Part shown: positions 1-60,382 of the stretch, piece after piece
Layout of the letters: each line of letters opens with the position of its first letter
How positions within the stretch are numbered: the first letter of the stretch is position 1
IMG/VR virus record: IMGVR_UViG_3300034374_007534
Location: 1-60,382 of that record
DNA: 60,382 bases
Source: a virus
Reading direction: 5' to 3' (one strand)
The notes under the pieces: generated by a model
What the model saw: only the letters and a program-made list of their open reading frames with translations
Told to the model about the DNA's origin: nothing
Database searches by the model: none
Program-made: the position numbers and the translations under genes

Positions 1-402
1 TTTGTTGAGTGGGATAGTAATGAAACCCTCTATGCTTTCCAGAATGGTGATGCTGATGGTGGTATTGTTACCTTCCCTGCAACCCATCCTAAGTGGTCTT
101 ATGCTAAACTGGGAGAGGATGGATACGTTGCAGAGGTTGCTGAGAAGAAACCTATTTCTGAGCACGCTACAGTTGGTATCTATTATTGGAAGAAGGGTTC
201 TGATTATGTTAAGTATGCTGAGCAGATGATTGAAAAGGATATTCGTGTTAATAATGAATATTATGTTTGCCCAGTATTTAATGAAGCGATTGGTGATGGC
301 AAGAAGATTCGAATCAAAGAAATCGATAAGTCTGGTATGTGGGGTATTGGTACTCCAGAAGATTTGAATTACTTCCTTGAACATTATGATGGGGATATTT
401 GA
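1..402 (+). CDS. Sugar nucleotidyltransferase, 3' part
   Basis: The frame is open from base 1 and ends at TGA 400-402, giving 133 residues; the N-terminal nucleotide-binding part lies outside the window. Visible stretches are GIVTFPATHPKWSYAKL, an EKKPIS...ATVGIYYWKKG segment, NNEYYVCPVFNEAI and the closing MWGIGTPEDLNYF. This order is typical of the second half of the NTP_transferase family (glucose-1-phosphate thymidylyl/uridylyltransferase-like), in which the VGIYYW strand and the GTPEDL motif form part of the sugar-phosphate site. The enzyme would activate a sugar 1-phosphate for the glycan genes that follow. The next gene starts at the base after the stop, so the two are almost certainly co-transcribed. 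The exact sugar cannot be inferred. Confidence 0.8.
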   Translation, partial: FVEWDSNETLYAFQNGDADGGIVTFPATHPKWSYAKLGEDGYVAEVAEKKPISEHATVGIYYWKKGSDYVKYAEQMIEKDIRVNNEYYVCPVFNEAIGDGKKIRIKEIDKSGMWGIGTPEDLNYFLEHYDGDI

Positions 403-1005
403 ATGATTAATAGACAACAAAAAATAATTTTTATTGGAAATCCTAGAGCATGTACTACAACATTAAATGTTTTGTTGTCTCCTAAGGGATTTGATTTTAG
501 TTATTGGCACGATACCGTTGAATATTATGTAAAATCTATCCCAGATTATAAGGATTATCAATATTTTATGATAGTTAGAAATCCTTATGATAGGTTTGTT
601 TCATGGTGGTCTCAGCATAGGAGACATAATCATAAGTTTATTATGAAGTATAATAATTTTGAAGAGTGGGTAAAAAGTGGAGAGTTCCACGATTGGCCCA
701 CTCATACTGATGGAGACCCTAGACCACCCAGAAATTATTGGACAGAACAATCTCCTTTAAGGCAAATTGATTTTATTAAAAATAGAGGTGATGTTGAGGT
801 TAATATATTAAAGTTTGAAAATATACAAGAAGAATGGGAAGATCTGTTTGTTAAAAAAACAAATCTTTCTTTTGATTCAGTATCGTTCCCAAAAACGAAT
901 GATACTAAACATGATTCTTTTGAAACATATTACACTGACGAATTAAAAGAAATAGTGTATAATCACACTAAAGAAGACTTTATGGCATTTGGGTACAGTA
1001 AATGA
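403..1005 (+). CDS. Sulfotransferase family protein
   Basis: The protein has 200 residues. The N-terminus carries IFIGNPRACTTTL (about residues 9-21), which matches the 5'-phosphosulfate-binding loop of sulfotransferases. FMIVRNPYDRFVSWW (about 55-69) matches the 3'-phosphate-binding motif RNPxxRxxS. Together these indicate transfer of sulfate from PAPS to a carbohydrate or protein acceptor in the cytoplasm. The gene begins directly after the stop of the nucleotidyltransferase and its stop overlaps the next start (ATGA at 1002-1005), so it belongs to the glycan operon. Sulfation of a capsule, LPS or fibre glycan is the natural inference; the acceptor is unknown. The length is short but normal for this bacterial/phage group. 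Confidence 0.8.
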   Translation: MINRQQKIIFIGNPRACTTTLNVLLSPKGFDFSYWHDTVEYYVKSIPDYKDYQYFMIVRNPYDRFVSWWSQHRRHNHKFIMKYNNFEEWVKSGEFHDWPTHTDGDPRPPRNYWTEQSPLRQIDFIKNRGDVEVNILKFENIQEEWEDLFVKKTNLSFDSVSFPKTNDTKHDSFETYYTDELKEIVYNHTKEDFMAFGYSK

Positions 1006-1733
1006 AAGTAGCATTAGCGTTTTTTGGACAACCTAGATTTGTTGATACTCCTAAAGTGATCAACACATATAAACAGACAATTTTAAACAGATACGATACT
1101 GATGTTTTTTGTCACACTTGGTGGACAGAAGACGGAGGAGAATATGATTATTCTAGTTGGTCAAAGATTAGTAGATGCCCAATTCCAAAAGATGCTTTGG
1201 ATGTAATTGATAGAAATTATAAACCAGTTGTTCTTGAGTATGATGCTCCAGAAACTTTTGTTCTTCCCCCCAAAGCAAAATCTTTTATAGATGCTAAATT
1301 CACAGGGAAGCATCCACAAGGAAATCATTGGAATGAAAAAAATTACAGTAATGTAATGTCACAGTTACGTTCTATTCAAAAGGTATCTAATTTGGTTGAA
1401 GAACATACCAAACAGACTGGAACCGAATATGATTTTATTGTGTTGGCTAGATATGATACTTCTCTAATTAGATTTCCTGATTTAAATCAATGCGATTCTA
1501 GTAAGTTTTATTTGCCTGGACATCATCCCAGATTTCCAGACACAATCCAATTTTTTGGATCTAGGTATCTTGAGTGGTCAAAAAATGCATTTGATGACAT
1601 TGAACATGTTTATCAAGGTATTTGGGAACCATCTCCAGAAGCATTTAAGATGGGGTCATTCTTGAGAAGGTTTAATCTTTCTGATCTTGCCCCATGCACG
1701 ATGGACGCCGCATGTGTTAGACAAAAACTATGA
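1002..1733 (+). CDS. Putative glycosyltransferase-like protein (HTW family)
   Basis: The protein has 243 residues. It opens with a Rossmann-like strand and VALAFFGQPR, followed by TDVFCHTWW (about residues 33-41) and an IVLARYDTSL segment (about 145-154) resembling a metal-binding DxD region. The 245-residue protein at 38318 has the same pattern (CLSGLIRYP, IFIHTW, RMRMDSDY), so this window holds two members of one family. Such proteins sit among glycan genes in cyanophages and are usually described as hypothetical or glycosyltransferase-like; the call here rests on this layout and the context. It overlaps its neighbours by 4 bases on both sides, indicating translational coupling. Confidence 0.55.
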   Translation: MKVALAFFGQPRFVDTPKVINTYKQTILNRYDTDVFCHTWWTEDGGEYDYSSWSKISRCPIPKDALDVIDRNYKPVVLEYDAPETFVLPPKAKSFIDAKFTGKHPQGNHWNEKNYSNVMSQLRSIQKVSNLVEEHTKQTGTEYDFIVLARYDTSLIRFPDLNQCDSSKFYLPGHHPRFPDTIQFFGSRYLEWSKNAFDDIEHVYQGIWEPSPEAFKMGSFLRRFNLSDLAPCTMDAACVRQKL

Positions 1734-2197
1734 AACAGAAAAGAATTATTGCTCATCGAGCGAACACAAATGGTCCTGACCCCAGGTTAGAAAATCTTCC
1801 CTCTCAAGTTGATGAGTGTATTAGTAAAGGATATGATGTTGAAATTGATCTTAGATATCATAGACAAACGGACACTTATTGGTTGGGACATGATGAACCA
1901 GATCATTTAGTTACTTTGTTTTGGTTGGCAGCAAGGCAAGATAATTTATGGATACATTGCAAAGACCTAGATACTTTGCACCATATGAGTTCTCTCACTT
2001 CTGGATATAATTATTTTTGGCATCAAGAAGATGATTATACACTAACAAGCAAACATCAAATATGGGCTTATCCAGGAAAGAGATATACTAACAATACTGT
2101 TATTGTGATGCCAGAATGGAATAACATGAGTTGGGATAACCTTCGTGTTACTAGTTGTTATGGAATTTGTACAGATTACCCCGATAAATTAAAATGA
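1730..2197 (+). CDS. Glycerophosphodiester phosphodiesterase-like protein (short)
   Basis: The protein has 155 residues. The N-terminal half has the GDPD active-site order: HR (residues 9-10), EN (21-22), E38-x-D40 and H54 in WLGHDEP. The C-terminal half shows an IHCKDLD strand and ends with YGICTDYPDKL, as in the last barrel strands of GDPD enzymes. At 155 residues it is much shorter than typical GDPDs (about 240-300), so it may be a minimal TIM barrel or may have lost loops. Predicted activity is hydrolysis of a glycerophosphodiester or phosphosugar diester. ATGA overlaps at both ends place it firmly in the glycan operon, where it could trim phosphodiester-linked substituents. Confidence 0.7.
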   Translation: MKQKRIIAHRANTNGPDPRLENLPSQVDECISKGYDVEIDLRYHRQTDTYWLGHDEPDHLVTLFWLAARQDNLWIHCKDLDTLHHMSSLTSGYNYFWHQEDDYTLTSKHQIWAYPGKRYTNNTVIVMPEWNNMSWDNLRVTSCYGICTDYPDKLK

Positions 2198-3144
2198 AAA
2201 TTACATTAGTAGGTCCTGGAATTATGCCTATTCCCCCAACAGGTTGGGGAGCAGTTGAAATTCTAGTATGGGACACAAAAAATGCTCTAGAAGAACTAGG
2301 ACATGAAGTTCAAATTATCAATACAAAAGACTTTAGACAAATTATTAATGGAATAAATGCTTTTGTTCCAGATTTTGTTCATGTCCATTATGATGAATTC
2401 ATTCCTATTGTTCCATATATTCAATATCCAAATGCAATCACTAGTCATTTTGGATATTTGGAACGCAAAGAAATGTTTGGTGGATACGTAAATGTTGCGA
2501 ATGAATTCCAAAGAATTAAACCAAATGTTTTTTGCCTATCTCCTGGAATTCAAAGTGTTTATAATGTGATGTTTAATATTCCTAAGGAAAATACTTATGT
2601 AACTCCTAATGGCGTTAATAGGGAAAGATTCCGTGTAACAGATACTCCAGAATATGCAGACAGAAGTATCTATCTTGCTAAAATTGATTATCGTAAGCGT
2701 CAGCATATGTTCCAAAGTATTGATAGTCTTTGGTTTGCTGGAAATTTAGCAGACCAAAGATTTAATACTTCTAAAAACTATCTTGGTGAATGGTCAAAAG
2801 AAACTCTTTATAATGATCTGACTGACTATGGTAATTTAGTACTTCTTTCGGATGGGGAAGCACATCCACTTGTTTGTATGGAAGCTCTTGCTGCTGGATT
2901 AGGAGTAGTTGTTTGTGAATGGGGCAAAGCAAATCTTGATTTAGATAAAGAATTTATTACAGTAATTCCAGAAAGTAAAATAGAAGATCTTGAATATGTT
3001 GAAGATGCTATTATAAAAAATAGAGAATATTCAGTAAATCATAGAGAAGAAATTATTGAATATTCAAAGAACTTTGAATGGAAAGAAGTTCTTCGCAACC
3101 ATTATATTCCAAGTATTGAAAAAGTAATTGAACGCCATGCTTAA
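2194..3144 (+). CDS. GT-B glycosyltransferase (GT4/GT1-like)
   Basis: The protein has 316 residues. It begins with MKITLVGPGIMPIPPTGWGA, the glycine-rich N-terminal loop of GT-B glycosyltransferases, then an ALEELGHEVQI helix/strand, and FCLSPGIQSVY with TPNGVNRERF in the middle, as in GT4 enzymes. The C-terminal domain has LSDGEAHPLVCMEALAAGL (about residues 217-235), which contains the E-x7-E motif that binds the nucleotide-sugar donor. It would transfer a hexose to a growing glycan in the cytoplasm. It is coupled to the GDPD-like gene by an ATGA overlap and overlaps the GT25 gene by 8 bases. Donor and acceptor cannot be read from the sequence. Confidence 0.85.
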   Translation: MKITLVGPGIMPIPPTGWGAVEILVWDTKNALEELGHEVQIINTKDFRQIINGINAFVPDFVHVHYDEFIPIVPYIQYPNAITSHFGYLERKEMFGGYVNVANEFQRIKPNVFCLSPGIQSVYNVMFNIPKENTYVTPNGVNRERFRVTDTPEYADRSIYLAKIDYRKRQHMFQSIDSLWFAGNLADQRFNTSKNYLGEWSKETLYNDLTDYGNLVLLSDGEAHPLVCMEALAAGLGVVVCEWGKANLDLDKEFITVIPESKIEDLEYVEDAIIKNREYSVNHREEIIEYSKNFEWKEVLRNHYIPSIEKVIERHA

Positions 3145-3940
3145 TTTTCCAGAAGATAAAAACAAAGCACAATATAAGCTTAGTGGATTTGGTCCTGTCT
3201 ATTATATAAACATGGATAGTGATACTGAAAGACGACAGTACATGGAGGACCAATTTAAATATTGGGGTATACAAAACTATAATCGTATATCTGCTTATGA
3301 TGGTAGGAATGACGATCTTAGTGATATTATCAAAGGAAAATATCCAGATATGATGTCTTCTGGAGAGATTGGATGTGTGACATCACATATTAAGGCGATC
3401 AAGCATTGGTATGAAACTTCTGATTCTCCATATGCTGTTATCATGGAAGATGATTGTAGTCTAGAAACTGTATCTTACTGGAATTTTACCTGGCAAGATT
3501 TTGTAGCTAGGGCTCCTTATGCTTGGGATGTTTTGCAACTTGCTATTATTTGCACGGGGGATATTGTAGTTCCTATTCATAATCGGTTTGTGAATGATTT
3601 TTCTACAGCATGTTATGTAATCACTAGACACCATGCAGAAAAAATTATTAGGAATCATGTGAGGGGTGATAAATATAAACTTGATAATGGTGTTAAACCT
3701 CGTCCTGTTGCTGATGATTTGATTTATAATTCTGGGGCAACCTACGCTGCTCCTATACTTTTGTATACATTACAATTGGGATCATCAATCCATCCAGATC
3801 ATATAGATAAATTCCATAAAAATTCTTATGAAGGTATTTTGAATTTCTGGAAAACTGCTGGAGCAAGAGTTGATATTAATGTAATTACTGATTACAATCC
3901 TTACCTTGGAAAAGTTTCTGAACCTGGAGCAAATAAATGA
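3137..3940 (+). CDS. GT25 family glycosyltransferase
   Basis: The protein has 267 residues from ATG 3137; a TTG nine bases upstream (3128) is also in frame but less likely. VYYINMDSDTERR near residue 20 is the hallmark N-terminus of GT25 (LPS galactosyltransferase/procollagen galactosyltransferase family). GEIGCVTSHIKAIKHW and VIMEDDCSLE (about residue 100) provide the GxxxSH and EDD motifs. A closely similar domain is found inside the large multidomain protein at 42505 (shared SHxKAIKHWYE and YWNFTW stretches), so this window has two GT25 paralogues, one free and one fused. It likely adds a hexose to LPS or capsule; action on virion fibres is possible but unproven. Confidence 0.85.
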   Translation: MLNFPEDKNKAQYKLSGFGPVYYINMDSDTERRQYMEDQFKYWGIQNYNRISAYDGRNDDLSDIIKGKYPDMMSSGEIGCVTSHIKAIKHWYETSDSPYAVIMEDDCSLETVSYWNFTWQDFVARAPYAWDVLQLAIICTGDIVVPIHNRFVNDFSTACYVITRHHAEKIIRNHVRGDKYKLDNGVKPRPVADDLIYNSGATYAAPILLYTLQLGSSIHPDHIDKFHKNSYEGILNFWKTAGARVDINVITDYNPYLGKVSEPGANK

Positions 3941-4632
3941 CAGATCTATCTAAACAAATTAGAGAGGGAACTAAAAAGTCCCATACTATGGCAGAGAACA
4001 CAGGATTTATTACCTGCTTTTTAAAAGGGGTTGTTGAAAAAAAATCTTATATTAGACTTCTCTCAGATTTATATTTTATATACTCTGCAATGGAAGAGGA
4101 GTTTGAGAATCATAAAAGTGATACCATTTTGCGTAACATTTATTATCCTGAATTGTTCCGCAAAAAGTCTTTAGAAAAAGACTTGCAATATTATCTTGGT
4201 ATTGATTGGAGAGATTTAATTACACAAACAAAGTCTTGTAAAGAATATGTTGCAAGAATTAAAGAAGTCTCTAAGTCTAATCAGGATCTTTTAATTGCAC
4301 ATCATTACACTAGGTATATTGGAGATTTGTCTGGAGGACAACTCTTAAAAAGTATTGCTCAAACTGCATTGAAGGTTGATGATGCAGGAATGAACTTTTA
4401 TCTTTTTACTGACATTCCAGACGAGAAAGAATTTAAAACTAATTATAGAAATGTGTTAGATGAATTGCCCTTTGACCAACATGAAATTGATGATATAATT
4501 GAAGAGGCAAATTATGCATTCAAATTAAATATGAATGTGTTTAATGAAATTGAAGGTAATTTGATTTCTGCCATAGGTAAAGTTTTATTTTCTACATTAA
4601 CACGTCGTACAAGGAGAGGAAGTACCGAATGA
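3937..4632 (+). CDS. ho1: Heme oxygenase
   Basis: The protein has 231 residues, the normal size for a cyanobacterial/cyanophage heme oxygenase. The proximal heme ligand is H16 in GTKKSHTMAE, and the distal-helix motif GDLSGGQLLK lies at 129-138 after AHHYTRYI. It opens heme to biliverdin IXalpha, using electrons from ferredoxin (a phage petF is at 48253). Biliverdin is the substrate of the PcyA-type reductase at 45917. It starts in an ATGA overlap with the GT25 gene, so it is read from the same message, and it is coupled to cpeT by another ATGA. Heme oxygenase genes are known in several marine T4-like cyanophages. Confidence 0.95.
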   Translation: MTDLSKQIREGTKKSHTMAENTGFITCFLKGVVEKKSYIRLLSDLYFIYSAMEEEFENHKSDTILRNIYYPELFRKKSLEKDLQYYLGIDWRDLITQTKSCKEYVARIKEVSKSNQDLLIAHHYTRYIGDLSGGQLLKSIAQTALKVDDAGMNFYLFTDIPDEKEFKTNYRNVLDELPFDQHEIDDIIEEANYAFKLNMNVFNEIEGNLISAIGKVLFSTLTRRTRRGSTE

Positions 4633-5156
4633 TTGAAGAGTTTAAAGAATGGTTACTTGGATCTTTTAATAATAGAAGGCAAGCATTCTCTTATCCATCT
4701 CAATACTCCCAAATTAGTTTACGTCATGTTCTCTTAGATAATGGTATGATTTATGGAGAACAAAAATATACTGTTAGAGGAGAACCTCCTTATAGGCAAT
4801 TTGTTTTAGACTTTAAAGAAGTAAACGATAGAATTATTGTTTCAAGTTATAAAGTAAAAGATGGAAAAAAACATCTTGAATTTAAAAATCTAGATCAAAT
4901 TACTGAGGATCAATTAGAATTAAATGAAAATTGTGATTGTATTTTTATAAAAGAAAACAATCAGTATGTTGGTAGAATTATGGGATGTGATTGTATTGTA
5001 GAGAGAAATGGTAAAAAGTCTTTCTTATTTACTATGTCTGCATTAACAAAAACTAAGTATAAAGTCATTGATAGAGGTTATGATCCAGAGACTAAAAAAA
5101 TGGTTTGGGGATCTGAACATGGAATGTTTGAATTTGACAAGCAGAGTAAGACATAA
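4629..5156 (+). CDS. cpeT: CpeT/CpcT-type bilin lyase-like protein
   Basis: The protein has 175 residues, the usual length for phage CpeT. Recognisable segments are FNNRRQAFSYPSQYSQI near the N-terminus, the RQFVLDFKEV strand, a GCDCIVERNG segment and DRGYDPETKKMVWGSEHGMFEF at the C-terminus, matching the CpeT/CpcT barrel. Host family members attach or hand over phycobilins to phycobiliproteins; the phage version has been described as bilin-binding without clear lyase action. It directly follows ho1 (ATGA overlap), so bilin making and handling are paired. Its stop codon lies inside a late-promoter-like ATAAATA that serves the fibre gene downstream. Confidence 0.9.
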   Translation: MIEEFKEWLLGSFNNRRQAFSYPSQYSQISLRHVLLDNGMIYGEQKYTVRGEPPYRQFVLDFKEVNDRIIVSSYKVKDGKKHLEFKNLDQITEDQLELNENCDCIFIKENNQYVGRIMGCDCIVERNGKKSFLFTMSALTKTKYKVIDRGYDPETKKMVWGSEHGMFEFDKQSKT

Positions 5157-5159
5157 ATA
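5153..5159 (+). promoter_or_regulatory. T4-type late promoter candidate
   Basis: ATAAATA is followed by a second overlapping copy, and lies 47 bases before the start of the fibre gene at 5206. It matches the T4-like late promoter TATAAATA at seven of eight positions. It overlaps the cpeT stop codon. Confidence 0.55.
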
Positions 5160-5205
5160 AATATACGATCAATTTTGTCATGAAGTAACCCATAACTTTG
5201 ATTCA

Positions 5206-7224
5206 ATGGCAAAATACTTAAGTCAACTAAACAGAAAACTAAGAGTAGGTGTTGCCTCATATACTGACAATGAAACTGCTCTTCAGGTAACTGGTAATGT
5301 CGGTATAAAAACTTCAGAAGCTAAGTCAGACTTCCACGTTCAGGGAGATGGTTTAGTTTCTGGAGTTTTAAATGTTGATACTACTCTCAAATCAAATGAT
5401 ACTGTTGTCTCTGGAGTTAGTAGCTTTAGGGGAAAGGTATCTATTGGTAATACCACAGCATCTCCAGAAAGAGATTTAGATGTAAATGGTCCTACAATTT
5501 TTAGGGACTATGTAGATGTTAACAATTTTGTTTCTGCTGGAGAATACTATGGTCCATTGAGGTTTGGAGAACCTGATGGTGGATTTAAACCTGGAGCAGT
5601 TGAAATTGAGATTGACGATTTTACCAAAAATTCTATCAATGATATAAACTTTATTCTTGGTAAACTAGTTCCAAAACCACCAGCAACAGTTTTAAATGCA
5701 CCTTTGGATCTGGTTGGACTTGGAGTTGCAAGACTTTGTTCTGGATTTGCGTTTACAAATAATACTGTTGGTGTTTTTTCTCCTTCTGCTGGAACACAAT
5801 ACCCAAGAAATACCAGCAACTCAGTTACCTCTACTTGGTTAACTGAGTATGGTCCTGGAGATCAAGGCAATGTAAATGCAATGATCAACTTCAGTGTTGA
5901 GGGGCAAAGAATGATGACAAGTAACGATGTCATCAATCCAGACAATAGTATTACTAACGATGCTACTAGTGATGATGGAGTTTATGGTGCATTAGAAATC
6001 TTAAATGATAAAGATGCATTCTTCTCATCTAGAAATACTGGTATTGCATCGGATTTTTATGAGGTTTATGATTCTAGAATATTAAATGCCAATTCACCCA
6101 ATGGCTTTAATATGGCATATATTCAACATCAGGTAGATACAAATATCTATGAGTCTGAAAAATATTTGTACTATGAAGATCCGAGTGCAGTATCTGCACC
6201 AGTCCTAATCTCAACAACTCCAATAACTCCACCTTCACCAACATTTAATTATTCTTCTGGAATTCCTCATTATACACAAGCATCTAACAATGCATTCTTT
6301 TATGAGATCATTTGCCAGAATGCAACTGGTGATATGTATTCTAACAATACATTCTTAACTTCTTCTGGACAAACTACAGGATTCCAGAATGGTGGTAATA
6401 AATCTTATACAGATTTTACTAATGGAGTTAATCCACCAGTAAGAAATTTTGGAGTTGGTGTTGGAGTTACTTGTACAGTTTCACAGACACCTAGAGATCT
6501 TCATATTAGAGTAACTGCAGATAACCAAAAGTTTTCAAACTATACTGCATCAACTCCTTATGGATCTGATGTTGTACGTGCGACTATACCACAAATTGTA
6601 AATATTATGGGTACAACTGCTAGAACAAATGTGATTGATGAAGATAATATTTTAGTTCAAACTTTGGGAACTGGATCTGGAAATGCAGTTAGAGTAAATG
6701 CTGGATCTGCTGGGGATAATCCAACTCCTGTTTATACCACTTGGGTTGCTTCTAATACTATGCCAACCTACGAAGCTGTTGTTGTTGGTGGAGACTTGAA
6801 GCATGACCAAACAAATTATTCCACAGGTCATCTTCCAGTTGGACCAGATTACTCTGTAGGTAGAACAGGATCACAATATTTTCAAATGCAGTTTATAAGA
6901 TCTAATGTCTCTGAGTTTGAAATTGTAGTTAATGGTTCTTATACAGGATGTTGGATTTGTATGCCTGATAATCCTGCATGGACTTCATCTTTATCTGGTA
7001 CTAATGGTTGGGCAGATATGTTCCAAGCATACCGTGGTTCTGGTATTCCAACAACTGCTCTTCCTGGAGCAGCATTTGCTGGTAATATGACAGGATCTAC
7101 AGGAACCTTTACTGCAGTATTTGGAACTGAGTCATCGTCAAATGATGCTAACAATAGAATTCTAGTTAGATTTAAATTGAATTCTGGAAATCAGATCAAC
7201 ACTTTGTCATTTAGAAATACCTAA
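5206..7224 (+). CDS. Virion fibre-like structural protein (copy 1 of a duplicated pair)
   Basis: The protein has 672 residues. The N-terminus (MAKYLSQLNRKLRVGVASYT, then DNETALQVTGNVGI) is shared with the proteins at 8816 and 20259 and is probably a virion-anchoring module. Short beta-rich stretches follow, then a long domain from about residue 120 beginning FKPGAVEIEI and ILGKLVPKPPATVLNAP. The end is rich in Gly, Ser, Thr and Asn. From about residue 120 onward it aligns nearly block for block with the protein at 20259, including FLTSSGQTTGFQNGG and the C-terminal SGTNGWADMFQAYRG. It is probably a tail or baseplate fibre; enzymatic motifs are absent. The start ATG is preceded by a late-promoter candidate. 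Confidence 0.75.
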   Translation: MAKYLSQLNRKLRVGVASYTDNETALQVTGNVGIKTSEAKSDFHVQGDGLVSGVLNVDTTLKSNDTVVSGVSSFRGKVSIGNTTASPERDLDVNGPTIFRDYVDVNNFVSAGEYYGPLRFGEPDGGFKPGAVEIEIDDFTKNSINDINFILGKLVPKPPATVLNAPLDLVGLGVARLCSGFAFTNNTVGVFSPSAGTQYPRNTSNSVTSTWLTEYGPGDQGNVNAMINFSVEGQRMMTSNDVINPDNSITNDATSDDGVYGALEILNDKDAFFSSRNTGIASDFYEVYDSRILNANSPNGFNMAYIQHQVDTNIYESEKYLYYEDPSAVSAPVLISTTPITPPSPTFNYSSGIPHYTQASNNAFFYEIICQNATGDMYSNNTFLTSSGQTTGFQNGGNKSYTDFTNGVNPPVRNFGVGVGVTCTVSQTPRDLHIRVTADNQKFSNYTASTPYGSDVVRATIPQIVNIMGTTARTNVIDEDNILVQTLGTGSGNAVRVNAGSAGDNPTPVYTTWVASNTMPTYEAVVVGGDLKHDQTNYSTGHLPVGPDYSVGRTGSQYFQMQFIRSNVSEFEIVVNGSYTGCWICMPDNPAWTSSLSGTNGWADMFQAYRGSGIPTTALPGAAFAGNMTGSTGTFTAVFGTESSSNDANNRILVRFKLNSGNQINTLSFRNT

Positions 7225-7242
7225 TACTAAGATCTAAAAGAA

Positions 7243-7872
7243 ATGGCAATTTCAATCCAACAAAAGGTTGACTACCTTTTAAAAAAGTTAGGTTATTCCT
7301 CATCAAAGACAGGAATTGCTGAAGATTCTAGTATTTCAGGAACAAAGAAGGCACCATTTGCTGAGGCACTTCCATCACCTTTAATCATATCAAATAATGG
7401 ATTGTGGTTTGAGTCTGGATTAATACCAGTTACTCCTCCAACAACAGACTTAATTATCATTCCTGACGATTGGAGATATCCATCATACAAATTGATAGAA
7501 GTTTATGGGCAGACAAATGCATTTAGAATGACAGAAGATAATACGGTTGGTGGTAGAAGAAGTTTTATTGCAAGATCTGTATATGGTGATAATAGTTCTA
7601 TCAATGTTATTAATTGGATAGACACACAATACGGACCAGATTATATCGTAGAGGTTTATGCTGGAGACCCAAATGCTGGGGGCATTAAACTTTCTGCAGG
7701 TGGTAGTGGAAGTAATGATGAATGGTTCTTTGACTATTCTTCTGGTGTTTTAAATTTCTCAGGTGATAATGTTCCTGGATTAATATCTGGTGGGTCTGAT
7801 GTTTACATAAAAGGATGGAGATATGTTGGTGGTATCGGAGCGTTAACAGATTTTGATGGTGGAAGCTACTGA
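7243..7872 (+). CDS. Virion structural protein, paralogue of the giant fibre N-terminus
   Basis: The protein has 209 residues. Its first 60 residues (QQKVDYLLKKLGYSSSKTGI, then AEDSSISGTKKAPFAEALPSPL) closely match the N-terminus of the 4724-residue collagen-like protein at 22391. The similarity continues through the FGPDYIVEVYAGDP-type segment and the SNDEWFFDYSSGVLNFSGD segment. It ends in ALTDFDGGSY, a tail shared in part with the protein at 8247 (RIDFDGGEY). It lies directly behind the fibre gene at 5206 just as 22391 follows 20259, so the two gene pairs arose by duplication. It is likely a short fibre or adaptor subunit. Confidence 0.7.
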   Translation: MAISIQQKVDYLLKKLGYSSSKTGIAEDSSISGTKKAPFAEALPSPLIISNNGLWFESGLIPVTPPTTDLIIIPDDWRYPSYKLIEVYGQTNAFRMTEDNTVGGRRSFIARSVYGDNSSINVINWIDTQYGPDYIVEVYAGDPNAGGIKLSAGGSGSNDEWFFDYSSGVLNFSGDNVPGLISGGSDVYIKGWRYVGGIGALTDFDGGSY

Positions 7873-7876
7873 ATTC

Positions 7877-7884
7877 GATAAATA
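7877..7884 (+). promoter_or_regulatory. T4-type late promoter candidate
   Basis: GATAAATA lies 24 bases before the ATG at 7909. It matches the late promoter consensus except for its first base. Confidence 0.55.
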
Positions 7885-7908
7885 GTTCAAAAATCTAATC
7901 ATAGTACA

Positions 7909-8250
7909 ATGACAGCAGGTTCGGCTTCCATAGTTAATCTAGTCATAGAAAAAGGAACTGATTTTGAATCTTCCTTCTTTTTAACAGGCGATGATGGAGG
8001 TCCATTGAACCTCTTATATTCTAATGCAATAGCAATATTAAAAAAACATCCATCTTCTCCCAAAGAGTATCCATTTAAGGTTGGAATTACTACTGCAGAC
8101 TCTGAAGTTAATATATCTATGGGGAGAACAATGACTTCTACTCTACCTTCTGGTAGAAATCAATTTGATATTTTTATTGAAAATACTGAATTAGATTTTG
8201 TTGTTAGGGTTATCACTGGAACTGTAATTGTGGAGGACACGACCAGATGA
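7909..8250 (+). CDS. Small virion-associated protein, function unknown
   Basis: The protein has 113 residues, starting MTAGSASIVNLVIEKGTDFE. That opening resembles small T4-like cyanophage baseplate/fibre accessory proteins that begin with a beta strand and an FESSFFLT segment. The rest alternates beta strands (AIAILKKHP, FDIFIENTEL, FVVRVITGTVIVED) and has no transmembrane or catalytic motif. It has its own late-promoter candidate and is coupled to the next gene by an ATGA overlap at 8247-8250. It lies between fibre genes, so a structural or chaperone role is likely, but no function can be assigned. Confidence 0.65.
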   Translation: MTAGSASIVNLVIEKGTDFESSFFLTGDDGGPLNLLYSNAIAILKKHPSSPKEYPFKVGITTADSEVNISMGRTMTSTLPSGRNQFDIFIENTELDFVVRVITGTVIVEDTTR

Positions 8251-8762
8251 GTAATAGAATCCTAGGATCAATTAGTTATGGAGTAACGGTAGGAGCAAAG
8301 ACCACAAGAAAGTACAATGTCACAACAAGATCAGGAATAATTATGGCTAGAAAATTAGCAGATCTTCAAGACGTTGATTTGTCAAATCAGAGTGATCAGT
8401 ATGTATTAATGTATGACTCTGCAACAGCGACATATAAGTCTGTTAACCCAGACCAAGTATTATCTTCTGCAGTTATATCTGAACCAAATCAACCTGGATT
8501 GCCACAAGAGGTTATTGATTACTTCAGTAATGTAGTCTCTCCACAATTCAGAAATCTTTCTGATGTTGATTCTACTAATGAGCAAAATAACTACATTATT
8601 ATATACGATGCATCTACTGGCAAGTATACTGTTAAGAATCCAGATGAAGTTCTTAGAGCATCTGTCACAGATCCTATTGAGCCTGGTCTTCCAGATGAGC
8701 TTCTTGATCAACTTGATGTTGATCTTGATAATAGAATCGACTTTGACGGTGGAGAATATTGA
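8247..8762 (+). CDS. Virion structural protein with two internal repeats
   Basis: The protein has 171 residues. It contains two similar blocks of about 60 residues: LADLQDVDLSNQSDQYVLMY...VNPDQVLSSAV and RNLSDVDSTNEQNNYIIIYD...KNPDEVLRASV. Each is followed by a Pro-Gly-Leu-Pro turn (QPGLPQEVID, EPGLPDELLD). This repeat type is common in cyanophage fibre proteins, where it forms short trimerising beta segments. The C-terminus RIDFDGGEY matches the end of the protein at 7243 (LTDFDGGSY), suggesting a shared assembly tail. Translation is coupled to the upstream gene by ATGA. A second in-frame ATG at 8343 (MARKLADL) is a possible alternative start. Confidence 0.65.
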   Translation: MSNRILGSISYGVTVGAKTTRKYNVTTRSGIIMARKLADLQDVDLSNQSDQYVLMYDSATATYKSVNPDQVLSSAVISEPNQPGLPQEVIDYFSNVVSPQFRNLSDVDSTNEQNNYIIIYDASTGKYTVKNPDEVLRASVTDPIEPGLPDELLDQLDVDLDNRIDFDGGEY

Positions 8763-8779
8763 TTTAGAAATATACTTTC

Positions 8780-8787
8780 GATAAATA
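8780..8787 (+). promoter_or_regulatory. T4-type late promoter candidate
   Basis: GATAAATA lies 28 bases before the ATG at 8816. The spacing is like that of the late-promoter candidate in front of 7909. Confidence 0.55.
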
Positions 8788-8815
8788 ATAATACAAAACC
8801 CGTAAGATTCCAACA

Positions 8816-9328
8816 ATGGCAAAATATTTAAGCCCAACTCAGAGGGAATTGACTATCGGTATAGAAGATTATACCGATAATGAAACAGTTTTGACAGTTA
8901 TTGGTAATGCTAATATTACAGGAGACCTCTTAATTGATGGTGGTAGATTCCTAGTAGATTCTGAGACCTTTACACTTAGAGACCCTCTGATTGAGCTTGG
9001 TCTTGTAGATGATCCCGAAACTGGTGAGTTAGTTCCACCATCTCAAGATTTAGGTAATGATGTTGGTGTTGTTCTGAACTACTTTGATACTGCTACCAAT
9101 GCATCAGAGAAAGCAGTAATGTATTATGATAATGATGATGACAGAATGAAGTTCGTTCAGCGTGCGGAGCTAGACGGCAACAGTGTTATTCCTGAAGCAT
9201 ACGCTGCTATTGAAGCAGGTGCTCTTTGGATTAATGACTGTGCTGGAAAGTCTCAAGTTATTGATTGTGTAAATGAAGAGAGACTGCTAACAAATATCAC
9301 ACTAGATTGTGGCGTATATGGCGCTTGA
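8816..9328 (+). CDS. Virion structural protein with the shared fibre N-terminus
   Basis: The protein has 170 residues. The first 40 residues (MAKYLSPTQRELTIGIEDYT, then DNETVLTVIGNANITG) share the N-terminal module of the proteins at 5206 and 20259. The middle part (DPLIELGLVDDP, DVGVVLNYFDTATNASEKAV) resembles a fibre beta-strand domain typical of T4-like cyanophages. The C-terminus contains two cysteines (INDCAGKSQVIDCVNEE) and ends LDCGVYGA. It is probably a short fibre or collar subunit that docks at the same place as the larger fibres. It has its own late-promoter candidate and is followed by a perfect one for the giant protein downstream. Confidence 0.7.
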   Translation: MAKYLSPTQRELTIGIEDYTDNETVLTVIGNANITGDLLIDGGRFLVDSETFTLRDPLIELGLVDDPETGELVPPSQDLGNDVGVVLNYFDTATNASEKAVMYYDNDDDRMKFVQRAELDGNSVIPEAYAAIEAGALWINDCAGKSQVIDCVNEERLLTNITLDCGVYGA

Positions 9329-9339
9329 GTCGTCTTTAT

Positions 9340-9347
9340 TATAAATA
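9340..9347 (+). promoter_or_regulatory. T4-type late promoter (perfect TATAAATA)
   Basis: A perfect TATAAATA lies 34 bases before the ATG at 9382 and just behind the stop at 9326-9328. It should drive the 10-kb gene for the 3363-residue protein late in infection. Confidence 0.7.
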
Positions 9348-9381
9348 AAATTAACAAAAACAACTTTCTGCAATTGGGTTA

Positions 9382-12300
9382 ATGGCAAATCCTAAGATTA
9401 GATTTAAAAGATCTTCTGTACCAAACAAAATACCGTCAGTTTCTGACCTTCCATTAGGTGAAATCGCCATCAACACTAATGATGGCGAGATTTACATTGC
9501 TAGAGAACGTCCTGGCATTGGAACGGACATCGTTAGAGTCGGTGCTGGAGCAACGGTAATAAATGTCCTATATGTAACGCAAGATGGTAACGACAACAAC
9601 ACAGGTAAGAAACTCGGAGACGCAAAAAGAACCATTAAAGCTGCCGTCGCAGAGTCTGTCCCAGGAACAGTTATTAAAATTAGTGCTGGAGTTTATCTAG
9701 AAGATAACCCAATCGTACTTCCCGATAACGTATCAGTCGTTGGAGACTCACTTCGTGAAGTTACGGTTACTCCAAAAAATCAAGGAGACTTGTTCTGGTT
9801 AGACAATGGATGCTACATTGCAGAAATGTCATTCATTGGACCTGAGCAAAAGTCTAATGGTGCTATTGTTACATTTAACCCAGAAGTTGTTCCTTATATT
9901 GATCAGTCGCCATATATTCAAAACTGCACCAACTTTATTCCAGGCACAATTGGTCTGAATATTGATGGTGAATATGCTATTGGACCTATTAAGTCCATGG
10001 TTCTTGACTCCTATACCCAGATTAACCCAGGTGGTTTAGGCGCTAAGATCTTCAACGAAGCATTCGCTCAGTTGGTGTCCATGTTCACCATCTGTTCAGA
10101 TACTGCAATTCTCTGTCAGTCAGGTGGTGCTTGCGACCTAACCAACTCCAACTCATCGTTCGGTAACTTCGGTCTTGTTGCTGATGGCGTTGGACCTCTG
10201 AAGTATGTTGGTATCGTATCAGCTGCAGCTGGAGTTGATGCATCTGTCTTTAAGATTAAAGTTGATGCAAACGCTCCTGTAATGAATGTCGTTGATGCTA
10301 AGTACGACTTTAGAACAGGTATTGGTACATTTGTTCTCGATAGAGAGCATAAGTTAAGCGTTGGTATGGGAGTTACCATCGCTGGTCTTGGATTCACATG
10401 TGATTCTGATGGTGGAGCTACTCAACTTGAGTATCCAACTGGTAACTATGGATACATTTTTGAGACAAGAACAGTTGCTCCTGGTAGATATGTAGATGCT
10501 AGTGAGTCGATTGAAGCAAATAGAACTGAGATTCTTGATAAGTCTCTTGCTTCTATTGCATTCAAGCACCCTGATTTCTACTTCCCAGGTGAAGCACAAA
10601 CTAATGCTTCCTCAAGATTCTACGATTCATATCGTCTGATTCAACAGAACAAGCAGGAAATTGTTGATAGATCACTTGCTGAGATCTCTGTAAATCATCC
10701 AGACTTCTACTTCCCTAATGATCTTCAGACAAATGCAAGATCAAGATTCTTTGATTCTTATCGTCTGATCCAACAGAACAAGCAGGAAATCATTGATAGA
10801 TCACTTGCTTCTATCTCATTAGAGAATCCTGACTTCTACTTCCCAGATTCTAGCAGAAATAGATTTAAAGATTCATATAATCTTGTTAATGCTAATAGAG
10901 ACGAACTTATTGATAAGTCTCTTGCTACTATTTCTCTGTATCACCCAGACTTCTTCTTCCCAGATGATCCAGAAACAAACGAAAGATCAAGATTCTTTGA
11001 TTCATATCGTTTGATTCTCGATAACAAGCAGGAAATTGTTGATAAGGCACTTGCAGGAATCTCCTTCAAGTATGATATGTTCGATTATTTCCTCTTCCCA
11101 GGAGATACTGAGACCACATCAAGATCAAGATTCTATGATTCTTATCGTTTAATCCAGCAGAACAAGCAAGAAATCGTTGATAAGTCTCTTGCTTCTGTAG
11201 CATTAAACTATGATCAGTTCTACTTCCCAGGAGATCTTGAAACCAATGCACGTTCAAGATTCGCTGATTCTTATCGTCTGATTCAACAGAACAAGCAGGA
11301 GATCATTGATAAGTCTCTCGGTGCTATTGCTATTGATCACCCAGACTTCTACTTCCCTGGTGATGACCAGACAACAGGTAGATCAAGATTCTATGATTCA
11401 TATCGTCTGATTCAGCAGAACAGACAGGAAATTGTTGATAAGTCCCTGGCAGCAATTGCACTTGATTATCACGTCAGTGCTGGTGTCGGTAAGACATTTG
11501 CATTCCCAGGTGATGAGTACACCAACGCAAGATCAAGATTCTTTGACTCCTATCGTCTGATCCAGACAAATAGAAGAGAACTGATTGATAGATCAATTGG
11601 TAACATTGTTGTTAACTATGATCAATATCCAACTGATTGGGTATTCCCTGGTGACGATGTAACTAATGCAAGATCCAGATATTATGATTCATATCGTCTG
11701 ATTCAAAAGAATAAGACTGATATTGTTAACGCTGCTTGGCTTGCAACAAGAAACCAGTATCCTGCAATTCTCTCAACTGAGACTAAGTGTAAGAGAGACC
11801 TTGGATACTTCGTTGATGCAGTATCACTCGACGTTTTAACTGGTGGTAACTCATACTCACAAGACTTCACACTTCAATACTTCGCAAATAATCAGCTGAT
11901 TACAAATGGTATTGATGGTGAGGAAGTACAATCTATCTACGCCTTCAATCAAGCGCGTGATAAGATGTATGAGGCAATCACAAATAACCTCTCATATACT
12001 GATGCTGGAATCACTACAGCACCTGGCGCTTCTTCAAATAGCGACTCTGCTGCATGTCAAGATGTTCAAGACACAATTGCAACTCTGGTATTAATCATTA
12101 CTGAGGCAATTGCTAATGAGCAAACAGGTTCGTTTGCAGCAACAAGAAACGTAGGTTACTTTGCTCAAGCAGGAATTGGAACTACCAGCACCCCTGGTGG
12201 ATTCAAGTGTGCAAGAGACATTGGATACTTTATCGATTCTGTCTCAACTGACGTATTCACTGGAGGTAACGTTTACTCTAGAGAGTTTATCCTTGAGTAT

Positions 12301-15300
12301 TTTGATGACGGAACTGGTCAACCAATTGGTGAAGGTCTCTATGAAGAAGAGCTTCAGTCACTGTATGGATTCATCGGCGCTGGTGAGTTCATGAAGGATG
12401 CGATCACCAACCAACTGTATACAAAGAACCTTGGAATCTCCTCTGGTCCTGCTGTTTACAATGGTCCTGGTATTGCATATACTGTATACCAATCTGGTAA
12501 TGCTGATGCATGTCAAGATGTTCAGGATACAATCGACACTCTCGTAGGAATTGTTACTTCTGTTGTTGGTCTCGGAACTACTGCAACCGCTGGTGATGTA
12601 ACCGCAACCATTAACCAAGGATACTTTGTTGCTTCTGATGCTGGTACTCCAGTTGTTGGATTCGGAACAACTTCATCCCCAGGTGGATTCAAGTGTGCTA
12701 GAGATACTGGATTCTTTATCGATGCTATCTCGATTGACCTCTTTACCGCAGGTAACTACTACTCTGATGGATTTGCACTCCAATACTTCGATAACGCTGC
12801 TCCAATCATTAATGGTCTCCTCGGTGAGGAAGGTCCATCAATCGTAGCGTTTGAAGCTGCTGGTGAGTACATGAAGGATGCAATCACCAACCAACTCTTT
12901 AATAAGGATGTTGGAATCTCTTCTGGTACTGCATACTTTGGTGTTGGTTCAACAAACATTCCTGTACTAAGATCTGGTAATGAAAATGCATGTCTAGATG
13001 TACAAGATAACATCGATTCCTTGGTCGGTATCGTCACTGTTGCTGTAGGTCTTGGAACAACAGGTCAACTTCCAACTACTACAGGTGCTCTTGATCTTGG
13101 AGAGTTTAATCAATCTTTAGGAATCAGCACATTCTCCCCAGGTGGATTTACTTGTGGTAGAGACATTAGATTCCTTGTTGATGCAATCTCCACTGACCTG
13201 TTCACTGGTGGTAATGCATACGCTGCAGGATTCTTACGTAACCAGTTCAAGGCTGCTGCAGGTTGGAAACCAACCGATGCTACTTATGATCCAGCAACTG
13301 GAGACTTCACTGCAATCATCGGAGCTGGTCACCCACTCCAAACCAATGATGTTATCTATCTTGACAAGGAAGGATTCACCTTCACTTGTGCAATGGATGG
13401 TAATAAGACAGAGCACTCTCTGCCAACCATTGGTCAATTAGCTTACACCAATGGATTAACAATCACTGGAACAAGCGCAACTTCATTCACAGTTAATGTT
13501 GGTGCTTCTGGTACTGACTGGTCATTCAACCCAACTGCTGCTACTTATGATCCAGCAACAGGTGACTTTACAGTTACTGTTGGTGAGCACTCACTGAGTG
13601 TTGGAGAGGGTGTTATCATCGAGGATAATTCCTTCACATTTAGTTGTGCAATGGATGGATTCCAAGCACAGAAGACTTATCCACGTCCTGGAATTGATCC
13701 ATTTGCAGGTAGATCAGTTAAGATTACTTCAGTAACTTCGGATACTTTAACAGTTAACGTTGGTGCTTCTGGTCCTAACAAGTACTTTACTCCAACTGCT
13801 GCTGATTATAATGCAGCGACTGGTGATTTAACAGTTACTGTTGGTCAGCATGGTCTTGGAGTTGGACGTGGAGTTATCCTTGAGGATAATTCATTCGTCT
13901 TTACTTGCGACCAAGATGGTAATGCTACTCAGCATTCATATCCACGTTCAACTGATCCAATCTCTGGAGTATCTACATCAATTACTGCTGTTGGAATGTC
14001 TACCCACACAGTAACTAACGCAACATATGATGCTGCATCTGGTGATGTAGTACTTACAGTTGCATCTCATGGATTCACTAAAGGAGATTATATCAAACTT
14101 GACGATGCTTCTTTGACCTTCACATGTGTACTTGATGATAATACAGTATCTAAAGCATATCCTCGCGCTGGATATGATTATGCATCTGGTCGTTGGTTAG
14201 AAATCTCTGAAGTAACTCCAAATACATTTAAGATCAACATTGGCGCATCTTCTTACACTGGTGCTCACACCTTCGTAAGTGCAACTGCTAATGGACTTAA
14301 GAAGCAGACAGGAACATTTACAATTAATGTTGGTGATGCAGGAATCGCTGCTGGATCTGTTCACACCTTTGTTTACGCAGAGGGTAACGCTATCCGTCAC
14401 GAGCCACAAACAACACATCAATTCGTAAGTGCAGATGCAGGTGCTGTTAAGCATCTTCCTCAGTCCGCTCACACATTTGTAAGAGCAACTACTGATTCAG
14501 TCAAGTCTTACGAACCAGCATATCGTGGATGGATTACAAGTGGACTTGCTGGCGAAGAAGCTCCTTCGAACAGTGCATTTATCGCTGCTGGTGGACTTAT
14601 TAAGAAGGCATTGACCAACCAACTCTATAGAAAGGATGTTGGAATCTCTTCTGGTGCTGCTACTTATGGTGGCGCAGGTGGAGACATCCCTGTTCTTCCT
14701 TCTGGAAATATCAACTCCTGTCAAGATGTTCAGGATAACGTTGATACCCTGGTTGGAATCGTTACTGCTGTAGTTGGACTTGGAACAACCGCAACATTTG
14801 CAGATGCTCCAACATCAATCAACTCTGGTTACTATGATGTAACCGCAGGTATCGGAACAACTTCATCCCCAGGTGGATTCAAGTGTGCTAGAGACCTCGG
14901 ATTCCTTGTTGATGCAGTCTCAACTGATATTCACGCAGGTGGTAACACATATACTAGAGACTTCTCACTCCTTTACTTCGATGGTGCTGGTAACCCAATC
15001 TCCAATGGTCTTGTAGGCGAAGAAGCACAATCACTGATTGCCTTCGAATCTGCCTCTGGATACATGAAGCAGGCAATTACCAACCAACTGAATGCTAAGG
15101 ATGTTGGAATCTCCTCTGGTAAGGCAGCATTTAATGGTCCTGGCGGTAATATTCCTGTTCTCCTCTCAGGTAATGCTGAGGCTTGTACTGATGTACAGGC
15201 AGCAATTGAGAACCTTGTAGGTATTGCAACCGTTGCAGTTGGACTTGGAACAACCACTTCACTTCCTGCTGAAACTAAGGGTAACTTCCTTATCAACACT

Positions 15301-18300
15301 GATCCATTCACTAAGTTAACTATTCAAAATACTGCTGGATTTGGTAATACAACTCCAGGTGGTGTTAAGTGTGCTAGAGACGTTGGATACCTTGTTGACG
15401 CGCTCGCGATCGACGTATTCACAGGTGGCAACAGCTACTCCAGAGACTTCACACTGTTCTACTTCGATGGTGCTGGTAACCCAACTACAAATGGTTTACT
15501 TGGTGAAGAAGCTCCTTCTATCGTTGCATTTGACTTTGTTGCAGATCTCGCTAAGAAGGCAGTTACTAACCAACTCAACCGTAAGGATGTTGGAATCTCC
15601 TCTGGTCCTGCTACCTACGTTGGTGGTGGTACTTCAGAAGCAGTTCTTCCTTCTGGAAATGCAAATGCATGTCAAGATGTTCAGGATAATATCGACACTA
15701 TCGTTGGTATTGTTACAGTCGCGATCGGTGCAGGTGCTACAACTGGATTACCAACTCTGAATGAAGGTTACTTCAATCAGGCAGGTATCGGAACAACTTC
15801 ATCCCCAGGTGGATTCAAGTGTGCTAGAGACCTTGGTTACCTTGCTGACGCGGTTGCTGGAGACCTTTACACTGGTGGTAACAAGAACATTGTTGGATTC
15901 GCCCTCTCCTACTTCGATGGAGCAGGTAACCCAATCACCAACGGACTCCTTGGTGAAGAATCTGAATCTGTAACTGCATTCACTGCATTCGGAGATCTCT
16001 CAAGAGCAGCAGTTACCAACCAACTTAATGCTCAAGATTTGACACTCTCGCCTGATTGGGTAACTGGAGACAACAGAAATCCTGATTCTTGTGCAGATGT
16101 ACAAAACTTCATTGAGAACCTTGTAGGCATCGCAACTGTCGCTGTCGGACTTGGAACAACAACTTCACTCCCAGTTGTTAATAAGGGATTTGATGAAAGA
16201 GATGATGAGCAGTATAGATACTTCGATTCTTACCGCCTGATTCAACAGAACAGACAGGAAGTAATTGATAGATCTATCGGTTCTATCGCTCAAGGATATG
16301 ATGCATATGATACATTCTTCTTCCCAGGTGATCTGGAAGAAAATGCAAGATCTAGATTCTATGATGCATACAGAATGATCCAACTGAATAAGGATGTAAT
16401 TGTTGGACTTGCATTTACAGATGCTGTAAACAATCCAAACTTCAATGCATTCAACTTCAGTGCAGTCGAAGATAAGTGTAAGAGAGACACAGGATTCTTC
16501 ATCGATGCTATCTCCCTTGACGTACTTATTGGTGCTAACAAGTATGCTACAGAGTTTACTCTCCAATACTTTGATGGTGCTGGTAACCCAATCACTGGTG
16601 GATTAGTTGGTGAAGAAGATGAGTCAATCTTCGTCTTCCAAGCAGCAGCTAAGTACATGAAGAACGCACTTACCAACAACTTGGTTGGTGCAGCATACTC
16701 TGATCTTACCGTCTCCGCAGGTGGAACATACTTCGGAGTTGGATCTGATGTAACTAACACTGATCCTACCGCATGTCTTGACATTCAAGACCAAGTTGAT
16801 ACATTGACTGGCATTGTTACAGCAACTGTTGCTGCAGGAAATACCACTGGTCTTCCAACTATCACTGGCGGTATCTTTGATCAGAGCGTCTCTGCTGGCG
16901 CTACAACCCCAGGTGGTTATAAGTGTGCAAGAGACATTGGATTCTTCGTTGATGCGGTCTCAACTGACGTATTCATCGCTGGTAACAAGTACTCTCAAGA
17001 GTTTACTCTCCAATACTTCAATGAGTCTGGAGCAGTTTACATCGACGGTGGAGAAGTTGCTCCAACTGTTGTTGGTCTTGGCGGTGCTGGTGAGTTCATG
17101 AAGGATGCTCTCACTAACCAACTCTATAGAAAGGATGTTGGAATCTCTTCTGGTCCTGCTACTTATGGTGGACCTGGAGTTGCACATACCGTATTCATCT
17201 CTGGTAACGCTCTCGCATGTCAGGATGTTCAGGATAACGTTGATACTCTGGTTGGCATTGTAACAGTCGCACTTGGCGCTGGAACAACTGCTTCGCTCTC
17301 GGGTCTCACATACAACACTGGTATCTTTGATAGAGCAAGTGGAATCGGAAGCACTGAGAACCCAGGTGGTTACAAGTGTGCAAGAGACCTTGGATTCCTC
17401 ATCGACGCAGTTGCAACTGACGTATTCAGTGGCGGTAATATCTACTCCAGAGGATTCTCTGAGCAGTATTACTACGCAGACGGAACCAAGATCAGAGGTG
17501 GTCTAGAAGGTGAAGAAGTACCTTCACTGACAGCATTCAGATACTCTGGTGAGTTCATGAAGGATGCTATCACTAACCAACTCTATCGTAAGGATCTGAC
17601 ATTATCAACTGGTCCTGCAAACTATGGTGGCGTTGGAATCGTTACCTACACTGCTTCTGGTAACGAAAATACCTGTCAGGATGTCCAAGGTAACATTGAT
17701 AACTTGGTTGGAATCATCACAACAGTCATCGGAGCTGGTAACACCTCTGACCTGTACGATGGAACAATCGGAGTTACTGAAGGTTACTTCACACTCAACC
17801 TCGGTGAGTTTGGACAAACTGTTGGATTCGGAACAACCGCAGGTGATCTGGTCGGACTCGGAACTACTTCTTCCCCAGGTGGTTACAAGTGTGCAAGAGA
17901 TATTGGATACCTTGTTGATGCTGTTGCAACTGACGTATTCGTTGGTGGTAACACTTACTCCAAGGACTTCGCAAGACAATACTTCGATGGAAACGGAAGA
18001 CCAATTACTCCTGGTCTAAACGCAGAGAAGACAGAATCTGTAACGGCATTTATCGCTGCTGGCGATCTAATGGCGAAGGCAGTATCTAACCAACTCTACG
18101 CGAAGGATCTAACACTAACATTCGGACCTGAAGTTTACGGATCTGGTGGTTACACAGTTGTTTATACAAGATCGGGTAATCCTGATGCATGTCAAGATGT
18201 ACAAGACTTCATCTCTAACAGAATCGGAATCATTACCGAGTCTATTGGAATTGGTACTCTTACAACTCTAGACAACTACGTAGATAATCCAGGATCGTTC

Positions 18301-19473
18301 CTTGATCAAGAGAATAAGTGCAGAAGAGATATCGGATACTTTGTAACATCTGTTCGCGATGACCTAGAAAATTCAACTAACGCGAATACAATCGCTGCGG
18401 TTAATTACTACTTCGATGAAGAAGGTGAACCACTTGCTAAGGGTCTACTTGGTGAAGAAGTTGAAACTGTAACTGCGTTCCGCGCATCTGCAGACTACAT
18501 GCAGTTGGCAATCAATAACCAACTCAACAATAAGAACTTCGATCTCCTTGATGACGCAGCATACGGTTCAAACAATACTCCTGAGGCATGTCAGAATGTT
18601 CAGGATACAATTGATAACCTGATCGGAATTGCTACTGACGCGATCCTGAAGGGTGAACCATCACCAGTTAGAATCTCTGCAGCGTCTACATTCTTTACCG
18701 CTAACGTTGGTAAGGGACCATTCGCTCACTACTATACTCCAGGTTCTGGTGGTACTGTTCAAATCAATGCCCAGAGACCATTTGACGGTCAGGTAGCAGT
18801 CTTTGATAAGTTATATTATCAACTTGATAAGATCCAAGTTACCAACGGTGGTAGCGGTTATACCGAGACTCCTGAGGTAACAATTGCGGATCCAACAACT
18901 GAGTGGGGTGTTCCCGCGCAGGCGATTGCAACCGTTGAAAACGGTTCAGTCATCTCTGTTGAGGTTGTATCCAGTGGTAGAGGATTCGTTGTTCCTCCTG
19001 CAGTAAGCATCGCTGCTCCACAAGGAGCTGGTGGTGTCCAGGCAAGAATTGTTCCTTCTATCTATCCTTCATACTTCACAGTATCGAAGGCAACATTACC
19101 CGATAAGGTAACTGGAATCTCTACCGTCACATTTGACACCCAGGTTCCATATGATGTTGGAGTTGGAATGGATGTTTACTTCTATAAGCAGTCCAGAGTT
19201 CTTGCTTCATCACACGCATTTGAATACATTGGTTCTGGAATCAATGTCAAGACAGCATTACCACAAAATGGAGGAGTTACAATCCCAGAAAATGAAACCG
19301 TGAATCTGAATGGTGGTCTGGTGGTCTTCACCAGTACTGACCAGTCAGGTAACTTCAAGATCGGTGATGGACTGATTATTAACCAAAACACAGGAACAAT
19401 CTCTGGAACGTCATATTCTAAGTCGTTGTTCTCCACCCTAACCCCATTCATTCTCGCACTCGGAGGAGAGTAA
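9382..19473 (+). CDS. Giant modular virion protein (3363 residues)
   Basis: The reading frame is uninterrupted for 10 kb. The N-terminus (IRFKRSSVPNKIPSVSDLPL, then GEIAINTNDGEIYIA) is a phage fibre N-terminal motif of the Mtd type. Residues about 60-330 look like a pectin-lyase-type right-handed beta-helix (YVTQDGNDNNTGKKLGDAKR and VVGDSLREVTVTP). About 370-790 holds ten copies of a 42-residue YDSYRLIQQNKQEIVDKSL repeat. About 800-3095 holds twelve copies of a 120- to 190-residue module with FKCARDIGY and ACQDVQDNIDTLVGIVT signatures. One of these modules is split by four beta-domain repeats. The C-terminus has a VTNGGSGYTETPEVTI fold and ends in a GDGLIINQNTGTISGTSYSK block. It is probably a long tail fibre or whisker. 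Codon use is richer in GTC, CTC and AAC than in neighbouring genes, suggesting strong expression. Confidence 0.8.
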   Translation: MANPKIRFKRSSVPNKIPSVSDLPLGEIAINTNDGEIYIARERPGIGTDIVRVGAGATVINVLYVTQDGNDNNTGKKLGDAKRTIKAAVAESVPGTVIKISAGVYLEDNPIVLPDNVSVVGDSLREVTVTPKNQGDLFWLDNGCYIAEMSFIGPEQKSNGAIVTFNPEVVPYIDQSPYIQNCTNFIPGTIGLNIDGEYAIGPIKSMVLDSYTQINPGGLGAKIFNEAFAQLVSMFTICSDTAILCQSGGACDLTNSNSSFGNFGLVADGVGPLKYVGIVSAAAGVDASVFKIKVDANAPVMNVVDAKYDFRTGIGTFVLDREHKLSVGMGVTIAGLGFTCDSDGGATQLEYPTGNYGYIFETRTVAPGRYVDASESIEANRTEILDKSLASIAFKHPDFYFPGEAQTNASSRFYDSYRLIQQNKQEIVDRSLAEISVNHPDFYFPNDLQTNARSRFFDSYRLIQQNKQEIIDRSLASISLENPDFYFPDSSRNRFKDSYNLVNANRDELIDKSLATISLYHPDFFFPDDPETNERSRFFDSYRLILDNKQEIVDKALAGISFKYDMFDYFLFPGDTETTSRSRFYDSYRLIQQNKQEIVDKSLASVALNYDQFYFPGDLETNARSRFADSYRLIQQNKQEIIDKSLGAIAIDHPDFYFPGDDQTTGRSRFYDSYRLIQQNRQEIVDKSLAAIALDYHVSAGVGKTFAFPGDEYTNARSRFFDSYRLIQTNRRELIDRSIGNIVVNYDQYPTDWVFPGDDVTNARSRYYDSYRLIQKNKTDIVNAAWLATRNQYPAILSTETKCKRDLGYFVDAVSLDVLTGGNSYSQDFTLQYFANNQLITNGIDGEEVQSIYAFNQARDKMYEAITNNLSYTDAGITTAPGASSNSDSAACQDVQDTIATLVLIITEAIANEQTGSFAATRNVGYFAQAGIGTTSTPGGFKCARDIGYFIDSVSTDVFTGGNVYSREFILEYFDDGTGQPIGEGLYEEELQSLYGFIGAGEFMKDAITNQLYTKNLGISSGPAVYNGPGIAYTVYQSGNADACQDVQDTIDTLVGIVTSVVGLGTTATAGDVTATINQGYFVASDAGTPVVGFGTTSSPGGFKCARDTGFFIDAISIDLFTAGNYYSDGFALQYFDNAAPIINGLLGEEGPSIVAFEAAGEYMKDAITNQLFNKDVGISSGTAYFGVGSTNIPVLRSGNENACLDVQDNIDSLVGIVTVAVGLGTTGQLPTTTGALDLGEFNQSLGISTFSPGGFTCGRDIRFLVDAISTDLFTGGNAYAAGFLRNQFKAAAGWKPTDATYDPATGDFTAIIGAGHPLQTNDVIYLDKEGFTFTCAMDGNKTEHSLPTIGQLAYTNGLTITGTSATSFTVNVGASGTDWSFNPTAATYDPATGDFTVTVGEHSLSVGEGVIIEDNSFTFSCAMDGFQAQKTYPRPGIDPFAGRSVKITSVTSDTLTVNVGASGPNKYFTPTAADYNAATGDLTVTVGQHGLGVGRGVILEDNSFVFTCDQDGNATQHSYPRSTDPISGVSTSITAVGMSTHTVTNATYDAASGDVVLTVASHGFTKGDYIKLDDASLTFTCVLDDNTVSKAYPRAGYDYASGRWLEISEVTPNTFKINIGASSYTGAHTFVSATANGLKKQTGTFTINVGDAGIAAGSVHTFVYAEGNAIRHEPQTTHQFVSADAGAVKHLPQSAHTFVRATTDSVKSYEPAYRGWITSGLAGEEAPSNSAFIAAGGLIKKALTNQLYRKDVGISSGAATYGGAGGDIPVLPSGNINSCQDVQDNVDTLVGIVTAVVGLGTTATFADAPTSINSGYYDVTAGIGTTSSPGGFKCARDLGFLVDAVSTDIHAGGNTYTRDFSLLYFDGAGNPISNGLVGEEAQSLIAFESASGYMKQAITNQLNAKDVGISSGKAAFNGPGGNIPVLLSGNAEACTDVQAAIENLVGIATVAVGLGTTTSLPAETKGNFLINTDPFTKLTIQNTAGFGNTTPGGVKCARDVGYLVDALAIDVFTGGNSYSRDFTLFYFDGAGNPTTNGLLGEEAPSIVAFDFVADLAKKAVTNQLNRKDVGISSGPATYVGGGTSEAVLPSGNANACQDVQDNIDTIVGIVTVAIGAGATTGLPTLNEGYFNQAGIGTTSSPGGFKCARDLGYLADAVAGDLYTGGNKNIVGFALSYFDGAGNPITNGLLGEESESVTAFTAFGDLSRAAVTNQLNAQDLTLSPDWVTGDNRNPDSCADVQNFIENLVGIATVAVGLGTTTSLPVVNKGFDERDDEQYRYFDSYRLIQQNRQEVIDRSIGSIAQGYDAYDTFFFPGDLEENARSRFYDAYRMIQLNKDVIVGLAFTDAVNNPNFNAFNFSAVEDKCKRDTGFFIDAISLDVLIGANKYATEFTLQYFDGAGNPITGGLVGEEDESIFVFQAAAKYMKNALTNNLVGAAYSDLTVSAGGTYFGVGSDVTNTDPTACLDIQDQVDTLTGIVTATVAAGNTTGLPTITGGIFDQSVSAGATTPGGYKCARDIGFFVDAVSTDVFIAGNKYSQEFTLQYFNESGAVYIDGGEVAPTVVGLGGAGEFMKDALTNQLYRKDVGISSGPATYGGPGVAHTVFISGNALACQDVQDNVDTLVGIVTVALGAGTTASLSGLTYNTGIFDRASGIGSTENPGGYKCARDLGFLIDAVATDVFSGGNIYSRGFSEQYYYADGTKIRGGLEGEEVPSLTAFRYSGEFMKDAITNQLYRKDLTLSTGPANYGGVGIVTYTASGNENTCQDVQGNIDNLVGIITTVIGAGNTSDLYDGTIGVTEGYFTLNLGEFGQTVGFGTTAGDLVGLGTTSSPGGYKCARDIGYLVDAVATDVFVGGNTYSKDFARQYFDGNGRPITPGLNAEKTESVTAFIAAGDLMAKAVSNQLYAKDLTLTFGPEVYGSGGYTVVYTRSGNPDACQDVQDFISNRIGIITESIGIGTLTTLDNYVDNPGSFLDQENKCRRDIGYFVTSVRDDLENSTNANTIAAVNYYFDEEGEPLAKGLLGEEVETVTAFRASADYMQLAINNQLNNKNFDLLDDAAYGSNNTPEACQNVQDTIDNLIGIATDAILKGEPSPVRISAASTFFTANVGKGPFAHYYTPGSGGTVQINAQRPFDGQVAVFDKLYYQLDKIQVTNGGSGYTETPEVTIADPTTEWGVPAQAIATVENGSVISVEVVSSGRGFVVPPAVSIAAPQGAGGVQARIVPSIYPSYFTVSKATLPDKVTGISTVTFDTQVPYDVGVGMDVYFYKQSRVLASSHAFEYIGSGINVKTALPQNGGVTIPENETVNLNGGLVVFTSTDQSGNFKIGDGLIINQNTGTISGTSYSKSLFSTLTPFILALGGE
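10480..11740 (+). repeat. Ten 42-residue RSRFYDSYRLIQQNKQEI repeats
   Basis: Ten diverged tandem units of about 42 residues lie in the giant protein, each of the type N(K/R)QEI(V/I)D(K/R)SLA-x-I...HPDFYFPGD...ARSRFYDSYRLIQQ. Two further copies occur at about 16200-16400, after the seventh large module. Charged heptad-like spacing suggests alternating helix and loop. Confidence 0.8.
11779..18660 (+). repeat. Twelve large KCARD/ACQDVQD modules
   Basis: Twelve copies of a module can be counted by the ACQDVQD signature. Each carries (F/Y)KCARD(I/L)G(Y/F), then TDVFTGGN.YS, FDGAGNPI..GL.GEE, an AITNQLYRKDVGISSGPATY stretch, SGNANACQDVQD and VGIVTVAVGLGTT. Each has one Cys in KCARD and one in ACQDVQD, so the Cys pairs recur with the module. 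The usual spacing is about 125 residues. Confidence 0.8.
13261..14290 (+). repeat. Four beta-domain repeats nested in one module
   Basis: Four units of about 80 residues share ATYDPATGDFTVTVGEHSL, then IIEDNSFTFSCAMDG, YPRPG and VNVGASG. They sit inside one large module, between its FTGGNAYAAGFLRNQF segment and its GLAGEEAPSNSAF segment, where other modules have a short FDGAGNPI loop. Shorter HTFVSA/VKHLPQS repeats follow up to about 14510. Confidence 0.75.
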
Positions 19474-19476
19474 TCC

Positions 19477-19818
19477 ATGGCACTAGCCCTTAACGTATTC
19501 AAAACGATTACGAACGTTGTATCTCAGTCTCCAGTAGGAATCTATACAGCTCCCGTGGGATACACGGGGGTTCTCCTCCTGGCACAAGCATCAAATATCG
19601 GAGCGTCTAGTCAAGACATTAGCGTATCCCACAGAAGAACAAAAGCAGGTATTGCAGTGACAACAGAACTGTTTAATCAGTTCCCAATTCCTGGTAATGA
19701 TTCCGCTAACCTGCTTGCAGGTAAGTTGGTTATGGAACAAGGCGATACACTTATGGTAAAAGGAAGTACAAATACAGATCTAAAATTGATTGTATCTGTT
19801 CTAGAAACACTCAACTGA
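19477..19818 (+). CDS. Small virion protein following the giant fibre
   Basis: The protein has 113 residues, beginning MALALNVFKTITNVV and containing VGIYTAPVGYTGVLLLAQAS, an ISVSHRRTKAGIAVTTEL stretch and GDTLMVKGSTNTDLKLIVSV. It looks like a compact all-beta protein with no membrane segment. Small proteins of this type with a YTAP...G...L core are widespread near tail-fibre genes of T4-like cyanophages and are taken as virion components. It starts 3 bases after the stop of the giant gene and so is co-translated with it. Its message ends at the hairpin terminator at 19848. No specific role can be assigned. Confidence 0.65.
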   Translation: MALALNVFKTITNVVSQSPVGIYTAPVGYTGVLLLAQASNIGASSQDISVSHRRTKAGIAVTTELFNQFPIPGNDSANLLAGKLVMEQGDTLMVKGSTNTDLKLIVSVLETLN

Positions 19819-19847
19819 TTTAAAAATAATACAATTAAATCAATAAT

Positions 19848-19878
19848 AAATAGGTGTATATACTACACCTATTTTTTT
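19848..19878 (+). terminator. Rho-independent terminator abutting the next start codon
   Basis: An 11-bp perfect stem (aaataggtgta, 19848-19858, pairing with tacacctattt, 19864-19874) has a 5-base loop and runs into seven T (19872-19878). The ATG of the next gene is 19879, the very next base. The 5' arm overlaps a late-promoter-like TAATAAATA at 19844-19852. Confidence 0.8.
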
Positions 19879-20187
19879 ATGGCTAGGCAAAAGGGAGATG
19901 AATTTTCATATATCTCTGAAGACGACTATAAAACGTTGATAACTGTATATCAACAAAAAACATTTAAACTTTTTAATGAGAATATCTCTCTTGAAGCTAA
20001 GGTAGCAACTTTAAATTCATTAGTAGAATCTTTAAAAAATACGGTTCAAGACTTAACTGAATTATCAAAACAGCAGCAAGAAAAGGCAGCAAGAAGTTCT
20101 AGAAGATCCAGCAAAAAAGCAAAAGTTCAAGAAGAAGAAATTATTGAAGATGCTGGAGAATATGGAGATGAAGAAACTTTTAATTGA
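19879..20187 (+). CDS. Small coiled-coil protein, function unknown
   Basis: The protein has 102 residues. Residues about 15-70 form a predicted coiled coil (ENISLEAKVATLNSLVESL and NTVQDLTELSKQQQEKAA). A strongly basic patch (RSSRRSSKKAK) and an acidic tail (EEEIIEDAGEYGDEE) follow. There is no Shine-Dalgarno sequence: the ATG directly follows the T-run of a terminator hairpin. The message may start at the late-promoter-like sequence overlapping the hairpin. The helical, highly charged make-up suits an assembly chaperone or fibre-assembly factor encoded between two fibre genes, but that is inference only. Confidence 0.65.
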   Translation: MARQKGDEFSYISEDDYKTLITVYQQKTFKLFNENISLEAKVATLNSLVESLKNTVQDLTELSKQQQEKAARSSRRSSKKAKVQEEEIIEDAGEYGDEETFN

Positions 20188-20204
20188 ATAAATACTATAT
20201 AAAG
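20186..20204 (+). promoter_or_regulatory. Late promoter element shared with 55042
   Basis: The 19-mer gaataaatactatataaag is identical to 55042-55060. It contains AATAAATA and, 2 bases later, a TATATAA stretch. Both copies precede a fibre-type gene. This copy lies 55 bases before the ATG at 20259 and overlaps the stop codon of the preceding gene. Confidence 0.6.
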
Positions 20205-20222
20205 TTCTGTTATATAACAGAA
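20205..20222 (+). promoter_or_regulatory. Perfect 18-bp palindrome in the leader
   Basis: TTCTGTTATATAACAGAA is a perfect dyad directly behind the shared late promoter element. It could be an operator or a hairpin at the 5' end of the fibre mRNA. Confidence 0.45.
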
Positions 20223-20258
20223 TCTACGGTATATACCACTCATGCATCAGGTTGATAA

Positions 20259-22370
20259 ATGTCAAAATTTTTAAGCGAACGCAAGAAAAATCTTAGAATA
20301 GGTATAGCTTCTTATACCGACGACTCAACAGTACTTGAAGTAACTGGACGGGTCGGAATTGGCACAACCTATGCATCAGCGGAGTTATCTGTACAAGGAG
20401 ATGCGACAATATCTGGGGTCCTAACCGCCTCAGATATTGTTGTATCTAATGATCTTGAAGTAGTTGGAGTAGTTACTGCAACCGAATATTATGGTGATGG
20501 ATCAAAATTAAAAAATCTAATTACCGATAAATTATCAGATCCTCAAGGAACTGCACCACAATTTATTGGATTTGTAACTGCAACAACAGGCGTTGTTACA
20601 TCATTTGCTTCTAATGAAGATTTTGTATTCGTTCCTCAAACAAAGAGTGTTGGTATTGGTTTAACCAATCCAGATGCAGATAAGAAATTAACCGTAGATG
20701 GTGATGTTAGAGTTACTGGATTTGTAACTGCATCGGAATTTTTTGGTGATCAAGTTATTGGAACCCCATCTGCTGGTTTCTTACCTGGAGCAGTTGGAAT
20801 TGAGACTGGAGATTATACCAAAGACTCTGTGAATGAAATTAATTTTATTCTAGGGAAATTGGTTCCAAAACCACCAGCAACTATTTTAAATGAACCATTC
20901 TCTTTGACTGGGTTGACTGGTGTTGGAAGATTGTGTTCAGGATTTAATCCTACTAACAATACTGATGGTGATTTGACGCCATCAGCAGGTACACAATATA
21001 GTAGAAATACTGATAATACCGTTACTTCAAATTATATTACAGAATATGGTCCAGGAGATGCTGGAACAGTTACTGGATTTGTAAATGCTGTTGGAGTTGG
21101 TACTACAGATTTATCCATTGGATCTAATGATGGCATCTATGGTTCCTTGCAAATTGCAAACAATAAAGATGCATTCTTCTCATCAAGAAATCCAGGGATT
21201 AACTCTGAATTTTATGAAGTTTATGATGCCAGATTGATTAATGCTCCATGTCCTGATGGATTTAATAAAGCATTCATTCAACAGTTTGCATATACTACCC
21301 AGCAGGCATATTGGTATGAGGATGGAAGTACAGTCACTGCACCTGTTTTAAGTGTTACTACTCCAGTAACACCACCTTCACCAACTTTGAATTATTCTTC
21401 TGGTGTACCACATTACACACAAGATTCTAGCAATGCATTTACTTATGTAATAACTTGTGAGAATGCTACGGGTGATATGTACACTCAGAATACCTTTCTG
21501 ACATCTAGTGGTCAAACTACTGGATTTCAAAATGGTGGAAGTAAAAGTTATACTAATTTTGATGGAGGTGTTAATCCACCAGTTCAGAATTATGGTGTAG
21601 GTACTGGCGTAACATGTTTAGTTTCTCAAACACCTAGAGATCTTCATCAAACAGTTAATACTGATGCTACTAGATTCTCTACCTACACTGCAACAACTCC
21701 TTATGGGTCAGATACAGTAAGAGCAACTATAACTCCTGCAGTCAATATGATGGGAACAACTGCAAGGACTAATATTATTGATGAAGATAACATTGCAGTT
21801 AATAGTTTAGGAACTGGTTCTGGAAATGCTGTTAGAGTGAACGCTGGATCTAGTGCAGATAATCCCACACCAGTTTACACATCATTTAGTGCTTCTACTA
21901 CTGCAGCAGCATATGAATCTATTGTTAGAGGAGGTGCTTTGAGGCATGATCAAACAGATTATTCTAGTGGATCTTGGTTACCAGTAGGACCAGATTATTC
22001 TTCTGGTAGAACTGGAGCACAATATTTCCAATTGCAATTTATAAGATCTCAGGTATCTGAATTTAGAATAGCAGTTAGTGGATCGTATGCAGGATGTTGG
22101 GTATGTATGCCCGACAATTCTACATGGACTTCATCTTTATCTGGTACTAATGGTTGGGCAGACATGTTCCAAGCATATAGAGGTGCTGGTGTACCAACAT
22201 CAGCAGAACCAGGATGTTCTTCGGGTGGTGCAATGAATGGTTCTGGCGGAACATTTACATGTGTATTTGGTACAGAATCTTCATCTAATGACTCAAACAA
22301 TCGCATTTTGATTCGTTGGAGATTGAACTCTGGGCAGTCAATTACTGCCATGTCATTCACGTCTACATAA
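20259..22370 (+). CDS. Virion fibre-like structural protein (copy 2 of a duplicated pair)
   Basis: The protein has 703 residues and is a paralogue of the 672-residue protein at 5206. It has the same N-terminal anchor (MSKFLSERKKNLRIGIASYT, then DDSTVLEVTGRVGI). Extra short beta repeats follow in residues 40-170 (GVLTASDIVVSNDLEVVGVV, and GFVTASEFFGD), of the type seen in other fibres of this phage family. The long shared domain starts at FLPGAVGIETGDYTK and ILGKLVPKPPATILNEP and ends at SGTNGWADMFQAYRG. The sequence between the anchor and the shared domain is where the two copies differ most, a likely place for length change. It is probably a fibre or fibre-base subunit. The giant collagen-like protein follows after 20 bases. 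Confidence 0.75.
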   Translation: MSKFLSERKKNLRIGIASYTDDSTVLEVTGRVGIGTTYASAELSVQGDATISGVLTASDIVVSNDLEVVGVVTATEYYGDGSKLKNLITDKLSDPQGTAPQFIGFVTATTGVVTSFASNEDFVFVPQTKSVGIGLTNPDADKKLTVDGDVRVTGFVTASEFFGDQVIGTPSAGFLPGAVGIETGDYTKDSVNEINFILGKLVPKPPATILNEPFSLTGLTGVGRLCSGFNPTNNTDGDLTPSAGTQYSRNTDNTVTSNYITEYGPGDAGTVTGFVNAVGVGTTDLSIGSNDGIYGSLQIANNKDAFFSSRNPGINSEFYEVYDARLINAPCPDGFNKAFIQQFAYTTQQAYWYEDGSTVTAPVLSVTTPVTPPSPTLNYSSGVPHYTQDSSNAFTYVITCENATGDMYTQNTFLTSSGQTTGFQNGGSKSYTNFDGGVNPPVQNYGVGTGVTCLVSQTPRDLHQTVNTDATRFSTYTATTPYGSDTVRATITPAVNMMGTTARTNIIDEDNIAVNSLGTGSGNAVRVNAGSSADNPTPVYTSFSASTTAAAYESIVRGGALRHDQTDYSSGSWLPVGPDYSSGRTGAQYFQLQFIRSQVSEFRIAVSGSYAGCWVCMPDNSTWTSSLSGTNGWADMFQAYRGAGVPTSAEPGCSSGGAMNGSGGTFTCVFGTESSSNDSNNRILIRWRLNSGQSITAMSFTST

Positions 22371-22390
22371 GGTAAGGGGAAGTAAGATCT

Positions 22391-25300
22391 GTGGCAGCAT
22401 CTCAAGAACAAAAGCTAGATTTTCTATTAAAGAAGATAGGTTATACCGCATCCAAAACTGGTATAGCTGAGGACTCTACTTTATCAGGCACCAAAAAAGC
22501 ACCATTTGCGGAAGCTATTCCTTCGCCACTGGTAATTCGTTCTGATCTTATTTGGTCAGAGAGTGGAGATATTCCAGGAACTCCACCTTCAGCAACTAGT
22601 TCTATTGTACAGGTATATGGAACAGCAAGTGCTTTAAGATTAACGGCAGACCCCACTGTTAGTGGTAATAGAGCATTTTTATGTAGAGCAACGTATAATA
22701 ATAACAGTTCAACACTTCTGGGTGATTGGATTGATCCTAGCTTTGGTCCAGATTACATTGTTAAAGTTTATAGAGGTGATCCTGCTTCTGGTGGTGTGCA
22801 GCTATCTGCAGCTGGTGCTGGATCAAATGATACTTGGTTCTTTGATTATGCTGCAGGTGTACTTAACTTCAATGGAACTGTAGTCCCTTCTGGAGTAAAC
22901 TCTGGAAATGTTTACCTTGTTGCTTATAGGTACAAGGGACCAAAGGGTGTTGTTACCCAAGGATCATCTCCATCTTTTGATAATATTATTTCTGGTATTC
23001 TAACTGCAGATGCATTCTATACTGGATTTGATACAAATAGTTCATTAGCACTTACTGGTGATAAAATTTTAGGTCCAGCATCAATTAGTATTGTACCATT
23101 CCAAGATGGTGTTGTATTCATTGAGGGTGACCTTCAAATCAAAGGAACTCCGATTGGATTTAGTAGTAGTCAAATTACATTCTTCGATAATGATGTTGTT
23201 CTTGGAACAGATTCTATTATCTTTAATGCTAATGAGACATTAGAATCTAATCTTGACGGATCTGTTATTGGTATTGGTTCTACATCAGTAAGAAAATCAA
23301 TAAAATACAAATTCAGTATTGATGCTTGGCAATCTAGTGTGAACTTTGGTGTTCATGAACCAGATGGAGCATACTATGTTGCTGAAAATGAAGTATTAAA
23401 TGCAACTACGCTTGGATTAGGAATTACAAATTCAAATCTTAGATCTGCAAATCCTGGATTTATTAATGATAGGGTACAAACTCAGGCACAACCAGAGGAT
23501 TTTATTCTCTTCTATGATCAGACTGATGGTTTATTAAAGAAAGATACAATTTTGAGTGCTGCTTTACAAGGTGCTCAAGGTCTGCAAGGTCTTCAGGGTC
23601 TTCAAGGTAACCAGGGCAACCAAGGTAATCAGGGTAATCAAGGTCTTCAAGGCAACCAAGGTCTACAAGGTTTACAGGGTTTACAAGGTCTTCAGGGTCT
23701 TCAAGGCAATCAAGGTCTGCAAGGTCTTCAGGGCAACCAAGGTCTTCAGGGTGTTGCTGGTCCAGTAGAAGGTGATCCATATCAGGTAATCTTCAAAAAT
23801 GCATCTAATCTCCCACAAGGTTCTGATGATCTAAGATTTGATGCCAACAGTAATCTTTATGTTGCTGGTATTGTTACTGGTACATCATTTAAGACTGGAG
23901 CACTTGGACAAGCAATTATTGTAAATAGTGATTCTATCACTGGTCCATCAACAATTACCCTTGACCCAGCAGGTGTTGGTGATAACACAGGTATTGTTAG
24001 AATTAAAGGCAACCTAGTTGTTGATGGTGAAACAATCACAATTAGTACTGGTACTCTGGATATTCCAGACTTCAAGATTGGAATTGCAAAATCGGTAGGA
24101 GATAATGCTCTCCTAGATGGTGCTGGTATTGGTATCGGTTCAACATCAATTAGAAAAGATATTGTTTGGCAATCTGGAACAGCATCTATTTACATTACAG
24201 AAAATGTAAACGTTCCAAGTGGAAAAGTTTATAAAATTAATGGAAATACTGTATTAGAAGAAACAACTCTTGGTACAGGAGTTACAAATTCTTATCTTAC
24301 TAATGTATCTCCAAATCTTATATTCCAAAAACCACAATTAACTGGAGATATTCAACAGTCAGATCTACTTCTTTTATATGATATTAGTGATTCTAGCTTA
24401 AAGAAAGCAACGATTACTGACGTATCTATTCAAGGTGTCCAAGGAACACAAGGTCGTCAAGGTAATCAGGGCAATCAAGGTAACCAGGGCAACCAGGGTA
24501 ACCAAGGTAACCAAGGTAACCAAGGAAATCAGGGCAACCAAGGTTTACAAGGTCTACAAGGTAATCAGGGTAACCAGGGCAACCAAGGTAATCAGGGCAA
24601 TCAGGGCAATCAAGGTAACCAGGGACTTCAAGGTGTAGGTTCTCAAGGTGTACAGGGTCTACAAGGTTTACAGGGTCTACAAGGTAACCAGGGATTACAG
24701 GGTGTAGGTGCTCAAGGTCTCCAGGGTAACCAAGGTCGTCAAGGCAACCAAGGTAACCAGGGTCTCCAAGGTAACCAAGGTAACCAAGGACTTCAAGGTC
24801 TTCAGGGTGGTATTGGTGATAGAGGAGGTATTCGTTATGAATGGGTTCAGAGTACAACAGATCAAGATCCTGGAAATGGTAATGTTGCATATAACAACTC
24901 GGCAATAAACTCAGTTACTCAAATTTATATTGATAACTTAGATGATCTTGGTAATAATCAGACTGCTTGGTATGATGTTTGGGATGATACTGAGAATCCA
25001 GATAGAGGATACTTATACTTTATCTCTGCGGATATTTTATCTGGAACTACAGTAAACATTTTTAGAATTAATGGTGTTAATCAAGTTGCATCTGGATACT
25101 ATAAAATTTCAGTAGAGTATGTAACTGGTACATTACCTTCTAATGGTGACATTTTAACACTGTTCCATAGTAGAACTGGTATTCAAGGTTTACAAGGAAA
25201 CCAGGGCAACCAAGGTAATCAAGGTAATCAAGGCAACCAAGGTAATCAAGGCAACCAGGGTCTCCAAGGTCTCCAAGGTCTTCAAGGTAACCAAGGCAAC

Positions 25301-28300
25301 CAAGGTAATCAGGGTAACCAGGGTAACCAGGGCAATCAAGGTAATCAGGGTAACCAAGGTAACCAGGGTATGCTTGGAGACCGTGGTGGTATTCGTTATG
25401 ACTTTGATTCTACTACCACAGCAGGTACGGGTGGACAAGGATCATTAAGGTATAACAATGCTACCGCAGCAAATATTACAGAATTATATTTTGATGATAC
25501 AGATTCTTTTGGATCTGATCAAACTGGTTGGTACGATACATTTGACGATACTCAGTTAAATGCTGGACTAAATCGTGGATACCTCTATGTAACCTCGGCA
25601 GATTCTGGTGGTAATGTAACTTCTATATTCTATGTTGATGATGCTGTAATAGATAACACTACTTATTGGACTGTTCCTGTAACTTATGTAAGTGGTGATA
25701 TTCCTTCAAATGGTCAAGAAGTAACGGTACTATTCACTAAGAGTGGAACTCAGGGTGTCCAAGGTAACCAGGGCAACCAAGGCAACCAAGGTAATCAGGG
25801 TAACCAAGGTAACCAAGGTAACCAGGGACTTCAAGGCAACCAAGGTAATCAGGGTAACCAAGGTAATCAAGGTAACCAAGGTAATCAGGGCAACCAGGGT
25901 AATCAAGGTTTACAAGGTCTCCAAGGTCTCCAAGGTCTACAGGGTAATCAAGGCAACCAAGGTAACCAGGGCAACCAGGGTAATCAAGGCAACCAAGGAA
26001 ACCAGGGTAATCAAGGTTTACAAGGTAACCAGGGTATGCTTGGAGACCGTGGTGGTATTCCTTATAGATTTAATACTGCTACTGGATCTGGATCTTCAGG
26101 TGATGGAGATTTTAGATTTAATAATAGTACCATTGGTAGTGTAACTCAAATATATGTTGATGATAATGATATCTTTGGAGTAGATCACTCTGCTTGGGTT
26201 GCAAATTGGGATGATACTCAAGTTATTGCTGGAGAAGGTAGGGGATACATTTATATTACCTCAGCAGATTCTGCAACTAATGTTAGTGCAATATTTGAAG
26301 TAACTGGGGCAATAACAGACCAAACTGATTATCAGGAAATACCTGTTACTTATTTGAGTGGTAATATTCCTTCTAATGCACAAGATATAACCATCTTCTT
26401 TACAAAGACAGGTATTCAAGGTCTACAAGGTAACCAGGGTAACCAGGGTAATCAAGGCAACCAAGGAAACCAGGGTAACCAGGGTAACCAGGGCAACCAA
26501 GGATTACAGGGTCTCCAAGGTCTCCAAGGTCTTCAAGGTAACCAAGGCAACCAGGGTAACCAAGGTAATCAAGGATTGCAGGGTAACCAAGGTAACCAGG
26601 GCAACCAAGGTAATCAAGGTAACCAGGGTAATCAAGGTAATCAGGGACTTCAAGGAAACCAAGGTCTGCAGGGTATGCTTGGAGACCGTGGTGGTATTCC
26701 TTATGAGTTTGATACTACTACCGCAGCAGGTTCTGGTGGTCAAGGGGTATTAAGATTTGATAGTCCAGCTATTGCAAACGCAACTACACTTTATTTTGAT
26801 GATACAGATCTATTTGGAATAGATCAAACCGCTTGGTATGATACTTGGGACGATACTCAAGTTAATGTTGGAGAGAATCGTGGATACATTTATATTACTA
26901 CCTCAGATTCTTCTACAAACACAAGTATTATCTTTGAAGTAGATGGTTCTGTATCTGATAATGGTTCTTATTATAGTATTCCAGTAAACTATTTAACTGG
27001 ATCTCTTCCTTCTAATGGACAAGAATTAACAGTATTCTTCACTAAAACAGGTACACAAGGTTTACAAGGTAACCAAGGTCTTAGTGGTAGAAATGCTGAA
27101 ACTACTTATGTTTATACATTCAGTTCTTCAACAGGTGCAGCAAATCCTGGATCTGGAAGATTAAGATTTGATAATTTCTCAACTCAGTCTAGTGCAACTG
27201 AGTTGTACATTGCCAACACTGATAGTGGTGGAACTGATCTGTCAGACTTCCTTGCAGATATTGAGAACTATGGAATTCTAGAGAGACAAGCTCTTGTTAA
27301 GATTGTAGATCCTGTTGATGCATCCCAATATCATTTGTTTGTTGTTGGTAATACTCAATTACAAACTGGTGGTGCTACTGGATGGTTCTCATTTGACATT
27401 ACCCAATTCTATGCATCTTCTGGAAACTTCTCTAATAACGATACAGTATTCATTAGCTTCTCGTTTATAGGACCTCAAGGTGTTCAAGGTAACCAAGGTC
27501 TCCAAGGACTCCAAGGTAACCAAGGTAATCAAGGTAACCAGGGCAACCAAGGTCTCCAAGGTAACCAGGGTAATCAAGGTAACCAGGGTAATCAAGGTAA
27601 TCAAGGAAACCAGGGCAACCAAGGTCTCCAAGGTCTCCAAGGTCTGCAAGGTCTCCAGGGTAACCAAGGTAACCAGGGTAACCAAGGTAATCAAGGATTG
27701 CAGGGTAACCAAGGTAACCAGGGCAACCAAGGTAATCAAGGTAACCAGGGTAACCAAGGTAATCAAGGATTGCAGGGTAACCAAGGTAACCAGGGCAACC
27801 AAGGTAATCAAGGTAACCAGGGTAATCAAGGCAATCAAGGTCTACAGGGTAACTACGGCAACCGTGGTGGGGTTCCTTATATCTTCTCTACAACTACACA
27901 GAATGGAGATCCTGGTAATGGTAATTTTAGATATAATAATGCAACCATTGGTTCTGTAACCGAAATTTATATTGATAACTTAGATGACCTAGGTAATGAT
28001 CAGACCGCTTGGTATGATGTTTGGGATGATACTCAACTAAATGCAGGTTTAAGTCGTGGTAATCTTGTAATAACATCTGCAGATAGTGCAGATACTAATG
28101 TAAATATCTTTAATGTTGTAGGAGCAGTTACAGCAGAGACTGGTTATTACAGAGTTCCTGTTGCATATGTATCTGGATCTTTACCAACCAACTCTGAAAA
28201 GTTAGTATTTAACTTTACAAGATCTGGTGTCCAAGGTGTTCAAGGTTTACAAGGTCTTCAAGGTCCAGATGGTGTAAGTTCTGGAGATACTTTTGAATAC

Positions 28301-31300
28301 TTCTATTCAACAAGCACTACAGCCGCAGATCCTGGACAAGGATTTATAAGATTTGATAATAGTACAATTGAGAATAGTACAGAAATATACCTTGATCATA
28401 GAGATGAAAATGGATCAGATTTAAGTGACTTCTATTCATTCGTTGATCAATATGGATCTCCTGGAAATAAGGGATTTGTTAAGATTCAGTCTCAAACAAA
28501 TGCAAATAACTTCTATATTTTTAGACTTGGTGGAGTTATTTTAGAGTCTGCTGGTGCTAATGGATGGAGTACATTAGATTTAACTTCAAATGTTAGTGCT
28601 GGTACTGGATTCTCTAATAATGAAGCAATATTCTTAAGTTTTGGTCTTGCTGGTATTCAAGGTACTCAAGGTAACCAAGGTAATCAGGGACTCCAAGGTA
28701 ATCAAGGTAACCAAGGTAACCAGGGTAATCAAGGTAATCAGGGTAATCAAGGTAACCAGGGCAATCAAGGCAACCAGGGACTTCAGGGCAATCAAGGTAA
28801 CCAGGGTAACCAAGGTAATCAAGGTAACCAGGGTAACCAAGGTCTCCAAGGCAATCAAGGTAACCAGGGTAACCAAGGTAATCAAGGTAACCAGGGTAAC
28901 CAAGGTCTCCAAGGCAATCAAGGTAACCAAGGTAATCAAGGTAACCAGGGTAATCAGGGTAACCAAGGTATGCTTGGAGACCGTGGTGGCATTCCTTACT
29001 TATTTGACACAACTACTACCGCAGGATCTGGTGGTCAAGGAAGAATTAGATTCAATAGTGGAACAATTGGTAGTGTAACTGAACTTTATTTTGATGATAC
29101 AGATTCATTTGCTGTTGATCAAACTGGTTGGTATGATACTTGGGATGATACTCAAGTCAATTCTGGTTCAAATCGCGGATATGTATATATTACGTCTGCA
29201 GATAGTTCCAGTAATACTACAGCAATCTTCTATGTAGATGATGTTGTTACTGATAATGGTACTTATTATACCATCCCTGTTACTTTTGTAAGTGGAAATC
29301 TACCTACAAACAATCAAGAACTTACAGTCTTCTTTACAAAGACAGGTATTCAGGGTCTCCAAGGTAATCAGGGTAACCAAGGCAATCAAGGTAATCAAGG
29401 TAACCAAGGTAATCAAGGACTCCAAGGTAATCAAGGTAACCAGGGCAACCAGGGTAATCAGGGTAACCAGGGACTCCAAGGTAATCAGGGTAATCAGGGT
29501 AACCAGGGACTCCAAGGTAATCAGGGTAACCAAGGCAACCAAGGTAATCAGGGTAACCAAGGCAACCAAGGTAATCAAGGATTGCAAGGTCTCCAAGGTC
29601 TACAAGGTCTCCAAGGTCTACAAGGTAACCAAGGTAATCAGGGTAACCAAGGTCTCCAAGGCAATCAAGGTAACCAAGGTAACCAGGGTAACCAAGGAAA
29701 TCAAGGTCTCCAAGGCAATCAAGGAAACCAAGGTAATCAAGGTAACCAGGGTAACCAGGGTAACCAAGGAAATCAAGGTCTCCAAGGCAATCAAGGAAAC
29801 CAAGGTAATCAAGGTAACCAGGGCAACCAGGGTAATCAGGGTATGCTTGGAGACCGTGGTGGTGTTCCTTACTTATTTGACACAACTATTACAGCGGGAT
29901 CTGGTGGTCAAGGAAGACTTAGATTTAATAATGGAACAATTGCCAATGTTACAAACATGTATTTTGATGACACTGATGAATTCGGTGTTGATCAGACTGG
30001 TTGGTATGACACTTGGGACGATACGGTAGTTAATGCGGGACTCAATAGAGGATATATTTACATTACTTCCGCAGACTCTGCAACTAATGTTACTGCGGTA
30101 TTCTATGTAAACAATACTGTTGAGAACAATACTTCATATTATAGAGTACCAGTTACTTATCTAAGTGGTAATCTCCCCACAAATGGTCAAGCAGTAACGG
30201 TATTCTTTACAAAGACAGGTGTTCAGGGTGTTCAAGGTAACCAGGGTAATCAAGGTAATCAAGGTAACCAGGGCAACCAGGGTAATCAGGGTAACCAAGG
30301 TAATCAGGGACTTCAAGGCAACCAGGGTAATCAAGGTAATCAAGGTAACCAGGGCAACCAGGGTAATCAGGGCAACCAGGGTAATCAGGGTAATCAAGGT
30401 CTACAAGGATTGCAAGGATTACAAGGATTGCAAGGCAACCAAGGTAATCAAGGTAATCAAGGTAACCAAGGTCTCCAAGGCAATCAAGGTAACCAGGGCA
30501 ACCAAGGCAACCAAGGTAACCAGGGTAATCAAGGTAATCAGGGACTTCAAGGCAATCAAGGACTTCAAGGCAATCAAGGTAACCAAGGAAATCAAGGTAA
30601 CCAAGGTAATCAAGGTCTTCAAGGTAATCAAGGCAACCAGGGTAATCAAGGCAACCAAGGTAATCAGGGTAACCAAGGTAATCAGGGTAACCAGGGTAAC
30701 CAGGGTATGCTTGGAGACCGTGGTGGTGTTAGGTATTCCTTTGATACTACTACAACTGCAGGAACAGGTGGACAAGGTGTTATTAGATTCAATGATTCCA
30801 ATATTGCAAACGTAAGCACTCTTTATTTTGATGATACAGATTCATTTGGTGTTGATCAAACTGGTTGGTACGATACTTTTGATGATACAATAGTAAATAA
30901 TGGACTTAATAGAGGTTACATTTATATTAGTAGTGCTGATAGTACATCAAATGTAACAGCAGTATTCTTTGTTGATGGTCCAGTAGTTAATAATGGAACA
31001 TACTACAGCGTACCTGTAAATAACCTTACTGGTTCTTTACCATCAAATGGGCAAGATTTGAGTGTTGTCTTTACTAAGAGTGGACAGCAAGGTGTTCAAG
31101 GCAATCAAGGACTCCAAGGCAATCAAGGTCGTCAAGGTAACCAGGGTAACCAGGGCAATCAAGGTAATCAGGGTCTTCAGGGTAATACTGGTAGTCGTGG
31201 AGGAAATCCATATATCTTCTCTACAACCACTACTAATGCAGATCCTGGAAATGGTGTCGTAAGATATAACAATAGCAATATTGCATCTGTTACTGAATTT

Positions 31301-34300
31301 TATATTGATAACTTAGATGATCTAGGTAACAATCAGACGGCATGGTATAACACATGGGATGATACTGTAACAAATACTGGATTGGTTAGAGGTTATTTGT
31401 ATATAACTTCTTCTGACTCCAACCAAACTACAGTAAATGCTTTTGCAGTTAGTGGAGATGTTATTGCTCAAACTGGATATTATAGAATACCTGTTACCTA
31501 CATTTCTGGTACTTTACCAGGAAATAATGAACAGTTATCAATTAACTTTACTCCTGCAGGTGCTCAAGGTCTCCAAGGTAATCAAGGTCTTCAAGGAAAC
31601 CAGGGTATTAAAGGTAGAGATTCTGAAAATAGTTACAATTATTTCTATAATAATTCAACCACTGCAAGTGATCCTGGAAGTGGTAATTTAAGATTTAATA
31701 ATGCAAATATTGCTAGTGCAACAGCAGTTTATATTGATAATACAAACAGTGATAATGTAAATCTTGACACATTCCTACAAACAATTACTGAATATGGATC
31801 GGTAAACAAGAGAGGATTCATCAGAATTGGTCTTGCTAATGATTTAACAGCATACAATGTATATGAAATTACAGGAGTTACTCAAAATGCTTCTGGTGCT
31901 GGTGGATGGCACACTATTTCAATTACTAATGTTATATCAACAACCACAACTATCAGTAATAATACTGAACTAATTGTAAGTATTTCTGTTGCTGGACCTC
32001 AAGGTACTCAAGGTAACCAGGGTAACCAGGGTAATCAGGGTAACCAGGGTCTACAAGGTAACCAAGGACGCCAAGGCAACCAGGGCAACCAAGGTAATCA
32101 AGGTAACCAAGGTAATCAAGGTAACCAAGGAAATCAAGGACTCCAAGGCAACCAAGGCAACCAAGGTAATCAGGGTAATCAAGGCAACCAGGGTAACCAG
32201 GGATTGCAAGGTAACCAAGGTAACCAAGGAAATCAAGGTAATCAGGGTAACCAAGGTATGCTTGGAGACCGTGGTGGCATCCCTTACCTATTCGATACTA
32301 ACACTGCTGCTGGATCTGGTGGTCAAGGAAGACTTAGATTCAACTCTGGTACTATTGGTAGTGTCACAAACATGTATTTTGATGACACTGATGAGTTTGG
32401 AGTAAATCAAACTGGTTGGTACAATACTTGGGATGATACAGTAGTTAATGCTGGTTTAAATCGTGGTTATATCTATATTACATCGGCAGACAGTTCAACA
32501 AATGTTACCGCAGTATTCTATGTAAACAATACTGTTGAGAACAATACTTCATATTATAGAGTACCAGTCACATACTTGAGTGGTAATTTACCATCAAATG
32601 GTCAAGAAGTAACAGTCTTCTTTACAAAAACTGGCGTACAGGGACTTCAAGGTAACCAGGGTAATCAAGGCAACCAAGGTAATCAAGGACTCCAAGGTAA
32701 TCAAGGTAACCAAGGTAATCAGGGCAACCAAGGTAATCAAGGTAATCAGGGTAACCAGGGTAACCAGGGTAACCAAGGATTGCAGGGTAACCAAGGCAAC
32801 CAAGGTAATCAGGGTAATCAGGGTAATCAAGGCAACCAAGGTAATCAAGGACTCCAAGGTAATCAAGGTAACCAAGGTAATCAGGGCAACCAAGGTAATC
32901 AAGGTAATCAGGGTAACCAAGGTAATCAAGGTCTACAAGGTTTACAGGGTATCGCTGCTGCAAGATCTCTCGGATCTACATTTGAATACACTACTTCTAC
33001 TGCAAACTCTGATCCAGGAACAGGACATCTTGGATTTAATGCCGCTGTAACTGCAAACTTCACAACATTCAGAATTAGTGAAACTGATATTAACTTGAGT
33101 GATGTTGAAGGTATTCTTGCTTCTCTAGATTATTCTGATAACATTCCTAGATCTATTGTTACTGTTCAAAGAGAAGTTAATAACTTAGATTATGTTATCT
33201 TCTCCATTGAAAGTGCTAGAACAGATAATGGTGGATGGAGAAGTTATTCATGTACAAAGATTGCACAGACTGGAACATTCTCTGATGGTGATAAGGTCTT
33301 TGCTGTTATCCAACCAGTTGGTAACCAGGGTGTTCAAGGTCTCCAGGGTAACATTGGTAACCGTGGTGGAGTTCCTTATGACTTCCAAGGATCTGGTGGA
33401 GGAGCTCCTGGATCAGGTACAGTTACATATAATAGTGGAACATTCTCCAGTATTACTGAACTTAGAATCAATGATATTGATGCTTTAAGTAATGACCAGT
33501 CAAACTGGATTGCAAGTTGGGATGATACAGCATTAACTGGTGGATTGAACAGAGGTTATATCTACCTTATCTCTGCAAACTCCGCACAAAATACTGTCAA
33601 TATTTTTGAAGTTGATGGTAGTGCAACAAATAATGGATCATATTACACTATTCCAGTCAATCCTATTAGTGGTTCTGTTCCCTCAAACGGAACAGAACTT
33701 ACCATAGCATTTACAAGATCTGGTGTCCAGGGTGTTCAAGGTAATCAAGGCAACCAAGGTAACCAAGGACTGCAAGGTAACCAGGGCAACCAAGGAAACC
33801 AGGGTAACCAGGGTAACCAGGGTAATCAGGGTAACCAAGGTAATCAAGGATTGCAGGGTAACCAAGGTAACCAGGGTAACCAGGGTAATCAGGGTAACCA
33901 AGGTAATCAAGGATTGCAGGGTAACCAAGGTAACTACGGTAACCGTGGTGGAGTTCCTTATAACTTCTCTACAACCACTACTAACGCAGATCCTGGAAAT
34001 GGAAATGTAAGATATAACAATGCAACAATGAGCTCAGTGAGCTTCATTTATATTGATAACTTAGATGTTCTTGGCAACAATCAAACTGGGTGGTACAACA
34101 CTTGGGATGATACTACATTAAACACTGGTCTTACTAGAGGTAATCTTGTAATAACATCTGCGGATAGTGCAGATAATAATGTAAATGTATTCAATGTCAC
34201 GGGTGCAGTTCAAGTTGCTTCTGGTTTCTATAGAATCCCAGTATCATATGTGTCTGGATCTAGACCTGCAAATACTGAGAAGTTAGTATTTAACTTCAAT

Positions 34301-36565
34301 AGAGCAGGTACTCAGGGACTCCAAGGTAACCAAGGCAACCAAGGTAATCAGGGTAACCAAGGTAATCAGGGTAATCAAGGTAATCAGGGACTCCAAGGTA
34401 ACCAAGGCAACCAGGGTAACCAAGGCAACCAGGGTAACCAAGGCAACCAAGGAAACCAAGGTCTCCAGGGTAACCAGGGTAACCAAGGCAATCAAGGTAA
34501 TCAGGGACTTCAGGGCAACCAGGGTAATCAAGGTAATCAAGGTAACCAGGGTAATCAGGGTAACCAAGGTAATATCGGTAACCGTGGTGGAGTTCCTTAT
34601 CGTTGGGGAGGAACAGGAGTTCCTTCATCTGGACAAGTAAGATATAACAACGGAACCTTTGCTAGCATCACTGCAATTCAAGTTCATGATATTGATCAAT
34701 TAAGTAATGATCAATCAAACTGGATTGCAAGTTGGGATGATACAACATTAACTGGAGGATTGAACAGAGGTTATATTTACATAATCTCAGCCCTATCTTC
34801 ACAAACCACAGTAAACATTTTTGAAGTTGATGGAAATATTTCAAATAATGGTTCTTATTATACCATTCCAGTTAATCCGCTCAGTGGGACAAATCCTTCC
34901 GTAAACCAAGAAATTACTTTAGCATTCACAAGATCTGGTGTTCAGGGTCTCCAAGGTAACCAAGGTAATCAAGGTAACCAAGGTAATCAAGGTAACCAGG
35001 GTAATCAGGGTAACCAAGGTAATCAAGGTAATCAGGGACTCCAAGGTAACCAAGGACGCCAAGGTAACCAAGGTAATCAAGGTAATCAGGGTAACCAAGG
35101 TAATCAAGGTAATCAAGGACGCCAAGGAAACCAGGGTCTTCAGGGTAACCAAGGACGCCAAGGTAACCAAGGTAATCAGGGTAATCAGGGTAACCAAGGT
35201 AACCAGGGCAACATTGGTAACCGTGGTGGAGTTCCTTATGCATATGGAGGAACTGGAGCACCATCTTCTGGTCAAATTAGATTCAATAATGCAACAGCAT
35301 CTTCTGTAACTTCTATTACAGTTAATGATATTGATGCTTTAAGCAATAATCAATCGGGATGGATCGCAAGTTGGGATGATACAACACTAACTGGAGGATT
35401 GAATAGAGGTTATATTTACATAATCTCAGCTCTATCTTCAGATAATACTGTTGTTATTTTTGAAGTTGATGGAAATATAACTGATAATGGTACTTATTAT
35501 ACCATCCCAGTCAATTATCTTGCAGGTACTTCACCATCAGTAAGTGAAGAAGTAACGCTAGCATTTACAAGATCTGGTGTTCAGGGTGTACAAGGAAGAC
35601 AAGGTACACAAGGTAATCAAGGTCGTCAAGGTAATCAGGGTCTCCAAGGAAACCAAGGTCGTCAGGGTCGTCAAGGTAACCAAGGTAATCAAGGTAACCA
35701 AGGACGCCAAGGTAACCAAGGTCTTCAGGGTAATCAAGGTCGCCAAGGACGCCAAGGTAACCAGGGTCTCCAAGGAAACCAAGGACGCCAAGGTACGCAA
35801 GGTTTAAGTAACCAAGGTACACAAGGTAACCAAGGACGCCAAGGTAACCAGGGTAACCAAGGACGCCAAGGTACGCAAGGTTTAAGTAACCAAGGTACAC
35901 AAGGTAACCAAGGACGCCAAGGTAACCAAGGACGCCAAGGTAACCAGGGTCTCCAAGGAAACCAAGGACGCCAAGGACGCCAGGGAACTCAAGGTCTTCA
36001 GGGACGCCAAGGTACACAAGGACGCCAAGGTACGCAAGGTTTAAGTAACCAAGGTACACAAGGTAATCAAGGTACACAGGCAACCCAAGGTACTCAAGGT
36101 CTCCAAGGAAACCAAGGACGCCAAGGACGCCAGGGAACTCAAGGTCTTCAAGGACGCCAAGGTACACAAGGACTCCAAGGTAATCAAGGAACCCAAGCAA
36201 CTCAAGGCACTCAGGGTTCTGCAAATACAACAACAATTTCAAATAATGTAGACAATAGAGTCATAACTGCTACTGGTTCTGCTGGAACAGTTAATGCAGA
36301 AGCAAATCTTACCTTTACTGGAAGTGTTCTAACAATTGCTGGAAATATTGTTCCAAATACAAATAATACAAGAGATCTTGGTTCAACCACTCTTCGCTGG
36401 GCAAACATTTATACAAATGATATTAATCTTAGTAATGAGGGTTCTACAAATGATGTTGATGGAACATGGGGTGAATATACAATTCAAGAAGGAGAGAATG
36501 ATTTGTTCCTAATTAATAGAAGAAATGGTAAAAAGTTTAAGTTCATGTTATCGGAGGTAGACTGA
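22391..36565 (+). CDS. Giant collagen-like fibre protein (4724 residues)
   Basis: The uninterrupted 14.2-kb frame starts with GTG, behind a GGGGAAG Shine-Dalgarno-like stretch. Residues 1-390 are a virion-anchoring region paralogous to the protein at 7243. Then come a first Gly-x-Gln block (about 393-457), a second globular domain (about 457-680), and blocks of Gly-Asn-Gln/Gly-Leu-Gln triplets. The blocks alternate with 18 globular modules of about 110 residues, most starting GDRGG(I/V)PY or GNRGGVPY and ending LPSNGQELTVFFTKTG. The last block (about 4395-4610) switches to Gly-Arg-Gln and Gly-Thr-Gln with GLSNQ breaks. The C-terminus (RDLGSTTLRWANIYTNDINL) is a fibre-end motif. Gly at every third residue for hundreds of triplets indicates a collagen-type trimer or a polyglycine-II-type fold; proline is nearly absent. 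Predicted role: a very long tail fibre. Confidence 0.85.
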   Translation: MAASQEQKLDFLLKKIGYTASKTGIAEDSTLSGTKKAPFAEAIPSPLVIRSDLIWSESGDIPGTPPSATSSIVQVYGTASALRLTADPTVSGNRAFLCRATYNNNSSTLLGDWIDPSFGPDYIVKVYRGDPASGGVQLSAAGAGSNDTWFFDYAAGVLNFNGTVVPSGVNSGNVYLVAYRYKGPKGVVTQGSSPSFDNIISGILTADAFYTGFDTNSSLALTGDKILGPASISIVPFQDGVVFIEGDLQIKGTPIGFSSSQITFFDNDVVLGTDSIIFNANETLESNLDGSVIGIGSTSVRKSIKYKFSIDAWQSSVNFGVHEPDGAYYVAENEVLNATTLGLGITNSNLRSANPGFINDRVQTQAQPEDFILFYDQTDGLLKKDTILSAALQGAQGLQGLQGLQGNQGNQGNQGNQGLQGNQGLQGLQGLQGLQGLQGNQGLQGLQGNQGLQGVAGPVEGDPYQVIFKNASNLPQGSDDLRFDANSNLYVAGIVTGTSFKTGALGQAIIVNSDSITGPSTITLDPAGVGDNTGIVRIKGNLVVDGETITISTGTLDIPDFKIGIAKSVGDNALLDGAGIGIGSTSIRKDIVWQSGTASIYITENVNVPSGKVYKINGNTVLEETTLGTGVTNSYLTNVSPNLIFQKPQLTGDIQQSDLLLLYDISDSSLKKATITDVSIQGVQGTQGRQGNQGNQGNQGNQGNQGNQGNQGNQGNQGLQGLQGNQGNQGNQGNQGNQGNQGNQGLQGVGSQGVQGLQGLQGLQGNQGLQGVGAQGLQGNQGRQGNQGNQGLQGNQGNQGLQGLQGGIGDRGGIRYEWVQSTTDQDPGNGNVAYNNSAINSVTQIYIDNLDDLGNNQTAWYDVWDDTENPDRGYLYFISADILSGTTVNIFRINGVNQVASGYYKISVEYVTGTLPSNGDILTLFHSRTGIQGLQGNQGNQGNQGNQGNQGNQGNQGLQGLQGLQGNQGNQGNQGNQGNQGNQGNQGNQGNQGMLGDRGGIRYDFDSTTTAGTGGQGSLRYNNATAANITELYFDDTDSFGSDQTGWYDTFDDTQLNAGLNRGYLYVTSADSGGNVTSIFYVDDAVIDNTTYWTVPVTYVSGDIPSNGQEVTVLFTKSGTQGVQGNQGNQGNQGNQGNQGNQGNQGLQGNQGNQGNQGNQGNQGNQGNQGNQGLQGLQGLQGLQGNQGNQGNQGNQGNQGNQGNQGNQGLQGNQGMLGDRGGIPYRFNTATGSGSSGDGDFRFNNSTIGSVTQIYVDDNDIFGVDHSAWVANWDDTQVIAGEGRGYIYITSADSATNVSAIFEVTGAITDQTDYQEIPVTYLSGNIPSNAQDITIFFTKTGIQGLQGNQGNQGNQGNQGNQGNQGNQGNQGLQGLQGLQGLQGNQGNQGNQGNQGLQGNQGNQGNQGNQGNQGNQGNQGLQGNQGLQGMLGDRGGIPYEFDTTTAAGSGGQGVLRFDSPAIANATTLYFDDTDLFGIDQTAWYDTWDDTQVNVGENRGYIYITTSDSSTNTSIIFEVDGSVSDNGSYYSIPVNYLTGSLPSNGQELTVFFTKTGTQGLQGNQGLSGRNAETTYVYTFSSSTGAANPGSGRLRFDNFSTQSSATELYIANTDSGGTDLSDFLADIENYGILERQALVKIVDPVDASQYHLFVVGNTQLQTGGATGWFSFDITQFYASSGNFSNNDTVFISFSFIGPQGVQGNQGLQGLQGNQGNQGNQGNQGLQGNQGNQGNQGNQGNQGNQGNQGLQGLQGLQGLQGNQGNQGNQGNQGLQGNQGNQGNQGNQGNQGNQGNQGLQGNQGNQGNQGNQGNQGNQGNQGLQGNYGNRGGVPYIFSTTTQNGDPGNGNFRYNNATIGSVTEIYIDNLDDLGNDQTAWYDVWDDTQLNAGLSRGNLVITSADSADTNVNIFNVVGAVTAETGYYRVPVAYVSGSLPTNSEKLVFNFTRSGVQGVQGLQGLQGPDGVSSGDTFEYFYSTSTTAADPGQGFIRFDNSTIENSTEIYLDHRDENGSDLSDFYSFVDQYGSPGNKGFVKIQSQTNANNFYIFRLGGVILESAGANGWSTLDLTSNVSAGTGFSNNEAIFLSFGLAGIQGTQGNQGNQGLQGNQGNQGNQGNQGNQGNQGNQGNQGNQGLQGNQGNQGNQGNQGNQGNQGLQGNQGNQGNQGNQGNQGNQGLQGNQGNQGNQGNQGNQGNQGMLGDRGGIPYLFDTTTTAGSGGQGRIRFNSGTIGSVTELYFDDTDSFAVDQTGWYDTWDDTQVNSGSNRGYVYITSADSSSNTTAIFYVDDVVTDNGTYYTIPVTFVSGNLPTNNQELTVFFTKTGIQGLQGNQGNQGNQGNQGNQGNQGLQGNQGNQGNQGNQGNQGLQGNQGNQGNQGLQGNQGNQGNQGNQGNQGNQGNQGLQGLQGLQGLQGLQGNQGNQGNQGLQGNQGNQGNQGNQGNQGLQGNQGNQGNQGNQGNQGNQGNQGLQGNQGNQGNQGNQGNQGNQGMLGDRGGVPYLFDTTITAGSGGQGRLRFNNGTIANVTNMYFDDTDEFGVDQTGWYDTWDDTVVNAGLNRGYIYITSADSATNVTAVFYVNNTVENNTSYYRVPVTYLSGNLPTNGQAVTVFFTKTGVQGVQGNQGNQGNQGNQGNQGNQGNQGNQGLQGNQGNQGNQGNQGNQGNQGNQGNQGNQGLQGLQGLQGLQGNQGNQGNQGNQGLQGNQGNQGNQGNQGNQGNQGNQGLQGNQGLQGNQGNQGNQGNQGNQGLQGNQGNQGNQGNQGNQGNQGNQGNQGNQGMLGDRGGVRYSFDTTTTAGTGGQGVIRFNDSNIANVSTLYFDDTDSFGVDQTGWYDTFDDTIVNNGLNRGYIYISSADSTSNVTAVFFVDGPVVNNGTYYSVPVNNLTGSLPSNGQDLSVVFTKSGQQGVQGNQGLQGNQGRQGNQGNQGNQGNQGLQGNTGSRGGNPYIFSTTTTNADPGNGVVRYNNSNIASVTEFYIDNLDDLGNNQTAWYNTWDDTVTNTGLVRGYLYITSSDSNQTTVNAFAVSGDVIAQTGYYRIPVTYISGTLPGNNEQLSINFTPAGAQGLQGNQGLQGNQGIKGRDSENSYNYFYNNSTTASDPGSGNLRFNNANIASATAVYIDNTNSDNVNLDTFLQTITEYGSVNKRGFIRIGLANDLTAYNVYEITGVTQNASGAGGWHTISITNVISTTTTISNNTELIVSISVAGPQGTQGNQGNQGNQGNQGLQGNQGRQGNQGNQGNQGNQGNQGNQGNQGLQGNQGNQGNQGNQGNQGNQGLQGNQGNQGNQGNQGNQGMLGDRGGIPYLFDTNTAAGSGGQGRLRFNSGTIGSVTNMYFDDTDEFGVNQTGWYNTWDDTVVNAGLNRGYIYITSADSSTNVTAVFYVNNTVENNTSYYRVPVTYLSGNLPSNGQEVTVFFTKTGVQGLQGNQGNQGNQGNQGLQGNQGNQGNQGNQGNQGNQGNQGNQGNQGLQGNQGNQGNQGNQGNQGNQGNQGLQGNQGNQGNQGNQGNQGNQGNQGNQGLQGLQGIAAARSLGSTFEYTTSTANSDPGTGHLGFNAAVTANFTTFRISETDINLSDVEGILASLDYSDNIPRSIVTVQREVNNLDYVIFSIESARTDNGGWRSYSCTKIAQTGTFSDGDKVFAVIQPVGNQGVQGLQGNIGNRGGVPYDFQGSGGGAPGSGTVTYNSGTFSSITELRINDIDALSNDQSNWIASWDDTALTGGLNRGYIYLISANSAQNTVNIFEVDGSATNNGSYYTIPVNPISGSVPSNGTELTIAFTRSGVQGVQGNQGNQGNQGLQGNQGNQGNQGNQGNQGNQGNQGNQGLQGNQGNQGNQGNQGNQGNQGLQGNQGNYGNRGGVPYNFSTTTTNADPGNGNVRYNNATMSSVSFIYIDNLDVLGNNQTGWYNTWDDTTLNTGLTRGNLVITSADSADNNVNVFNVTGAVQVASGFYRIPVSYVSGSRPANTEKLVFNFNRAGTQGLQGNQGNQGNQGNQGNQGNQGNQGLQGNQGNQGNQGNQGNQGNQGNQGLQGNQGNQGNQGNQGLQGNQGNQGNQGNQGNQGNQGNIGNRGGVPYRWGGTGVPSSGQVRYNNGTFASITAIQVHDIDQLSNDQSNWIASWDDTTLTGGLNRGYIYIISALSSQTTVNIFEVDGNISNNGSYYTIPVNPLSGTNPSVNQEITLAFTRSGVQGLQGNQGNQGNQGNQGNQGNQGNQGNQGNQGLQGNQGRQGNQGNQGNQGNQGNQGNQGRQGNQGLQGNQGRQGNQGNQGNQGNQGNQGNIGNRGGVPYAYGGTGAPSSGQIRFNNATASSVTSITVNDIDALSNNQSGWIASWDDTTLTGGLNRGYIYIISALSSDNTVVIFEVDGNITDNGTYYTIPVNYLAGTSPSVSEEVTLAFTRSGVQGVQGRQGTQGNQGRQGNQGLQGNQGRQGRQGNQGNQGNQGRQGNQGLQGNQGRQGRQGNQGLQGNQGRQGTQGLSNQGTQGNQGRQGNQGNQGRQGTQGLSNQGTQGNQGRQGNQGRQGNQGLQGNQGRQGRQGTQGLQGRQGTQGRQGTQGLSNQGTQGNQGTQATQGTQGLQGNQGRQGRQGTQGLQGRQGTQGLQGNQGTQATQGTQGSANTTTISNNVDNRVITATGSAGTVNAEANLTFTGSVLTIAGNIVPNTNNTRDLGSTTLRWANIYTNDINLSNEGSTNDVDGTWGEYTIQEGENDLFLINRRNGKKFKFMLSEVD
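23568..36225 (+). repeat. Gly-x-Gln triplet arrays (9-bp periodicity)
   Basis: Arrays of GG(T/C)-AA(T/C)-CA(A/G) and GG(T/A)-CT(C/T/A)-CA(A/G) alternate with the globular modules. By subtracting the modules I estimate about 600 triplets. Codons alternate among synonyms, so the protein repeat is near perfect while the DNA repeat is not. Blocks lie at about 23568-23760, 24433-24810, 25180-25370, 25750-26035, 26410-26675, 27475-27850, 28655-28970, 29345-29845, 30220-30705, 31085-31180, 31995-32260, 32635-32950, 33730-33930, 34310-34570, 34940-35210 and 35580-36225, plus short ones. Confidence 0.9.
24811..35575 (+). repeat. Eighteen about 110-residue globular modules
   Basis: Module starts lie near 24811, 25375, 26040, 26680, 27085, 27860, 28265, 28975, 29845, 30710, 31190, 31610, 32265, 32950, 33355, 33940, 34570 and 35215. 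Most share a core of G(x)GxxR(F/Y)N(N/S), TELYFDDTD, DQT(G/A)WYDTWDDT, NRGYIYITSADS, YYxIPVTYxSG and (L/I)PSNGQELTVFFTK. Four diverged ones lack the RGG entry (27085 ETTYVY, 28265 GDTFEYFYS, 31610 NSYNYFY, 32950 GSTFEY) and may form a second class. Confidence 0.8.
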
Positions 36566-37191
36566 TGCCTATTTTAGCGGCGGACATAACAGGTGAAAAT
36601 TTAAATCTAACAGGAGTAATGACATGCACCAGCATGGATACTGGTGCAGGACCAGGAGGATCAGTTCCTAGTGGAGGTATTATTTTATGGTCTGGTTCAA
36701 CAGCATCGATACCTACTGGATGGGTTTTATGTGATGGTCTTAATAGTACACCAGATCTTAGGGACAGGTTTGTTGTTGGTGCAGGTAATGGATATGCTGT
36801 AGCTGCTACTGGTGGTTCTGATACTGTAACACTAACAACAGCACAACTACCTGTACATAATCATCCAGGATCTGGTTCTAGTGGATCTGCTGGATCTCAC
36901 TCTCACCCAGCAAGTGGGTCTACAGGACCTGCAGGTACTCACTCTCACGCATACACAGGAACTGCCTCACAAAATGCTCCAAAAGATGGTGCTGGTAATG
37001 CAGTTAACCAAGGCACTCAAGCTAGAACTACTTCACCTGCAGGTGCTCATACTCATCCAGTAAGTGTATCAGTTAATTCTGCAGGTTCTCATAGTCATCC
37101 AGTGTCTGTTAGTGTTGGAAATGCTGGTAGTGGCAATGCTCATGAGAATAGACCTCCTTATTATGCACTAGCATACATCATGAAAACCTAA
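36565..37191 (+). CDS. Tail-collar / fibre-tip protein with HxH motifs
   Basis: The protein has 208 residues. Residues about 33-75 (VPSGGIILWSGSTASIPTGW, then VLCDGLNSTPDLRDRFVVGAG) are the phage tail-collar domain found in T4 gp12-like and other fibre tips. The C-terminal half is Gly/Ser-rich with five HxH motifs (HNH, HSH, HSH, HTH, HSH) and ends ENRPPYYALAYIMKT, the usual collar-protein end. In T4 gp37 and similar tips, HxH repeats bind iron ions along a narrow needle; the same arrangement is likely here. The start overlaps the stop of the giant collagen-like gene by one base (TGATG), which suggests the two products are made together and that this may be its tip. Confidence 0.8.
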   Translation: MPILAADITGENLNLTGVMTCTSMDTGAGPGGSVPSGGIILWSGSTASIPTGWVLCDGLNSTPDLRDRFVVGAGNGYAVAATGGSDTVTLTTAQLPVHNHPGSGSSGSAGSHSHPASGSTGPAGTHSHAYTGTASQNAPKDGAGNAVNQGTQARTTSPAGAHTHPVSVSVNSAGSHSHPVSVSVGNAGSGNAHENRPPYYALAYIMKT

Positions 37192-37200
37192 AAGTCAATC

Positions 37201-37229
37201 TTGACATGGTGGTCAAATATAGATACAAT
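37201..37229 (+). promoter_or_regulatory. Sigma70-type promoter TTGACA-17-TACAAT
   Basis: TTGACA 37201-37206, a 17-base spacer and TACAAT 37224-37229 match the host vegetative consensus at 11 of 12 positions. The -35 is also the left arm of a small TTGAC/GTCAA dyad. It would start transcription near 37236, about 65 bases before the glycan gene at 37302. The same hexamers and spacing occur at 48161. Confidence 0.75.
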
Positions 37230-37252
37230 ACCTTTGCTAAGGTTAATAAAAA

Positions 37253-37274
37253 ATAAGAGCTTTTAAACTCTTAT
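37253..37274 (+). other. Weak leader hairpin
   Basis: ataagag (37253-37259) pairs with ctcttat (37268-37274) across an 8-base loop. There is no T-run behind it, so it is more likely a 5' leader structure than a terminator. Confidence 0.35.
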
Positions 37275-37301
37275 AGATACTTTATGAATCATTGAATTAA
37301 T

Positions 37302-38312
37302 ATGAATAGACCATTACATGTTGCTAATCAAAGTATGAATTTTGTGAAAGATTGTATTGAGAATGGTGGAGGAAGTATTCATCCATTAGTAACAGACTCT
37401 TCAATACTTAAAGGACCTTCTCTAACAAATCCTTCAATTTATTTGGATGGAGATAGGCTTTTAGTAAATTTAAGGAATATTAACTATACCTTGTATCATT
37501 CTGAGATTAAGAAGTATGAGCATCCCTGGGGTCCTCTAGTTTATATTCATCCAGAGAATGATTGGAAGCTTCGCACAAAGAATATTTTGTGTGAGTATGA
37601 TTCTAATATGAATCCAGTATGGCAAAGACATATTGATACATCAGATTTTCCCGACAAAGAACTTTGGGATTTTGTAGGTCTTGAAGACTCTAGAATTTTC
37701 CGTTGGGATGGAAGACTCTTCATGTGTGGTGTTAGAAGAGATCTAGATACTATTGGTACTGGTAGAATGGAACTATCAGAGATTGAGATTGGTCCTGATT
37801 ATGTAAAAGAGATTGCTCAATATCGTATTCCAACTCCAGGTAATAGGGAATCTTATTGTGAAAAGAACTGGATGCCTATTGTTGATATGCCATGGCATTT
37901 TGTTAAGTGGACTAATGGCACAGAAGTTGTGAGATATGATATTGAATCTAATACTACAGAGAGTGTAGTTATAAAGGATTGGAGAGATATTGGTTGTATT
38001 GATCTAAGAGGAGGATCTCAGGTTCTTCCTTTCGGTGATGGTGGTCATATTACGTTATGTCACGAGACATACTTAACCAAAAGTGAACAAGATCGTAAAG
38101 ATGGTATCTATAGACATAGATTTATTGTTTGGGATAAGAATTGGGATATTGTAAAAGTCTCTAGACAATTTTCATTCATGGAAGCAGAGATTGAATTTGC
38201 TGTTGGCATGTGTGAGTATGGAGATGATTATCTGATCACATTTGGATTCCAAGATAATGCTGCTTATCTTTTAAAGATTAATAAAAATTATGTTCAAAAC
38301 TTTATATTTTAA
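37302..38312 (+). CDS. Beta-propeller glycosidase-like protein (GH130/GH43-like)
   Basis: The protein has 336 residues. Spaced motifs resemble the five-bladed propeller of GH130 mannoside phosphorylases and related GH43 proteins: LTNPSIYLDGDRLLVNLRN, VGLEDSRIFRWDGRLFMCGV, CEKNWMPI, LRGGSQVLPFGDGG and a FAVGMCEYGDDYLITFGFQD end with a DNAAYL blade closure. The GLEDSR motif is especially typical. It would cleave or phosphorolyse a glycan, or bind one without cleavage. It is the first gene of the second glycan cluster and lies behind a strong sigma70-type promoter, so it may be expressed early. The family call rests on motifs only. Confidence 0.65.
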   Translation: MNRPLHVANQSMNFVKDCIENGGGSIHPLVTDSSILKGPSLTNPSIYLDGDRLLVNLRNINYTLYHSEIKKYEHPWGPLVYIHPENDWKLRTKNILCEYDSNMNPVWQRHIDTSDFPDKELWDFVGLEDSRIFRWDGRLFMCGVRRDLDTIGTGRMELSEIEIGPDYVKEIAQYRIPTPGNRESYCEKNWMPIVDMPWHFVKWTNGTEVVRYDIESNTTESVVIKDWRDIGCIDLRGGSQVLPFGDGGHITLCHETYLTKSEQDRKDGIYRHRFIVWDKNWDIVKVSRQFSFMEAEIEFAVGMCEYGDDYLITFGFQDNAAYLLKINKNYVQNFIF

Positions 38313-38317
38313 ATAAT

Positions 38318-39055
38318 ATGAATGTTGCAATATGTTTATCTGGACTAATTAGGTATCCAGAAAATGCTCTTAGAACTATAGAAAAAATAATTCCTAATGA
38401 GAATATAAAAATCTTTATACATACTTGGAAAGTTCAAAACAAAGAATTCTTTACAAGTAAAGTATTTCAACCAGAGTATAAAGAATTAGATAGGATTGCT
38501 GAAGATAGTATTGGATTCTTAGATTCTTTTAATTATGAGTCTGCTTTAGTTGAGAATTTTATTTCATTGGAACCAAAATTTAAAAAAATTTATACTGACA
38601 TCTTGACAAAATGTAGTCCTATTGATAACTATACAATTAGTCCTATTAGTATGTATTATTCTATCTTCAAGTCTAATGAATTAAAAATGAAATATGAAGA
38701 TGAAAACTCTATGGTTTTTGATAAAGTTGTCAGAATGAGAATGGACAGCGATTATATTTACGATGAATATTTTGATTTATCTAAGTATGATAGTGACTTA
38801 TGTATTCCTGCTGGAGAAGATTGGGATAATGGTATAAATGATCAGTTTGCTTTTGGTAAATCTCATATTATGGATCAGTATTCTAATGTTTATAATAATC
38901 TATACAATATAGAATTTGAAAAATATCAACCAGAAACTATGTTGAGACAAAATCTGGAATACTATAATATAGTTCCAGACAGACCAGAGATATATATTAG
39001 AATTAATAATGGGAATTATGGAAAGCATGTACTTTATCCAGACTGGATTTTTTGA
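38318..39055 (+). CDS. Putative glycosyltransferase-like protein (HTW family)
   Basis: The protein has 245 residues. The opening MNVAICLSGLIRYPENALRT and IKIFIHTWKVQ (about residues 30-40) parallel the protein at 1002 (VALAFFGQPR, DVFCHTWW). VVRMRMDSDYIYD (about 136-148) has a DxD-like Asp pair suited to a nucleotide-sugar/metal site. Little else is conserved by eye, so the two are distant paralogues in two separate glycan clusters. It lies 5 bases behind the glycosidase-like gene, and its stop is next to the following methyltransferase start. The function is inferred from pattern and context only. Confidence 0.55.
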   Translation: MNVAICLSGLIRYPENALRTIEKIIPNENIKIFIHTWKVQNKEFFTSKVFQPEYKELDRIAEDSIGFLDSFNYESALVENFISLEPKFKKIYTDILTKCSPIDNYTISPISMYYSIFKSNELKMKYEDENSMVFDKVVRMRMDSDYIYDEYFDLSKYDSDLCIPAGEDWDNGINDQFAFGKSHIMDQYSNVYNNLYNIEFEKYQPETMLRQNLEYYNIVPDRPEIYIRINNGNYGKHVLYPDWIF

Positions 39056-39057
39056 TA

Positions 39058-39675
39058 ATGTTAATAGATTTTAATACAATTTTTAATAGTTATAAAATGG
39101 AAATCACAGGAGTTATTCACGTAGGTGCTCATCATGGTGAAGAGATACCAGTTTATATTAACAATGGAATCAAGAATATTGTTCTATTTGAACCAGTTCT
39201 AGATAATTTTTATAAGGTTGCGTCTCACGCTTCTAACTACAATGCAAATATAACAGGGCATCAAGTCGCATTGGGAAGTACAAATAAAATTGTTGATATG
39301 TATTTAAGTAGTAATCAATGTGAGAGTAGTTCTATATTAAAACCAAAAAAACATTTACAATTATATCCAGACGTTACTTTTGATAAAACAGAAAAGGTAG
39401 AAGTTAATAGATTGGATGATTACAATCTCACAGAATATAATATGTTAAATATTGATGTTCAGGGATATGAACTTGAAGTATTGAAGGGGGCAGAGAATAC
39501 CCTTCAATATATTGATTACATTTATTGTGAAGTTAATAGTGATGAGATCTATGAGAACAATGCATATATAGAAGATATTGATGATTTTTTATCTAAGTTT
39601 TCTTTTGAGAGAATTGAAACTGATTGGTGGGAAGATCATGGTTGGGGTGATGCATTTTACGTAAAACAGGAGTAA
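39058..39675 (+). CDS. FkbM-type methyltransferase
   Basis: The protein has 205 residues from ATG 39058; a TTG at 39052 overlapping the previous stop is also in frame. GVIHVGAHHGEEI (about residues 18-30) is the SAM-binding motif I of FkbM/Methyltransf_21 proteins, followed by VLFEP. MLNIDVQGYELEVLKGA (about 128-144) is the family's signature second motif. It would O-methylate a sugar hydroxyl of the glycan made by this cluster. Another FkbM-like gene is at 40292 and a third methyltransferase-like domain is fused in 42505, so methylation is a prominent feature of the glycan predicted here. Confidence 0.85.
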   Translation: MLIDFNTIFNSYKMEITGVIHVGAHHGEEIPVYINNGIKNIVLFEPVLDNFYKVASHASNYNANITGHQVALGSTNKIVDMYLSSNQCESSSILKPKKHLQLYPDVTFDKTEKVEVNRLDDYNLTEYNMLNIDVQGYELEVLKGAENTLQYIDYIYCEVNSDEIYENNAYIEDIDDFLSKFSFERIETDWWEDHGWGDAFYVKQE

Positions 39676-39682
39676 TTGTTAA

Positions 39683-40288
39683 ATGGCTACAAAGTATACT
39701 GGTGAGATCGATATACAAAATCTAAGAAGGTTCCATGGTTATTGGGACGAATCTCATCAATGGTTAAAAGATTTTATTAATGAAAGAGAAGATGAAATTA
39801 AAACAGGTGTAGAAATTGGAGTTGCTTTTGGATCTAATATGCAACTCTTATTGGAAGAAACAAATCTAGAAACTTTATGGGGAGTTGATTCGTACAAAAA
39901 AGAAACTTGGGATCTATCTGGTGTTGTAAATGTAGATACTGAGTTTGGTGGATTTGATGGATTACATGCACATGTTGTCCAATTAATCAAACCATTTGAC
40001 CCAAGAGGTAAAATTATTCGTATGACATCACAAAATGCTGCGAAAAAATTTAGAAATGAAAGTTTAGATTTTGTTTTTATTGATGGTAATCATTTTGATC
40101 TTGAAAATGATTTAAAGTATTGGGAAAAGAAAGTTCGTGATGGTGGTTATATCATGGGGCATGATTGGAATCATCCTTCTTTTGGTAATATTACTGCTCA
40201 TTTAAGAGATACTTATGATGAAGATGAGTTGGTTGGTATTGATGGACCAGTTCATATTTGGTATGTTAAAAAAGGTGCTTTTATGTAA
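39683..40288 (+). CDS. Class I SAM-dependent methyltransferase
   Basis: The protein has 201 residues. GVEIGVAFGSNMQLLLEE (about residues 42-59) is a motif I loop, LWGVDSYK the acidic end of strand 2, and LDFVFIDGNHFDLENDLKYW (about 127-146) followed by VRDGGYIMGHDW is typical of the Methyltransf_24 type. It likely methylates a sugar or an amino-sugar group during glycan synthesis. It is spaced 7 bases from the upstream methyltransferase and 3 bases from the next gene. The type of methyl acceptor (O- or N-) cannot be told from sequence. Confidence 0.8.
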   Translation: MATKYTGEIDIQNLRRFHGYWDESHQWLKDFINEREDEIKTGVEIGVAFGSNMQLLLEETNLETLWGVDSYKKETWDLSGVVNVDTEFGGFDGLHAHVVQLIKPFDPRGKIIRMTSQNAAKKFRNESLDFVFIDGNHFDLENDLKYWEKKVRDGGYIMGHDWNHPSFGNITAHLRDTYDEDELVGIDGPVHIWYVKKGAFM

Positions 40289-40291
40289 ATT

Positions 40292-40981
40292 ATGTACACA
40301 TTATCATTGACTTGTCAGATACCAAATCTGGATAAAATTTATACAAAATACTTTGGTGAGAACGTTGATAGAATCTTTGTAGAGGTTGGTGCTTTTGATG
40401 GTGAATCTGTATCTAATACTTCTTGTCTTGCTGATGCTGGATGGAGAGGATTTTATATTGAACCAGTAAAAGAACACTTTGAGCAATGTGTTAAGAGGCA
40501 TTCAAATAATTCAAAGATTAAGGTATCTAATTATGCTATTGGAACAAAGGTTGGTCGTCTGCCAGTATATTGTTCTGGAATAGTATCTACTATGGATAAA
40601 GACCAGGCAACAATGGTTTCCTCTATGTCTATATTTGGACATCCTCAGTTTACTGAATCTGAATGTATGCAGGTTAGACTTGATAGTTATATGCAAATGG
40701 CAGATATTCCTAAAAACTTTGATTTATTAGTTGTTGATGTTGAAGGAAGAGAAGAGGATGTTTTTAAATCTTTTAGACTTGATCTGTGGAAACCAAAGAT
40801 GATGATTGTTGAACTTATAGATGATCATGAATACTTCCAAGAAAATAAATCTTTAGTAAATTCCTGTAAAAATTTGAGAAGTTTTATCATTGATAGTGGA
40901 TACACAGAAATATTTCATGATCATATAAACACTATATTTGTGAATAATGAGTATATCTCTGGGAATACCAACATACAATAG
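40292..40981 (+). CDS. FkbM-type methyltransferase
   Basis: The protein has 229 residues. DRIFVEVGAFDGESVSNTSC (about residues 26-45) is the FkbM motif I, then GWRGFYIEPVKEHFEQC is the strand that holds the acidic SAM ligand. FDLLVVDVEGREEDVFKSF (about 142-160) is the second family motif. It is only distantly similar to the protein at 39058, so it probably methylates a different position. Its end overlaps the next gene by 35 bases, an unusually long same-strand overlap here; the downstream start at 40947 is supported by a GT2 N-terminus that needs those codons. Confidence 0.85.
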   Translation: MYTLSLTCQIPNLDKIYTKYFGENVDRIFVEVGAFDGESVSNTSCLADAGWRGFYIEPVKEHFEQCVKRHSNNSKIKVSNYAIGTKVGRLPVYCSGIVSTMDKDQATMVSSMSIFGHPQFTESECMQVRLDSYMQMADIPKNFDLLVVDVEGREEDVFKSFRLDLWKPKMMIVELIDDHEYFQENKSLVNSCKNLRSFIIDSGYTEIFHDHINTIFVNNEYISGNTNIQ

Positions 40982-41675
40982 TTCCAAATATCTTTGGGAT
41001 TGTATAAAAACTTCAATCAATTGTGATTTTATTAGTGAAATAGTAATACATGATGACGGATCAAATCCAACTGAGTATGGTAATCTTTGTAAGATACTAA
41101 ACTCTTTGAATACAGATAAGGTAAAGGTTTTTAGATCTGAGATAAATCAAAAAGCTTTTATAAACAAGTATCTAACAGTTGCAAATTGTACTTCTGAATG
41201 GGTATATCTTTTTGATAGTGACAATTGGTTTGATGAATGTATCTTTGATGTAATTAAAAACTTAGACTATTCAAAAAAAGATACTTGTTATATCGAGAGT
41301 ACTTTAATAATGTCTGATGGTAATATAGTTCAATATAATTATGAGGATAAAATTTTTGATTTAAAAGTAACTCAAAAATATATTGAAACTAGTATGCATA
41401 AGTTATCGTGGTTTTTAAATAATGGTAATTTTATTGTTAATAGGGAACAATATTTAAAAACACAAAAAAGATACTTCGTTAATACTCCATATCATGCATC
41501 TGCAGATGTAATAGTATTCTCATATTTTTGGTTAACGTCTGGCAATAAATATGAGATAGTTGATGATTGGTATCATCATCACAGAATAAGACCTGGAAAT
41601 TATTTTATGGAGAATGGTGGATATTCAAATATAGAAGTAATACGTAATTTTTTTAGTAGATTGATATCATTATGA
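40947..41675 (+). CDS. GT2 family glycosyltransferase
   Basis: The protein has 242 residues. ISLGIPTYNSSKYLWDCIKT is the classical GT2 (GT-A fold) N-terminus. EIVIHDDGSNPTEY carries the first Asp, and WVYLFDSDNWFDE (about residues 83-95) is the DxD that binds the metal and nucleotide sugar. It transfers a sugar, usually with inversion. The start overlaps the FkbM-type gene by 35 bases and the end overlaps the GT11 gene by 4 (ATGA). The protein lacks a membrane anchor, so the enzyme is cytoplasmic. Confidence 0.85.
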   Translation: MSISLGIPTYNSSKYLWDCIKTSINCDFISEIVIHDDGSNPTEYGNLCKILNSLNTDKVKVFRSEINQKAFINKYLTVANCTSEWVYLFDSDNWFDECIFDVIKNLDYSKKDTCYIESTLIMSDGNIVQYNYEDKIFDLKVTQKYIETSMHKLSWFLNNGNFIVNREQYLKTQKRYFVNTPYHASADVIVFSYFWLTSGNKYEIVDDWYHHHRIRPGNYFMENGGYSNIEVIRNFFSRLISL

Positions 41676-42508
41676 TTACATTTCCTCATATTGGATTTAT
41701 TGGAAGATTGGGAAACCAAATGTTCCAATATGCTGCGTTGTATTCTATGTCTAAAAAATTTAATTTAGACTTTGCTTTATGTAAAAATAATTTGGAATTG
41801 TATAAGTGCTTTAATATATCAGCAAAAGTATTTTCTCACTATTATTCTGAGTTTGTTTTGCCCAATGGTGTACCATCTGATATCGTTTCTGGTGGTCATA
41901 GCATTGTATTGCAAACAGAAGAACAGAATGGTCGATTTTTAAACACCGCTTTTGATTCTAACTTTTATAATACTAATCATGATAATAAAAGTATTTTAGG
42001 ATTTTTTCAAAACTATAAATATTTCATCGATTTTGAAAAAGATATAAGAAAGCAATTTGTTTTTAAGGAAAGATACAAAAACATTGCTAAATTTTATTTA
42101 GAACAAACATTTCAAAATAAAAAAATAATAGCACTTCATATAAGAAGAACTGATTATTTAAATTCGCATTTTTTAAATAATCTTACATTAGATTATTATA
42201 ATGATGCATTATCTCATTTTGATTTATCTATACCAACATTAGTATTCTCTGACGATCCTGATTGGTGTGAGGATCAGGATTATTTTAGTGAGGATAGATT
42301 TCATATTATGAGAAGTGGAAACACTTATTTGGATTTGTGCTTGATGTCAATGTGCAATTATCATATAATTGCTAATAGTACTTATAGTTGGTGGGGATCT
42401 TGGTTGGCAAAAAGTGAAAAAACTATTTGCCCTAAGAAGTGGTTCCAACCATACGCCTCTTTTGTAGACTCTAACGGATTAAGATTACCTCATTGGATTT
42501 CAATATGA
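41672..42508 (+). CDS. GT11 alpha-1,2-fucosyltransferase-like protein
   Basis: The protein has 278 residues. GRLGNQMFQYAALYSMSKK (residues 11-29) is the GT11 signature. ALHIRRTDYLNSHF (about 152-165) holds the HxRRxD motif that binds GDP-fucose, and NYHIIANSTYSWWGSWL (about 227-243) is the conserved third motif. It would add fucose in alpha-1,2 linkage to galactose or a related sugar. The combination with GT2, GT25, methyltransferases and a sulfotransferase implies a fucosylated, methylated and possibly sulfated glycan. Both ends overlap neighbours by 4 bases. Confidence 0.9.
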   Translation: MITFPHIGFIGRLGNQMFQYAALYSMSKKFNLDFALCKNNLELYKCFNISAKVFSHYYSEFVLPNGVPSDIVSGGHSIVLQTEEQNGRFLNTAFDSNFYNTNHDNKSILGFFQNYKYFIDFEKDIRKQFVFKERYKNIAKFYLEQTFQNKKIIALHIRRTDYLNSHFLNNLTLDYYNDALSHFDLSIPTLVFSDDPDWCEDQDYFSEDRFHIMRSGNTYLDLCLMSMCNYHIIANSTYSWWGSWLAKSEKTICPKKWFQPYASFVDSNGLRLPHWISI

Positions 42509-45489
42509 ATGTTTCAGTAATTTGTGCATGTAAAAATCGGTATGATGCATTAAGAATATCATTAAATTCTTGGTTGGCATTTGATGAAATTAAAGAATTT
42601 ATAATAGTTGATTGGAGTTCTGATGAACCAATAAATCATCTTACAAAAATTGATAAGAGAATAAAAATAGTTAGAGTTAATGATGAAAAGTATTTTAATC
42701 AACCTCAACCATTAAATCTTGCCGCAAGTATTGCTACAGGAGATTATATTCTTAAGTTGGATTGTGATTATATGATCAATCCATATTTTCCATTCTTTGA
42801 TTTTTATAAGATTGATGAAAATTCCTTCTTATGTGGTCAAGATAGTTACGTCTGTAATCATGAGCATTGGAATGAAGATTTAAAGGGATATGTTGTCAAC
42901 CTTCATGGTATGGATGTTGGTGAGTTGATGAAATACTCTCATACATATAGTCCCCTATTCAAATATCTTACGGGTCTTTGCTTTGTTAGCAGAGAAAACT
43001 TCTGGAAAGTTGGTGGATATGATGAGAGAATGGGTAAGTATTATGCTTATGAAGATGATCAAATGACAAAAAGACTTACTATATTGGGTCTTGAATGTAA
43101 AAAATTAGTTCATAACTATAATATTATTCATATACCACATCCAGATAGTAAAAGATATGAGAATTTTGAAGGATATGGTGAAGAAGCAGAAACAAATATT
43201 GAGAATGTAAAGAGAAGAATTTCTGATCCAACAACTTCTGATTCGGATCGTTGGAATCTAGAATATCTCTTAGCAAAAATGAATGTTGAATTTAATGAAA
43301 AACTTTTTTCTGATATTCAAAATCCATATATCGAGAGGATATATGATTGGGATGTAATTAATATTGATGGTCAAAATTATGTTGCTACTAGAAAAGAAGA
43401 AGTCAAAAAATTATCGGAATTAAATTCGGTATATTATTTGAGTCTTGAGGAAAGTATTGATAGAAGAAATAATTTGGAAGATGCTTTAAAGAAGCATGGA
43501 GCAAAAAATATTATCCCAATAATATCAAAAAGATTCTCAGAATCTGATGATATAGTCACTGGTAAGTATGTAGATACTCTTAATGATGGAACAAAAGGTT
43601 GTTGTGTATCTCATTTAAAAGCAATCAAACATTGGTATGAAAATACTGATGAGGAATATGGATTCTTCTGCGAAGATGATTTGAGTCTTGATACTGTAGA
43701 CTATTGGAATTTTACTTGGAAGGAATTTGTTGATGCTCTTCCCGAAGATTGGGGATGTATTCAAATGCTTCCAATACGTGGAGATTTTGGAGATATAAAA
43801 ATAAGAGACCGTCTTTGGGATGATTGGTCTGTGACAGCATATATTGTTAAAAGAGACTATGCAAAATATATTATAGATAATTATATTCGAGATAATATAT
43901 ATCATCTTGAGCTAAAAGATGCTGAGATACAACCTCTCATCGAAAACATTCTTTACACCAGTGCTGGAAAAGTTTATACTATTCCAATGTTTGTTGAAGA
44001 CGTATCTTTTACTTCAACTTTTGAAGGTGGAGATGGGGATGTAAAGGATGGACAAAAAAGAAATCATTATTATACCCACGATTATATTATAAATTGGTGG
44101 AAAGATAATGGAAGTACTAGAACAGTTGAGGAACTTATGGGAGCAATGTTTGAAGTTAAAATGAGTGAAGAACTTCGTAGTGAAAATGAAGAAGTTACTA
44201 ATGTTGAGGATGTAAAAACTCAATTATTGACAAGTGTTAATGGAGCAAATCTTAACCAATTACTTTTAGAGTATGCATTGGATACTGAGAATCCAACAAA
44301 GAATTTTAACCTTGGTATGTGGTATGAGCATCATAGGCATAACGCTCCAGCACTATCATTCTTTTTGAGGTGTGCTGAGCGAACAGACGATCTTGATCTT
44401 GCTTATGAAGCACTTATCCATGCCTCCAATGCCTATGATAGGCAAGGGACGAGAGATCAAACAGCAAAGGGACTTCTTCAACAAGCACTTTGCATTCATC
44501 CTAAAAGACCAGAAGCATACTATTTGTTAGCTAAGTTTGCTGAAAAGCGTCAGTGGTGGCAAGATTGTTATATCTTTGCTCATTGGGCAATTGAGTTTTG
44601 TGACTTTGATTGCGAACCATTGAAGACTGATGTGGAATATCCTGGTAAGTATGGTCTTCTTTTTGAGAAGCAACTTGCCGCATGGTGGTGGGGTAAAGGA
44701 GATGAATCCAGATCTCTTCTTCAAGACATGAAGAATAACTATGAGATGGATGATCGCCATTATGATATGGTTGGTAATAATCTAATGAGAATGGGATCAG
44801 GACATATTCCAGATGAGGTTATTAAATATCAACAGCGCAAACATGATAAATTAAGATTCAAATTCCCTGGTTCTGATAAGATTAAAAATAATCATTCTCA
44901 AGCATTCCAGGATATGTTTATTCTTGCCGCAACTCAAGGTAAAACGAATGGACTTTATCTTGAGATTGGCGCTCAACAACCTTTCTATCAAAACAATACT
45001 GCTCTTCTTGAGACAAAATATGACTGGGATGGTATTTCTATTGAGATTCTCTCTGATCTGTGTAACCAGTTTGCTAGAGAGCGTAAGAACCAGATCATTT
45101 GTAAAGATGCAACAACTATTGATTACATGAAGTTGCTTGATAACTTTGATAAAGGAACTGATTTTGATTATCTTCAACTAGATGTTGAACCATCTAAAAC
45201 TACTTTTGAATGCTTGTTGGCAATTCCATTTGAGAAGTATAGGTTTGGTATTATCACATATGAACATGATCATTATGTTGATATGACGGGATCTTATAGA
45301 GACAAGTCTAGGAAATATCTTAAACTAATGGGATATGAAATGTTAGTTGCCAATGTATCTCCTAATGACAACAGTCCTTTTGAGGATTGGTGGTATCATC
45401 CTGATCTTATTGATCCTGAAGTTGTAAATAGGATGAAGTCTGTATCAAATGAGACAGTTAATGTTGTTAAATATATGTTTGAGGACTAA
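42505..45489 (+). CDS. Fused GT2 - GT25 - helical repeat - methyltransferase-like protein
   Basis: The protein has 994 residues from ATG 42505 (ATGA overlap with GT11). Residues 1-230: GT2 domain with VSVICACKNRYDALRISLNS and LKLDCDYM. Residues about 305-525: GT25 domain with VYYLSLEESIDRRNNLEDAL, GCCVSHLKAIKHWYE and FFCEDDLSLD, very similar to the free GT25 at 3137. Residues about 585-780: alpha-helical repeats resembling TPRs (LAYEALIHASNAYDRQG, RPEAYYLLAKFAEKRQWW). Residues about 790-950: an FkbM-like SAM domain (GLYLEIGAQQPFYQNNTALL and FDYLQLDVEPSKTTFECLLA). All catalytic motifs looked for are present. Such a fusion could make, extend and cap a glycan, with the helical part binding the carrier. 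Confidence 0.8.
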   Translation: MNVSVICACKNRYDALRISLNSWLAFDEIKEFIIVDWSSDEPINHLTKIDKRIKIVRVNDEKYFNQPQPLNLAASIATGDYILKLDCDYMINPYFPFFDFYKIDENSFLCGQDSYVCNHEHWNEDLKGYVVNLHGMDVGELMKYSHTYSPLFKYLTGLCFVSRENFWKVGGYDERMGKYYAYEDDQMTKRLTILGLECKKLVHNYNIIHIPHPDSKRYENFEGYGEEAETNIENVKRRISDPTTSDSDRWNLEYLLAKMNVEFNEKLFSDIQNPYIERIYDWDVINIDGQNYVATRKEEVKKLSELNSVYYLSLEESIDRRNNLEDALKKHGAKNIIPIISKRFSESDDIVTGKYVDTLNDGTKGCCVSHLKAIKHWYENTDEEYGFFCEDDLSLDTVDYWNFTWKEFVDALPEDWGCIQMLPIRGDFGDIKIRDRLWDDWSVTAYIVKRDYAKYIIDNYIRDNIYHLELKDAEIQPLIENILYTSAGKVYTIPMFVEDVSFTSTFEGGDGDVKDGQKRNHYYTHDYIINWWKDNGSTRTVEELMGAMFEVKMSEELRSENEEVTNVEDVKTQLLTSVNGANLNQLLLEYALDTENPTKNFNLGMWYEHHRHNAPALSFFLRCAERTDDLDLAYEALIHASNAYDRQGTRDQTAKGLLQQALCIHPKRPEAYYLLAKFAEKRQWWQDCYIFAHWAIEFCDFDCEPLKTDVEYPGKYGLLFEKQLAAWWWGKGDESRSLLQDMKNNYEMDDRHYDMVGNNLMRMGSGHIPDEVIKYQQRKHDKLRFKFPGSDKIKNNHSQAFQDMFILAATQGKTNGLYLEIGAQQPFYQNNTALLETKYDWDGISIEILSDLCNQFARERKNQIICKDATTIDYMKLLDNFDKGTDFDYLQLDVEPSKTTFECLLAIPFEKYRFGIITYEHDHYVDMTGSYRDKSRKYLKLMGYEMLVANVSPNDNSPFEDWWYHPDLIDPEVVNRMKSVSNETVNVVKYMFED

Positions 45490-45498
45490 GTAATTTGT

Positions 45499-45909
45499 AT
45501 GTATGAATACCAAATAAGTAGAGTTCTTGATGTATTTGATGGTTATTCTTTTGAGGGAATAATTGATTTGGGTATGGGCGTTTATCTTAAGAAGGTCATA
45601 TACCTAAGTGGAATTTGTTCCCCATCAATAAATAATGAGGAACAAAAAGATTATGGTATTCAAGCAAGAAACAAACTAAAATATTATCTTAGAAATGCTA
45701 CTAGAGGCGAAGTTACTATATGTGTAGATGACTACCATGACGATACTGTTTATGGTGTTGTTTATAACAAAGACTTTGATGATTCTATAAATTGGATAAT
45801 GTTTTTAAAAGGTTATGTTTGGGATGATGGAATAAGTCGCCCAAGATTAGCAGACCAACCAATGGAATTATTCGTTTTAAATACCCCTAAAGATAAACTT
45901 TTTAAATGA
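45499..45909 (+). CDS. Thermonuclease-fold-like protein, probably inactive
   Basis: The protein has 136 residues. The order ISRVLDVFDGYSFEGIIDLG, KVIYLSGICSPSI, and DYGIQARNKLKYYL parallels staphylococcal-nuclease folds (RVVDGDT, IDLG, RxxGVDTPE, and G..A...L), as seen intact in the gene at 52061. The key acidic residues of the active site (DGDT; the TPE glutamate) are replaced (DGYS; CSPSI), so catalysis is doubtful. A similar ending (FLKGYVWDDG, compare EGYAWAYDGG) supports the relation. It might bind nucleic acid or protein. It lies 9 bases behind the glycan cluster and 7 bases before pcyA. Confidence 0.55.
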   Translation: MYEYQISRVLDVFDGYSFEGIIDLGMGVYLKKVIYLSGICSPSINNEEQKDYGIQARNKLKYYLRNATRGEVTICVDDYHDDTVYGVVYNKDFDDSINWIMFLKGYVWDDGISRPRLADQPMELFVLNTPKDKLFK

Positions 45910-45916
45910 GGAACAA

Positions 45917-46627
45917 ATGAGAGATTTACATCCAATGATTCAATCCCTGTCAGAAAATATTTTGAGAGCATGGGGAGAACACTTTATAGTAAGGGAAGTT
46001 GGAATCCCTGAAGACTTTAGAAAAATTGATAGAGCAGACGATGATGATGCTGTTTATATTGAGAATTTTGTTTGGGAGACCCACCATTTTAGAAAGATTC
46101 ATCTAGAGATTGCACAGATGAAATCTGGATTGGATATCCTACATACAAATATGTATCCGAGGTACGAATATAGTCTTCCAATCTTTGGTGCTGATATTGT
46201 AGCGTCTTCAAAAAATGTTGGAGCGGCAATTGTAGACATCAGTTCAATTAGAGAAGACAGGTCTCTGCCTTCACAGTATGATATTCTTAATGTTGTGGAA
46301 GATAAAGAGTTTGAGAAGGACAAAAAGATGCCAGACTGGGGAGATGTATTCTCAGAGCATTGTGTTTTTGTAAGTCCTAACGAAGATGAGTATGATAAAT
46401 TTAATTCTATCGCATTTACCTTTTTAAATTATCATTGTGCTATTGCAAACATCACTGAAGCAACAACTGATGAAGATCAGATTAGAAAAAACTATGAAGG
46501 ACACAAGTATTATTGTGAGAAGCAGAGGCAAAATAATAAAACTAAAGGAGTTTTAAAGGGCATTTTTGGTGAAGAGTTTGCCGATAAATATATTGCAGAA
46601 ATGTTGTTTGACTATCCAGAACTATGA
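45917..46627 (+). CDS. pcyA: Phycocyanobilin:ferredoxin oxidoreductase (PcyA-type)
   Basis: The protein has 236 residues. It follows cyanobacterial PcyA throughout: LHPMIQSL at the start, FRKIHLEIAQMKSGLDILH, YSLPIFGADIVA, then MPDWGDVFSEHCVFVSP, HYYCEKQRQNNKT-like text (here HKYYCEKQRQNNKT) and a LFDYPEL end. Residues equivalent to Synechocystis PcyA E76, H88 and D105 are E64, H76 and D93 here. The WGDVFSE and FGEEFADKYIAE(M)LFD stretches favour PcyA over the phage PebS type. It reduces biliverdin to phycocyanobilin with electrons from ferredoxin. Substrate comes from Ho1 (3937) and electrons possibly from phage PetF (48253). It is coupled to the next gene by ATGA. Confidence 0.93.
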   Translation: MRDLHPMIQSLSENILRAWGEHFIVREVGIPEDFRKIDRADDDDAVYIENFVWETHHFRKIHLEIAQMKSGLDILHTNMYPRYEYSLPIFGADIVASSKNVGAAIVDISSIREDRSLPSQYDILNVVEDKEFEKDKKMPDWGDVFSEHCVFVSPNEDEYDKFNSIAFTFLNYHCAIANITEATTDEDQIRKNYEGHKYYCEKQRQNNKTKGVLKGIFGEEFADKYIAEMLFDYPEL

Positions 46628-47073
46628 CAGAAGATAATAACACAGAAGATCTAAAAGAAAAACCTAGAACTACTGAGGTTATTCATAGCATTAAATATGC
46701 AGAAGAACCTGCTGAAGAAGTTGAACAAGAAGATGTATCTCCCAAATTAGAAGGAATAGATCTGGATGATACTAAAGCAATCGCTGATTTTTACATGGCC
46801 AAAAGTGGTCAGATTAATCCAGATGATCTAGAAGTTGAAAAAAAAGAAAGAGAACTTCGTGAAGATATTCGCGAGGTTGTTGAGAATAAGGAAGAGTTGA
46901 TTGATTATCTTACAAACCTCCACGCTTCTATTGAGGTTATGGAAGAAAGAATTTATGAACTGGAACTTCGAGCAGAGAAAAAAGAAAGAGCAAGTATTCC
47001 TATGAGACCACCAACTCCAGGAGGAGGTTCTGCACTTAAGGGACTAAGCAACTTACCATTTGGTATTCTGTAA
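46624..47073 (+). CDS. Acidic coiled-coil protein, function unknown
   Basis: The protein has 149 residues and is not recognised. The N-terminal 60 residues are very acidic and low in complexity (AEEPAEEVEQEDVSPKLE). About 70-125 forms a strong predicted coiled coil (KKERELREDIREVVENKEEL and ASIEVMEERIYELELRAEKK). The C-terminus is a Pro/Gly-rich RPPTPGGGSALKGLSNLPFG tail. It overlaps pcyA by 4 bases, so it may be made in the same operon, but its composition suggests a structural or scaffolding role, not a bilin enzyme. A bipartite promoter for the next gene begins 3 bases after its stop. Confidence 0.65.
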   Translation: MTEDNNTEDLKEKPRTTEVIHSIKYAEEPAEEVEQEDVSPKLEGIDLDDTKAIADFYMAKSGQINPDDLEVEKKERELREDIREVVENKEELIDYLTNLHASIEVMEERIYELELRAEKKERASIPMRPPTPGGGSALKGLSNLPFGIL

Positions 47074-47075
47074 GC

Positions 47076-47109
47076 TTGACAAAAGTAAAAAAATTAACTA
47101 TTATAAATA
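47076..47109 (+). promoter_or_regulatory. Overlapping sigma70-type and late promoter
   Basis: TTGACA (47076-47081), a 17-base spacer and TATTAT (47099-47104) form a vegetative-type promoter. The perfect late consensus TATAAATA (47102-47109) overlaps its -10. The exported porin-like gene at 47282 could therefore be read both early and late. Confidence 0.6.
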
Positions 47110-47197
47110 AGTTATTCGTAATTAGTGTTACGAATTATAACAATTGTCACATGTGACAGTTCATAGAAGGGACGCCTCAACTACTCGCGTCATTCTA

Positions 47198-47206
47198 TGC
47201 TATAAT
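47198..47206 (+). promoter_or_regulatory. Extended -10 promoter (TGcTATAAT)
   Basis: TG-C-TATAAT is a perfect extended -10 without an obvious -35. Its start site near 47213 would place a 6-bp hairpin (AGTCGG 47215-47220 with CCGACT 47226-47231) at the very 5' end of the mRNA, followed by a TGCGG/CCGCA hairpin at 47239-47257. Such a 5' hairpin would stabilise the message. Confidence 0.5.
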
Positions 47207-47281
47207 ATCCAAGCAGTCGGATAAACCGACTCTCCATCTGCGGGTAACCATTCCGCAAGTAAATTTAAAGAGGTATCTAAA

Positions 47282-47647
47282 ATGATTAAATCTGTTTTCG
47301 CAGCAACTGCTGCTCTCTCCATGTCCGCTGGCGCTGCGTTCGCAGGTCCTTACGTTAATGTCGAAGCCAATTCTGGTTTCGTTGGATCGGATTACGGCGG
47401 TACGGTAACTGATCTTCACGTAGGTTACGAAGGCACTACTGGTGCTCTCGGATATTACGCTCAAGTTGGTCCTAGCATTGTCGCTCTTGATGGTGCAGAT
47501 ACCGACACCGTTCTTTCTGGTAAAGTTGGTGGTAGCGTTGCTGCGACTGAAGCATTGAGTGTCTATGGTGAAGTTTCTTTCGCTACTGGTGCTAATGGTG
47601 CAGACAACGGTTATGGCACCAAAGCTGGTCTGAAGTTCACTTTCTGA
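47282..47647 (+). CDS. Exported small outer-membrane-barrel-like protein
   Basis: The protein has 121 residues. A clear Sec signal peptide (MIKSVFAATAALSMSAGAAFA) is followed by alternating strands: YVNVEANSGFVGSDYGG, TDLHVGYEGTTGALGYYAQV, GKVGGSVAATEALSVYGEVS and YGTKAGLKFTF. The end on Phe with alternating hydrophobic residues is the outer-membrane-protein insertion signature. About eight short strands would fit an OmpX-size barrel. Expression signals are strong: two promoter elements, a 5' leader hairpin, an AAAGAGG Shine-Dalgarno and GC-richer codons. It could remodel the infected cell's outer membrane. Cyanobacterial origin is possible; function is unknown. Confidence 0.7.
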   Translation: MIKSVFAATAALSMSAGAAFAGPYVNVEANSGFVGSDYGGTVTDLHVGYEGTTGALGYYAQVGPSIVALDGADTDTVLSGKVGGSVAATEALSVYGEVSFATGANGADNGYGTKAGLKFTF

Positions 47648-47670
47648 TCTAACGATTAGATAAAACTATG

Positions 47671-47694
47671 GGGGACTCTCTGAGTCCCCTTTTT
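47671..47694 (+). terminator. Rho-independent terminator
   Basis: GGGGACTC (47671-47678) pairs with GAGTCCCC (47682-47689) across a TCT loop, followed by a T-run to 47694. The ATG of the next small gene is at 47698. Confidence 0.85.
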
Positions 47695-47697
47695 ACT

Positions 47698-47859
47698 ATG
47701 AAGTATTTTTTTCATCCATTGACTTTGATCAATCTGCTTATATGTGGATTTCTAGGAATGGTGCAACTAGCACATACTCATGCTCATTATAAAATGGATA
47801 TAGATGTGGACTCATATGTTCATAGCTTTTTGAAAAAAAATCCAGACTATTGTAAGTAA
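47698..47859 (+). CDS. Small hydrophobic protein
   Basis: The protein has 53 residues from ATG 47698. An in-frame ATG at 47668 would put the terminator hairpin inside the gene, so it is not used here. The N-terminus MKYFFHPLTLINLLICGFLG is a membrane segment or uncleaved signal anchor. It is followed by a His-rich stretch (AHTHAHYKMD) and a C-terminal KKNPDYCK. There is no Shine-Dalgarno sequence; the ATG comes 3 bases behind the terminator's T-run. A single-pass membrane protein that may bind metal through its His residues is possible. Without homology this remains a tentative gene. Confidence 0.5.
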   Translation: MKYFFHPLTLINLLICGFLGMVQLAHTHAHYKMDIDVDSYVHSFLKKNPDYCK

Positions 47860-47891
47860 TTATACTTAGTTTGTCAGGATATATTGACAAG

Positions 47892-47910
47892 AGGGGCTTG
47901 ACCCCTTTTT
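47892..47910 (+). terminator. Short terminator overlapping the hli promoter
   Basis: AGGGG (47892-47896) pairs with CCCCT (47902-47906) across a CTTGA loop, followed by T-rich sequence. The -35 hexamer of the hli promoter lies in its loop and right arm. Confidence 0.65.
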
Positions 47911-47926
47911 ATTTTTGCTATATAAT
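47898..47926 (+). promoter_or_regulatory. Sigma70-type promoter TTGACC-17-TATAAT for hli
   Basis: TTGACC 47898-47903, a 17-base spacer and a perfect TATAAT 47921-47926. The start site near 47933 gives an approximately 21-base leader for hli at 47954. A transcript beginning here lacks the terminator hairpin upstream. Confidence 0.8.
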
Positions 47927-47953
47927 TGTGTTGTAAATCTTTACAAAACTACA

Positions 47954-48157
47954 ATGACTGTAACAACTAACGAGCGCGGTCAACAAAACATGTGGGCTGT
48001 TGAACCTCAAATGGTTGTTGAAAACTACAACCGCAAGGGTCTTTTTTCCCCCTGGCAACAGAAGGAAATGTATAATGGTCGTTGGGCGATGATGGGTCTC
48101 ATCATGGGATTCGTTGCCTATGCGATCAATGGCAAGTTCTTCTTCGGTATCTTTTGA
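47954..48157 (+). CDS. hli: High-light-inducible protein (Hli)
   Basis: The protein has 67 residues from ATG 47954; an upstream in-frame TTG start at 47915 precedes the promoter -10 and is rejected. The C-terminal half WQQKEMYNGRWAMMGLIMGF contains the chlorophyll a/b-binding-type signature (E-x2-NGR-x-AM-x-G) within one transmembrane helix, followed by VAYAINGKFFFGIF. Hli proteins dimerise in the thylakoid membrane, bind chlorophyll and carotenoids and protect photosystem II during stress. Phage copies are thought to protect photosynthesis during infection. The gene has its own strong promoter and a 28-residue peptide gene and petF follow, forming a compact photosynthesis block. Confidence 0.93.
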   Translation: MTVTTNERGQQNMWAVEPQMVVENYNRKGLFSPWQQKEMYNGRWAMMGLIMGFVAYAINGKFFFGIF

Positions 48158-48160
48158 GGC

Positions 48161-48189
48161 TTGACAATGGTTTCTTTTTTGTTTACAAT
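48161..48189 (+). promoter_or_regulatory. Sigma70-type promoter TTGACA-17-TACAAT for petF
   Basis: TTGACA 48161-48166, a 17-base spacer and TACAAT 48184-48189 use the same hexamers and spacing as the promoter at 37201. Its start site near 48196 lies inside the small gene at 48167, so it would serve petF (48253) while the peptide gene is read from the hli promoter. Confidence 0.7.
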
Positions 48190-48253
48190 CACTGCCGTTG
48201 CCTTCTTTGTTTTGTTGGCAGCATCTATTGAAAAAATTTCTGAGACTTACTAA
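48167..48253 (+). CDS. 28-residue membrane peptide between hli and petF
   Basis: The sequence is [20 protein letters not shown] followed by IEKISETY. Three features support translation. GAGG (48156-48159) lies 7 bases before the ATG. The stop TAA (48251-48253) overlaps the petF ATG as TAATG, the coupling used elsewhere in this genome. The peptide is one clean transmembrane helix with a polar tail. Size and hydropathy resemble the very small subunits of photosystem II and cytochrome b6f, and its position between hli and petF fits this. I do not recognise it as a specific known subunit. A petF promoter inside it shows that petF can be made without it. Confidence 0.6.
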
Positions 48254-48546
48254 TGGCTTTTAATATTACTCTTCGTACACCTGATGGCACCGAAAGTGTT
48301 ATTCAATGTGAAGATGATCAGTACATCCTTGATGCTGCAGAAGATCAAGGAGTTGATATGAATTACTCTTGTCGTGCTGGTGCTTGCTCTTCCTGTGCAG
48401 GTAAACTTGTCAGTGGCACAGTAGATCAAGGAGACCAATCCTTTTTGGATGATGATCAAATTGAACAAGGATTTGTTCTGACTTGCGTCTCTTATCCTAC
48501 TAGTGATTGTGTTATTCTAACCGAACAAGAAGAAGAACTTTTCTGA
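48253..48546 (+). CDS. petF: Plant-type [2Fe-2S] ferredoxin
   Basis: The protein has 97 residues, the normal length. The cluster ligands are C40, C45 and C48 ([14 protein letters not shown]) and C78 (LTCVSYP), with an extra C19. The acidic surface and the [15 protein letters not shown] segment match cyanobacterial PetF. It carries electrons from photosystem I to ferredoxin-dependent enzymes; in this phage the obvious clients are PcyA (45917) and heme oxygenase (3937), neither of which is adjacent. It overlaps the 28-residue peptide by one base and has its own promoter inside that peptide gene. Confidence 0.95.
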
Positions 48547-48573
48547 ATATAAATTTTTTAATATAAACAAATT

Positions 48574-49098
48574 ATGACCCGAGTACCTGAAGTAACCTTC
48601 CACACCCGTGTCCGCGATGAAAGTATTGGTGGACCTAACCCTTACCGTTGGCAAGATGTCACAACCAACGATCTGTTTGCTGGTAAGCGTGTAGTTGTAT
48701 TCTCACTCCCTGGTGCATTTACTCCTACTTGCTCTACCTACCAACTGCCTGGGTATGATGAGAACCATGAGGAGTTCCAAGCACTCGGCATTGATGAAGT
48801 TTATTGTATTTCTGTAAATGATTCCTTTGTTATGAACGCTTGGTTCAAACAGCAAGGAGTTCAGAATGTCAAGCCCATCCCTGATGGTAGCGGCGAGTTT
48901 ACTTCTTCTATGGGTATGCTTGTCGATAAATCGAACCTAGGTTTTGGAAGTCGCTCTTGGCGATATGCTATGATTGTCAACGATGGTGAGATTGAAATTA
49001 TGTTTGAAGAACCAGGGAAAATCGGAAATTGTCCGATTGACCCTTATGAAATGAGCAATCCTGATACTGTACTTACTTGGTTGAAGCAAAATGCCTAA
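48574..49098 (+). CDS. Peroxiredoxin (Prx5 type)
   Basis: The protein has 174 residues. VVVFSLPGAFTPTCSTYQLP (41-60) is the Prx5 active-site motif with peroxidatic Cys53 and the conserved Pro and Thr. ISVNDSFVMNAWFKQQ, then GMLVDKSNLGFGSRSWRYAM are further Prx5 hallmarks. Cys78 and Cys153 are candidate resolving cysteines. It reduces H2O2 and organic peroxides with thiol or glutaredoxin donors. Together with Hli and PsbA this suggests a phage response to photo-oxidative stress. No Shine-Dalgarno sequence is visible. Its stop overlaps the next small gene by 8 bases. Confidence 0.93.
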   Translation: MTRVPEVTFHTRVRDESIGGPNPYRWQDVTTNDLFAGKRVVVFSLPGAFTPTCSTYQLPGYDENHEEFQALGIDEVYCISVNDSFVMNAWFKQQGVQNVKPIPDGSGEFTSSMGMLVDKSNLGFGSRSWRYAMIVNDGEIEIMFEEPGKIGNCPIDPYEMSNPDTVLTWLKQNA

Positions 49099-49261
49099 TC
49101 CAAATGCACTTTATGAGGACATGTCACGTTTAAATGCTCTATATGAAGAACTTTGTTGGGATCATGAGGATGAACTAGTATTCACTCATGATGGTAGTAA
49201 AGTAATCATAGCAAACAAAACTAAAAATCCACACACTCAATTTACCTCTGGAGGAAAATAA
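49091..49261 (+). CDS. Small 56-residue protein, function unknown
   Basis: The sequence begins MPNPNALYEDMSRLNALYEE and continues LCWDHEDELVFTHDGSKVII; it ends HTQFTSGGK. The doubled NALYE(E/D) pattern and the DELVFTHDGSKV strand look like a small folded protein. Support comes from the 8-base overlap with the peroxiredoxin, the lack of any gap to the following hli, and the GGAGG in its own last codons that serves as the hli ribosome site. It is too short for many gene finders. I do not recognise the family. Confidence 0.6.
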   Translation: MPNPNALYEDMSRLNALYEELCWDHEDELVFTHDGSKVIIANKTKNPHTQFTSGGK

Positions 49262-49262
49262 A

Positions 49263-49382
49263 ATGAAATTTGGATTTACACCTGAAGCAGAAATTCTTAA
49301 TGCCCGTTTTGCAATGATTGGATTCATTGCTGGAGTTGGGTCTTATCTTACAACAGGACAATTGATTCCAGGCATTTGGTAA
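49263..49382 (+). CDS. hli: High-light-inducible protein (short Hli)
   Basis: The protein has 39 residues: an N-terminal MKFGFTPEAEILNARFAMIG and a following FIAGVGSYLTTGQLIPGIW. This is the common short phage/Prochlorococcus Hli with AE-x-LN-x-R-x-AMIGF in the helix and the TGQ-IPG end. Asn and Arg of the NAR triad replace the NGR of the other Hli. It starts 1 base behind the previous stop with a GGAGG Shine-Dalgarno 8 bases upstream. It would protect photosystem II or bind released chlorophyll. A terminator follows at 49407. Confidence 0.92.
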   Translation: MKFGFTPEAEILNARFAMIGFIAGVGSYLTTGQLIPGIW

Positions 49383-49406
49383 GTAATACTTATAGGTGAC
49401 TGGAGA

Positions 49407-49432
49407 AGAGGGGTTGACTACCCCTCTTTTTT
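49407..49432 (+). terminator. Rho-independent terminator after hli
   Basis: AGAGGGG (49407-49413) pairs with CCCCTCT (49421-49427) across TTGACTA and runs into six T (49427-49432). The loop contains a -35-like TTGACT. Confidence 0.85.
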
Positions 49433-49442
49433 GTGGTAAAGT
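49414..49442 (+). promoter_or_regulatory. Weak sigma70-type promoter inside the terminator
   Basis: TTGACT in the terminator loop (49414-49419), 17 bases and TAAAGT (49437-49442). It could start a message near 49449 for the lysozyme-like gene at 49498. The -10 is poor. Confidence 0.4.
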
Positions 49443-49497
49443 TAGTTCGCCTAAATAAGTCAACCAAAGAGTCGTACCCACTTTTGTGGTGATACGA

Positions 49498-50145
49498 ATG
49501 TCGAGTTCTATTAATTTAATGTTTCGTAAATTTTTTGCACTTCCTGTAATAGGAATTATTTCCTCTGCATGTGCTTCTGCTTATCCTAATATAAGCGAAA
49601 TCAAAAATCCTCCTGCACTTATTATTGAACCAGGAGTTGGAATTGTTAATCCAGATAAAGTTTTGGAAATTGCAGTAGAAAAAAAATCCTGGAAGTGTCC
49701 AGAATGTAACGATAATGAGAAATATGTCCTTGAAAAACTTCAAGAGAAAACAAGAATCTCAGATCGTAATGCATTGGCAACGATCATGGGAAACATTAAA
49801 TCAGAAAGTAACTTCATTCCCGATATTTGTGAGGGAGGTGCTAGAGTTCCTTACGATCGTTGCTATAGCGGTGGTTACGGACTCATTCAGTGGACCTCTA
49901 CGAACCGTTATCTGGGGTTAGGTAAGTTCTCTAAGAAGTATGGTTATGATCCTTCCTCGCTTGAGGGTCAGACAGCATACATGATCAACGAATATACTTT
50001 CCAGAAGTATCTGCCTGAGTTTGAAGGAACTGGTAGAACAGTCAGTCAGTATATGGTTGGTGCTTACTACTGGTTGGGTTGGGGTATCAAAGGATATCGT
50101 CAACAATATGCTTATGATTACACTAAAAAATTGATATGGTCATGA
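49498..50145 (+). CDS. Exported phage-tail-type lysozyme
   Basis: The protein has 215 residues from ATG 49498; an in-frame GTG at 49486 is possible. The N-terminus NLMFRKFFALPVIGIISSAC is a signal peptide or signal anchor. The C-terminal domain from about residue 75 has ALATIMGNIKSESNFIPDIC and SGGYGLIQWTSTNRYLGL, the goose-type/phage_lysozyme2 pattern with the catalytic Glu in KSESNF and the GLIQW substrate strand. It ends VGAYYWLGWGIKGYRQQYA. Predicted activity is peptidoglycan cleavage in the periplasm. The export signal suggests an endolysin that does not need a large holin (SAR-like). It is followed by small membrane proteins that may regulate lysis. Confidence 0.75.
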   Translation: MSSSINLMFRKFFALPVIGIISSACASAYPNISEIKNPPALIIEPGVGIVNPDKVLEIAVEKKSWKCPECNDNEKYVLEKLQEKTRISDRNALATIMGNIKSESNFIPDICEGGARVPYDRCYSGGYGLIQWTSTNRYLGLGKFSKKYGYDPSSLEGQTAYMINEYTFQKYLPEFEGTGRTVSQYMVGAYYWLGWGIKGYRQQYAYDYTKKLIWS

Positions 50146-50366
50146 CACAACTAGACTGGAGATATAGTGAAGAAAAACTAGAGCTGAGAGAACTTATCAT
50201 CTCATCTCTTCTTCAAGAGTTTGGGGGTCAATTAAATGAGAATAAAGAACCTAAATACTCTAACAGATCCATTTATGAATGTGCTCATGATTGGGTCTCT
50301 CAAGGTAATAGTTCTACCTTAGGACTTTTCAAATACTATAAGGAAAATTATGCAAAGTCTAATTAA
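50142..50366 (+). CDS. Small soluble protein, function unknown
   Basis: The protein has 74 residues from ATG 50142 (ATGA overlap with the lysozyme); an ATG at 50136 would add two residues. The sequence is charged and mostly helical (YSEEKLELRELIISSLLQEF, then SIYECAHDWVSQGNSS) with no membrane segment. It ends 16 bases inside the next gene. The gene arrangement makes co-translation with the lysozyme probable, so a regulatory role in lysis is a guess. The family is not recognised. Confidence 0.6.
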   Translation: MTQLDWRYSEEKLELRELIISSLLQEFGGQLNENKEPKYSNRSIYECAHDWVSQGNSSTLGLFKYYKENYAKSN

Positions 50367-50601
50367 CACAATTGCTTTGTTATCTGGTTTGGTATCGCTT
50401 AGTGTAGTTGGTAGTAGTTTTTATTTGTATCTTAATAAAGATACTCTTATTGAAGACGCAAGGGCAAAAGTAACTACTGAGGTTGCAACCGCTGTTAGAG
50501 AGGCACTGCCTGCCCTTGTAGAGTCTTTAACTCCAGATATACCAGATACTACTGGACCTGATATTCCTATTACTACTGGACCTGATATTCCAAACCTATG
50601 A
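50350..50601 (+). CDS. Single-pass membrane protein with TGPDIP repeat tail
   Basis: The protein has 83 residues. Residues about 5-27 are a membrane helix (INTIALLSGLVSLSVVGSSF). Then comes an amphipathic helical segment (DARAKVTTEVATAVREALPA) and a proline-rich tail with repeats of DIPDTTGP, DIPITTGP and DIPNL. The short repeated tail has nearly identical DNA (CCTGATATTCC separated by ACTACTGGA), so copy number could vary. It has a good AAGGA site before the ATG and overlaps the exported metalloprotease gene by 4 bases. A membrane-anchored partner of the lysozyme or protease is possible. Confidence 0.65.
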   Translation: MQSLINTIALLSGLVSLSVVGSSFYLYLNKDTLIEDARAKVTTEVATAVREALPALVESLTPDIPDTTGPDIPITTGPDIPNL

Positions 50602-51266
50602 AAAAATTTTTATTTTCCCTTATGGGAATGGCACTTATATCTTCTCCTGCATTTGCGGGTCAAGAAAAACTAATTAAAGAATTCTATAGTATGGACTCTA
50701 TGGGTTGTATGTTGCTTCGAGAATGCACCAAAGATGTCCAACAAGTCTTCAGTATCAATGATATTGCTAATGCTCATCCCAATAGTGATTACGATTTTGT
50801 TGCTGATGAGTTCAACAATATGCTCGTTTCCCTTAGTCAGGTCGGAGTTAACGTGTTTCTAGCAGACGAAAAATATTTTCCTGTTGGGCATCGTGGGGTT
50901 TATCATACAGTTGGCAATAACTTTTTTCTGAATAAGACATACATGCGTCTTCCTGGTGTTCTCATGACTGTTATGCGTCATGAAGGATGGCACGCTGCTC
51001 AAGATTGTATGGCAGGCACTATTAAAAATAGTATGATTGCCATCATCAAACCAGAGGAAGATGTTCCTAAGATCTGGCGTGAGATCACAGAAAAGACTTA
51101 TCCTAAGTTTGCTGTGCCCTGGGAAGCAGAAGCAATGTGGGCAGGTAAGACTGAAGGTATGACTGCTAAGGCATTGAAGTCTTGTGCTACTGGTACAATG
51201 TGGTCTGATTACAAACCAACACCACTGACTGAGAAGTGGTTACGTGAGGAAGGATTTATTAAATAA
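50598..51266 (+). CDS. Exported HEGWH zinc-metalloprotease-like protein
   Basis: The protein has 222 residues. The signal peptide MKKFLFSLMGMALISSPAFA is followed by an acidic N-terminal domain. The motif MRHEGWHAAQDC places H128-E129-x-x-H132 in HExxH form, typical of zinc metallopeptidases. A possible third ligand is E177 or E185 in VPWEAEAMWAGKTEGM, and cysteines (37, 43, 137, 195) suggest disulfides in the periplasm. It would cleave proteins or peptides outside the cytoplasm, or act as a metal-dependent hydrolase on the envelope. It follows lysozyme and membrane protein genes, so a lysis or envelope-remodelling job is plausible. The frame starts in an ATGA overlap. Confidence 0.65.
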   Translation: MKKFLFSLMGMALISSPAFAGQEKLIKEFYSMDSMGCMLLRECTKDVQQVFSINDIANAHPNSDYDFVADEFNNMLVSLSQVGVNVFLADEKYFPVGHRGVYHTVGNNFFLNKTYMRLPGVLMTVMRHEGWHAAQDCMAGTIKNSMIAIIKPEEDVPKIWREITEKTYPKFAVPWEAEAMWAGKTEGMTAKALKSCATGTMWSDYKPTPLTEKWLREEGFIK

Positions 51267-51284
51267 TTCTTAACTTAAACTTCT

Positions 51285-51293
51285 TAATAAATA
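51285..51293 (+). promoter_or_regulatory. Late promoter-like element
   Basis: TAATAAATA lies 111 bases before the ATG at 51405. It is the only promoter-like sequence noticed in the 138-base AT-rich gap and matches the late consensus at ATAAATA. Confidence 0.4.
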
Positions 51294-51300
51294 TTTTCAT

Positions 51301-51322
51301 GTCCAAAAAAATTTTTTTGGAC
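51301..51322 (+). other. Perfect 22-bp palindrome
   Basis: GTCC, seven A, seven T and GGAC form an uninterrupted dyad. In RNA it would be a hairpin with little loop; in DNA it has the look of a bent A-tract operator. No T-run follows. It lies just behind the late promoter-like element. Confidence 0.5.
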
Positions 51323-51404
51323 TAGAAACCCAAGAAAAATTATCTTGAGATTAAAATTTTTATTATGTTAAAAATAATTTTTTGTTGGAATCTTAAAAAG
51401 TAGT

Positions 51405-51599
51405 ATGACTAAGCTAACAAGAGAAGTTTTAATTAAAACCATCGTTGCTGATGAAATGAGATTATGTGATGGTTTTGAATATACAAAACATCTTAAAAGT
51501 TTATATCACAAATGGGAACATGAATCTAGTGAAGTACTCTGTACTAAATATAATCAACTGAACTCTACAAATATATCAGTTGATTCTCTTATTCCATAA
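51405..51599 (+). CDS. Small protein, function unknown
   Basis: The protein has 64 residues. It begins MTKLTREVLIKTIVADEMRL and contains YTKHLKSLYHKWEHESSEVL, both helical. It lacks a membrane segment, signal peptide or recognised motif. The 138-base gap before it holds a late promoter-like sequence and a 22-bp palindrome, so it may begin its own transcription unit with the membrane protein genes behind it. The family is not recognised; the coding call rests on an uninterrupted frame between real genes and normal codon use. Confidence 0.55.
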   Translation: MTKLTREVLIKTIVADEMRLCDGFEYTKHLKSLYHKWEHESSEVLCTKYNQLNSTNISVDSLIP

Positions 51600-51604
51600 A
51601 TAAT

Positions 51605-51943
51605 ATGAAGTCAATCATAAGATCAATGCTTCCCAAGAAAAAGAAAGATGAGCATGATGATCATGAATTTAATTGGCATGAAGAAGGAATATCCAGTTTA
51701 GTTAGACTAATTGTATTGGGTTGGACGGGTGCAATATTAACTCTTAATTATGTTTCTATTCCTGGAATTCCTCAACAAAAAATTGATCCAACTTTTATTG
51801 CCAGCGTTTTTACTGGGACTTTAGCTACTTTTGGAGTGACTCCATCCAAATCTAGTGGTGGCAATGGTAATGGCAATGGTAATGGTAATAATACTACTAA
51901 TGTAGTTGCTAAAAAAGAAGAGAAAGATTCTTCTAAAGGATAA
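51605..51943 (+). CDS. Two-helix membrane protein with GNGNGN linker
   Basis: The protein has 112 residues. A charged N-terminus (PKKKKDEHDDHEFNWHEE) is followed by two hydrophobic helices (about residues 29-51, ISSLVRLIVLGWTGAILTLN; and about 64-80, FIASVFTGTLATFGVTP). A GGNGNGNGNGN stretch and a Lys-rich tail follow. Two transmembrane segments, small size, charged ends and closeness to the exported lysozyme are consistent with a holin or spanin-like regulator, but there is no family match by eye. It is coupled to the next membrane protein by a TAATG overlap. Confidence 0.6.
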   Translation: MKSIIRSMLPKKKKDEHDDHEFNWHEEGISSLVRLIVLGWTGAILTLNYVSIPGIPQQKIDPTFIASVFTGTLATFGVTPSKSSGGNGNGNGNGNNTTNVVAKKEEKDSSKG

Positions 51944-52134
51944 TGGAAGTCGATATTAATTCTCCAGTTTGGAGTGTCATAATTCTTCTTTGTTGTGGAC
52001 TTGCTTTTACACTATATTGTGTTGTCTATATATTAAGAATGGCATATATGGAGATGCAAGATGGGAGCAATGACACCACCAAGCAGGAAGAGTTGCTACA
52101 ACTTCCGAGTAGTGGAGATCAACAGAGTGGTTGA
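51943..52134 (+). CDS. Small single-pass membrane protein
   Basis: The protein has 63 residues. Residues about 9-34 (VWSVIILLCCGLAFTLYCVV) form one long membrane helix with Cys at 17, 18 and 27; the C-terminus is polar (NDTTKQEELLQLPSSGDQQ). It overlaps the upstream gene by one base (TAATG) and the thermonuclease gene by 74 bases in another frame. With the protein at 51605 it forms a pair of small membrane proteins that could act in lysis. Confidence 0.6.
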   Translation: MEVDINSPVWSVIILLCCGLAFTLYCVVYILRMAYMEMQDGSNDTTKQEELLQLPSSGDQQSG

Positions 52135-52519
52135 TGGTGACACTATTGATGTTACTATTGACCTAGGATTTGACTTGTACAAAAAAGAACGTGTAAGAGT
52201 TGCTGGAGTTGACACTCCAGAGAAACGCACTAGAGATGAAGAAGAAAAGGCACTTGGTTATGACGCTACTAACTGGCTCAAAGAGAAACTGGAAGGTGCT
52301 GTGGCTGGTGACGATGACCTTGTTATTAGGACTGAACTTGTTGGTGGCGTCGGCAAGTATGGTCGTCTTTTGGGCTGGTTATACATTGGGGACTCAGAAT
52401 TGTCCCTCAACGAACAAATGATTACTGAAGGATATGCTTGGGCATATGACGGTGGAACAAAGCAAAAGAACTTTGAAGAACTAAGAGAAATTCGTCGTAC
52501 TCATGGCACCCTTATTTAA
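52061..52519 (+). CDS. Thermonuclease-family (SNase-like) nuclease
   Basis: The protein has 152 residues. FRVVEINRVVDGDTIDVTID is the SNase strand with the DGDT metal-binding Asp residues. RVRVAGVDTPEKRTRDEEEK contains the R-x-x-G-VDTPE catalytic Arg and Glu. GGVGKYGRLLGWLYIG supplies the second Arg (YGR). The fold ends with EQMITEGYAWAYDGG. All catalytic residues are present, unlike the related protein at 45499. It should be a Ca-dependent nuclease acting on DNA or RNA; no signal peptide is visible, so it may act inside the cell on host DNA. The start at 52061 is chosen because GGAG lies 7 bases upstream, although it overlaps the membrane protein gene. Confidence 0.85.
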   Translation: MGAMTPPSRKSCYNFRVVEINRVVDGDTIDVTIDLGFDLYKKERVRVAGVDTPEKRTRDEEEKALGYDATNWLKEKLEGAVAGDDDLVIRTELVGGVGKYGRLLGWLYIGDSELSLNEQMITEGYAWAYDGGTKQKNFEELREIRRTHGTLI

Positions 52520-52538
52520 TAAAAAGTAACTATTATTA

Positions 52539-52586
52539 ATTCTTATATTATTTTTTTGGTAAATAATATAAGAATATTATTTTTTT
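52539..52586 (+). terminator. 15-bp AT-rich terminator hairpin
   Basis: ATTCTTATATTATTT (52539-52553) pairs perfectly with its complement (52561-52575) across TTTTGGT, and a seven-T run ends at 52586. The ATG of the next small gene follows at 52591, 4 bases later. Confidence 0.75.
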
Positions 52587-52590
52587 AACC

Positions 52591-52722
52591 ATGGCAGTTG
52601 GCGCTTATAAGAAAAAAGAAACCAAAAGAAATCCAGAGAAGACATTTTTTCTCTACGTGATCTTCTATCATTTTTTTGGTGCTATTGGTAATATTTTTAA
52701 AGGAGTATTTCACCACGACTAA
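52591..52722 (+). CDS. 43-residue hydrophobic protein
   Basis: The protein is MAVGAYKKKETKRNPEKTFF followed by LYVIFYHFFGAIGNIFKGVF and HHD. A basic N-terminus precedes a hydrophobic helix with aromatic residues. The TAA (52720-52722) overlaps the ATG of the next gene (TAATG), supporting translation. There is no Shine-Dalgarno sequence; the hairpin and T-run take its place. It is too short for many gene finders. It may be a membrane peptide; function unknown. Confidence 0.6.
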   Translation: MAVGAYKKKETKRNPEKTFFLYVIFYHFFGAIGNIFKGVFHHD

Positions 52723-53411
52723 TGCCAAACATTCCAGAGATTAAAACTCGGAAGCTTGATATACCAGAAGTTTCTACTTGGATATTTGAACCATCACAAT
52801 CTTTACCACCAATAGTTCCAGTAACTACTAACATTGGATTGCCAATAGTTGATATTCCTGGATGTGTGGAAGCTCATAGTAGCAAAAGTAAATCTAAGAC
52901 TATTCAGTCAGATGACCCAAATGGTGTTCTGACTTATTGTGATGCTGGTGTTCCTTCATTCAATCCAATAGAGTTTACTCCAGAGGAAGTGATACCAACA
53001 CGTCCTGCTAAACTTCCTCCATATAAAAAACCAGAGAAACCAAATCCTCCACAGCAGGTTTCTCTTCCAAAAATACCAGAAGTAAACACAGTAAATTGTT
53101 TACCCGATGAGACTTATAATGTTCAGTTAAGGAAATGTGAGAAGAACATTATAGAAGTTCCTTCCGAACCTGATATACCTTGGCATAAAGAATACTTACC
53201 AGAACCAGGAATCGTGATTCAAACATCAGTCATTGCCGCCACTGCTGCTGGTGCGGCGATATTCGCAAAACCCATTGCAGATATAGTCCTAAAAGCAGTT
53301 AAACCAATAGTTAAAAAATTGGTTAATAAGATTGCCAAGATGCGTGGTAAGAAAGAAGTAGTTAAGTCAGTCTTCGAAAGAAGAATGGAACAAAAGCATC
53401 TTAGGGGTTGA
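52722..53411 (+). CDS. Proline-rich virion-like protein with C-terminal hydrophobic helix
   Basis: The protein has 229 residues. The first 150 are rich in Pro and Ile-Pro-Glu motifs (IPEIKTRKLDIPEVSTW, KLPPYKKPEKPNPPQQ and LPKIPEVNTVNCLPDE) with four cysteines. Residues about 165-195 (VIQTSVIAATAAGAAIFAKP) are a hydrophobic helix, followed by a highly basic tail (VKKLVNKIAKMRGKKEVVKS). Such an arrangement fits a virion protein that spans or enters the membrane, or a basic tail that binds DNA. The end overlaps the minus-strand gene by 11 bases tail to tail. No family is recognised. Confidence 0.6.
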   Translation: MPNIPEIKTRKLDIPEVSTWIFEPSQSLPPIVPVTTNIGLPIVDIPGCVEAHSSKSKSKTIQSDDPNGVLTYCDAGVPSFNPIEFTPEEVIPTRPAKLPPYKKPEKPNPPQQVSLPKIPEVNTVNCLPDETYNVQLRKCEKNIIEVPSEPDIPWHKEYLPEPGIVIQTSVIAATAAGAAIFAKPIADIVLKAVKPIVKKLVNKIAKMRGKKEVVKSVFERRMEQKHLRG

Positions 53412-54063
53412 TTTTATGTATGTGTGGATGTTCGTGCTTAGGAACTGTAGTTACGTTCTGAACCACAACATCTGCACAGACTTTATAGTAAGGACTCTTA
53501 GGGTGGAAAGTAATACCCTGCTTCATTAATTCCCCACAGTTTTTAAGTCTTGCAATCTCAAAATCTAATCTCTTATTAGCAGTGAGTTGCTTCATCATTT
53601 CTATGTTAGCAGCAGCTGCTTCTTTACATTGTGCCTGAAGTTTTTTATCTAATGGTTCAGACCAAGTAATAGAGAATCCAACTCCAAGGTTGTAATTATC
53701 TTTTTGTCCTGTTCTGATAGGAACACGATACAACACATCACCAGGATTATCTGGTGCTCCATCTTCATCAAAGTCTCTCATATCATATACATTATCATTA
53801 TAATAAGGTTCCCAAGGTTTCTGAGCAGAGATGCTTCCAGTTACGTAAGGGGTGAAATTTCTAGTGGGACCTTGGCATTGGATTCCATTCCCGTATGTGT
53901 TGGTGATGTAAGGTCCTTGTAATACTTGTATCGCTTGATTTGTAACAGAACCACTACTATTAGCAACAGGAGCAGCGGTGGCGCTAACACCACCAACAGT
54001 TTCAGCCAAAGCTTTATGTGGCGATAGTGTTCCAAGAAGGATGACTCCTATTATTGACTGAAT
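53401..54063 (-). CDS. Exported protein with no standard start codon near its signal peptide
   Basis: The frame ends at TAA (53403-53401). A signal peptide-like stretch (IIGVILLGTLSPHKALAETV) precedes a mature region of about 200 residues with an acidic DMRDFDEDGAPDNPGD segment, NYNLGVGFSITW, a helix around AAAANIEMMKQL and a C-terminal CADVVVQNVT...HEHPHIHK tail. No ATG, GTG or TTG lies just before this signal. The first ATG is far upstream at 54216, inside the preceding gene in another frame; the next usable TTG (54009) lies after the hydrophobic core. I place the start at an ATT (54063) as the most reasonable non-AUG start; frameshifting from the upstream gene is another explanation. Function unknown. 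Confidence 0.55.
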   Translation of the reverse strand: MQSIIGVILLGTLSPHKALAETVGGVSATAAPVANSSGSVTNQAIQVLQGPYITNTYGNGIQCQGPTRNFTPYVTGSISAQKPWEPYYNDNVYDMRDFDEDGAPDNPGDVLYRVPIRTGQKDNYNLGVGFSITWSEPLDKKLQAQCKEAAAANIEMMKQLTANKRLDFEIARLKNCGELMKQGITFHPKSPYYKVCADVVVQNVTTVPKHEHPHIHKINP

Positions 54064-54467
54064 ATGGAAGTTGTATCTGTAATTGATTCTACTTCTGTGA
54101 CTCTTTGAATTATTGTTTGATTGCTTAAACCAGGACCACGGTAAGTTTCTGCAAACTGAAATGCTGCTCCTGGAGTTGTTTGTGTGAAGTTTACTTTGGT
54201 TCCTATGCCTGTCCATGTAGAATTCACTCCGTCTATGGTTGATGTAGAAGTAGATGTAGTTGGTGACAACGCACCGTTTGCAGTGATACCAGTCCCAGAT
54301 ACGGAATATTGATACCCAGTGTTATAGTCCATCGAATTGATGGTCTCTGTTATTTTTGACCTTGTTTCTGTGTGGCTCGTCATACTTCCTTGACTAAAGT
54401 TAGGAACCACAGGCACTGCATAAGCAGGAGACCCAAGCAGTGCCAGAATAACAAATATCCTTTTCAT
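54051..54467 (-). CDS. Exported Ser/Thr-rich beta protein (minus-strand block, gene 2)
   Basis: The protein has 138 residues. The signal peptide MKRIFVILALLGSPAYA is followed by Ser/Thr/Gly-rich beta sequence: TSHTETRSKITETINSMDYN, YSVSGTGITANGALSPTTST and FQFAETYRGPGLSNQT. The YSVSG(T/D) element is shared with the protein at 54467-54961 (SYSVSGDNIAV), indicating paralogy or a shared fold. The ATG overlaps the stop of the upstream gene (TAATG), so the two are coupled. It is likely periplasmic or surface exposed. Function unknown. Confidence 0.7.
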   Translation of the reverse strand: MKRIFVILALLGSPAYAVPVVPNFSQGSMTSHTETRSKITETINSMDYNTGYQYSVSGTGITANGALSPTTSTSTSTIDGVNSTWTGIGTKVNFTQTTPGAAFQFAETYRGPGLSNQTIIQRVTEVESITDTTSIFSQ

Positions 54468-54961
54468 TATCTTACAGACAGTTCTGTTACGAATTGACCT
54501 GTTGCTGAAGTACCAGCACCACCAGCAGTCAGAGTGATTGCTCCTGCGGTGTCGATGGTTCCAGCAAGTGCTCCAGCAGTTCCACCAACCTGTGTGGTAG
54601 ATTCTCCATAAAGATTTGGAGTATCAATCTGACCAGCAGAGAGTGCTGTCTGTGTAGTAACTACTGTGTCACCAATAAAAGTATTCTCAGCAAAACTAAA
54701 TGACTGACCGTCATTATTGATTGCATAAGAACCTGCACTTACAGTTGCAGGTGCCGTAGCAGATCCGCCTGTAAGACCACCAAGAGTAGTAACTGCGATG
54801 TTGTCTCCAGATACTGAGTAAGAAGAACCAAGTCTTGTAGACTGAACTGCTGGACCTTCTACTGTCAGTTGAACTGAAGAAGAAATTTTGCTAGTAAGAT
54901 CGGCATGTGCAGGTGCCGCCATCAGTAACATTCCACCAAGTAGAAGAGAAATTCTTTTCAT
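54467..54961 (-). CDS. Exported beta-rich protein (minus-strand block, gene 1)
   Basis: The protein has 164 residues. The signal peptide MKRISLLLGGMLLMAAPAHA is followed by beta repeats rich in Thr, Gly and Ala: SSVQLTVEGPAVQSTRLGSS, YSVSGDNIAVTTLGGLTGG, YAINNDGQSFSFAENTF and QVGGTAGALAGTIDTAGAIT. There are no cysteines. It starts the only minus-strand operon in the window; the genes run 54961 to 53401 and all three carry signal peptides. A late promoter-like AATAAATA (54991-54998, minus strand) lies 30 bases upstream. The family is unknown to me; a surface-exposed or fibril-like role is only a guess. Confidence 0.7.
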   Translation of the reverse strand: MKRISLLLGGMLLMAAPAHADLTSKISSSVQLTVEGPAVQSTRLGSSYSVSGDNIAVTTLGGLTGGSATAPATVSAGSYAINNDGQSFSFAENTFIGDTVVTTQTALSAGQIDTPNLYGESTTQVGGTAGALAGTIDTAGAITLTAGGAGTSATGQFVTELSVR

Positions 54962-54990
54962 TACTTTTCTGTAGGGTATTTGTGTATTTG

Positions 54991-54998
54991 TATTTATT
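54991..54998 (-). promoter_or_regulatory. Late promoter-like element for the minus-strand block
   Basis: On the minus strand the sequence reads tataataaatac, containing AATAAATA 30 bases before the ATG at 54961. It lies within a divergent promoter region with the + strand fibre gene at 55076. Confidence 0.45.
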
Positions 54999-55003
54999 AT
55001 AAA

Positions 55004-55032
55004 TTGACTTTAATTTTAATTTAGACTAAGAT
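55004..55032 (+). promoter_or_regulatory. Sigma70-type promoter candidate TTGACT-17-TAAGAT
   Basis: TTGACT 55004-55009, 17 bases and TAAGAT 55027-55032 form a moderate vegetative-type promoter before the fibre gene at 55076. It lies just in front of the late element at 55042. Confidence 0.4.
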
Positions 55033-55041
55033 TTTTAAATG

Positions 55042-55060
55042 GAATAAATACTATATAAAG
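55042..55060 (+). promoter_or_regulatory. Late promoter element shared with 20186
   Basis: gaataaatactatataaag is identical to 20186-20204. It ends 15 bases before the ATG at 55076, so if AATAAATA is the -10, the message starts very close to the gene. Confidence 0.6.
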
Positions 55061-55075
55061 GAATTTTTTATATTG

Positions 55076-57049
55076 ATGGGCACTTTTAAACGTTTTAATA
55101 GGTCTTCAAATTATTTGGACAAAAAAATCCAAGAATTAAATGAGGATATGAAAAAGAATGGTGTCCATTTAAAAGAGGACACTCAAAATTTTGATGCTGT
55201 TTTTAATTGGCGAGATCAATTTGAACAATATCAAAAAAAAGAAGAACAAAATGTAGATTTAGTTGAAGACATTATTGTAGAAGTTAGGGAAAAAAATAGG
55301 CATCTCTCATCTGTAGAGGCATCTATAAAAGAAGCAAAATTAAATGAGGCAAATGATATTTTTAATGAGTTATATGGTCGCCAGGTAGAAGGAGTTGCTA
55401 TAGGGGTAATTAAGAATCATATTGGTGAGATTGAAACTTTAAAAGAAGATATTATTTTAGAGATACAAAAAGCAAAAGATTTAAGACTTCTTGAAACTAG
55501 ATTAGATGAACTAGATTCTAGATATAAGATTCTGTCTGAAAAAGTTGCTAAAGGATCACAAAAAAAAGTTAGTGCAGATAGTCCTGTAACATTCTCTCAA
55601 CTTCAAGATCATTATCAAAAACTTGTTGGTAAACTCCAACAAGAACTTGCCATGGTTGGAAGTGGTGGTGGTGAAGTAAACTTACAATACCTTGATGACA
55701 TTGTTGGTATTGCCACTAATGCTAGTGCATATGATGGTAAGTATTTAAAATATGATCATTCAATTCAAAGATTTGTTTTCTCAACAGTGACAACTGGATT
55801 GTCAACTGAGACTCAGACATTAAACAATGTATTAGCACTTGGTAATACCTCTTCTTTAGGAATTAGTGTTGGTGTTGTAACTGCAACTTCTTTTGTTGGT
55901 GATGGTTCTGGATTAACTAATCTCCCTTCTGGTGGGGCTGGAGTTGGAACTAATGGAAGTATAAACACCACTGGAATTATTACTGCAGCATCATTTGTTG
56001 GTGATGGTTCTACTTTATCTGGTGTTGTTACTTCAGTATCTGGAGGTGCTGGAATTAATGTAAGTCAATCTACTGGTAGTATTATTATTACTGCTACTGG
56101 TGGATCAAGTTCTGGAATTGGTTATTCTGATCTCTCTGTATATGTTGGATCTCCTGGAATAAGTTCCTTATCTTATGATAGTGACTTTGGTATTTTTACA
56201 TACATACCACCAAGTTTTTCTGGATATGCAACAACTGAATCTATTGTAGGATTTACAACTGCTGGAGATCTTGTAGGTTTCTCCACTGCTGGAGATCTAG
56301 TTGGATTCTCTACCGCTGGAGATCTTGTGGGGTTCTCCACTGCTGGAGATCTTGTAGGGTTTACAACTGCTGGTGACCTTGTAGGGTTCTCTACCGCTGG
56401 AGATTTAGTTGGATTCTCTACTGCTGGAGATCTAGTTGGATTCTCTACCGCTGGAGATCTTGTAGGGTTTACAACTGCTGGTGACCTTGTAGGATTCTCT
56501 ACTGCTGGAGATCTAGTTGGATTCTCTACTGCTGGAGATCTTGTAGGGTTTACAACTGCTGGTGACCTTGTAGGGTTTGTTACAACTGGAGATGTAACTG
56601 TAATTGGAATTGATACTAGCGGTACTTCTAATTTTACTAACGTTAATATTAGTGGAATCGTAACCTTTAGTTCTAGTGCTCTGTTTGGTGGCGGAACACA
56701 AGAAGCATTTGATACTTTGAATAGTTCTACGGGAACGGTATCTCATGATTGTTCAACTGGACATATTTTTTACCACACTAATCCTTCGGCAAATTGGACA
56801 GCAAATCTCACTAATCTTACACTTAGTGCTGAGTATGGAACTACAATCACAATTGTTGTAAATCAAAATGATCCTGCATTTATGCCAACATCACTGCAAA
56901 TAGGTGGTGTATTGCAATCAATTAAGTGGCAGGGCAATTCAATACCATCTGGAACTGCATCTGGAATTGATGTTGTCTCCTTTAGTATTCTGAATGATGG
57001 TGGAACATATGTTGTAATGGGTCAAAGTGTTTCGTTTGGTGGAGTCTAA
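55076..57049 (+). CDS. Virion fibre-like protein with coiled coil and GFSTAGDLV repeats
   Basis: The protein has 657 residues from ATG 55076 (a TTG just before is in frame). Residues 1-190 are mostly coiled coil (KIQELNEDMKKNGVHLKEDT, then EIETLKEDIILEIQKAKDLR). About 200-390 is a Gly/Ser beta region with fibre repeats (LSISVGVVTATSFVGDGSGL-type text: VGVVTATSFVGDGSGLTNLP; TGIITAASFVGDGSTLSGVV). About 391-507 is twelve perfect-length 9-residue repeats of VGF(S/T)TAGDL plus one degenerate copy. The C-terminus is beta-rich (TAEYGTTITIVVNQNDPAF-like). It resembles tail-fibre and baseplate fibre proteins of T4-like cyanophages. It stops with a TAATG overlap into the lectin-like gene. Confidence 0.75.
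   Translation: MGTFKRFNRSSNYLDKKIQELNEDMKKNGVHLKEDTQNFDAVFNWRDQFEQYQKKEEQNVDLVEDIIVEVREKNRHLSSVEASIKEAKLNEANDIFNELYGRQVEGVAIGVIKNHIGEIETLKEDIILEIQKAKDLRLLETRLDELDSRYKILSEKVAKGSQKKVSADSPVTFSQLQDHYQKLVGKLQQELAMVGSGGGEVNLQYLDDIVGIATNASAYDGKYLKYDHSIQRFVFSTVTTGLSTETQTLNNVLALGNTSSLGISVGVVTATSFVGDGSGLTNLPSGGAGVGTNGSINTTGIITAASFVGDGSTLSGVVTSVSGGAGINVSQSTGSIIITATGGSSSGIGYSDLSVYVGSPGISSLSYDSDFGIFTYIPPSFSGYATTESIVGFTTAGDLVGFSTAGDLVGFSTAGDLVGFSTAGDLVGFTTAGDLVGFSTAGDLVGFSTAGDLVGFSTAGDLVGFTTAGDLVGFSTAGDLVGFSTAGDLVGFTTAGDLVGFVTTGDVTVIGIDTSGTSNFTNVNISGIVTFSSSALFGGGTQEAFDTLNSSTGTVSHDCSTGHIFYHTNPSANWTANLTNLTLSAEYGTTITIVVNQNDPAFMPTSLQIGGVLQSIKWQGNSIPSGTASGIDVVSFSILNDGGTYVVMGQSVSFGGV
56246..56596 (+). repeat. 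27-bp tandem repeats (VGF(S/T)TAGDL)
   Basis: Twelve contiguous 27-base units (56246-56569) and one degenerate unit (to 56596) encode VGFTTAGDL or VGFSTAGDL. The order of T and S units suggests partial higher-order copies of three units. Near-identical DNA makes the array prone to gain or loss. Confidence 0.9.
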
Positions 57050-57900
57050 TGCCATTTTTTAGTTCTTTTAGTAGTTCTTTTTTTGCTGGAAGAAGATCTA
57101 CTGCATTCTCTACACTTAATCCTTGGGGACCATCGGATGAGTCTTCTTTAGTTGCTTGGTGGGATGCTTCAGATTCTTCAACTATTACAACATCTGGATC
57201 CACTGTAACAGAAATAGCAGATAAATCTGGTAATTCTTTTACTATTTTTGGAACTAATACACCAACAACTACAACATTGAATGGACTTGATGCTATTGAT
57301 TTTGATGGATCATTTGTTAGTGGTACTGATAGGGCATTGACTGCATCAAACACTAATTTTGGTATAACAGATGGTAATATTATTATTGTGGGTGCTTTGA
57401 ATATTAATGGTGTAGGGAATGAAAGAGATTCTATTTGGAGTATTTTAGATAATGACGGAAGTAATAATGATATTCATTTAAGAGCAGGAAATATCTCACA
57501 ATTTATTGCTGCGTTTGAAACTGATGGTTTGGGATCTTCGGGACTTGCTCTTTCTGGAGGAAATACTAGAAATTGGGCAGGTGGACCTTATCTTGGAGAC
57601 ACTATTCACTCTACTATTTGTGACTTCTCTGGTAATGATATCTATGGTCGCATGAATGGAACACAAAGAATTAATATTGCGGATGAATATTTTACTGCAG
57701 TTAACATGTCAAACTCTACGTTTTTGATTCATGTTAACAGAGCAGAAAATAGAGAATTGGATGGTCAGTTTGCTGAACTTATGATCTTTAATAGTAATGA
57801 TCAGGCATTGGCAGTTAAAGCAGAGGGTTATCTAGCACATAAATGGTCAATGACATCCCTTCTTCCCTCTGGTCACTTGTATAAAAATTCTGCCCCTTGA
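57049..57900 (+). CDS. LamG/concanavalin-like lectin virion protein
   Basis: The protein has 283 residues. SSLVAWWDASDSSTITTSG and TEIADKSGNSFTIFGTN in the first third are the usual entry of LamG/jelly-roll domains in phage fibre proteins. The C-terminal third has STFLIHVNRAENRELDGQFA, ELMIFNSNDQ and KAEGYLAHKWSMTSLLPSGH, which is the common phage lectin-domain ending (E(G/I)YLAHKW). It would bind glycans and is probably a receptor-binding or adhesive virion component. It is translationally coupled to the fibre gene at 55076 (TAATG). The stop codon lies within the -35 of a psbA promoter. Confidence 0.75.
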   Translation: MPFFSSFSSSFFAGRRSTAFSTLNPWGPSDESSLVAWWDASDSSTITTSGSTVTEIADKSGNSFTIFGTNTPTTTTLNGLDAIDFDGSFVSGTDRALTASNTNFGITDGNIIIVGALNINGVGNERDSIWSILDNDGSNNDIHLRAGNISQFIAAFETDGLGSSGLALSGGNTRNWAGGPYLGDTIHSTICDFSGNDIYGRMNGTQRINIADEYFTAVNMSNSTFLIHVNRAENRELDGQFAELMIFNSNDQALAVKAEGYLAHKWSMTSLLPSGHLYKNSAP

Positions 57901-57926
57901 CCTTCTGTGGGGGGTCCATGTATAAT
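57897..57926 (+). promoter_or_regulatory. Distal psbA promoter candidate TTGACC-18-TATAAT
   Basis: TTGACC 57897-57902 overlaps the preceding stop codon. After 18 bases comes a perfect TATAAT (57921-57926). It is 243 bases before psbA and would give a long leader with several hairpins. Confidence 0.55.
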
Positions 57927-57968
57927 ACGTGAGTCTTCGGGACACACCGATTCAATCCAAATAAAGGA

Positions 57969-57997
57969 TTGACAAATACGGAAAATCGAAGTACACT
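57969..57997 (+). promoter_or_regulatory. Proximal psbA promoter candidate TTGACA-17-TACACT
   Basis: A perfect TTGACA (57969-57974), 17 bases and TACACT (57992-57997). A TAAATAAAT stretch overlaps the downstream side and could serve late transcription. Confidence 0.65.
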
Positions 57998-58017
57998 AAA
58001 TAAATCAACACGTTAAG

Positions 58018-58117
58018 GAATGTAACATTCTGTTAACCGTTGTAACACCTGCCGCTTGACCGAGACTAGGCAGGTATATCAATCCGTCTCTCATATCCTA
58101 GACTGAGGGTGTCTAGG
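58018..58117 (+). promoter_or_regulatory. Structured psbA 5' leader
   Basis: Three inverted repeats lie in the leader: GAATG/CATTC (58018-58030), CCTGCC/GGCAGG (58048-58074) and CCTAGAC/GTCTAGG (58097-58117). No strong Shine-Dalgarno sequence is visible before the ATG at 58170. The leader may control translation or message stability. Confidence 0.5.
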
Positions 58118-58169
58118 AAATAAGTACCTCCACCATTTCCCTGATGGATCTACTTACTAGTTAATTAAA

Positions 58170-59252
58170 ATGTCTTCATCTACTCTTTCACGTCAACAAC
58201 AATCGAATACTTGGGAACAGTTTTGCAATTGGGTAACCAGCACTGACAATCGTCTGTATGTTGGTTGGTTCGGAGTCCTCATGATTCCTTGCCTGCTCGC
58301 CGCTACTACTTGTTTCATCATTGCCTTTATTGGTGCTCCCCCTGTGGACATCGACGGCATCCGTGAACCCGTTGCTGGTTCGCTCATGTATGGTAACAAC
58401 ATCATCTCTGGTGCTGTTATCCCTAGCTCCAATGCTATTGGTCTCCACTTCTATCCCATCTGGGAAGCAGCATCTCTTGATGAATGGCTCTATAACGGCG
58501 GTCCTTTCCAACTGGTAGTCTTCCACTTCCTGATCGGCATCTATGCATACATGGGACGTGAGTGGGAACTTTCTTACCGTCTGGGTATGCGTCCATGGAT
58601 CTGTGTAGCATATTCTGCTCCAGTTGCTGCTGCGAGTGCAGTGTTCCTGGTCTATCCTTTTGGTCAAGGTTCTTTCTCCGATGCTATGCCCCTGGGTATC
58701 AGTGGCACCTTTAACTACATGCTTGTCTTCCAAGCAGAGCACAACATCCTGATGCACCCCTTCCACATGCTTGGAGTTGCTGGTGTCTTTGGTGGTTCTC
58801 TGTTCAGTGCTATGCACGGTTCTCTGGTTACTTCCTCGCTGGTTCGTGAAACCACTGAGAACGAGTCACAGAACTATGGTTACAAGTTCGGTCAAGAAGA
58901 AGAGACCTACAACATCGTTGCTGCTCATGGTTACTTCGGTCGCCTGATCTTCCAATACGCTTCCTTCAACAACTCCCGTTCGCTGCACTTCTTCCTCGCA
59001 GCATGGCCTGTTGTCGGTATCTGGTTCACTGCACTGGGCGTTAGCACCATGGCATTCAACCTGAACGGATTCAACTTCAACCAGTCCATCATTGATGGTC
59101 AAGGTCGTGTTATTAACACCTGGGCTGATGTTCTGAACCGTGCTGGTCTGGGCATGGAGGTGATGCACGAGCGCAACGCCCACAATTTTCCTCTGGATCT
59201 CGCAGCAGCATCTACTACTCCTGTAGCAATGACTGCTCCTTCCATTGGTTGA
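58170..59252 (+). CDS. psbA: Photosystem II D1 protein
   Basis: The protein has 360 residues, complete and without an intron. Numbering is shifted by one from the standard: tyrosine Z is Y162, and the manganese ligands D171, E190, H333, E334, D343 and A345 are all present, as are H199, H216 and H273. The residue corresponding to D1-130 is Glu (GREWELSYR), as in the high-light D1 forms. The PEST-like loop [15 protein letters not shown] and the C-terminal processing site after A345 are normal. Phage D1 replaces damaged host D1 and keeps photosynthesis running during infection. It has two upstream promoter candidates and a strong terminator. Codon use is more GC-rich than in its neighbours. Confidence 0.98.
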
Positions 59253-59272
59253 TAAATAAATCATTGTCGTGC

Positions 59273-59298
59273 AAAGGATCCTTCGGGATCCTTTTTTT
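59273..59298 (+). terminator. psbA terminator with UUCG tetraloop
   Basis: AAAGGATCC (59273-59281) pairs with GGATCCTTT (59286-59294) across TTCG, a very stable loop, with a T-run to 59298. A late promoter begins at the last T. Confidence 0.9.
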
Positions 59299-59305
59299 AT
59301 AAATA
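59298..59305 (+). promoter_or_regulatory. T4-type late promoter (perfect TATAAATA)
   Basis: A perfect TATAAATA starts at the last T of the psbA terminator and lies 34 bases before the HNH gene at 59340. The HNH gene can therefore be transcribed late and independently of psbA. Confidence 0.65.
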
Positions 59306-59339
59306 TCAGCACTCTTCAGAAGATGATTGAATATTTAAA

Positions 59340-59735
59340 ATGAAAACTTGTAGTAAATGTAAAAAACAATTACCAACTTCTGACTTTTCTCCTGCTAATG
59401 GTGGAAAATATTTGAGACCAGAATGTAAAAAATGTGCAAGAGTTTTATCAAAACAGAGAAAACTATTGAAAGAAAAATACGGTTATCCAAACAAAAATCA
59501 TACTTGTCCGATATGTTTGAGAAATGAAACTCAATTAGTTGGTACAGGTGGAAATGCAAGTATTTGGGTTGTTGATCATGATCATCTAACAAATAAATTT
59601 AGAGGTCATATTTGTCATCAATGCAATAGAGGATTGGGATTATTTCAGGATGATATTTCAAGATTTAGTAGAGCAATTGAATATCTTGTTGCTGAGTCAA
59701 CTCCTGTTGCTCTGACTGCTCCAACCATCGGTTGA
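59340..59735 (+). CDS. HNH (endonuclease VII-like) homing endonuclease with a PsbA-like tail
   Basis: The protein has 131 residues. Zinc-binding pairs CxxC lie at C4/C7, C29/C32, C56/C59 and C92/C95, and the active-site strand WVVDHDHL (D79, H80, D81, H82) precedes HICHQCNRGLGLFQDD, matching the endonuclease VII/HNH group. The last 12 residues (STPVALTAPTIG) repeat the C-terminus of the upstream PsbA ([12 protein letters not shown]), with about 83% identity over 36 bases including the stop. Free-standing HNH endonucleases next to psbA are known in cyanophages, where they cut psbA. The tail points to former insertion in psbA. It lies between the psbA terminator and another terminator at 59762. 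Confidence 0.85.
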   Translation: MKTCSKCKKQLPTSDFSPANGGKYLRPECKKCARVLSKQRKLLKEKYGYPNKNHTCPICLRNETQLVGTGGNASIWVVDHDHLTNKFRGHICHQCNRGLGLFQDDISRFSRAIEYLVAESTPVALTAPTIG

Positions 59736-59760
59736 TTCAAAACTGAATACATGATATAAT
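59732..59760 (+). promoter_or_regulatory. Sigma70-type promoter candidate TTGATT-17-(TGA)TATAAT
   Basis: TTGATT 59732-59737 overlaps the HNH stop codon. After 17 bases comes an extended -10, TGaTATAAT (TATAAT 59755-59760). The start near 59767 falls within the left arm of the following terminator hairpin, so its own transcripts would escape it. Confidence 0.55.
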
Positions 59761-59761
59761 T

Positions 59762-59786
59762 AGAGGGTCATTTGACCCTCTTTTTT
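59762..59786 (+). terminator. Rho-independent terminator abutting the next start codon
   Basis: AGAGGGTC (59762-59769) pairs with GACCCTCT (59774-59781) across ATTT and is followed by six T to 59786. The ATG at 59788 comes one base later. Confidence 0.85.
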
Positions 59787-59787
59787 A

Positions 59788-59988
59788 ATGGAAAGACGTA
59801 ATGATCCTTTAAAGCAGGGATTTTATTGTGTTGATTATGTTCTTGATGGTAAGGATGAAGTTTCTGTTTATTTTGAAATAGAATCTGCTCAAAGTGCGGT
59901 AGCTTCATATATTAGGAGAGGTATAGAATGTAAAGGAATGAGACATTGGAAACCAAAGTTAGAAATTATGTCTATTAAAAAGAAATGA
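59788..59988 (+). CDS. Small soluble protein, function unknown
   Basis: The protein has 66 residues, starting MERRNDPLKQGFYCVDYVLD and containing VSVYFEIESAQSAVASYIRR and HWKPKLEIMSIKKK. A beta-alpha-beta pattern with a basic end could bind nucleic acid, but no family is recognised. It has no Shine-Dalgarno sequence; a terminator hairpin and T-run lie right before the ATG. The stop overlaps the next gene's start (ATGA at 59985-59988), supporting real translation and coupling to the LOG-family gene. Confidence 0.6.
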   Translation: MERRNDPLKQGFYCVDYVLDGKDEVSVYFEIESAQSAVASYIRRGIECKGMRHWKPKLEIMSIKKK

Positions 59989-60382
59989 AAAAAGTAGCAA
60001 TTTTTGGATCAGCAAGAACAAATCCAGACTCTAATCTTTATAGGGCAGTAGAAAAATTAGCTAAGAATATATCTGCAAATGGTTGGACTGTAGTTACTGG
60101 TGGTGGTCCTGGAACAATGGAAGCGGCAAATAAAGGTGCTATGGAAGGATGTGGTGGTGATCACCTTTGCTCAATTGCACAAGCAATTTATTTGCCTTTT
60201 GAAGAAGGAGTCAATTCCTACGTTCAAGAATATGAAAAGCATGAAACTTTTTATTCCAGATTAAAAACATTTGCAGAGTGTGATGCATTTGTTGTTACTC
60301 CTGGTGGAGTTGGGACTCTTCTTGAGATGGCATTGATCTATCAATTAGTCCAGGTTGGTCATATGGATCAAAAACCAATCAT
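59985..60382 (+). CDS. LOG-family Rossmann protein, 5' part
   Basis: The frame runs off the end of the window; 132 residues are visible. KKVAIFGSARTNPDS, then VVTGGGPGTMEAANKGAMEG (about residues 36-55) and VVTPGGVGTLLEMALIYQL (about 102-120) are the strands and the PGGxGT-x2-E motif of the LOG/'lysine decarboxylase-like' family (nucleoside 5'-monophosphate phosphoribohydrolases and relatives). These proteins cleave or bind nucleotides; the older lysine decarboxylase name is not supported by their chemistry. It would fit nucleotide salvage during infection. It starts in an ATGA overlap. The C-terminus is missing, so completeness cannot be judged. Confidence 0.8.
   Translation, partial: MKKVAIFGSARTNPDSNLYRAVEKLAKNISANGWTVVTGGGPGTMEAANKGAMEGCGGDHLCSIAQAIYLPFEEGVNSYVQEYEKHETFYSRLKTFAECDAFVVTPGGVGTLLEMALIYQLVQVGHMDQKPI

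Follow-up and report, generated by a model that had tools for sequence, protein, structure and literature searches.

The window, that is, the whole stretch of viral DNA analysed here (60,382 nucleotides, 60.4 kb; IMG/VR record IMGVR_UViG_3300034374_007534), matches T4-like cyanophages in its right part (psbA, zwf, gnd and hli regions; S-SM2, S-WAM2 and others). One unbroken frame with a GTG start runs on the + strand from 22391 to 36565, exactly where a preliminary description of the same DNA had placed it, and encodes a protein of 4724 residues with a predicted chain mass of 493 kDa. The hub, docking and collar genes described below lie on the same strand. The protein begins with a docking domain (aa 1–187; 22391..22951), defined by an alignment of 19 sequences and assigned to PHROG_9417 (E=3.4e-45). 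It is followed by the first copy of a stem domain of the cyanophage virion-structural-protein type (aa 188–393; 22952..23569), with a weak match to PHROG_6002. The shaft (23570..36196), recognized by Pfam Collagen, is built of 20 Gly-X-Gln blocks and 19 interrupting non-collagen domains, and the chain ends in a C-terminal tip (aa 4646–4724; 36326..36562) that belongs to PHROG_892, tail fiber (E=3.6e-20). The collagen is thus flanked by phage-type families, and the anchor and fibre-end motif previously noted at the two termini both turn out to be real conserved families.

Counting runs of at least four triplets, the protein contains 25 Gly-X-Y runs that cover 1813 residues (599 triplets) and merge into 20 blocks (1833 residues), whose lengths range from 5 to 69 triplets. 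Such runs cover at most 67 residues in any of 200 residue shuffles. The hundreds of Gly-X-Gln triplets of the preliminary description are therefore real, with Gln at the Y position in 560 of the 599 (93%), which makes it dominant but does not place it there throughout, as had been claimed. At the X position, Asn (389) and Leu (116) account for most triplets, and R, T, L and V are tolerated there. Proline is as scarce as had been stated, with four residues among the 1813, and glutamate is absent from them. Pfam Collagen (PF01391) matches 33 stretches (E=1.3e-240, 777.9 bits against a gathering cut-off of 27.2), and the only other match in the Pfam scan is a sub-threshold one to Glutenin. At the DNA level, exact repeats within the gene reach 101 bp at most, and at least 12 codon combinations encode GNQ. 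Collagen of the GNQ type is not unique to this gene: 92 viral DNA stretches hold six consecutive GNQ codons. Blocks of 240–257 triplets, far exceeding any single block of the present fibre, occur in other viral contigs (IMGVR_UViG_3300044641_007277, or L106, and L065/L018).

Eighteen of the interrupting domains are homologous modules of 116–125 residues (about 119; hereafter beads), which lie between aa 807 and 4395 (24809..35575) and confirm the 18 similar modules seen earlier. The nineteenth, overlooked in that reading, is a different domain of 222 residues (aa 460–681; 23768..24433), which separates blocks 1 and 2, is unrelated to the beads and has its relatives among virion and baseplate structural proteins of cyanophages. 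The bead alignment contains no stretch conserved enough for a degenerate scan. AlphaFold2 models the bead as a single chain with pLDDT 90.1 and pTM 0.84. Foldseek finds no match to this fold in the PDB at E≤1e-3, and 42 in BFVD at the same threshold; most are named “Collagen triple helix repeat”, and they span Caudovirales, cyanophages and giant viruses. The bead fold is an already catalogued viral family without assigned function. Among cultured phages, a sequence search at E≤1e-5 detects it only in Pelagibacter phage HTVC010P, as two modules in tandem, and in Actinomycetia phage DSL-LC01, where it is 46–49% identical and a collagen block comes directly after it. As it recurs alongside collagen, the bead, modelled here as a monomer, suggests a domain for trimeric folding and registration.

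Another repetitive protein of the tail-fibre type is encoded elsewhere in the window (9382–19473). Its 3363 residues contain at least 10 copies of a repeat of about 125 residues, the first ~40 of which resemble phycocyanin alpha around residues 80–120. The whole protein scores above the cut-off for Pfam Phycobilisome (1.9e-8) and below that for NCBIfam phycocyanin-alpha (4.1e-11), and its PDB profile match reaches only E=0.03. The likeness may reflect chance, mimicry or true homology.

The partner gene of the docking domain (20259..22370; 703 aa, PHROG_8578), which we call the hub, ends 20 nt ahead of the fibre gene. This hub–docking pair occurs twice in the window, the other copy comprising a 672-aa hub paralogue (5206..7224; 58% identical) and a 209-aa protein consisting of the docking domain only (7243..7872; 53% identical to that of the fibre). 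In the alignment, docking domains are 34–80% identical to the window copy, and homologues are found in phiCbK-like Caulobacter phages, Brevundimonas phages and the jumbo phages SCTP-2, Atu_ph07 and Phosso. Hub homologues are present in the same genomes and, where the available sequence covers both genes, the hub comes directly 5′ of the docking gene, at a spacing of about 20 nt. In CcrColossus and CcrSC, a hub, a docking–hub fusion and a docking protein are encoded by consecutive genes, and Atu_ph07 has a comparable docking–hub fusion; a serial chain, with each docking domain seated on the preceding hub, would be the simplest reading. Both PHROG_8578 and PHROG_9417 are catalogued families without assigned function. 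Profile searches against PDB sequences gave no significant match for the docking domain, the hub or the bead, and Foldseek with the hub model returned only immunoglobulin-like matches (query TM ≤0.15), which we do not interpret because the model is confident only at about residues 202–495. The first 34 residues of a 170-aa ORF in the window (8816–9328) are common to both hub proteins (50–59% identity), which suggests a small particle-attachment motif at the hub N-terminus. Other ORFs with the docking domain in viral contigs are mostly 570–1660 aa long and without collagen. In one such contig, a docking ORF of 1087 aa is followed by a separate collagen gene of 2224 aa, and for this reason the present gene resembles a fusion of a proximal with a distal fibre into one chain.

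At the other end of the fibre, the last 63–79 residues are 68–78% identical to the C-termini of proteins from S-WAM2, ACG-2014i, S-CAM4 and cyanopodoviruses, so that the tip is common to cyanomyovirus structural proteins and a T7-type cyanopodovirus fibre (about 70% for the S-WAM2, ACG-2014i and P-SCSP1u proteins). The P-SCSP1u protein with the matching tip starts with the T7 tail-fibre domain PF03906, which Pfam does not find in the window fibre, so the relation to the T7 type is through the C-terminus only. The C-terminus of the P-SCSP1u fibre has been described as its host-contacting part (PMC10575957). Two diverged homologues of the whole fibre retain its design: one of 4415 aa, with about 600 triplets and a docking region about 74% identical to that of the window (78% in a second contig), and one of about 3890 aa, with about 680 triplets and a docking region 59% identical. 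Both end in Peptidase_S74, an intramolecular chaperone of trimeric phage fibres, which is absent from the window fibre in the Pfam scan. The tip has thus been exchanged on a conserved body, as would be expected of a host-range cartridge. The gene downstream (36565..37191), whose first base is also the final one of the fibre stop codon, encodes a 208-aa tail-collar/tail-fibre protein (PHROG tail fiber, E=3.2e-31; Pfam Collar below cut-off) that might act as a tip partner. Genes of the S8 subtilase type adjoin large fibre genes in S-WAM2 (L172 7191–8849, Pfam-confirmed) and, by annotation, in Atu_ph07 (L075 4455–8210) and Phosso (L076 5301–9164); fibre processing or cutting of the host surface are possible roles.

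This arrangement lends good support to a collagen-like virion fibre that has its docking domain at the N-terminus and a tip at the far end, and we regard it as probable that the gene encodes, on its own, the adsorption fibre of a T4-like cyanophage, docked via the hub and carrying a collagen shaft and a tip. Three chains would assemble into one fibre, the docking domain seating on the hub and the hub linking the fibre to the particle. Folding would proceed block by block from the docking domain, the ~600 Gly-X-Gln triplets forming a collagen-type triple helix of ~0.52 µm in total. The 18 beads would act as trimeric nodes that start each collagen block and hold its register, as a sequence free of proline and not hydroxylated would require; they may also introduce bends and, more speculatively, weak binding sites. 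The C-terminal end would be the adhesive, host-contacting tip, an exchangeable cartridge common to several cyanophage morphotypes, and a thread of half a micrometre would let a small particle reach cells far past its tail.

As to where this fibre would be anchored, the signals from gene neighbourhoods conflict between lineages. Attachment to the tail or baseplate appears the better choice, and attachment to the capsid is a reasonable, if less favoured, option. The more specific proposal of a capsid-attached filament (a head fibre or whisker) that snares distant cells, like the head filament of phiCbK, is rather unlikely, even though several genomes speak for it. In phiCbK-like phages, the hub and docking genes are flanked on one side by the major and minor capsid genes and on the other by gp76, the candidate for the head filament; in a contig of 288.8 kb (G024), the hub starts ~4.7 kb after a gp23-type capsid gene; and Atu_ph07, in which hub, docking and collagen genes stand together, has thin whiskers described as primarily capsid-associated. 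Three observations speak against it: ~75 kb separate the fibre from the capsid gene upstream of it in G012, the closest large relative; Salicola phage SCTP-2 has the pair a long way from its capsid gene and 6–10 kb ahead of genes for the baseplate wedge and tail sheath; and the tip and neighbours of the window fibre are of tail-fibre types. Head filaments of the gp76 type are large glycine-rich proteins with a lectin-like domain; Colossus gp091 has ALK_LTK_GRD and Laminin_G_3, and Pfam finds neither in the window fibre. The fullest version, a capsid-borne beaded collagen tether of half a micrometre that fishes for Synechococcus by means of a phiCbK-type hub and docking system, with the bead as a general viral domain for the in-register folding of proline-free collagen, is more doubtful still.

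The rod of half a micrometre put forward in the preliminary description stands as arithmetic, since 1813 residues at 0.286–0.29 nm give 518–526 nm for the triplets alone, and remains conditional on the triple helix; the length is therefore a prediction from sequence, and the modules would extend it by some tens of nm. The rise used is consistent with measurements on a phage collagen domain: side-tail proteins with collagen domains from E. coli prophages are trimeric and triple-helical, with 2.9 Å per residue, and a repeat domain in one of them, EPclB, is followed by another collagen block (PMC3368898). A collagen-bearing “tail fiber” gene lies just before the hub genes of Atu_ph07 (L075 11160–13289; Atu_ph07 252555–254684); a gene count that starts at gp312 (clamp loader) would make it gp327. 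All annotated tail-fibre proteins of that phage (four tail fibres) were found in the virion, according to the Atu_ph07 paper. If the triplets instead took a different form, for example a disordered linker or a bundle of the polyglycine-II kind, the thread would be thicker, shorter or flexible. The near absence of proline and the richness in Asn and Gln agree with this idea, as Gly-Asn-Gln could in principle make polyglycine-II-like bundles, but we judge it improbable in view of the strict Gly-X-Y register over ~600 triplets that accept R, T, L and V at X, the Pfam collagen scores and the triple helix measured directly in the E. coli phage domain (PMC3368898). Gln, moreover, is one of the residues that collagen tolerates better at Y. 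A triple helix is thus the preferred structure for the shaft.

In so repetitive a gene, with one length-polymorphic block and a nonsense change in one contig, an artefact of assembly or repeat expansion, or a decaying gene, has to be considered. Seven other IMG/VR contigs, each with its own metagenome accession, contain the gene; they are separate assemblies and, as they possibly come from one study, not fully independent samples. Four of the seven are identical to the window across 14,175 nt, two differ solely by an additional 63 nt (7 triplets) in block 17 (33722..33949), and one combines these 63 nt with one C-to-T substitution that creates a stop codon. This nonsense change, at nt 4630 of the fibre gene in IMGVR_UViG_3300025610_002696 (L057), is either a real variant or a consensus error. 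Block 17 contains 25 triplets in the window and 32 in those three contigs, and several more contigs terminate inside it, which fits a length polymorphism there. The broken frame or misassembly that the preliminary description had raised is not what these contigs show: the frame is unbroken in six of the seven. When the window is compared with the 74% homologue, the stem has a dN/dS of 0.26, the hub one of 0.18 and eleven orthologous non-collagen domains from end to end values of 0.03–0.27, and the frame has thus been kept by selection along its whole length. Module order is conserved between these two, same-position pairs being 71–98% identical, and modules have been both gained and lost; recent module copies (91–94% identical) occur in the 59% homologue. 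The base-for-base agreement of separate contigs, exact repeats of at most 101 bp, diverged homologues with a common design and dN/dS low throughout contradict an artefact of assembly or repeat expansion, and make an artefact or decay exceedingly improbable. No cultured relative of the exact fibre gene was found.

A protein for surface display or host modification, which glycosyltransferase-like and CpeT-like genes nearby might suggest, is hardly credible given the tail-fibre C-terminus, the virion-type docking family, the S74 ends of the homologues and the structural-gene neighbours.

Read as an adsorption fibre, the protein predicts one of the longest appendages of a virion together with a natural collagen, ~1,800 residues long and proline-free, that has its folding nodes built in and would inform how unhydroxylated collagen folds. 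The preliminary description did not include the partner gene before the anchor, the homologues of similar size, the wide distribution of the bead among viral collagens or the choice between capsid and tail attachment. The fibre ties the uncharacterised families PHROG_8578 and PHROG_9417 to fibre attachment in Caulobacter, rhizobial, halophilic and cyanobacterial phages, including some with known capsid filaments, shows the swapping of tips on a conserved giant shaft and indicates a widespread collagen-associated viral fold without a solved structure.

Every component is already known or catalogued, from phage fibres with collagen domains to the bead fold, the docking pair and the tip, and the fibre is an extreme form of a design found in many viruses. 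What is new is the combination and scale: ~600 proline-free triplets and 18 beads in a single chain that uses the docking system seen in phages with filaments. The side-tail proteins EPclA and EPclB of E. coli prophages likewise have a Gly-X-Y shaft in a phage fibre, and EPclB has two collagen blocks parted by a repeat domain, with a triple helix measured at ~2.9 Å per residue (PMC3368898). The listed members of that group are 389–645 aa long, with collagen blocks of 63–157 residues rich in Pro, Asp/Glu and Ala, whereas the window fibre has ~1820 collagen residues, Gln at Y, 18 beads and different N- and C-terminal domains. The same bead fold, with TM scores to the query of 0.63–0.89, is found in viral “Collagen triple helix repeat” proteins (Caudovirales, S-CAM7, Marseillevirus, Indivirus and Klosneuvirus; BFVD), those listed having at most ~1400 residues as held in BFVD, compared with 4724 here. 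The phiCbK-like phages, Atu_ph07, Phosso and SCTP-2 share a homologous docking domain and hub, adjacent and in the same order, but their docking ORFs (232–770 aa) are without collagen, unlike the window fibre, and in phiCbK the candidate for the long filament is a protein of its own, rich in glycine and bearing a lectin domain. The fibre or structural proteins of S-WAM2, ACG-2014i and P-SCSP1u are alike in the tip and differ in their N-termini, in length (1079–1396 aa) and in being without collagen. Very long single-chain fibres have a precedent among cyanophages in S-CREM2 gp85, the virion-confirmed long tail fibre of an estuarine cyanomyovirus. At 4971 aa in a single polypeptide, it is similar in size to the window fibre and the longer of the two, so that the latter is no size record; Gly-X-Y triplets are absent from it, and no similarity between the two fibres is detectable.

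Follow-up and report, generated by a model that had tools for sequence, protein, structure and literature searches.

Three exported minus-strand proteins as probable components of a late lysis module of cyanophages

The minus-strand genes g3, g2 and g1 (Table 1) encode exported proteins of a probably late module that is widespread among cyanophages and is most likely a lysis (cell-exit) system. They lie in a window of 60,382 nucleotides, the whole stretch of viral DNA analysed here, which is a cyanophage fragment with psbA at 58170-59252. An earlier note on this DNA had described a minus-strand operon of three exported proteins. The open reading frames and their coordinates were confirmed, the order on the minus strand being g3, g2 and g1 with the g2 start abutting the g3 stop. 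That these were the only minus-strand genes in 60 kb was essentially right, apart from two short minus-strand ORFs of at least 60 aa without a comparable plus-strand ORF over them, 5078-5260 (60 aa) and 49242-49481 (79 aa). The assignment to unknown families also held: profile searches placed g3 in PHROG 564, g2 in PHROG 650 and g1 in PHROGs 848/1755, none of which has a known function, and g2 is a member of DUF6322 (PF19847) with 139.5 bits against a curated cut-off of 30.6. The memberships in DUF6322 and, for a plus-strand neighbour, in DUF6450 were above the curated cut-offs, and Pfam gives neither family a function. Searches of the trio against Pfam, PHROGs, PADLOC and PDB sequences returned families of unknown function or nothing. 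Some records name g3 'gp167' or 'OMP1'. The literature searched on cyanophage holins or spanins, on exported genes of the opposite strand and on 'gp165/gp166' yielded no functional report.

Table 1. Features of the g3-g2-g1 locus in the window
Feature	Positions	Strand	Description
ATAAATA motif	54991-54997	-	T4-type late-promoter-like; 36 nt upstream of g3 ATG
g3	54467-54961	-	164 aa, exported, beta-rich; phrog_564; supported by ORF, PHROG match and cross-lineage alignment
g3 mature part	about 54467-54901	-
g2	54051-54467	-	138 aa, exported; phrog_650, Pfam DUF6322 (PF19847)
g1	53401-54216	-	271 aa; phrog_848/1755; ~50-residue basic leader, hydrophobic segment, AxA site A71/E72, mature domain
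g1 mature domain	54003-53404	-	200 aa, 4 invariant Cys
Double-coding overlap	54051-54216	-	g2 3' end in frame 0, g1 5' end in -1 frame
Proline-rich protein	52722-53411	+	C-terminal TM, basic tail; phrog_570, gp164-like; convergent with g1
Small single-TM protein	51943-52134	+	phrog_814; between DUF6450 and gp164-like gene; putative member
DUF6450 protein	51605-51943	+	PF20048; phrog_721 family in relatives; small, two-TM, holin-like
HEGWH-motif protein	50598-51266	+	exported; phrog_591; DUF6450 neighbour; tentative member

A signal-like hydrophobic segment followed by an AxA-type site was present in all three products: APAHA/DLT in g3, SPAYA/VPV in g2 and HKALA/ETV in g1. In a crude regex and hydropathy count the hydrophobic h-region preceded the mature part in 152 of 157 g1 and 159 of 160 g2 relatives, and an AxA-like site followed the leader and hydrophobic segment in 155 of the 157 g1 sequences. 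The earlier description of a signal peptide followed by beta-rich sequence thus stood with regard to export, but the signal segment of g1 is not N-terminal; it is internal and follows about 50 basic residues encoded within g2 in the -1 frame. The YSVSG element reported for two of the products was found in g3 and g2. It is common to both because their families are related (hhalign probability 91%, E 1e-6). In the AlphaFold2 models, mature g1 (pLDDT 69) shows beta strands leading into a helix of 42 residues, and in g2 (pLDDT 79) two strands of 24-25 residues surround a small beta domain. Foldseek retrieved no significant match for either model among solved structures (threshold E ≤ 0.001), the best g2 match being weak, a phage tail protein (8egr, E 1e-3, TM 0.17). 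Resemblances of g1 and g2 to oligomeric beta-pores and phage tail rings were weak and non-significant, and no lysenin- or aerolysin-like oligomeric beta-pore protein matched the models significantly. No function was drawn from the folds, since g1 and g2 lack a significant structure match. A curli-like or surface-fibre reading was unsupported.

The reading frame of g1 opens within g2, 166 nt before the latter's stop, with an ATG that overlies a conserved tryptophan codon of g2 (xxA TGG). From relatives, 92 distinct g2 sequences were collected and stop codons were counted in the g1 (-1) frame; the test set comprised 80 non-redundant sequences of standard layout, with 500 synonymous-codon shuffles as null. 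The overlap contained 0 stops in 4321 codon steps, while 166.3 ± 10.1 were expected (minimum 140). Upstream of the ATG this frame was ordinary (330 stops, 315.5 expected), as was the remaining frame within the overlap (259 stops, 241.8 expected). The base preceding the conserved tryptophan codon was an A in 80 of 80 sequences, across four different residues, and this A creates the g1 ATG. Synonymous codon diversity was lower in the overlap (0.64 versus 0.79, p = 1.6e-4). The absence of stops where 166 were expected indicates that the overlap is truly double-coding.

Phages with another layout bear on the origin of the g1 start. At locus L079, g1 begins about 220 nt past g2 with an ordinary start (MKFLKKRVNLVLLASLGIGLLSPTKVLA/NS), and g1 of P-SCSP1u has a short ATG signal peptide and overlaps g2 slightly. 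In L079 and L014 stops reappear in the former overlap. Production of g1 without an own start, as a frameshift fusion with g2, would suit the observation that most phages have no ATG between the g2 stop and the hydrophobic segment of g1. However, the g1 frame is free of stops exactly from the in-frame ATG onward and has many just upstream, an unlinked g1 carries an ordinary ATG signal peptide (L079, P-SCSP1u), and the former overlap regains stops, so that a fusion is highly improbable. The in-frame ATG over the tryptophan codon was preferred to a programmed frameshift and to a non-AUG start, both of which were rejected. Judged from these reading frames, the basic leader of about 50 residues with which g1 is exported appears as a by-product of out-of-frame reading through g2. 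The overlap accounts for the many annotated genomes in which g1 is lacking or has been given a wrong start: most of it is unannotated in the records of S-RSM4 and S-WAM2, its start is placed within g2 in Syn9 and S-RIM8 and downstream of the signal segment in S-TIM61 and P-SSP7. At locus L008 (3659-4600), the P-SSP6 record annotates the overlapping frame as a single protein of 313 aa and leaves the real g2 unannotated.

The motif upstream of g3 recurs among relatives. Within the 100 nt preceding g3, 52 of 58 loci contained a TAAATA core, against 9.9 obtained from shuffles, and 28 contained CTAAATA, against 1.4 expected. Copies of ATAAATA were concentrated 28-36 nt before the g3 start, with one at 46 nt. 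The cyanophage late promoter NATAAATA has been reported for S-PM2 and Syn9 (PMC2984593). Given this T4-type motif, the trio is likely transcribed late in infection.

Matches to g1, g2 and g3 were obtained by tblastn (E ≤ 1e-5) in 439, 407 and 53 phage records, respectively; the search undercounts the short and divergent g3, and reading of the loci revealed a wider presence. All matched records were labelled as cyanophage, Synechococcus or Prochlorococcus phage, or marine or uncultured virus. The genes g1 and g2 occur in T4-like Kyanoviridae, S-TIM5, S-TIM61, the siphovirus P-HS2 and T7-like podoviruses including P-SSP7 and P-SCSP1u, while g3 occurs in the T4-like, S-TIM5-like and siphovirus lineages. 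The question whether the three always travel together is answered in part: g2 accompanied g1 in all records read, but g3 was absent from the T7-like phages examined, which have g2 and g1 only. Independent occurrence of the genes without signal peptides, which would have spoken against a common exported system, was looked for in relatives and not found. A host origin was rejected, as the 16 loci in prokaryote assemblies look, by contig context, like phage contigs binned into MAGs, SAGs or isolates. The assembly of a Nonlabens isolate contains a cyanophage-like contig of 188 kb (L097, NZ_RMVE01000006), probably a contamination. The breadth of distribution bears on a further explanation, that these are secreted or oligomeric beta proteins which end up decorating the tail or capsid of the virion. 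The late promoter motif and the tail protein as best, if weak, g2 match would agree with such a role in the virion or its assembly, but Sec signal peptides and the occurrence of these genes in myoviruses, siphoviruses and podoviruses, whose virions are unrelated, make it very unlikely; the S-TIM5 record, a weak indication from annotation labels, designates nearby genes as virion structural and not the trio.

The locus has been seen before. Sullivan et al. (2010, PMC3037559) described a hypothetical five-gene cluster, T4-GC 218/219/234/235/237, reported a cluster including 234, 235 and 237 in all their cyanomyoviruses except S-PM2, and proposed a functional link between the genes, which a plasmid-stability gene might have mobilised; they assigned no function. 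By the annotation of P-SSM2, 234 is the proline-rich TM protein, 235 is g1 and 237 is g3. The text read there mentions neither the g1/g2 overlap nor the export, the late-promoter motif, the T7-like and siphovirus members or the lysis link.

The earlier suggestion of a self-contained system had to be abandoned, as the trio has partners on the adjacent plus strand. The gene of the proline-rich TM protein is convergent with g1, their 3' ends overlapping by 11 nt (53401-53411), and this arrangement recurs in S-TIM5, P-HS2 and P-SCSP1u. Such a proline-rich protein with C-terminal TM goes with the trio in most lineages, as phrog_570 in myoviruses and P-HS2 and as phrog_9426 in podoviruses. DUF6450, found in 428 records, also goes with the trio; it was encoded on the strand opposite to g1 in 64 of the 71 marine loci and in all 68 loci of freshwater type. 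Its homologue in P-SSP7, gp43, has two transmembrane segments (TMHMM), and profile searches gave no match of DUF6450 to any holin family. In many T4-like relatives the exported HEGWH protein adjoins the trio. The HExxH-type motif was conserved in 58 of 59 loci, phrog_591 was present in 366 phage records, and the gene shared the strand of DUF6450 in 53 of 57 loci. From its motif and position the protein is possibly a metallopeptidase of the same module. That phrog_591 simply replaces the endolysin was rejected, because 24 freshwater loci contain both. On the other side of the trio, at 55073-57049 on the plus strand, lies a tail-fibre-like gene with about a dozen repeats of the GFSTAGDLV type. 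The module is retained in the genome of P-SCSP1u with its 38 genes, where its proteins and partners were the sole ones seen with TM or signal segments besides a T7 gp14-like virion protein.

Freshwater relatives showed an association with endolysins. A C39/lysozyme endolysin gene could be located in 43 of the 80 loci of freshwater type, and in all 43, which come from one query and may largely represent one clade, it lay upstream of DUF6450 on the same strand, with g3-g2-g1 convergent. The gap to DUF6450 was 19-43 nt in 23 of these 43 loci. In DSL-LC03 the order is endolysin, endolysin, outer membrane beta-barrel protein, DUF6450, proline-rich TM protein and the convergent g1/g2/g3. The beta-barrel protein, with a signal-like N-terminus, stands between endolysin and DUF6450 in DSL-LC03 and its relatives (L123, 8038-9687). 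Two further layouts, on marine MAG contigs (L095, L099), had an endolysin match less than 1 kb from DUF6450. In the marine window, no endolysin was found beside the module. The endolysin of S-PM2 type (phrog_3617/PF00959) was absent from 12 of 12 module-bearing phages tested, with weak C39-like matches in S-RIM14 and S-ShM2. Conversely, g1 was absent from 10 of 12 endolysin-bearing cyanophages of T4-like, T7-like and siphovirus affiliation, the other two being S-CAM7 and DSL-LC03; as loci and records were picked by similarity to the module or the endolysin and many share ancestry, this mutual exclusion is a pattern and not a random-sample statistic. It is also imperfect: DSL-LC02 and DSL-LC03 have both module and endolysin, and MA10 has kept DUF6450. 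In S-CAM7 (NC_031927, 31563-31790) a g1-like stretch (E 1e-7) is broken by a stop codon, a possible relic of the module.

S-PM2 lacks g1, g2, DUF6450 and phrog_570 altogether; a single weak g2-profile match (E 0.01) falls inside a frame of 3048 codons. It has instead a C39-peptidase and lysozyme endolysin, an exported RlpA-like DPBB protein and phrog_3316. The RlpA-like gene (L115, 7894-8685; S-PM2 107894-108685) is followed by that of the TM/coiled protein phrog_3316 with a lipobox-like cysteine, and proteins resembling this pair, a spanin-like candidate, are present beside the endolysins of S-SRM01, ACG-2014f, S-CAM7 and MA10. This S-PM2-type cassette of cyanophages without the module probably does the same job, but consists of unrelated proteins including a recognisable endolysin. 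Among T7-like phages, S-SBP1 has tail fibre ... DUF6450-g2-g1, a TM/coiled-coil gene and the terminase small subunit, and S-CBP1 has tail fibre ... endolysin followed by the two homologous right-flank genes (54% and 80% identity to S-SBP1). By this gene order, the endolysin in S-CBP1 evidently occupies the slot held by the module in S-SBP1.

Linkage and reciprocal distribution weigh on two other roles in the envelope. Superinfection exclusion is usually set up early in infection. Exported proteins that coat or alter the outer membrane and thereby block adsorption or injection by other cyanophages would be expected to be host-specific, diverse, surface-like and beta-rich, common to unrelated phages of the same hosts and dispensable for some, all of which applies to the trio. 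Such surface remodelling is nevertheless rather unlikely in view of the late-type motif before g3, the physical link to endolysin genes and the reciprocal distribution of module and endolysin; PADLOC gave no match, though its library is not aimed at exclusion proteins. A module that keeps the envelope working or opens nutrient pores over a long latent period appears quite unlikely: it stands among the auxiliary metabolic genes psbA, hli and petF in several T4-like genomes, and exported beta proteins with a non-significant likeness to oligomeric beta-pores would suit it, but its retention in the small P-SCSP1u genome, the endolysin linkage in freshwater relatives and the lack of any transporter family match argue against maintenance or transport.

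We consider it moderately probable, from the genomic association, that the trio is the secreted part of a late cyanophage lysis module, acting at the outer membrane or in the periplasm. The usual signature of a lysis cassette is an endolysin adjoining a small two-TM protein. Freshwater-type loci and DSL-LC03 display this linkage, with the endolysin beside DUF6450, and the secreted proteins would then fit the remaining step, disruption of the outer membrane. Late in infection DUF6450 would act as holin or membrane trigger, and a muralytic enzyme would cut the peptidoglycan, the C39/lysozyme endolysin in freshwater-type phages and, as a candidate, the exported HEGWH protein in marine phages. The secreted proteins g1 and g2, the latter with its relative g3, would assemble in periplasm or outer membrane and breach it, the step performed by spanins in other phages. 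The module may represent a host-specific solution for the picocyanobacterial envelope. A review of T4-like cyanophages mentions no holin (PMC2984593). Several points count against lysis: the trio has neither sequence nor significant fold likeness to any holin, endolysin or spanin, an endolysin was not found in the 12 module-bearing phages searched for phrog_3617/PF00959, the exclusion between module and endolysin is imperfect, and gene neighbourhood does not by itself establish a mechanism. The earlier proposal of an accessory surface or periplasmic structure is supported in so far as the proteins would act in the infected cell's envelope, but the gene context favours lysis over a surface appendage.

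The trio shares several traits with spanin genes. Like Rz/Rz1 of lambda and 18.5/18.7 of T7, g1 and g2 encode small, probably late envelope proteins with genes overlapping in different frames; like the T7 lysis genes, the module of T7-like cyanophages stands between tail fibre and terminase; and like two-component spanin genes it adjoins the endolysin in freshwater relatives. In contrast to two-component spanins, g1-g3 have no lipobox lipoprotein (0 of 160 g2; 4 of 157 g1 by crude regex, with AxA-type ends instead), no N-terminal anchor with coiled coil and no sequence similarity, while possessing cleavable-type signal peptides and two related beta proteins (g2, g3). The inner-membrane subunit of spanins has an uncleaved N-terminal TM and a periplasmic coiled coil, and g1 has no such architecture, although its predicted structure includes the 42-residue helix. 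The missing lipobox and the cleavable signals set g1-g3 apart from spanins in both descent and architecture; by analogy, they may do the spanins' job nonetheless. A wider proposal, which we put forward tentatively and regard as doubtful, is that most marine cyanophages leave the cell without known holin, endolysin or spanin: g1-g3, perhaps as oligomeric beta-barrel pore, would breach the envelope together with DUF6450 and the HEGWH peptidase, and the set would have been swapped with the classical endolysin cassette, in either direction, several times independently.

By lysing Synechococcus and Prochlorococcus, these phages move a substantial part of the carbon in the ocean. An endolysin was not recognisable in the module-bearing phages tested, and the gene set described here provides named, testable candidates for their lysis. 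The set is common to T4-like, S-TIM5-like, T7-like and siphovirus cyanophages and is joined to endolysin genes in the freshwater relatives.
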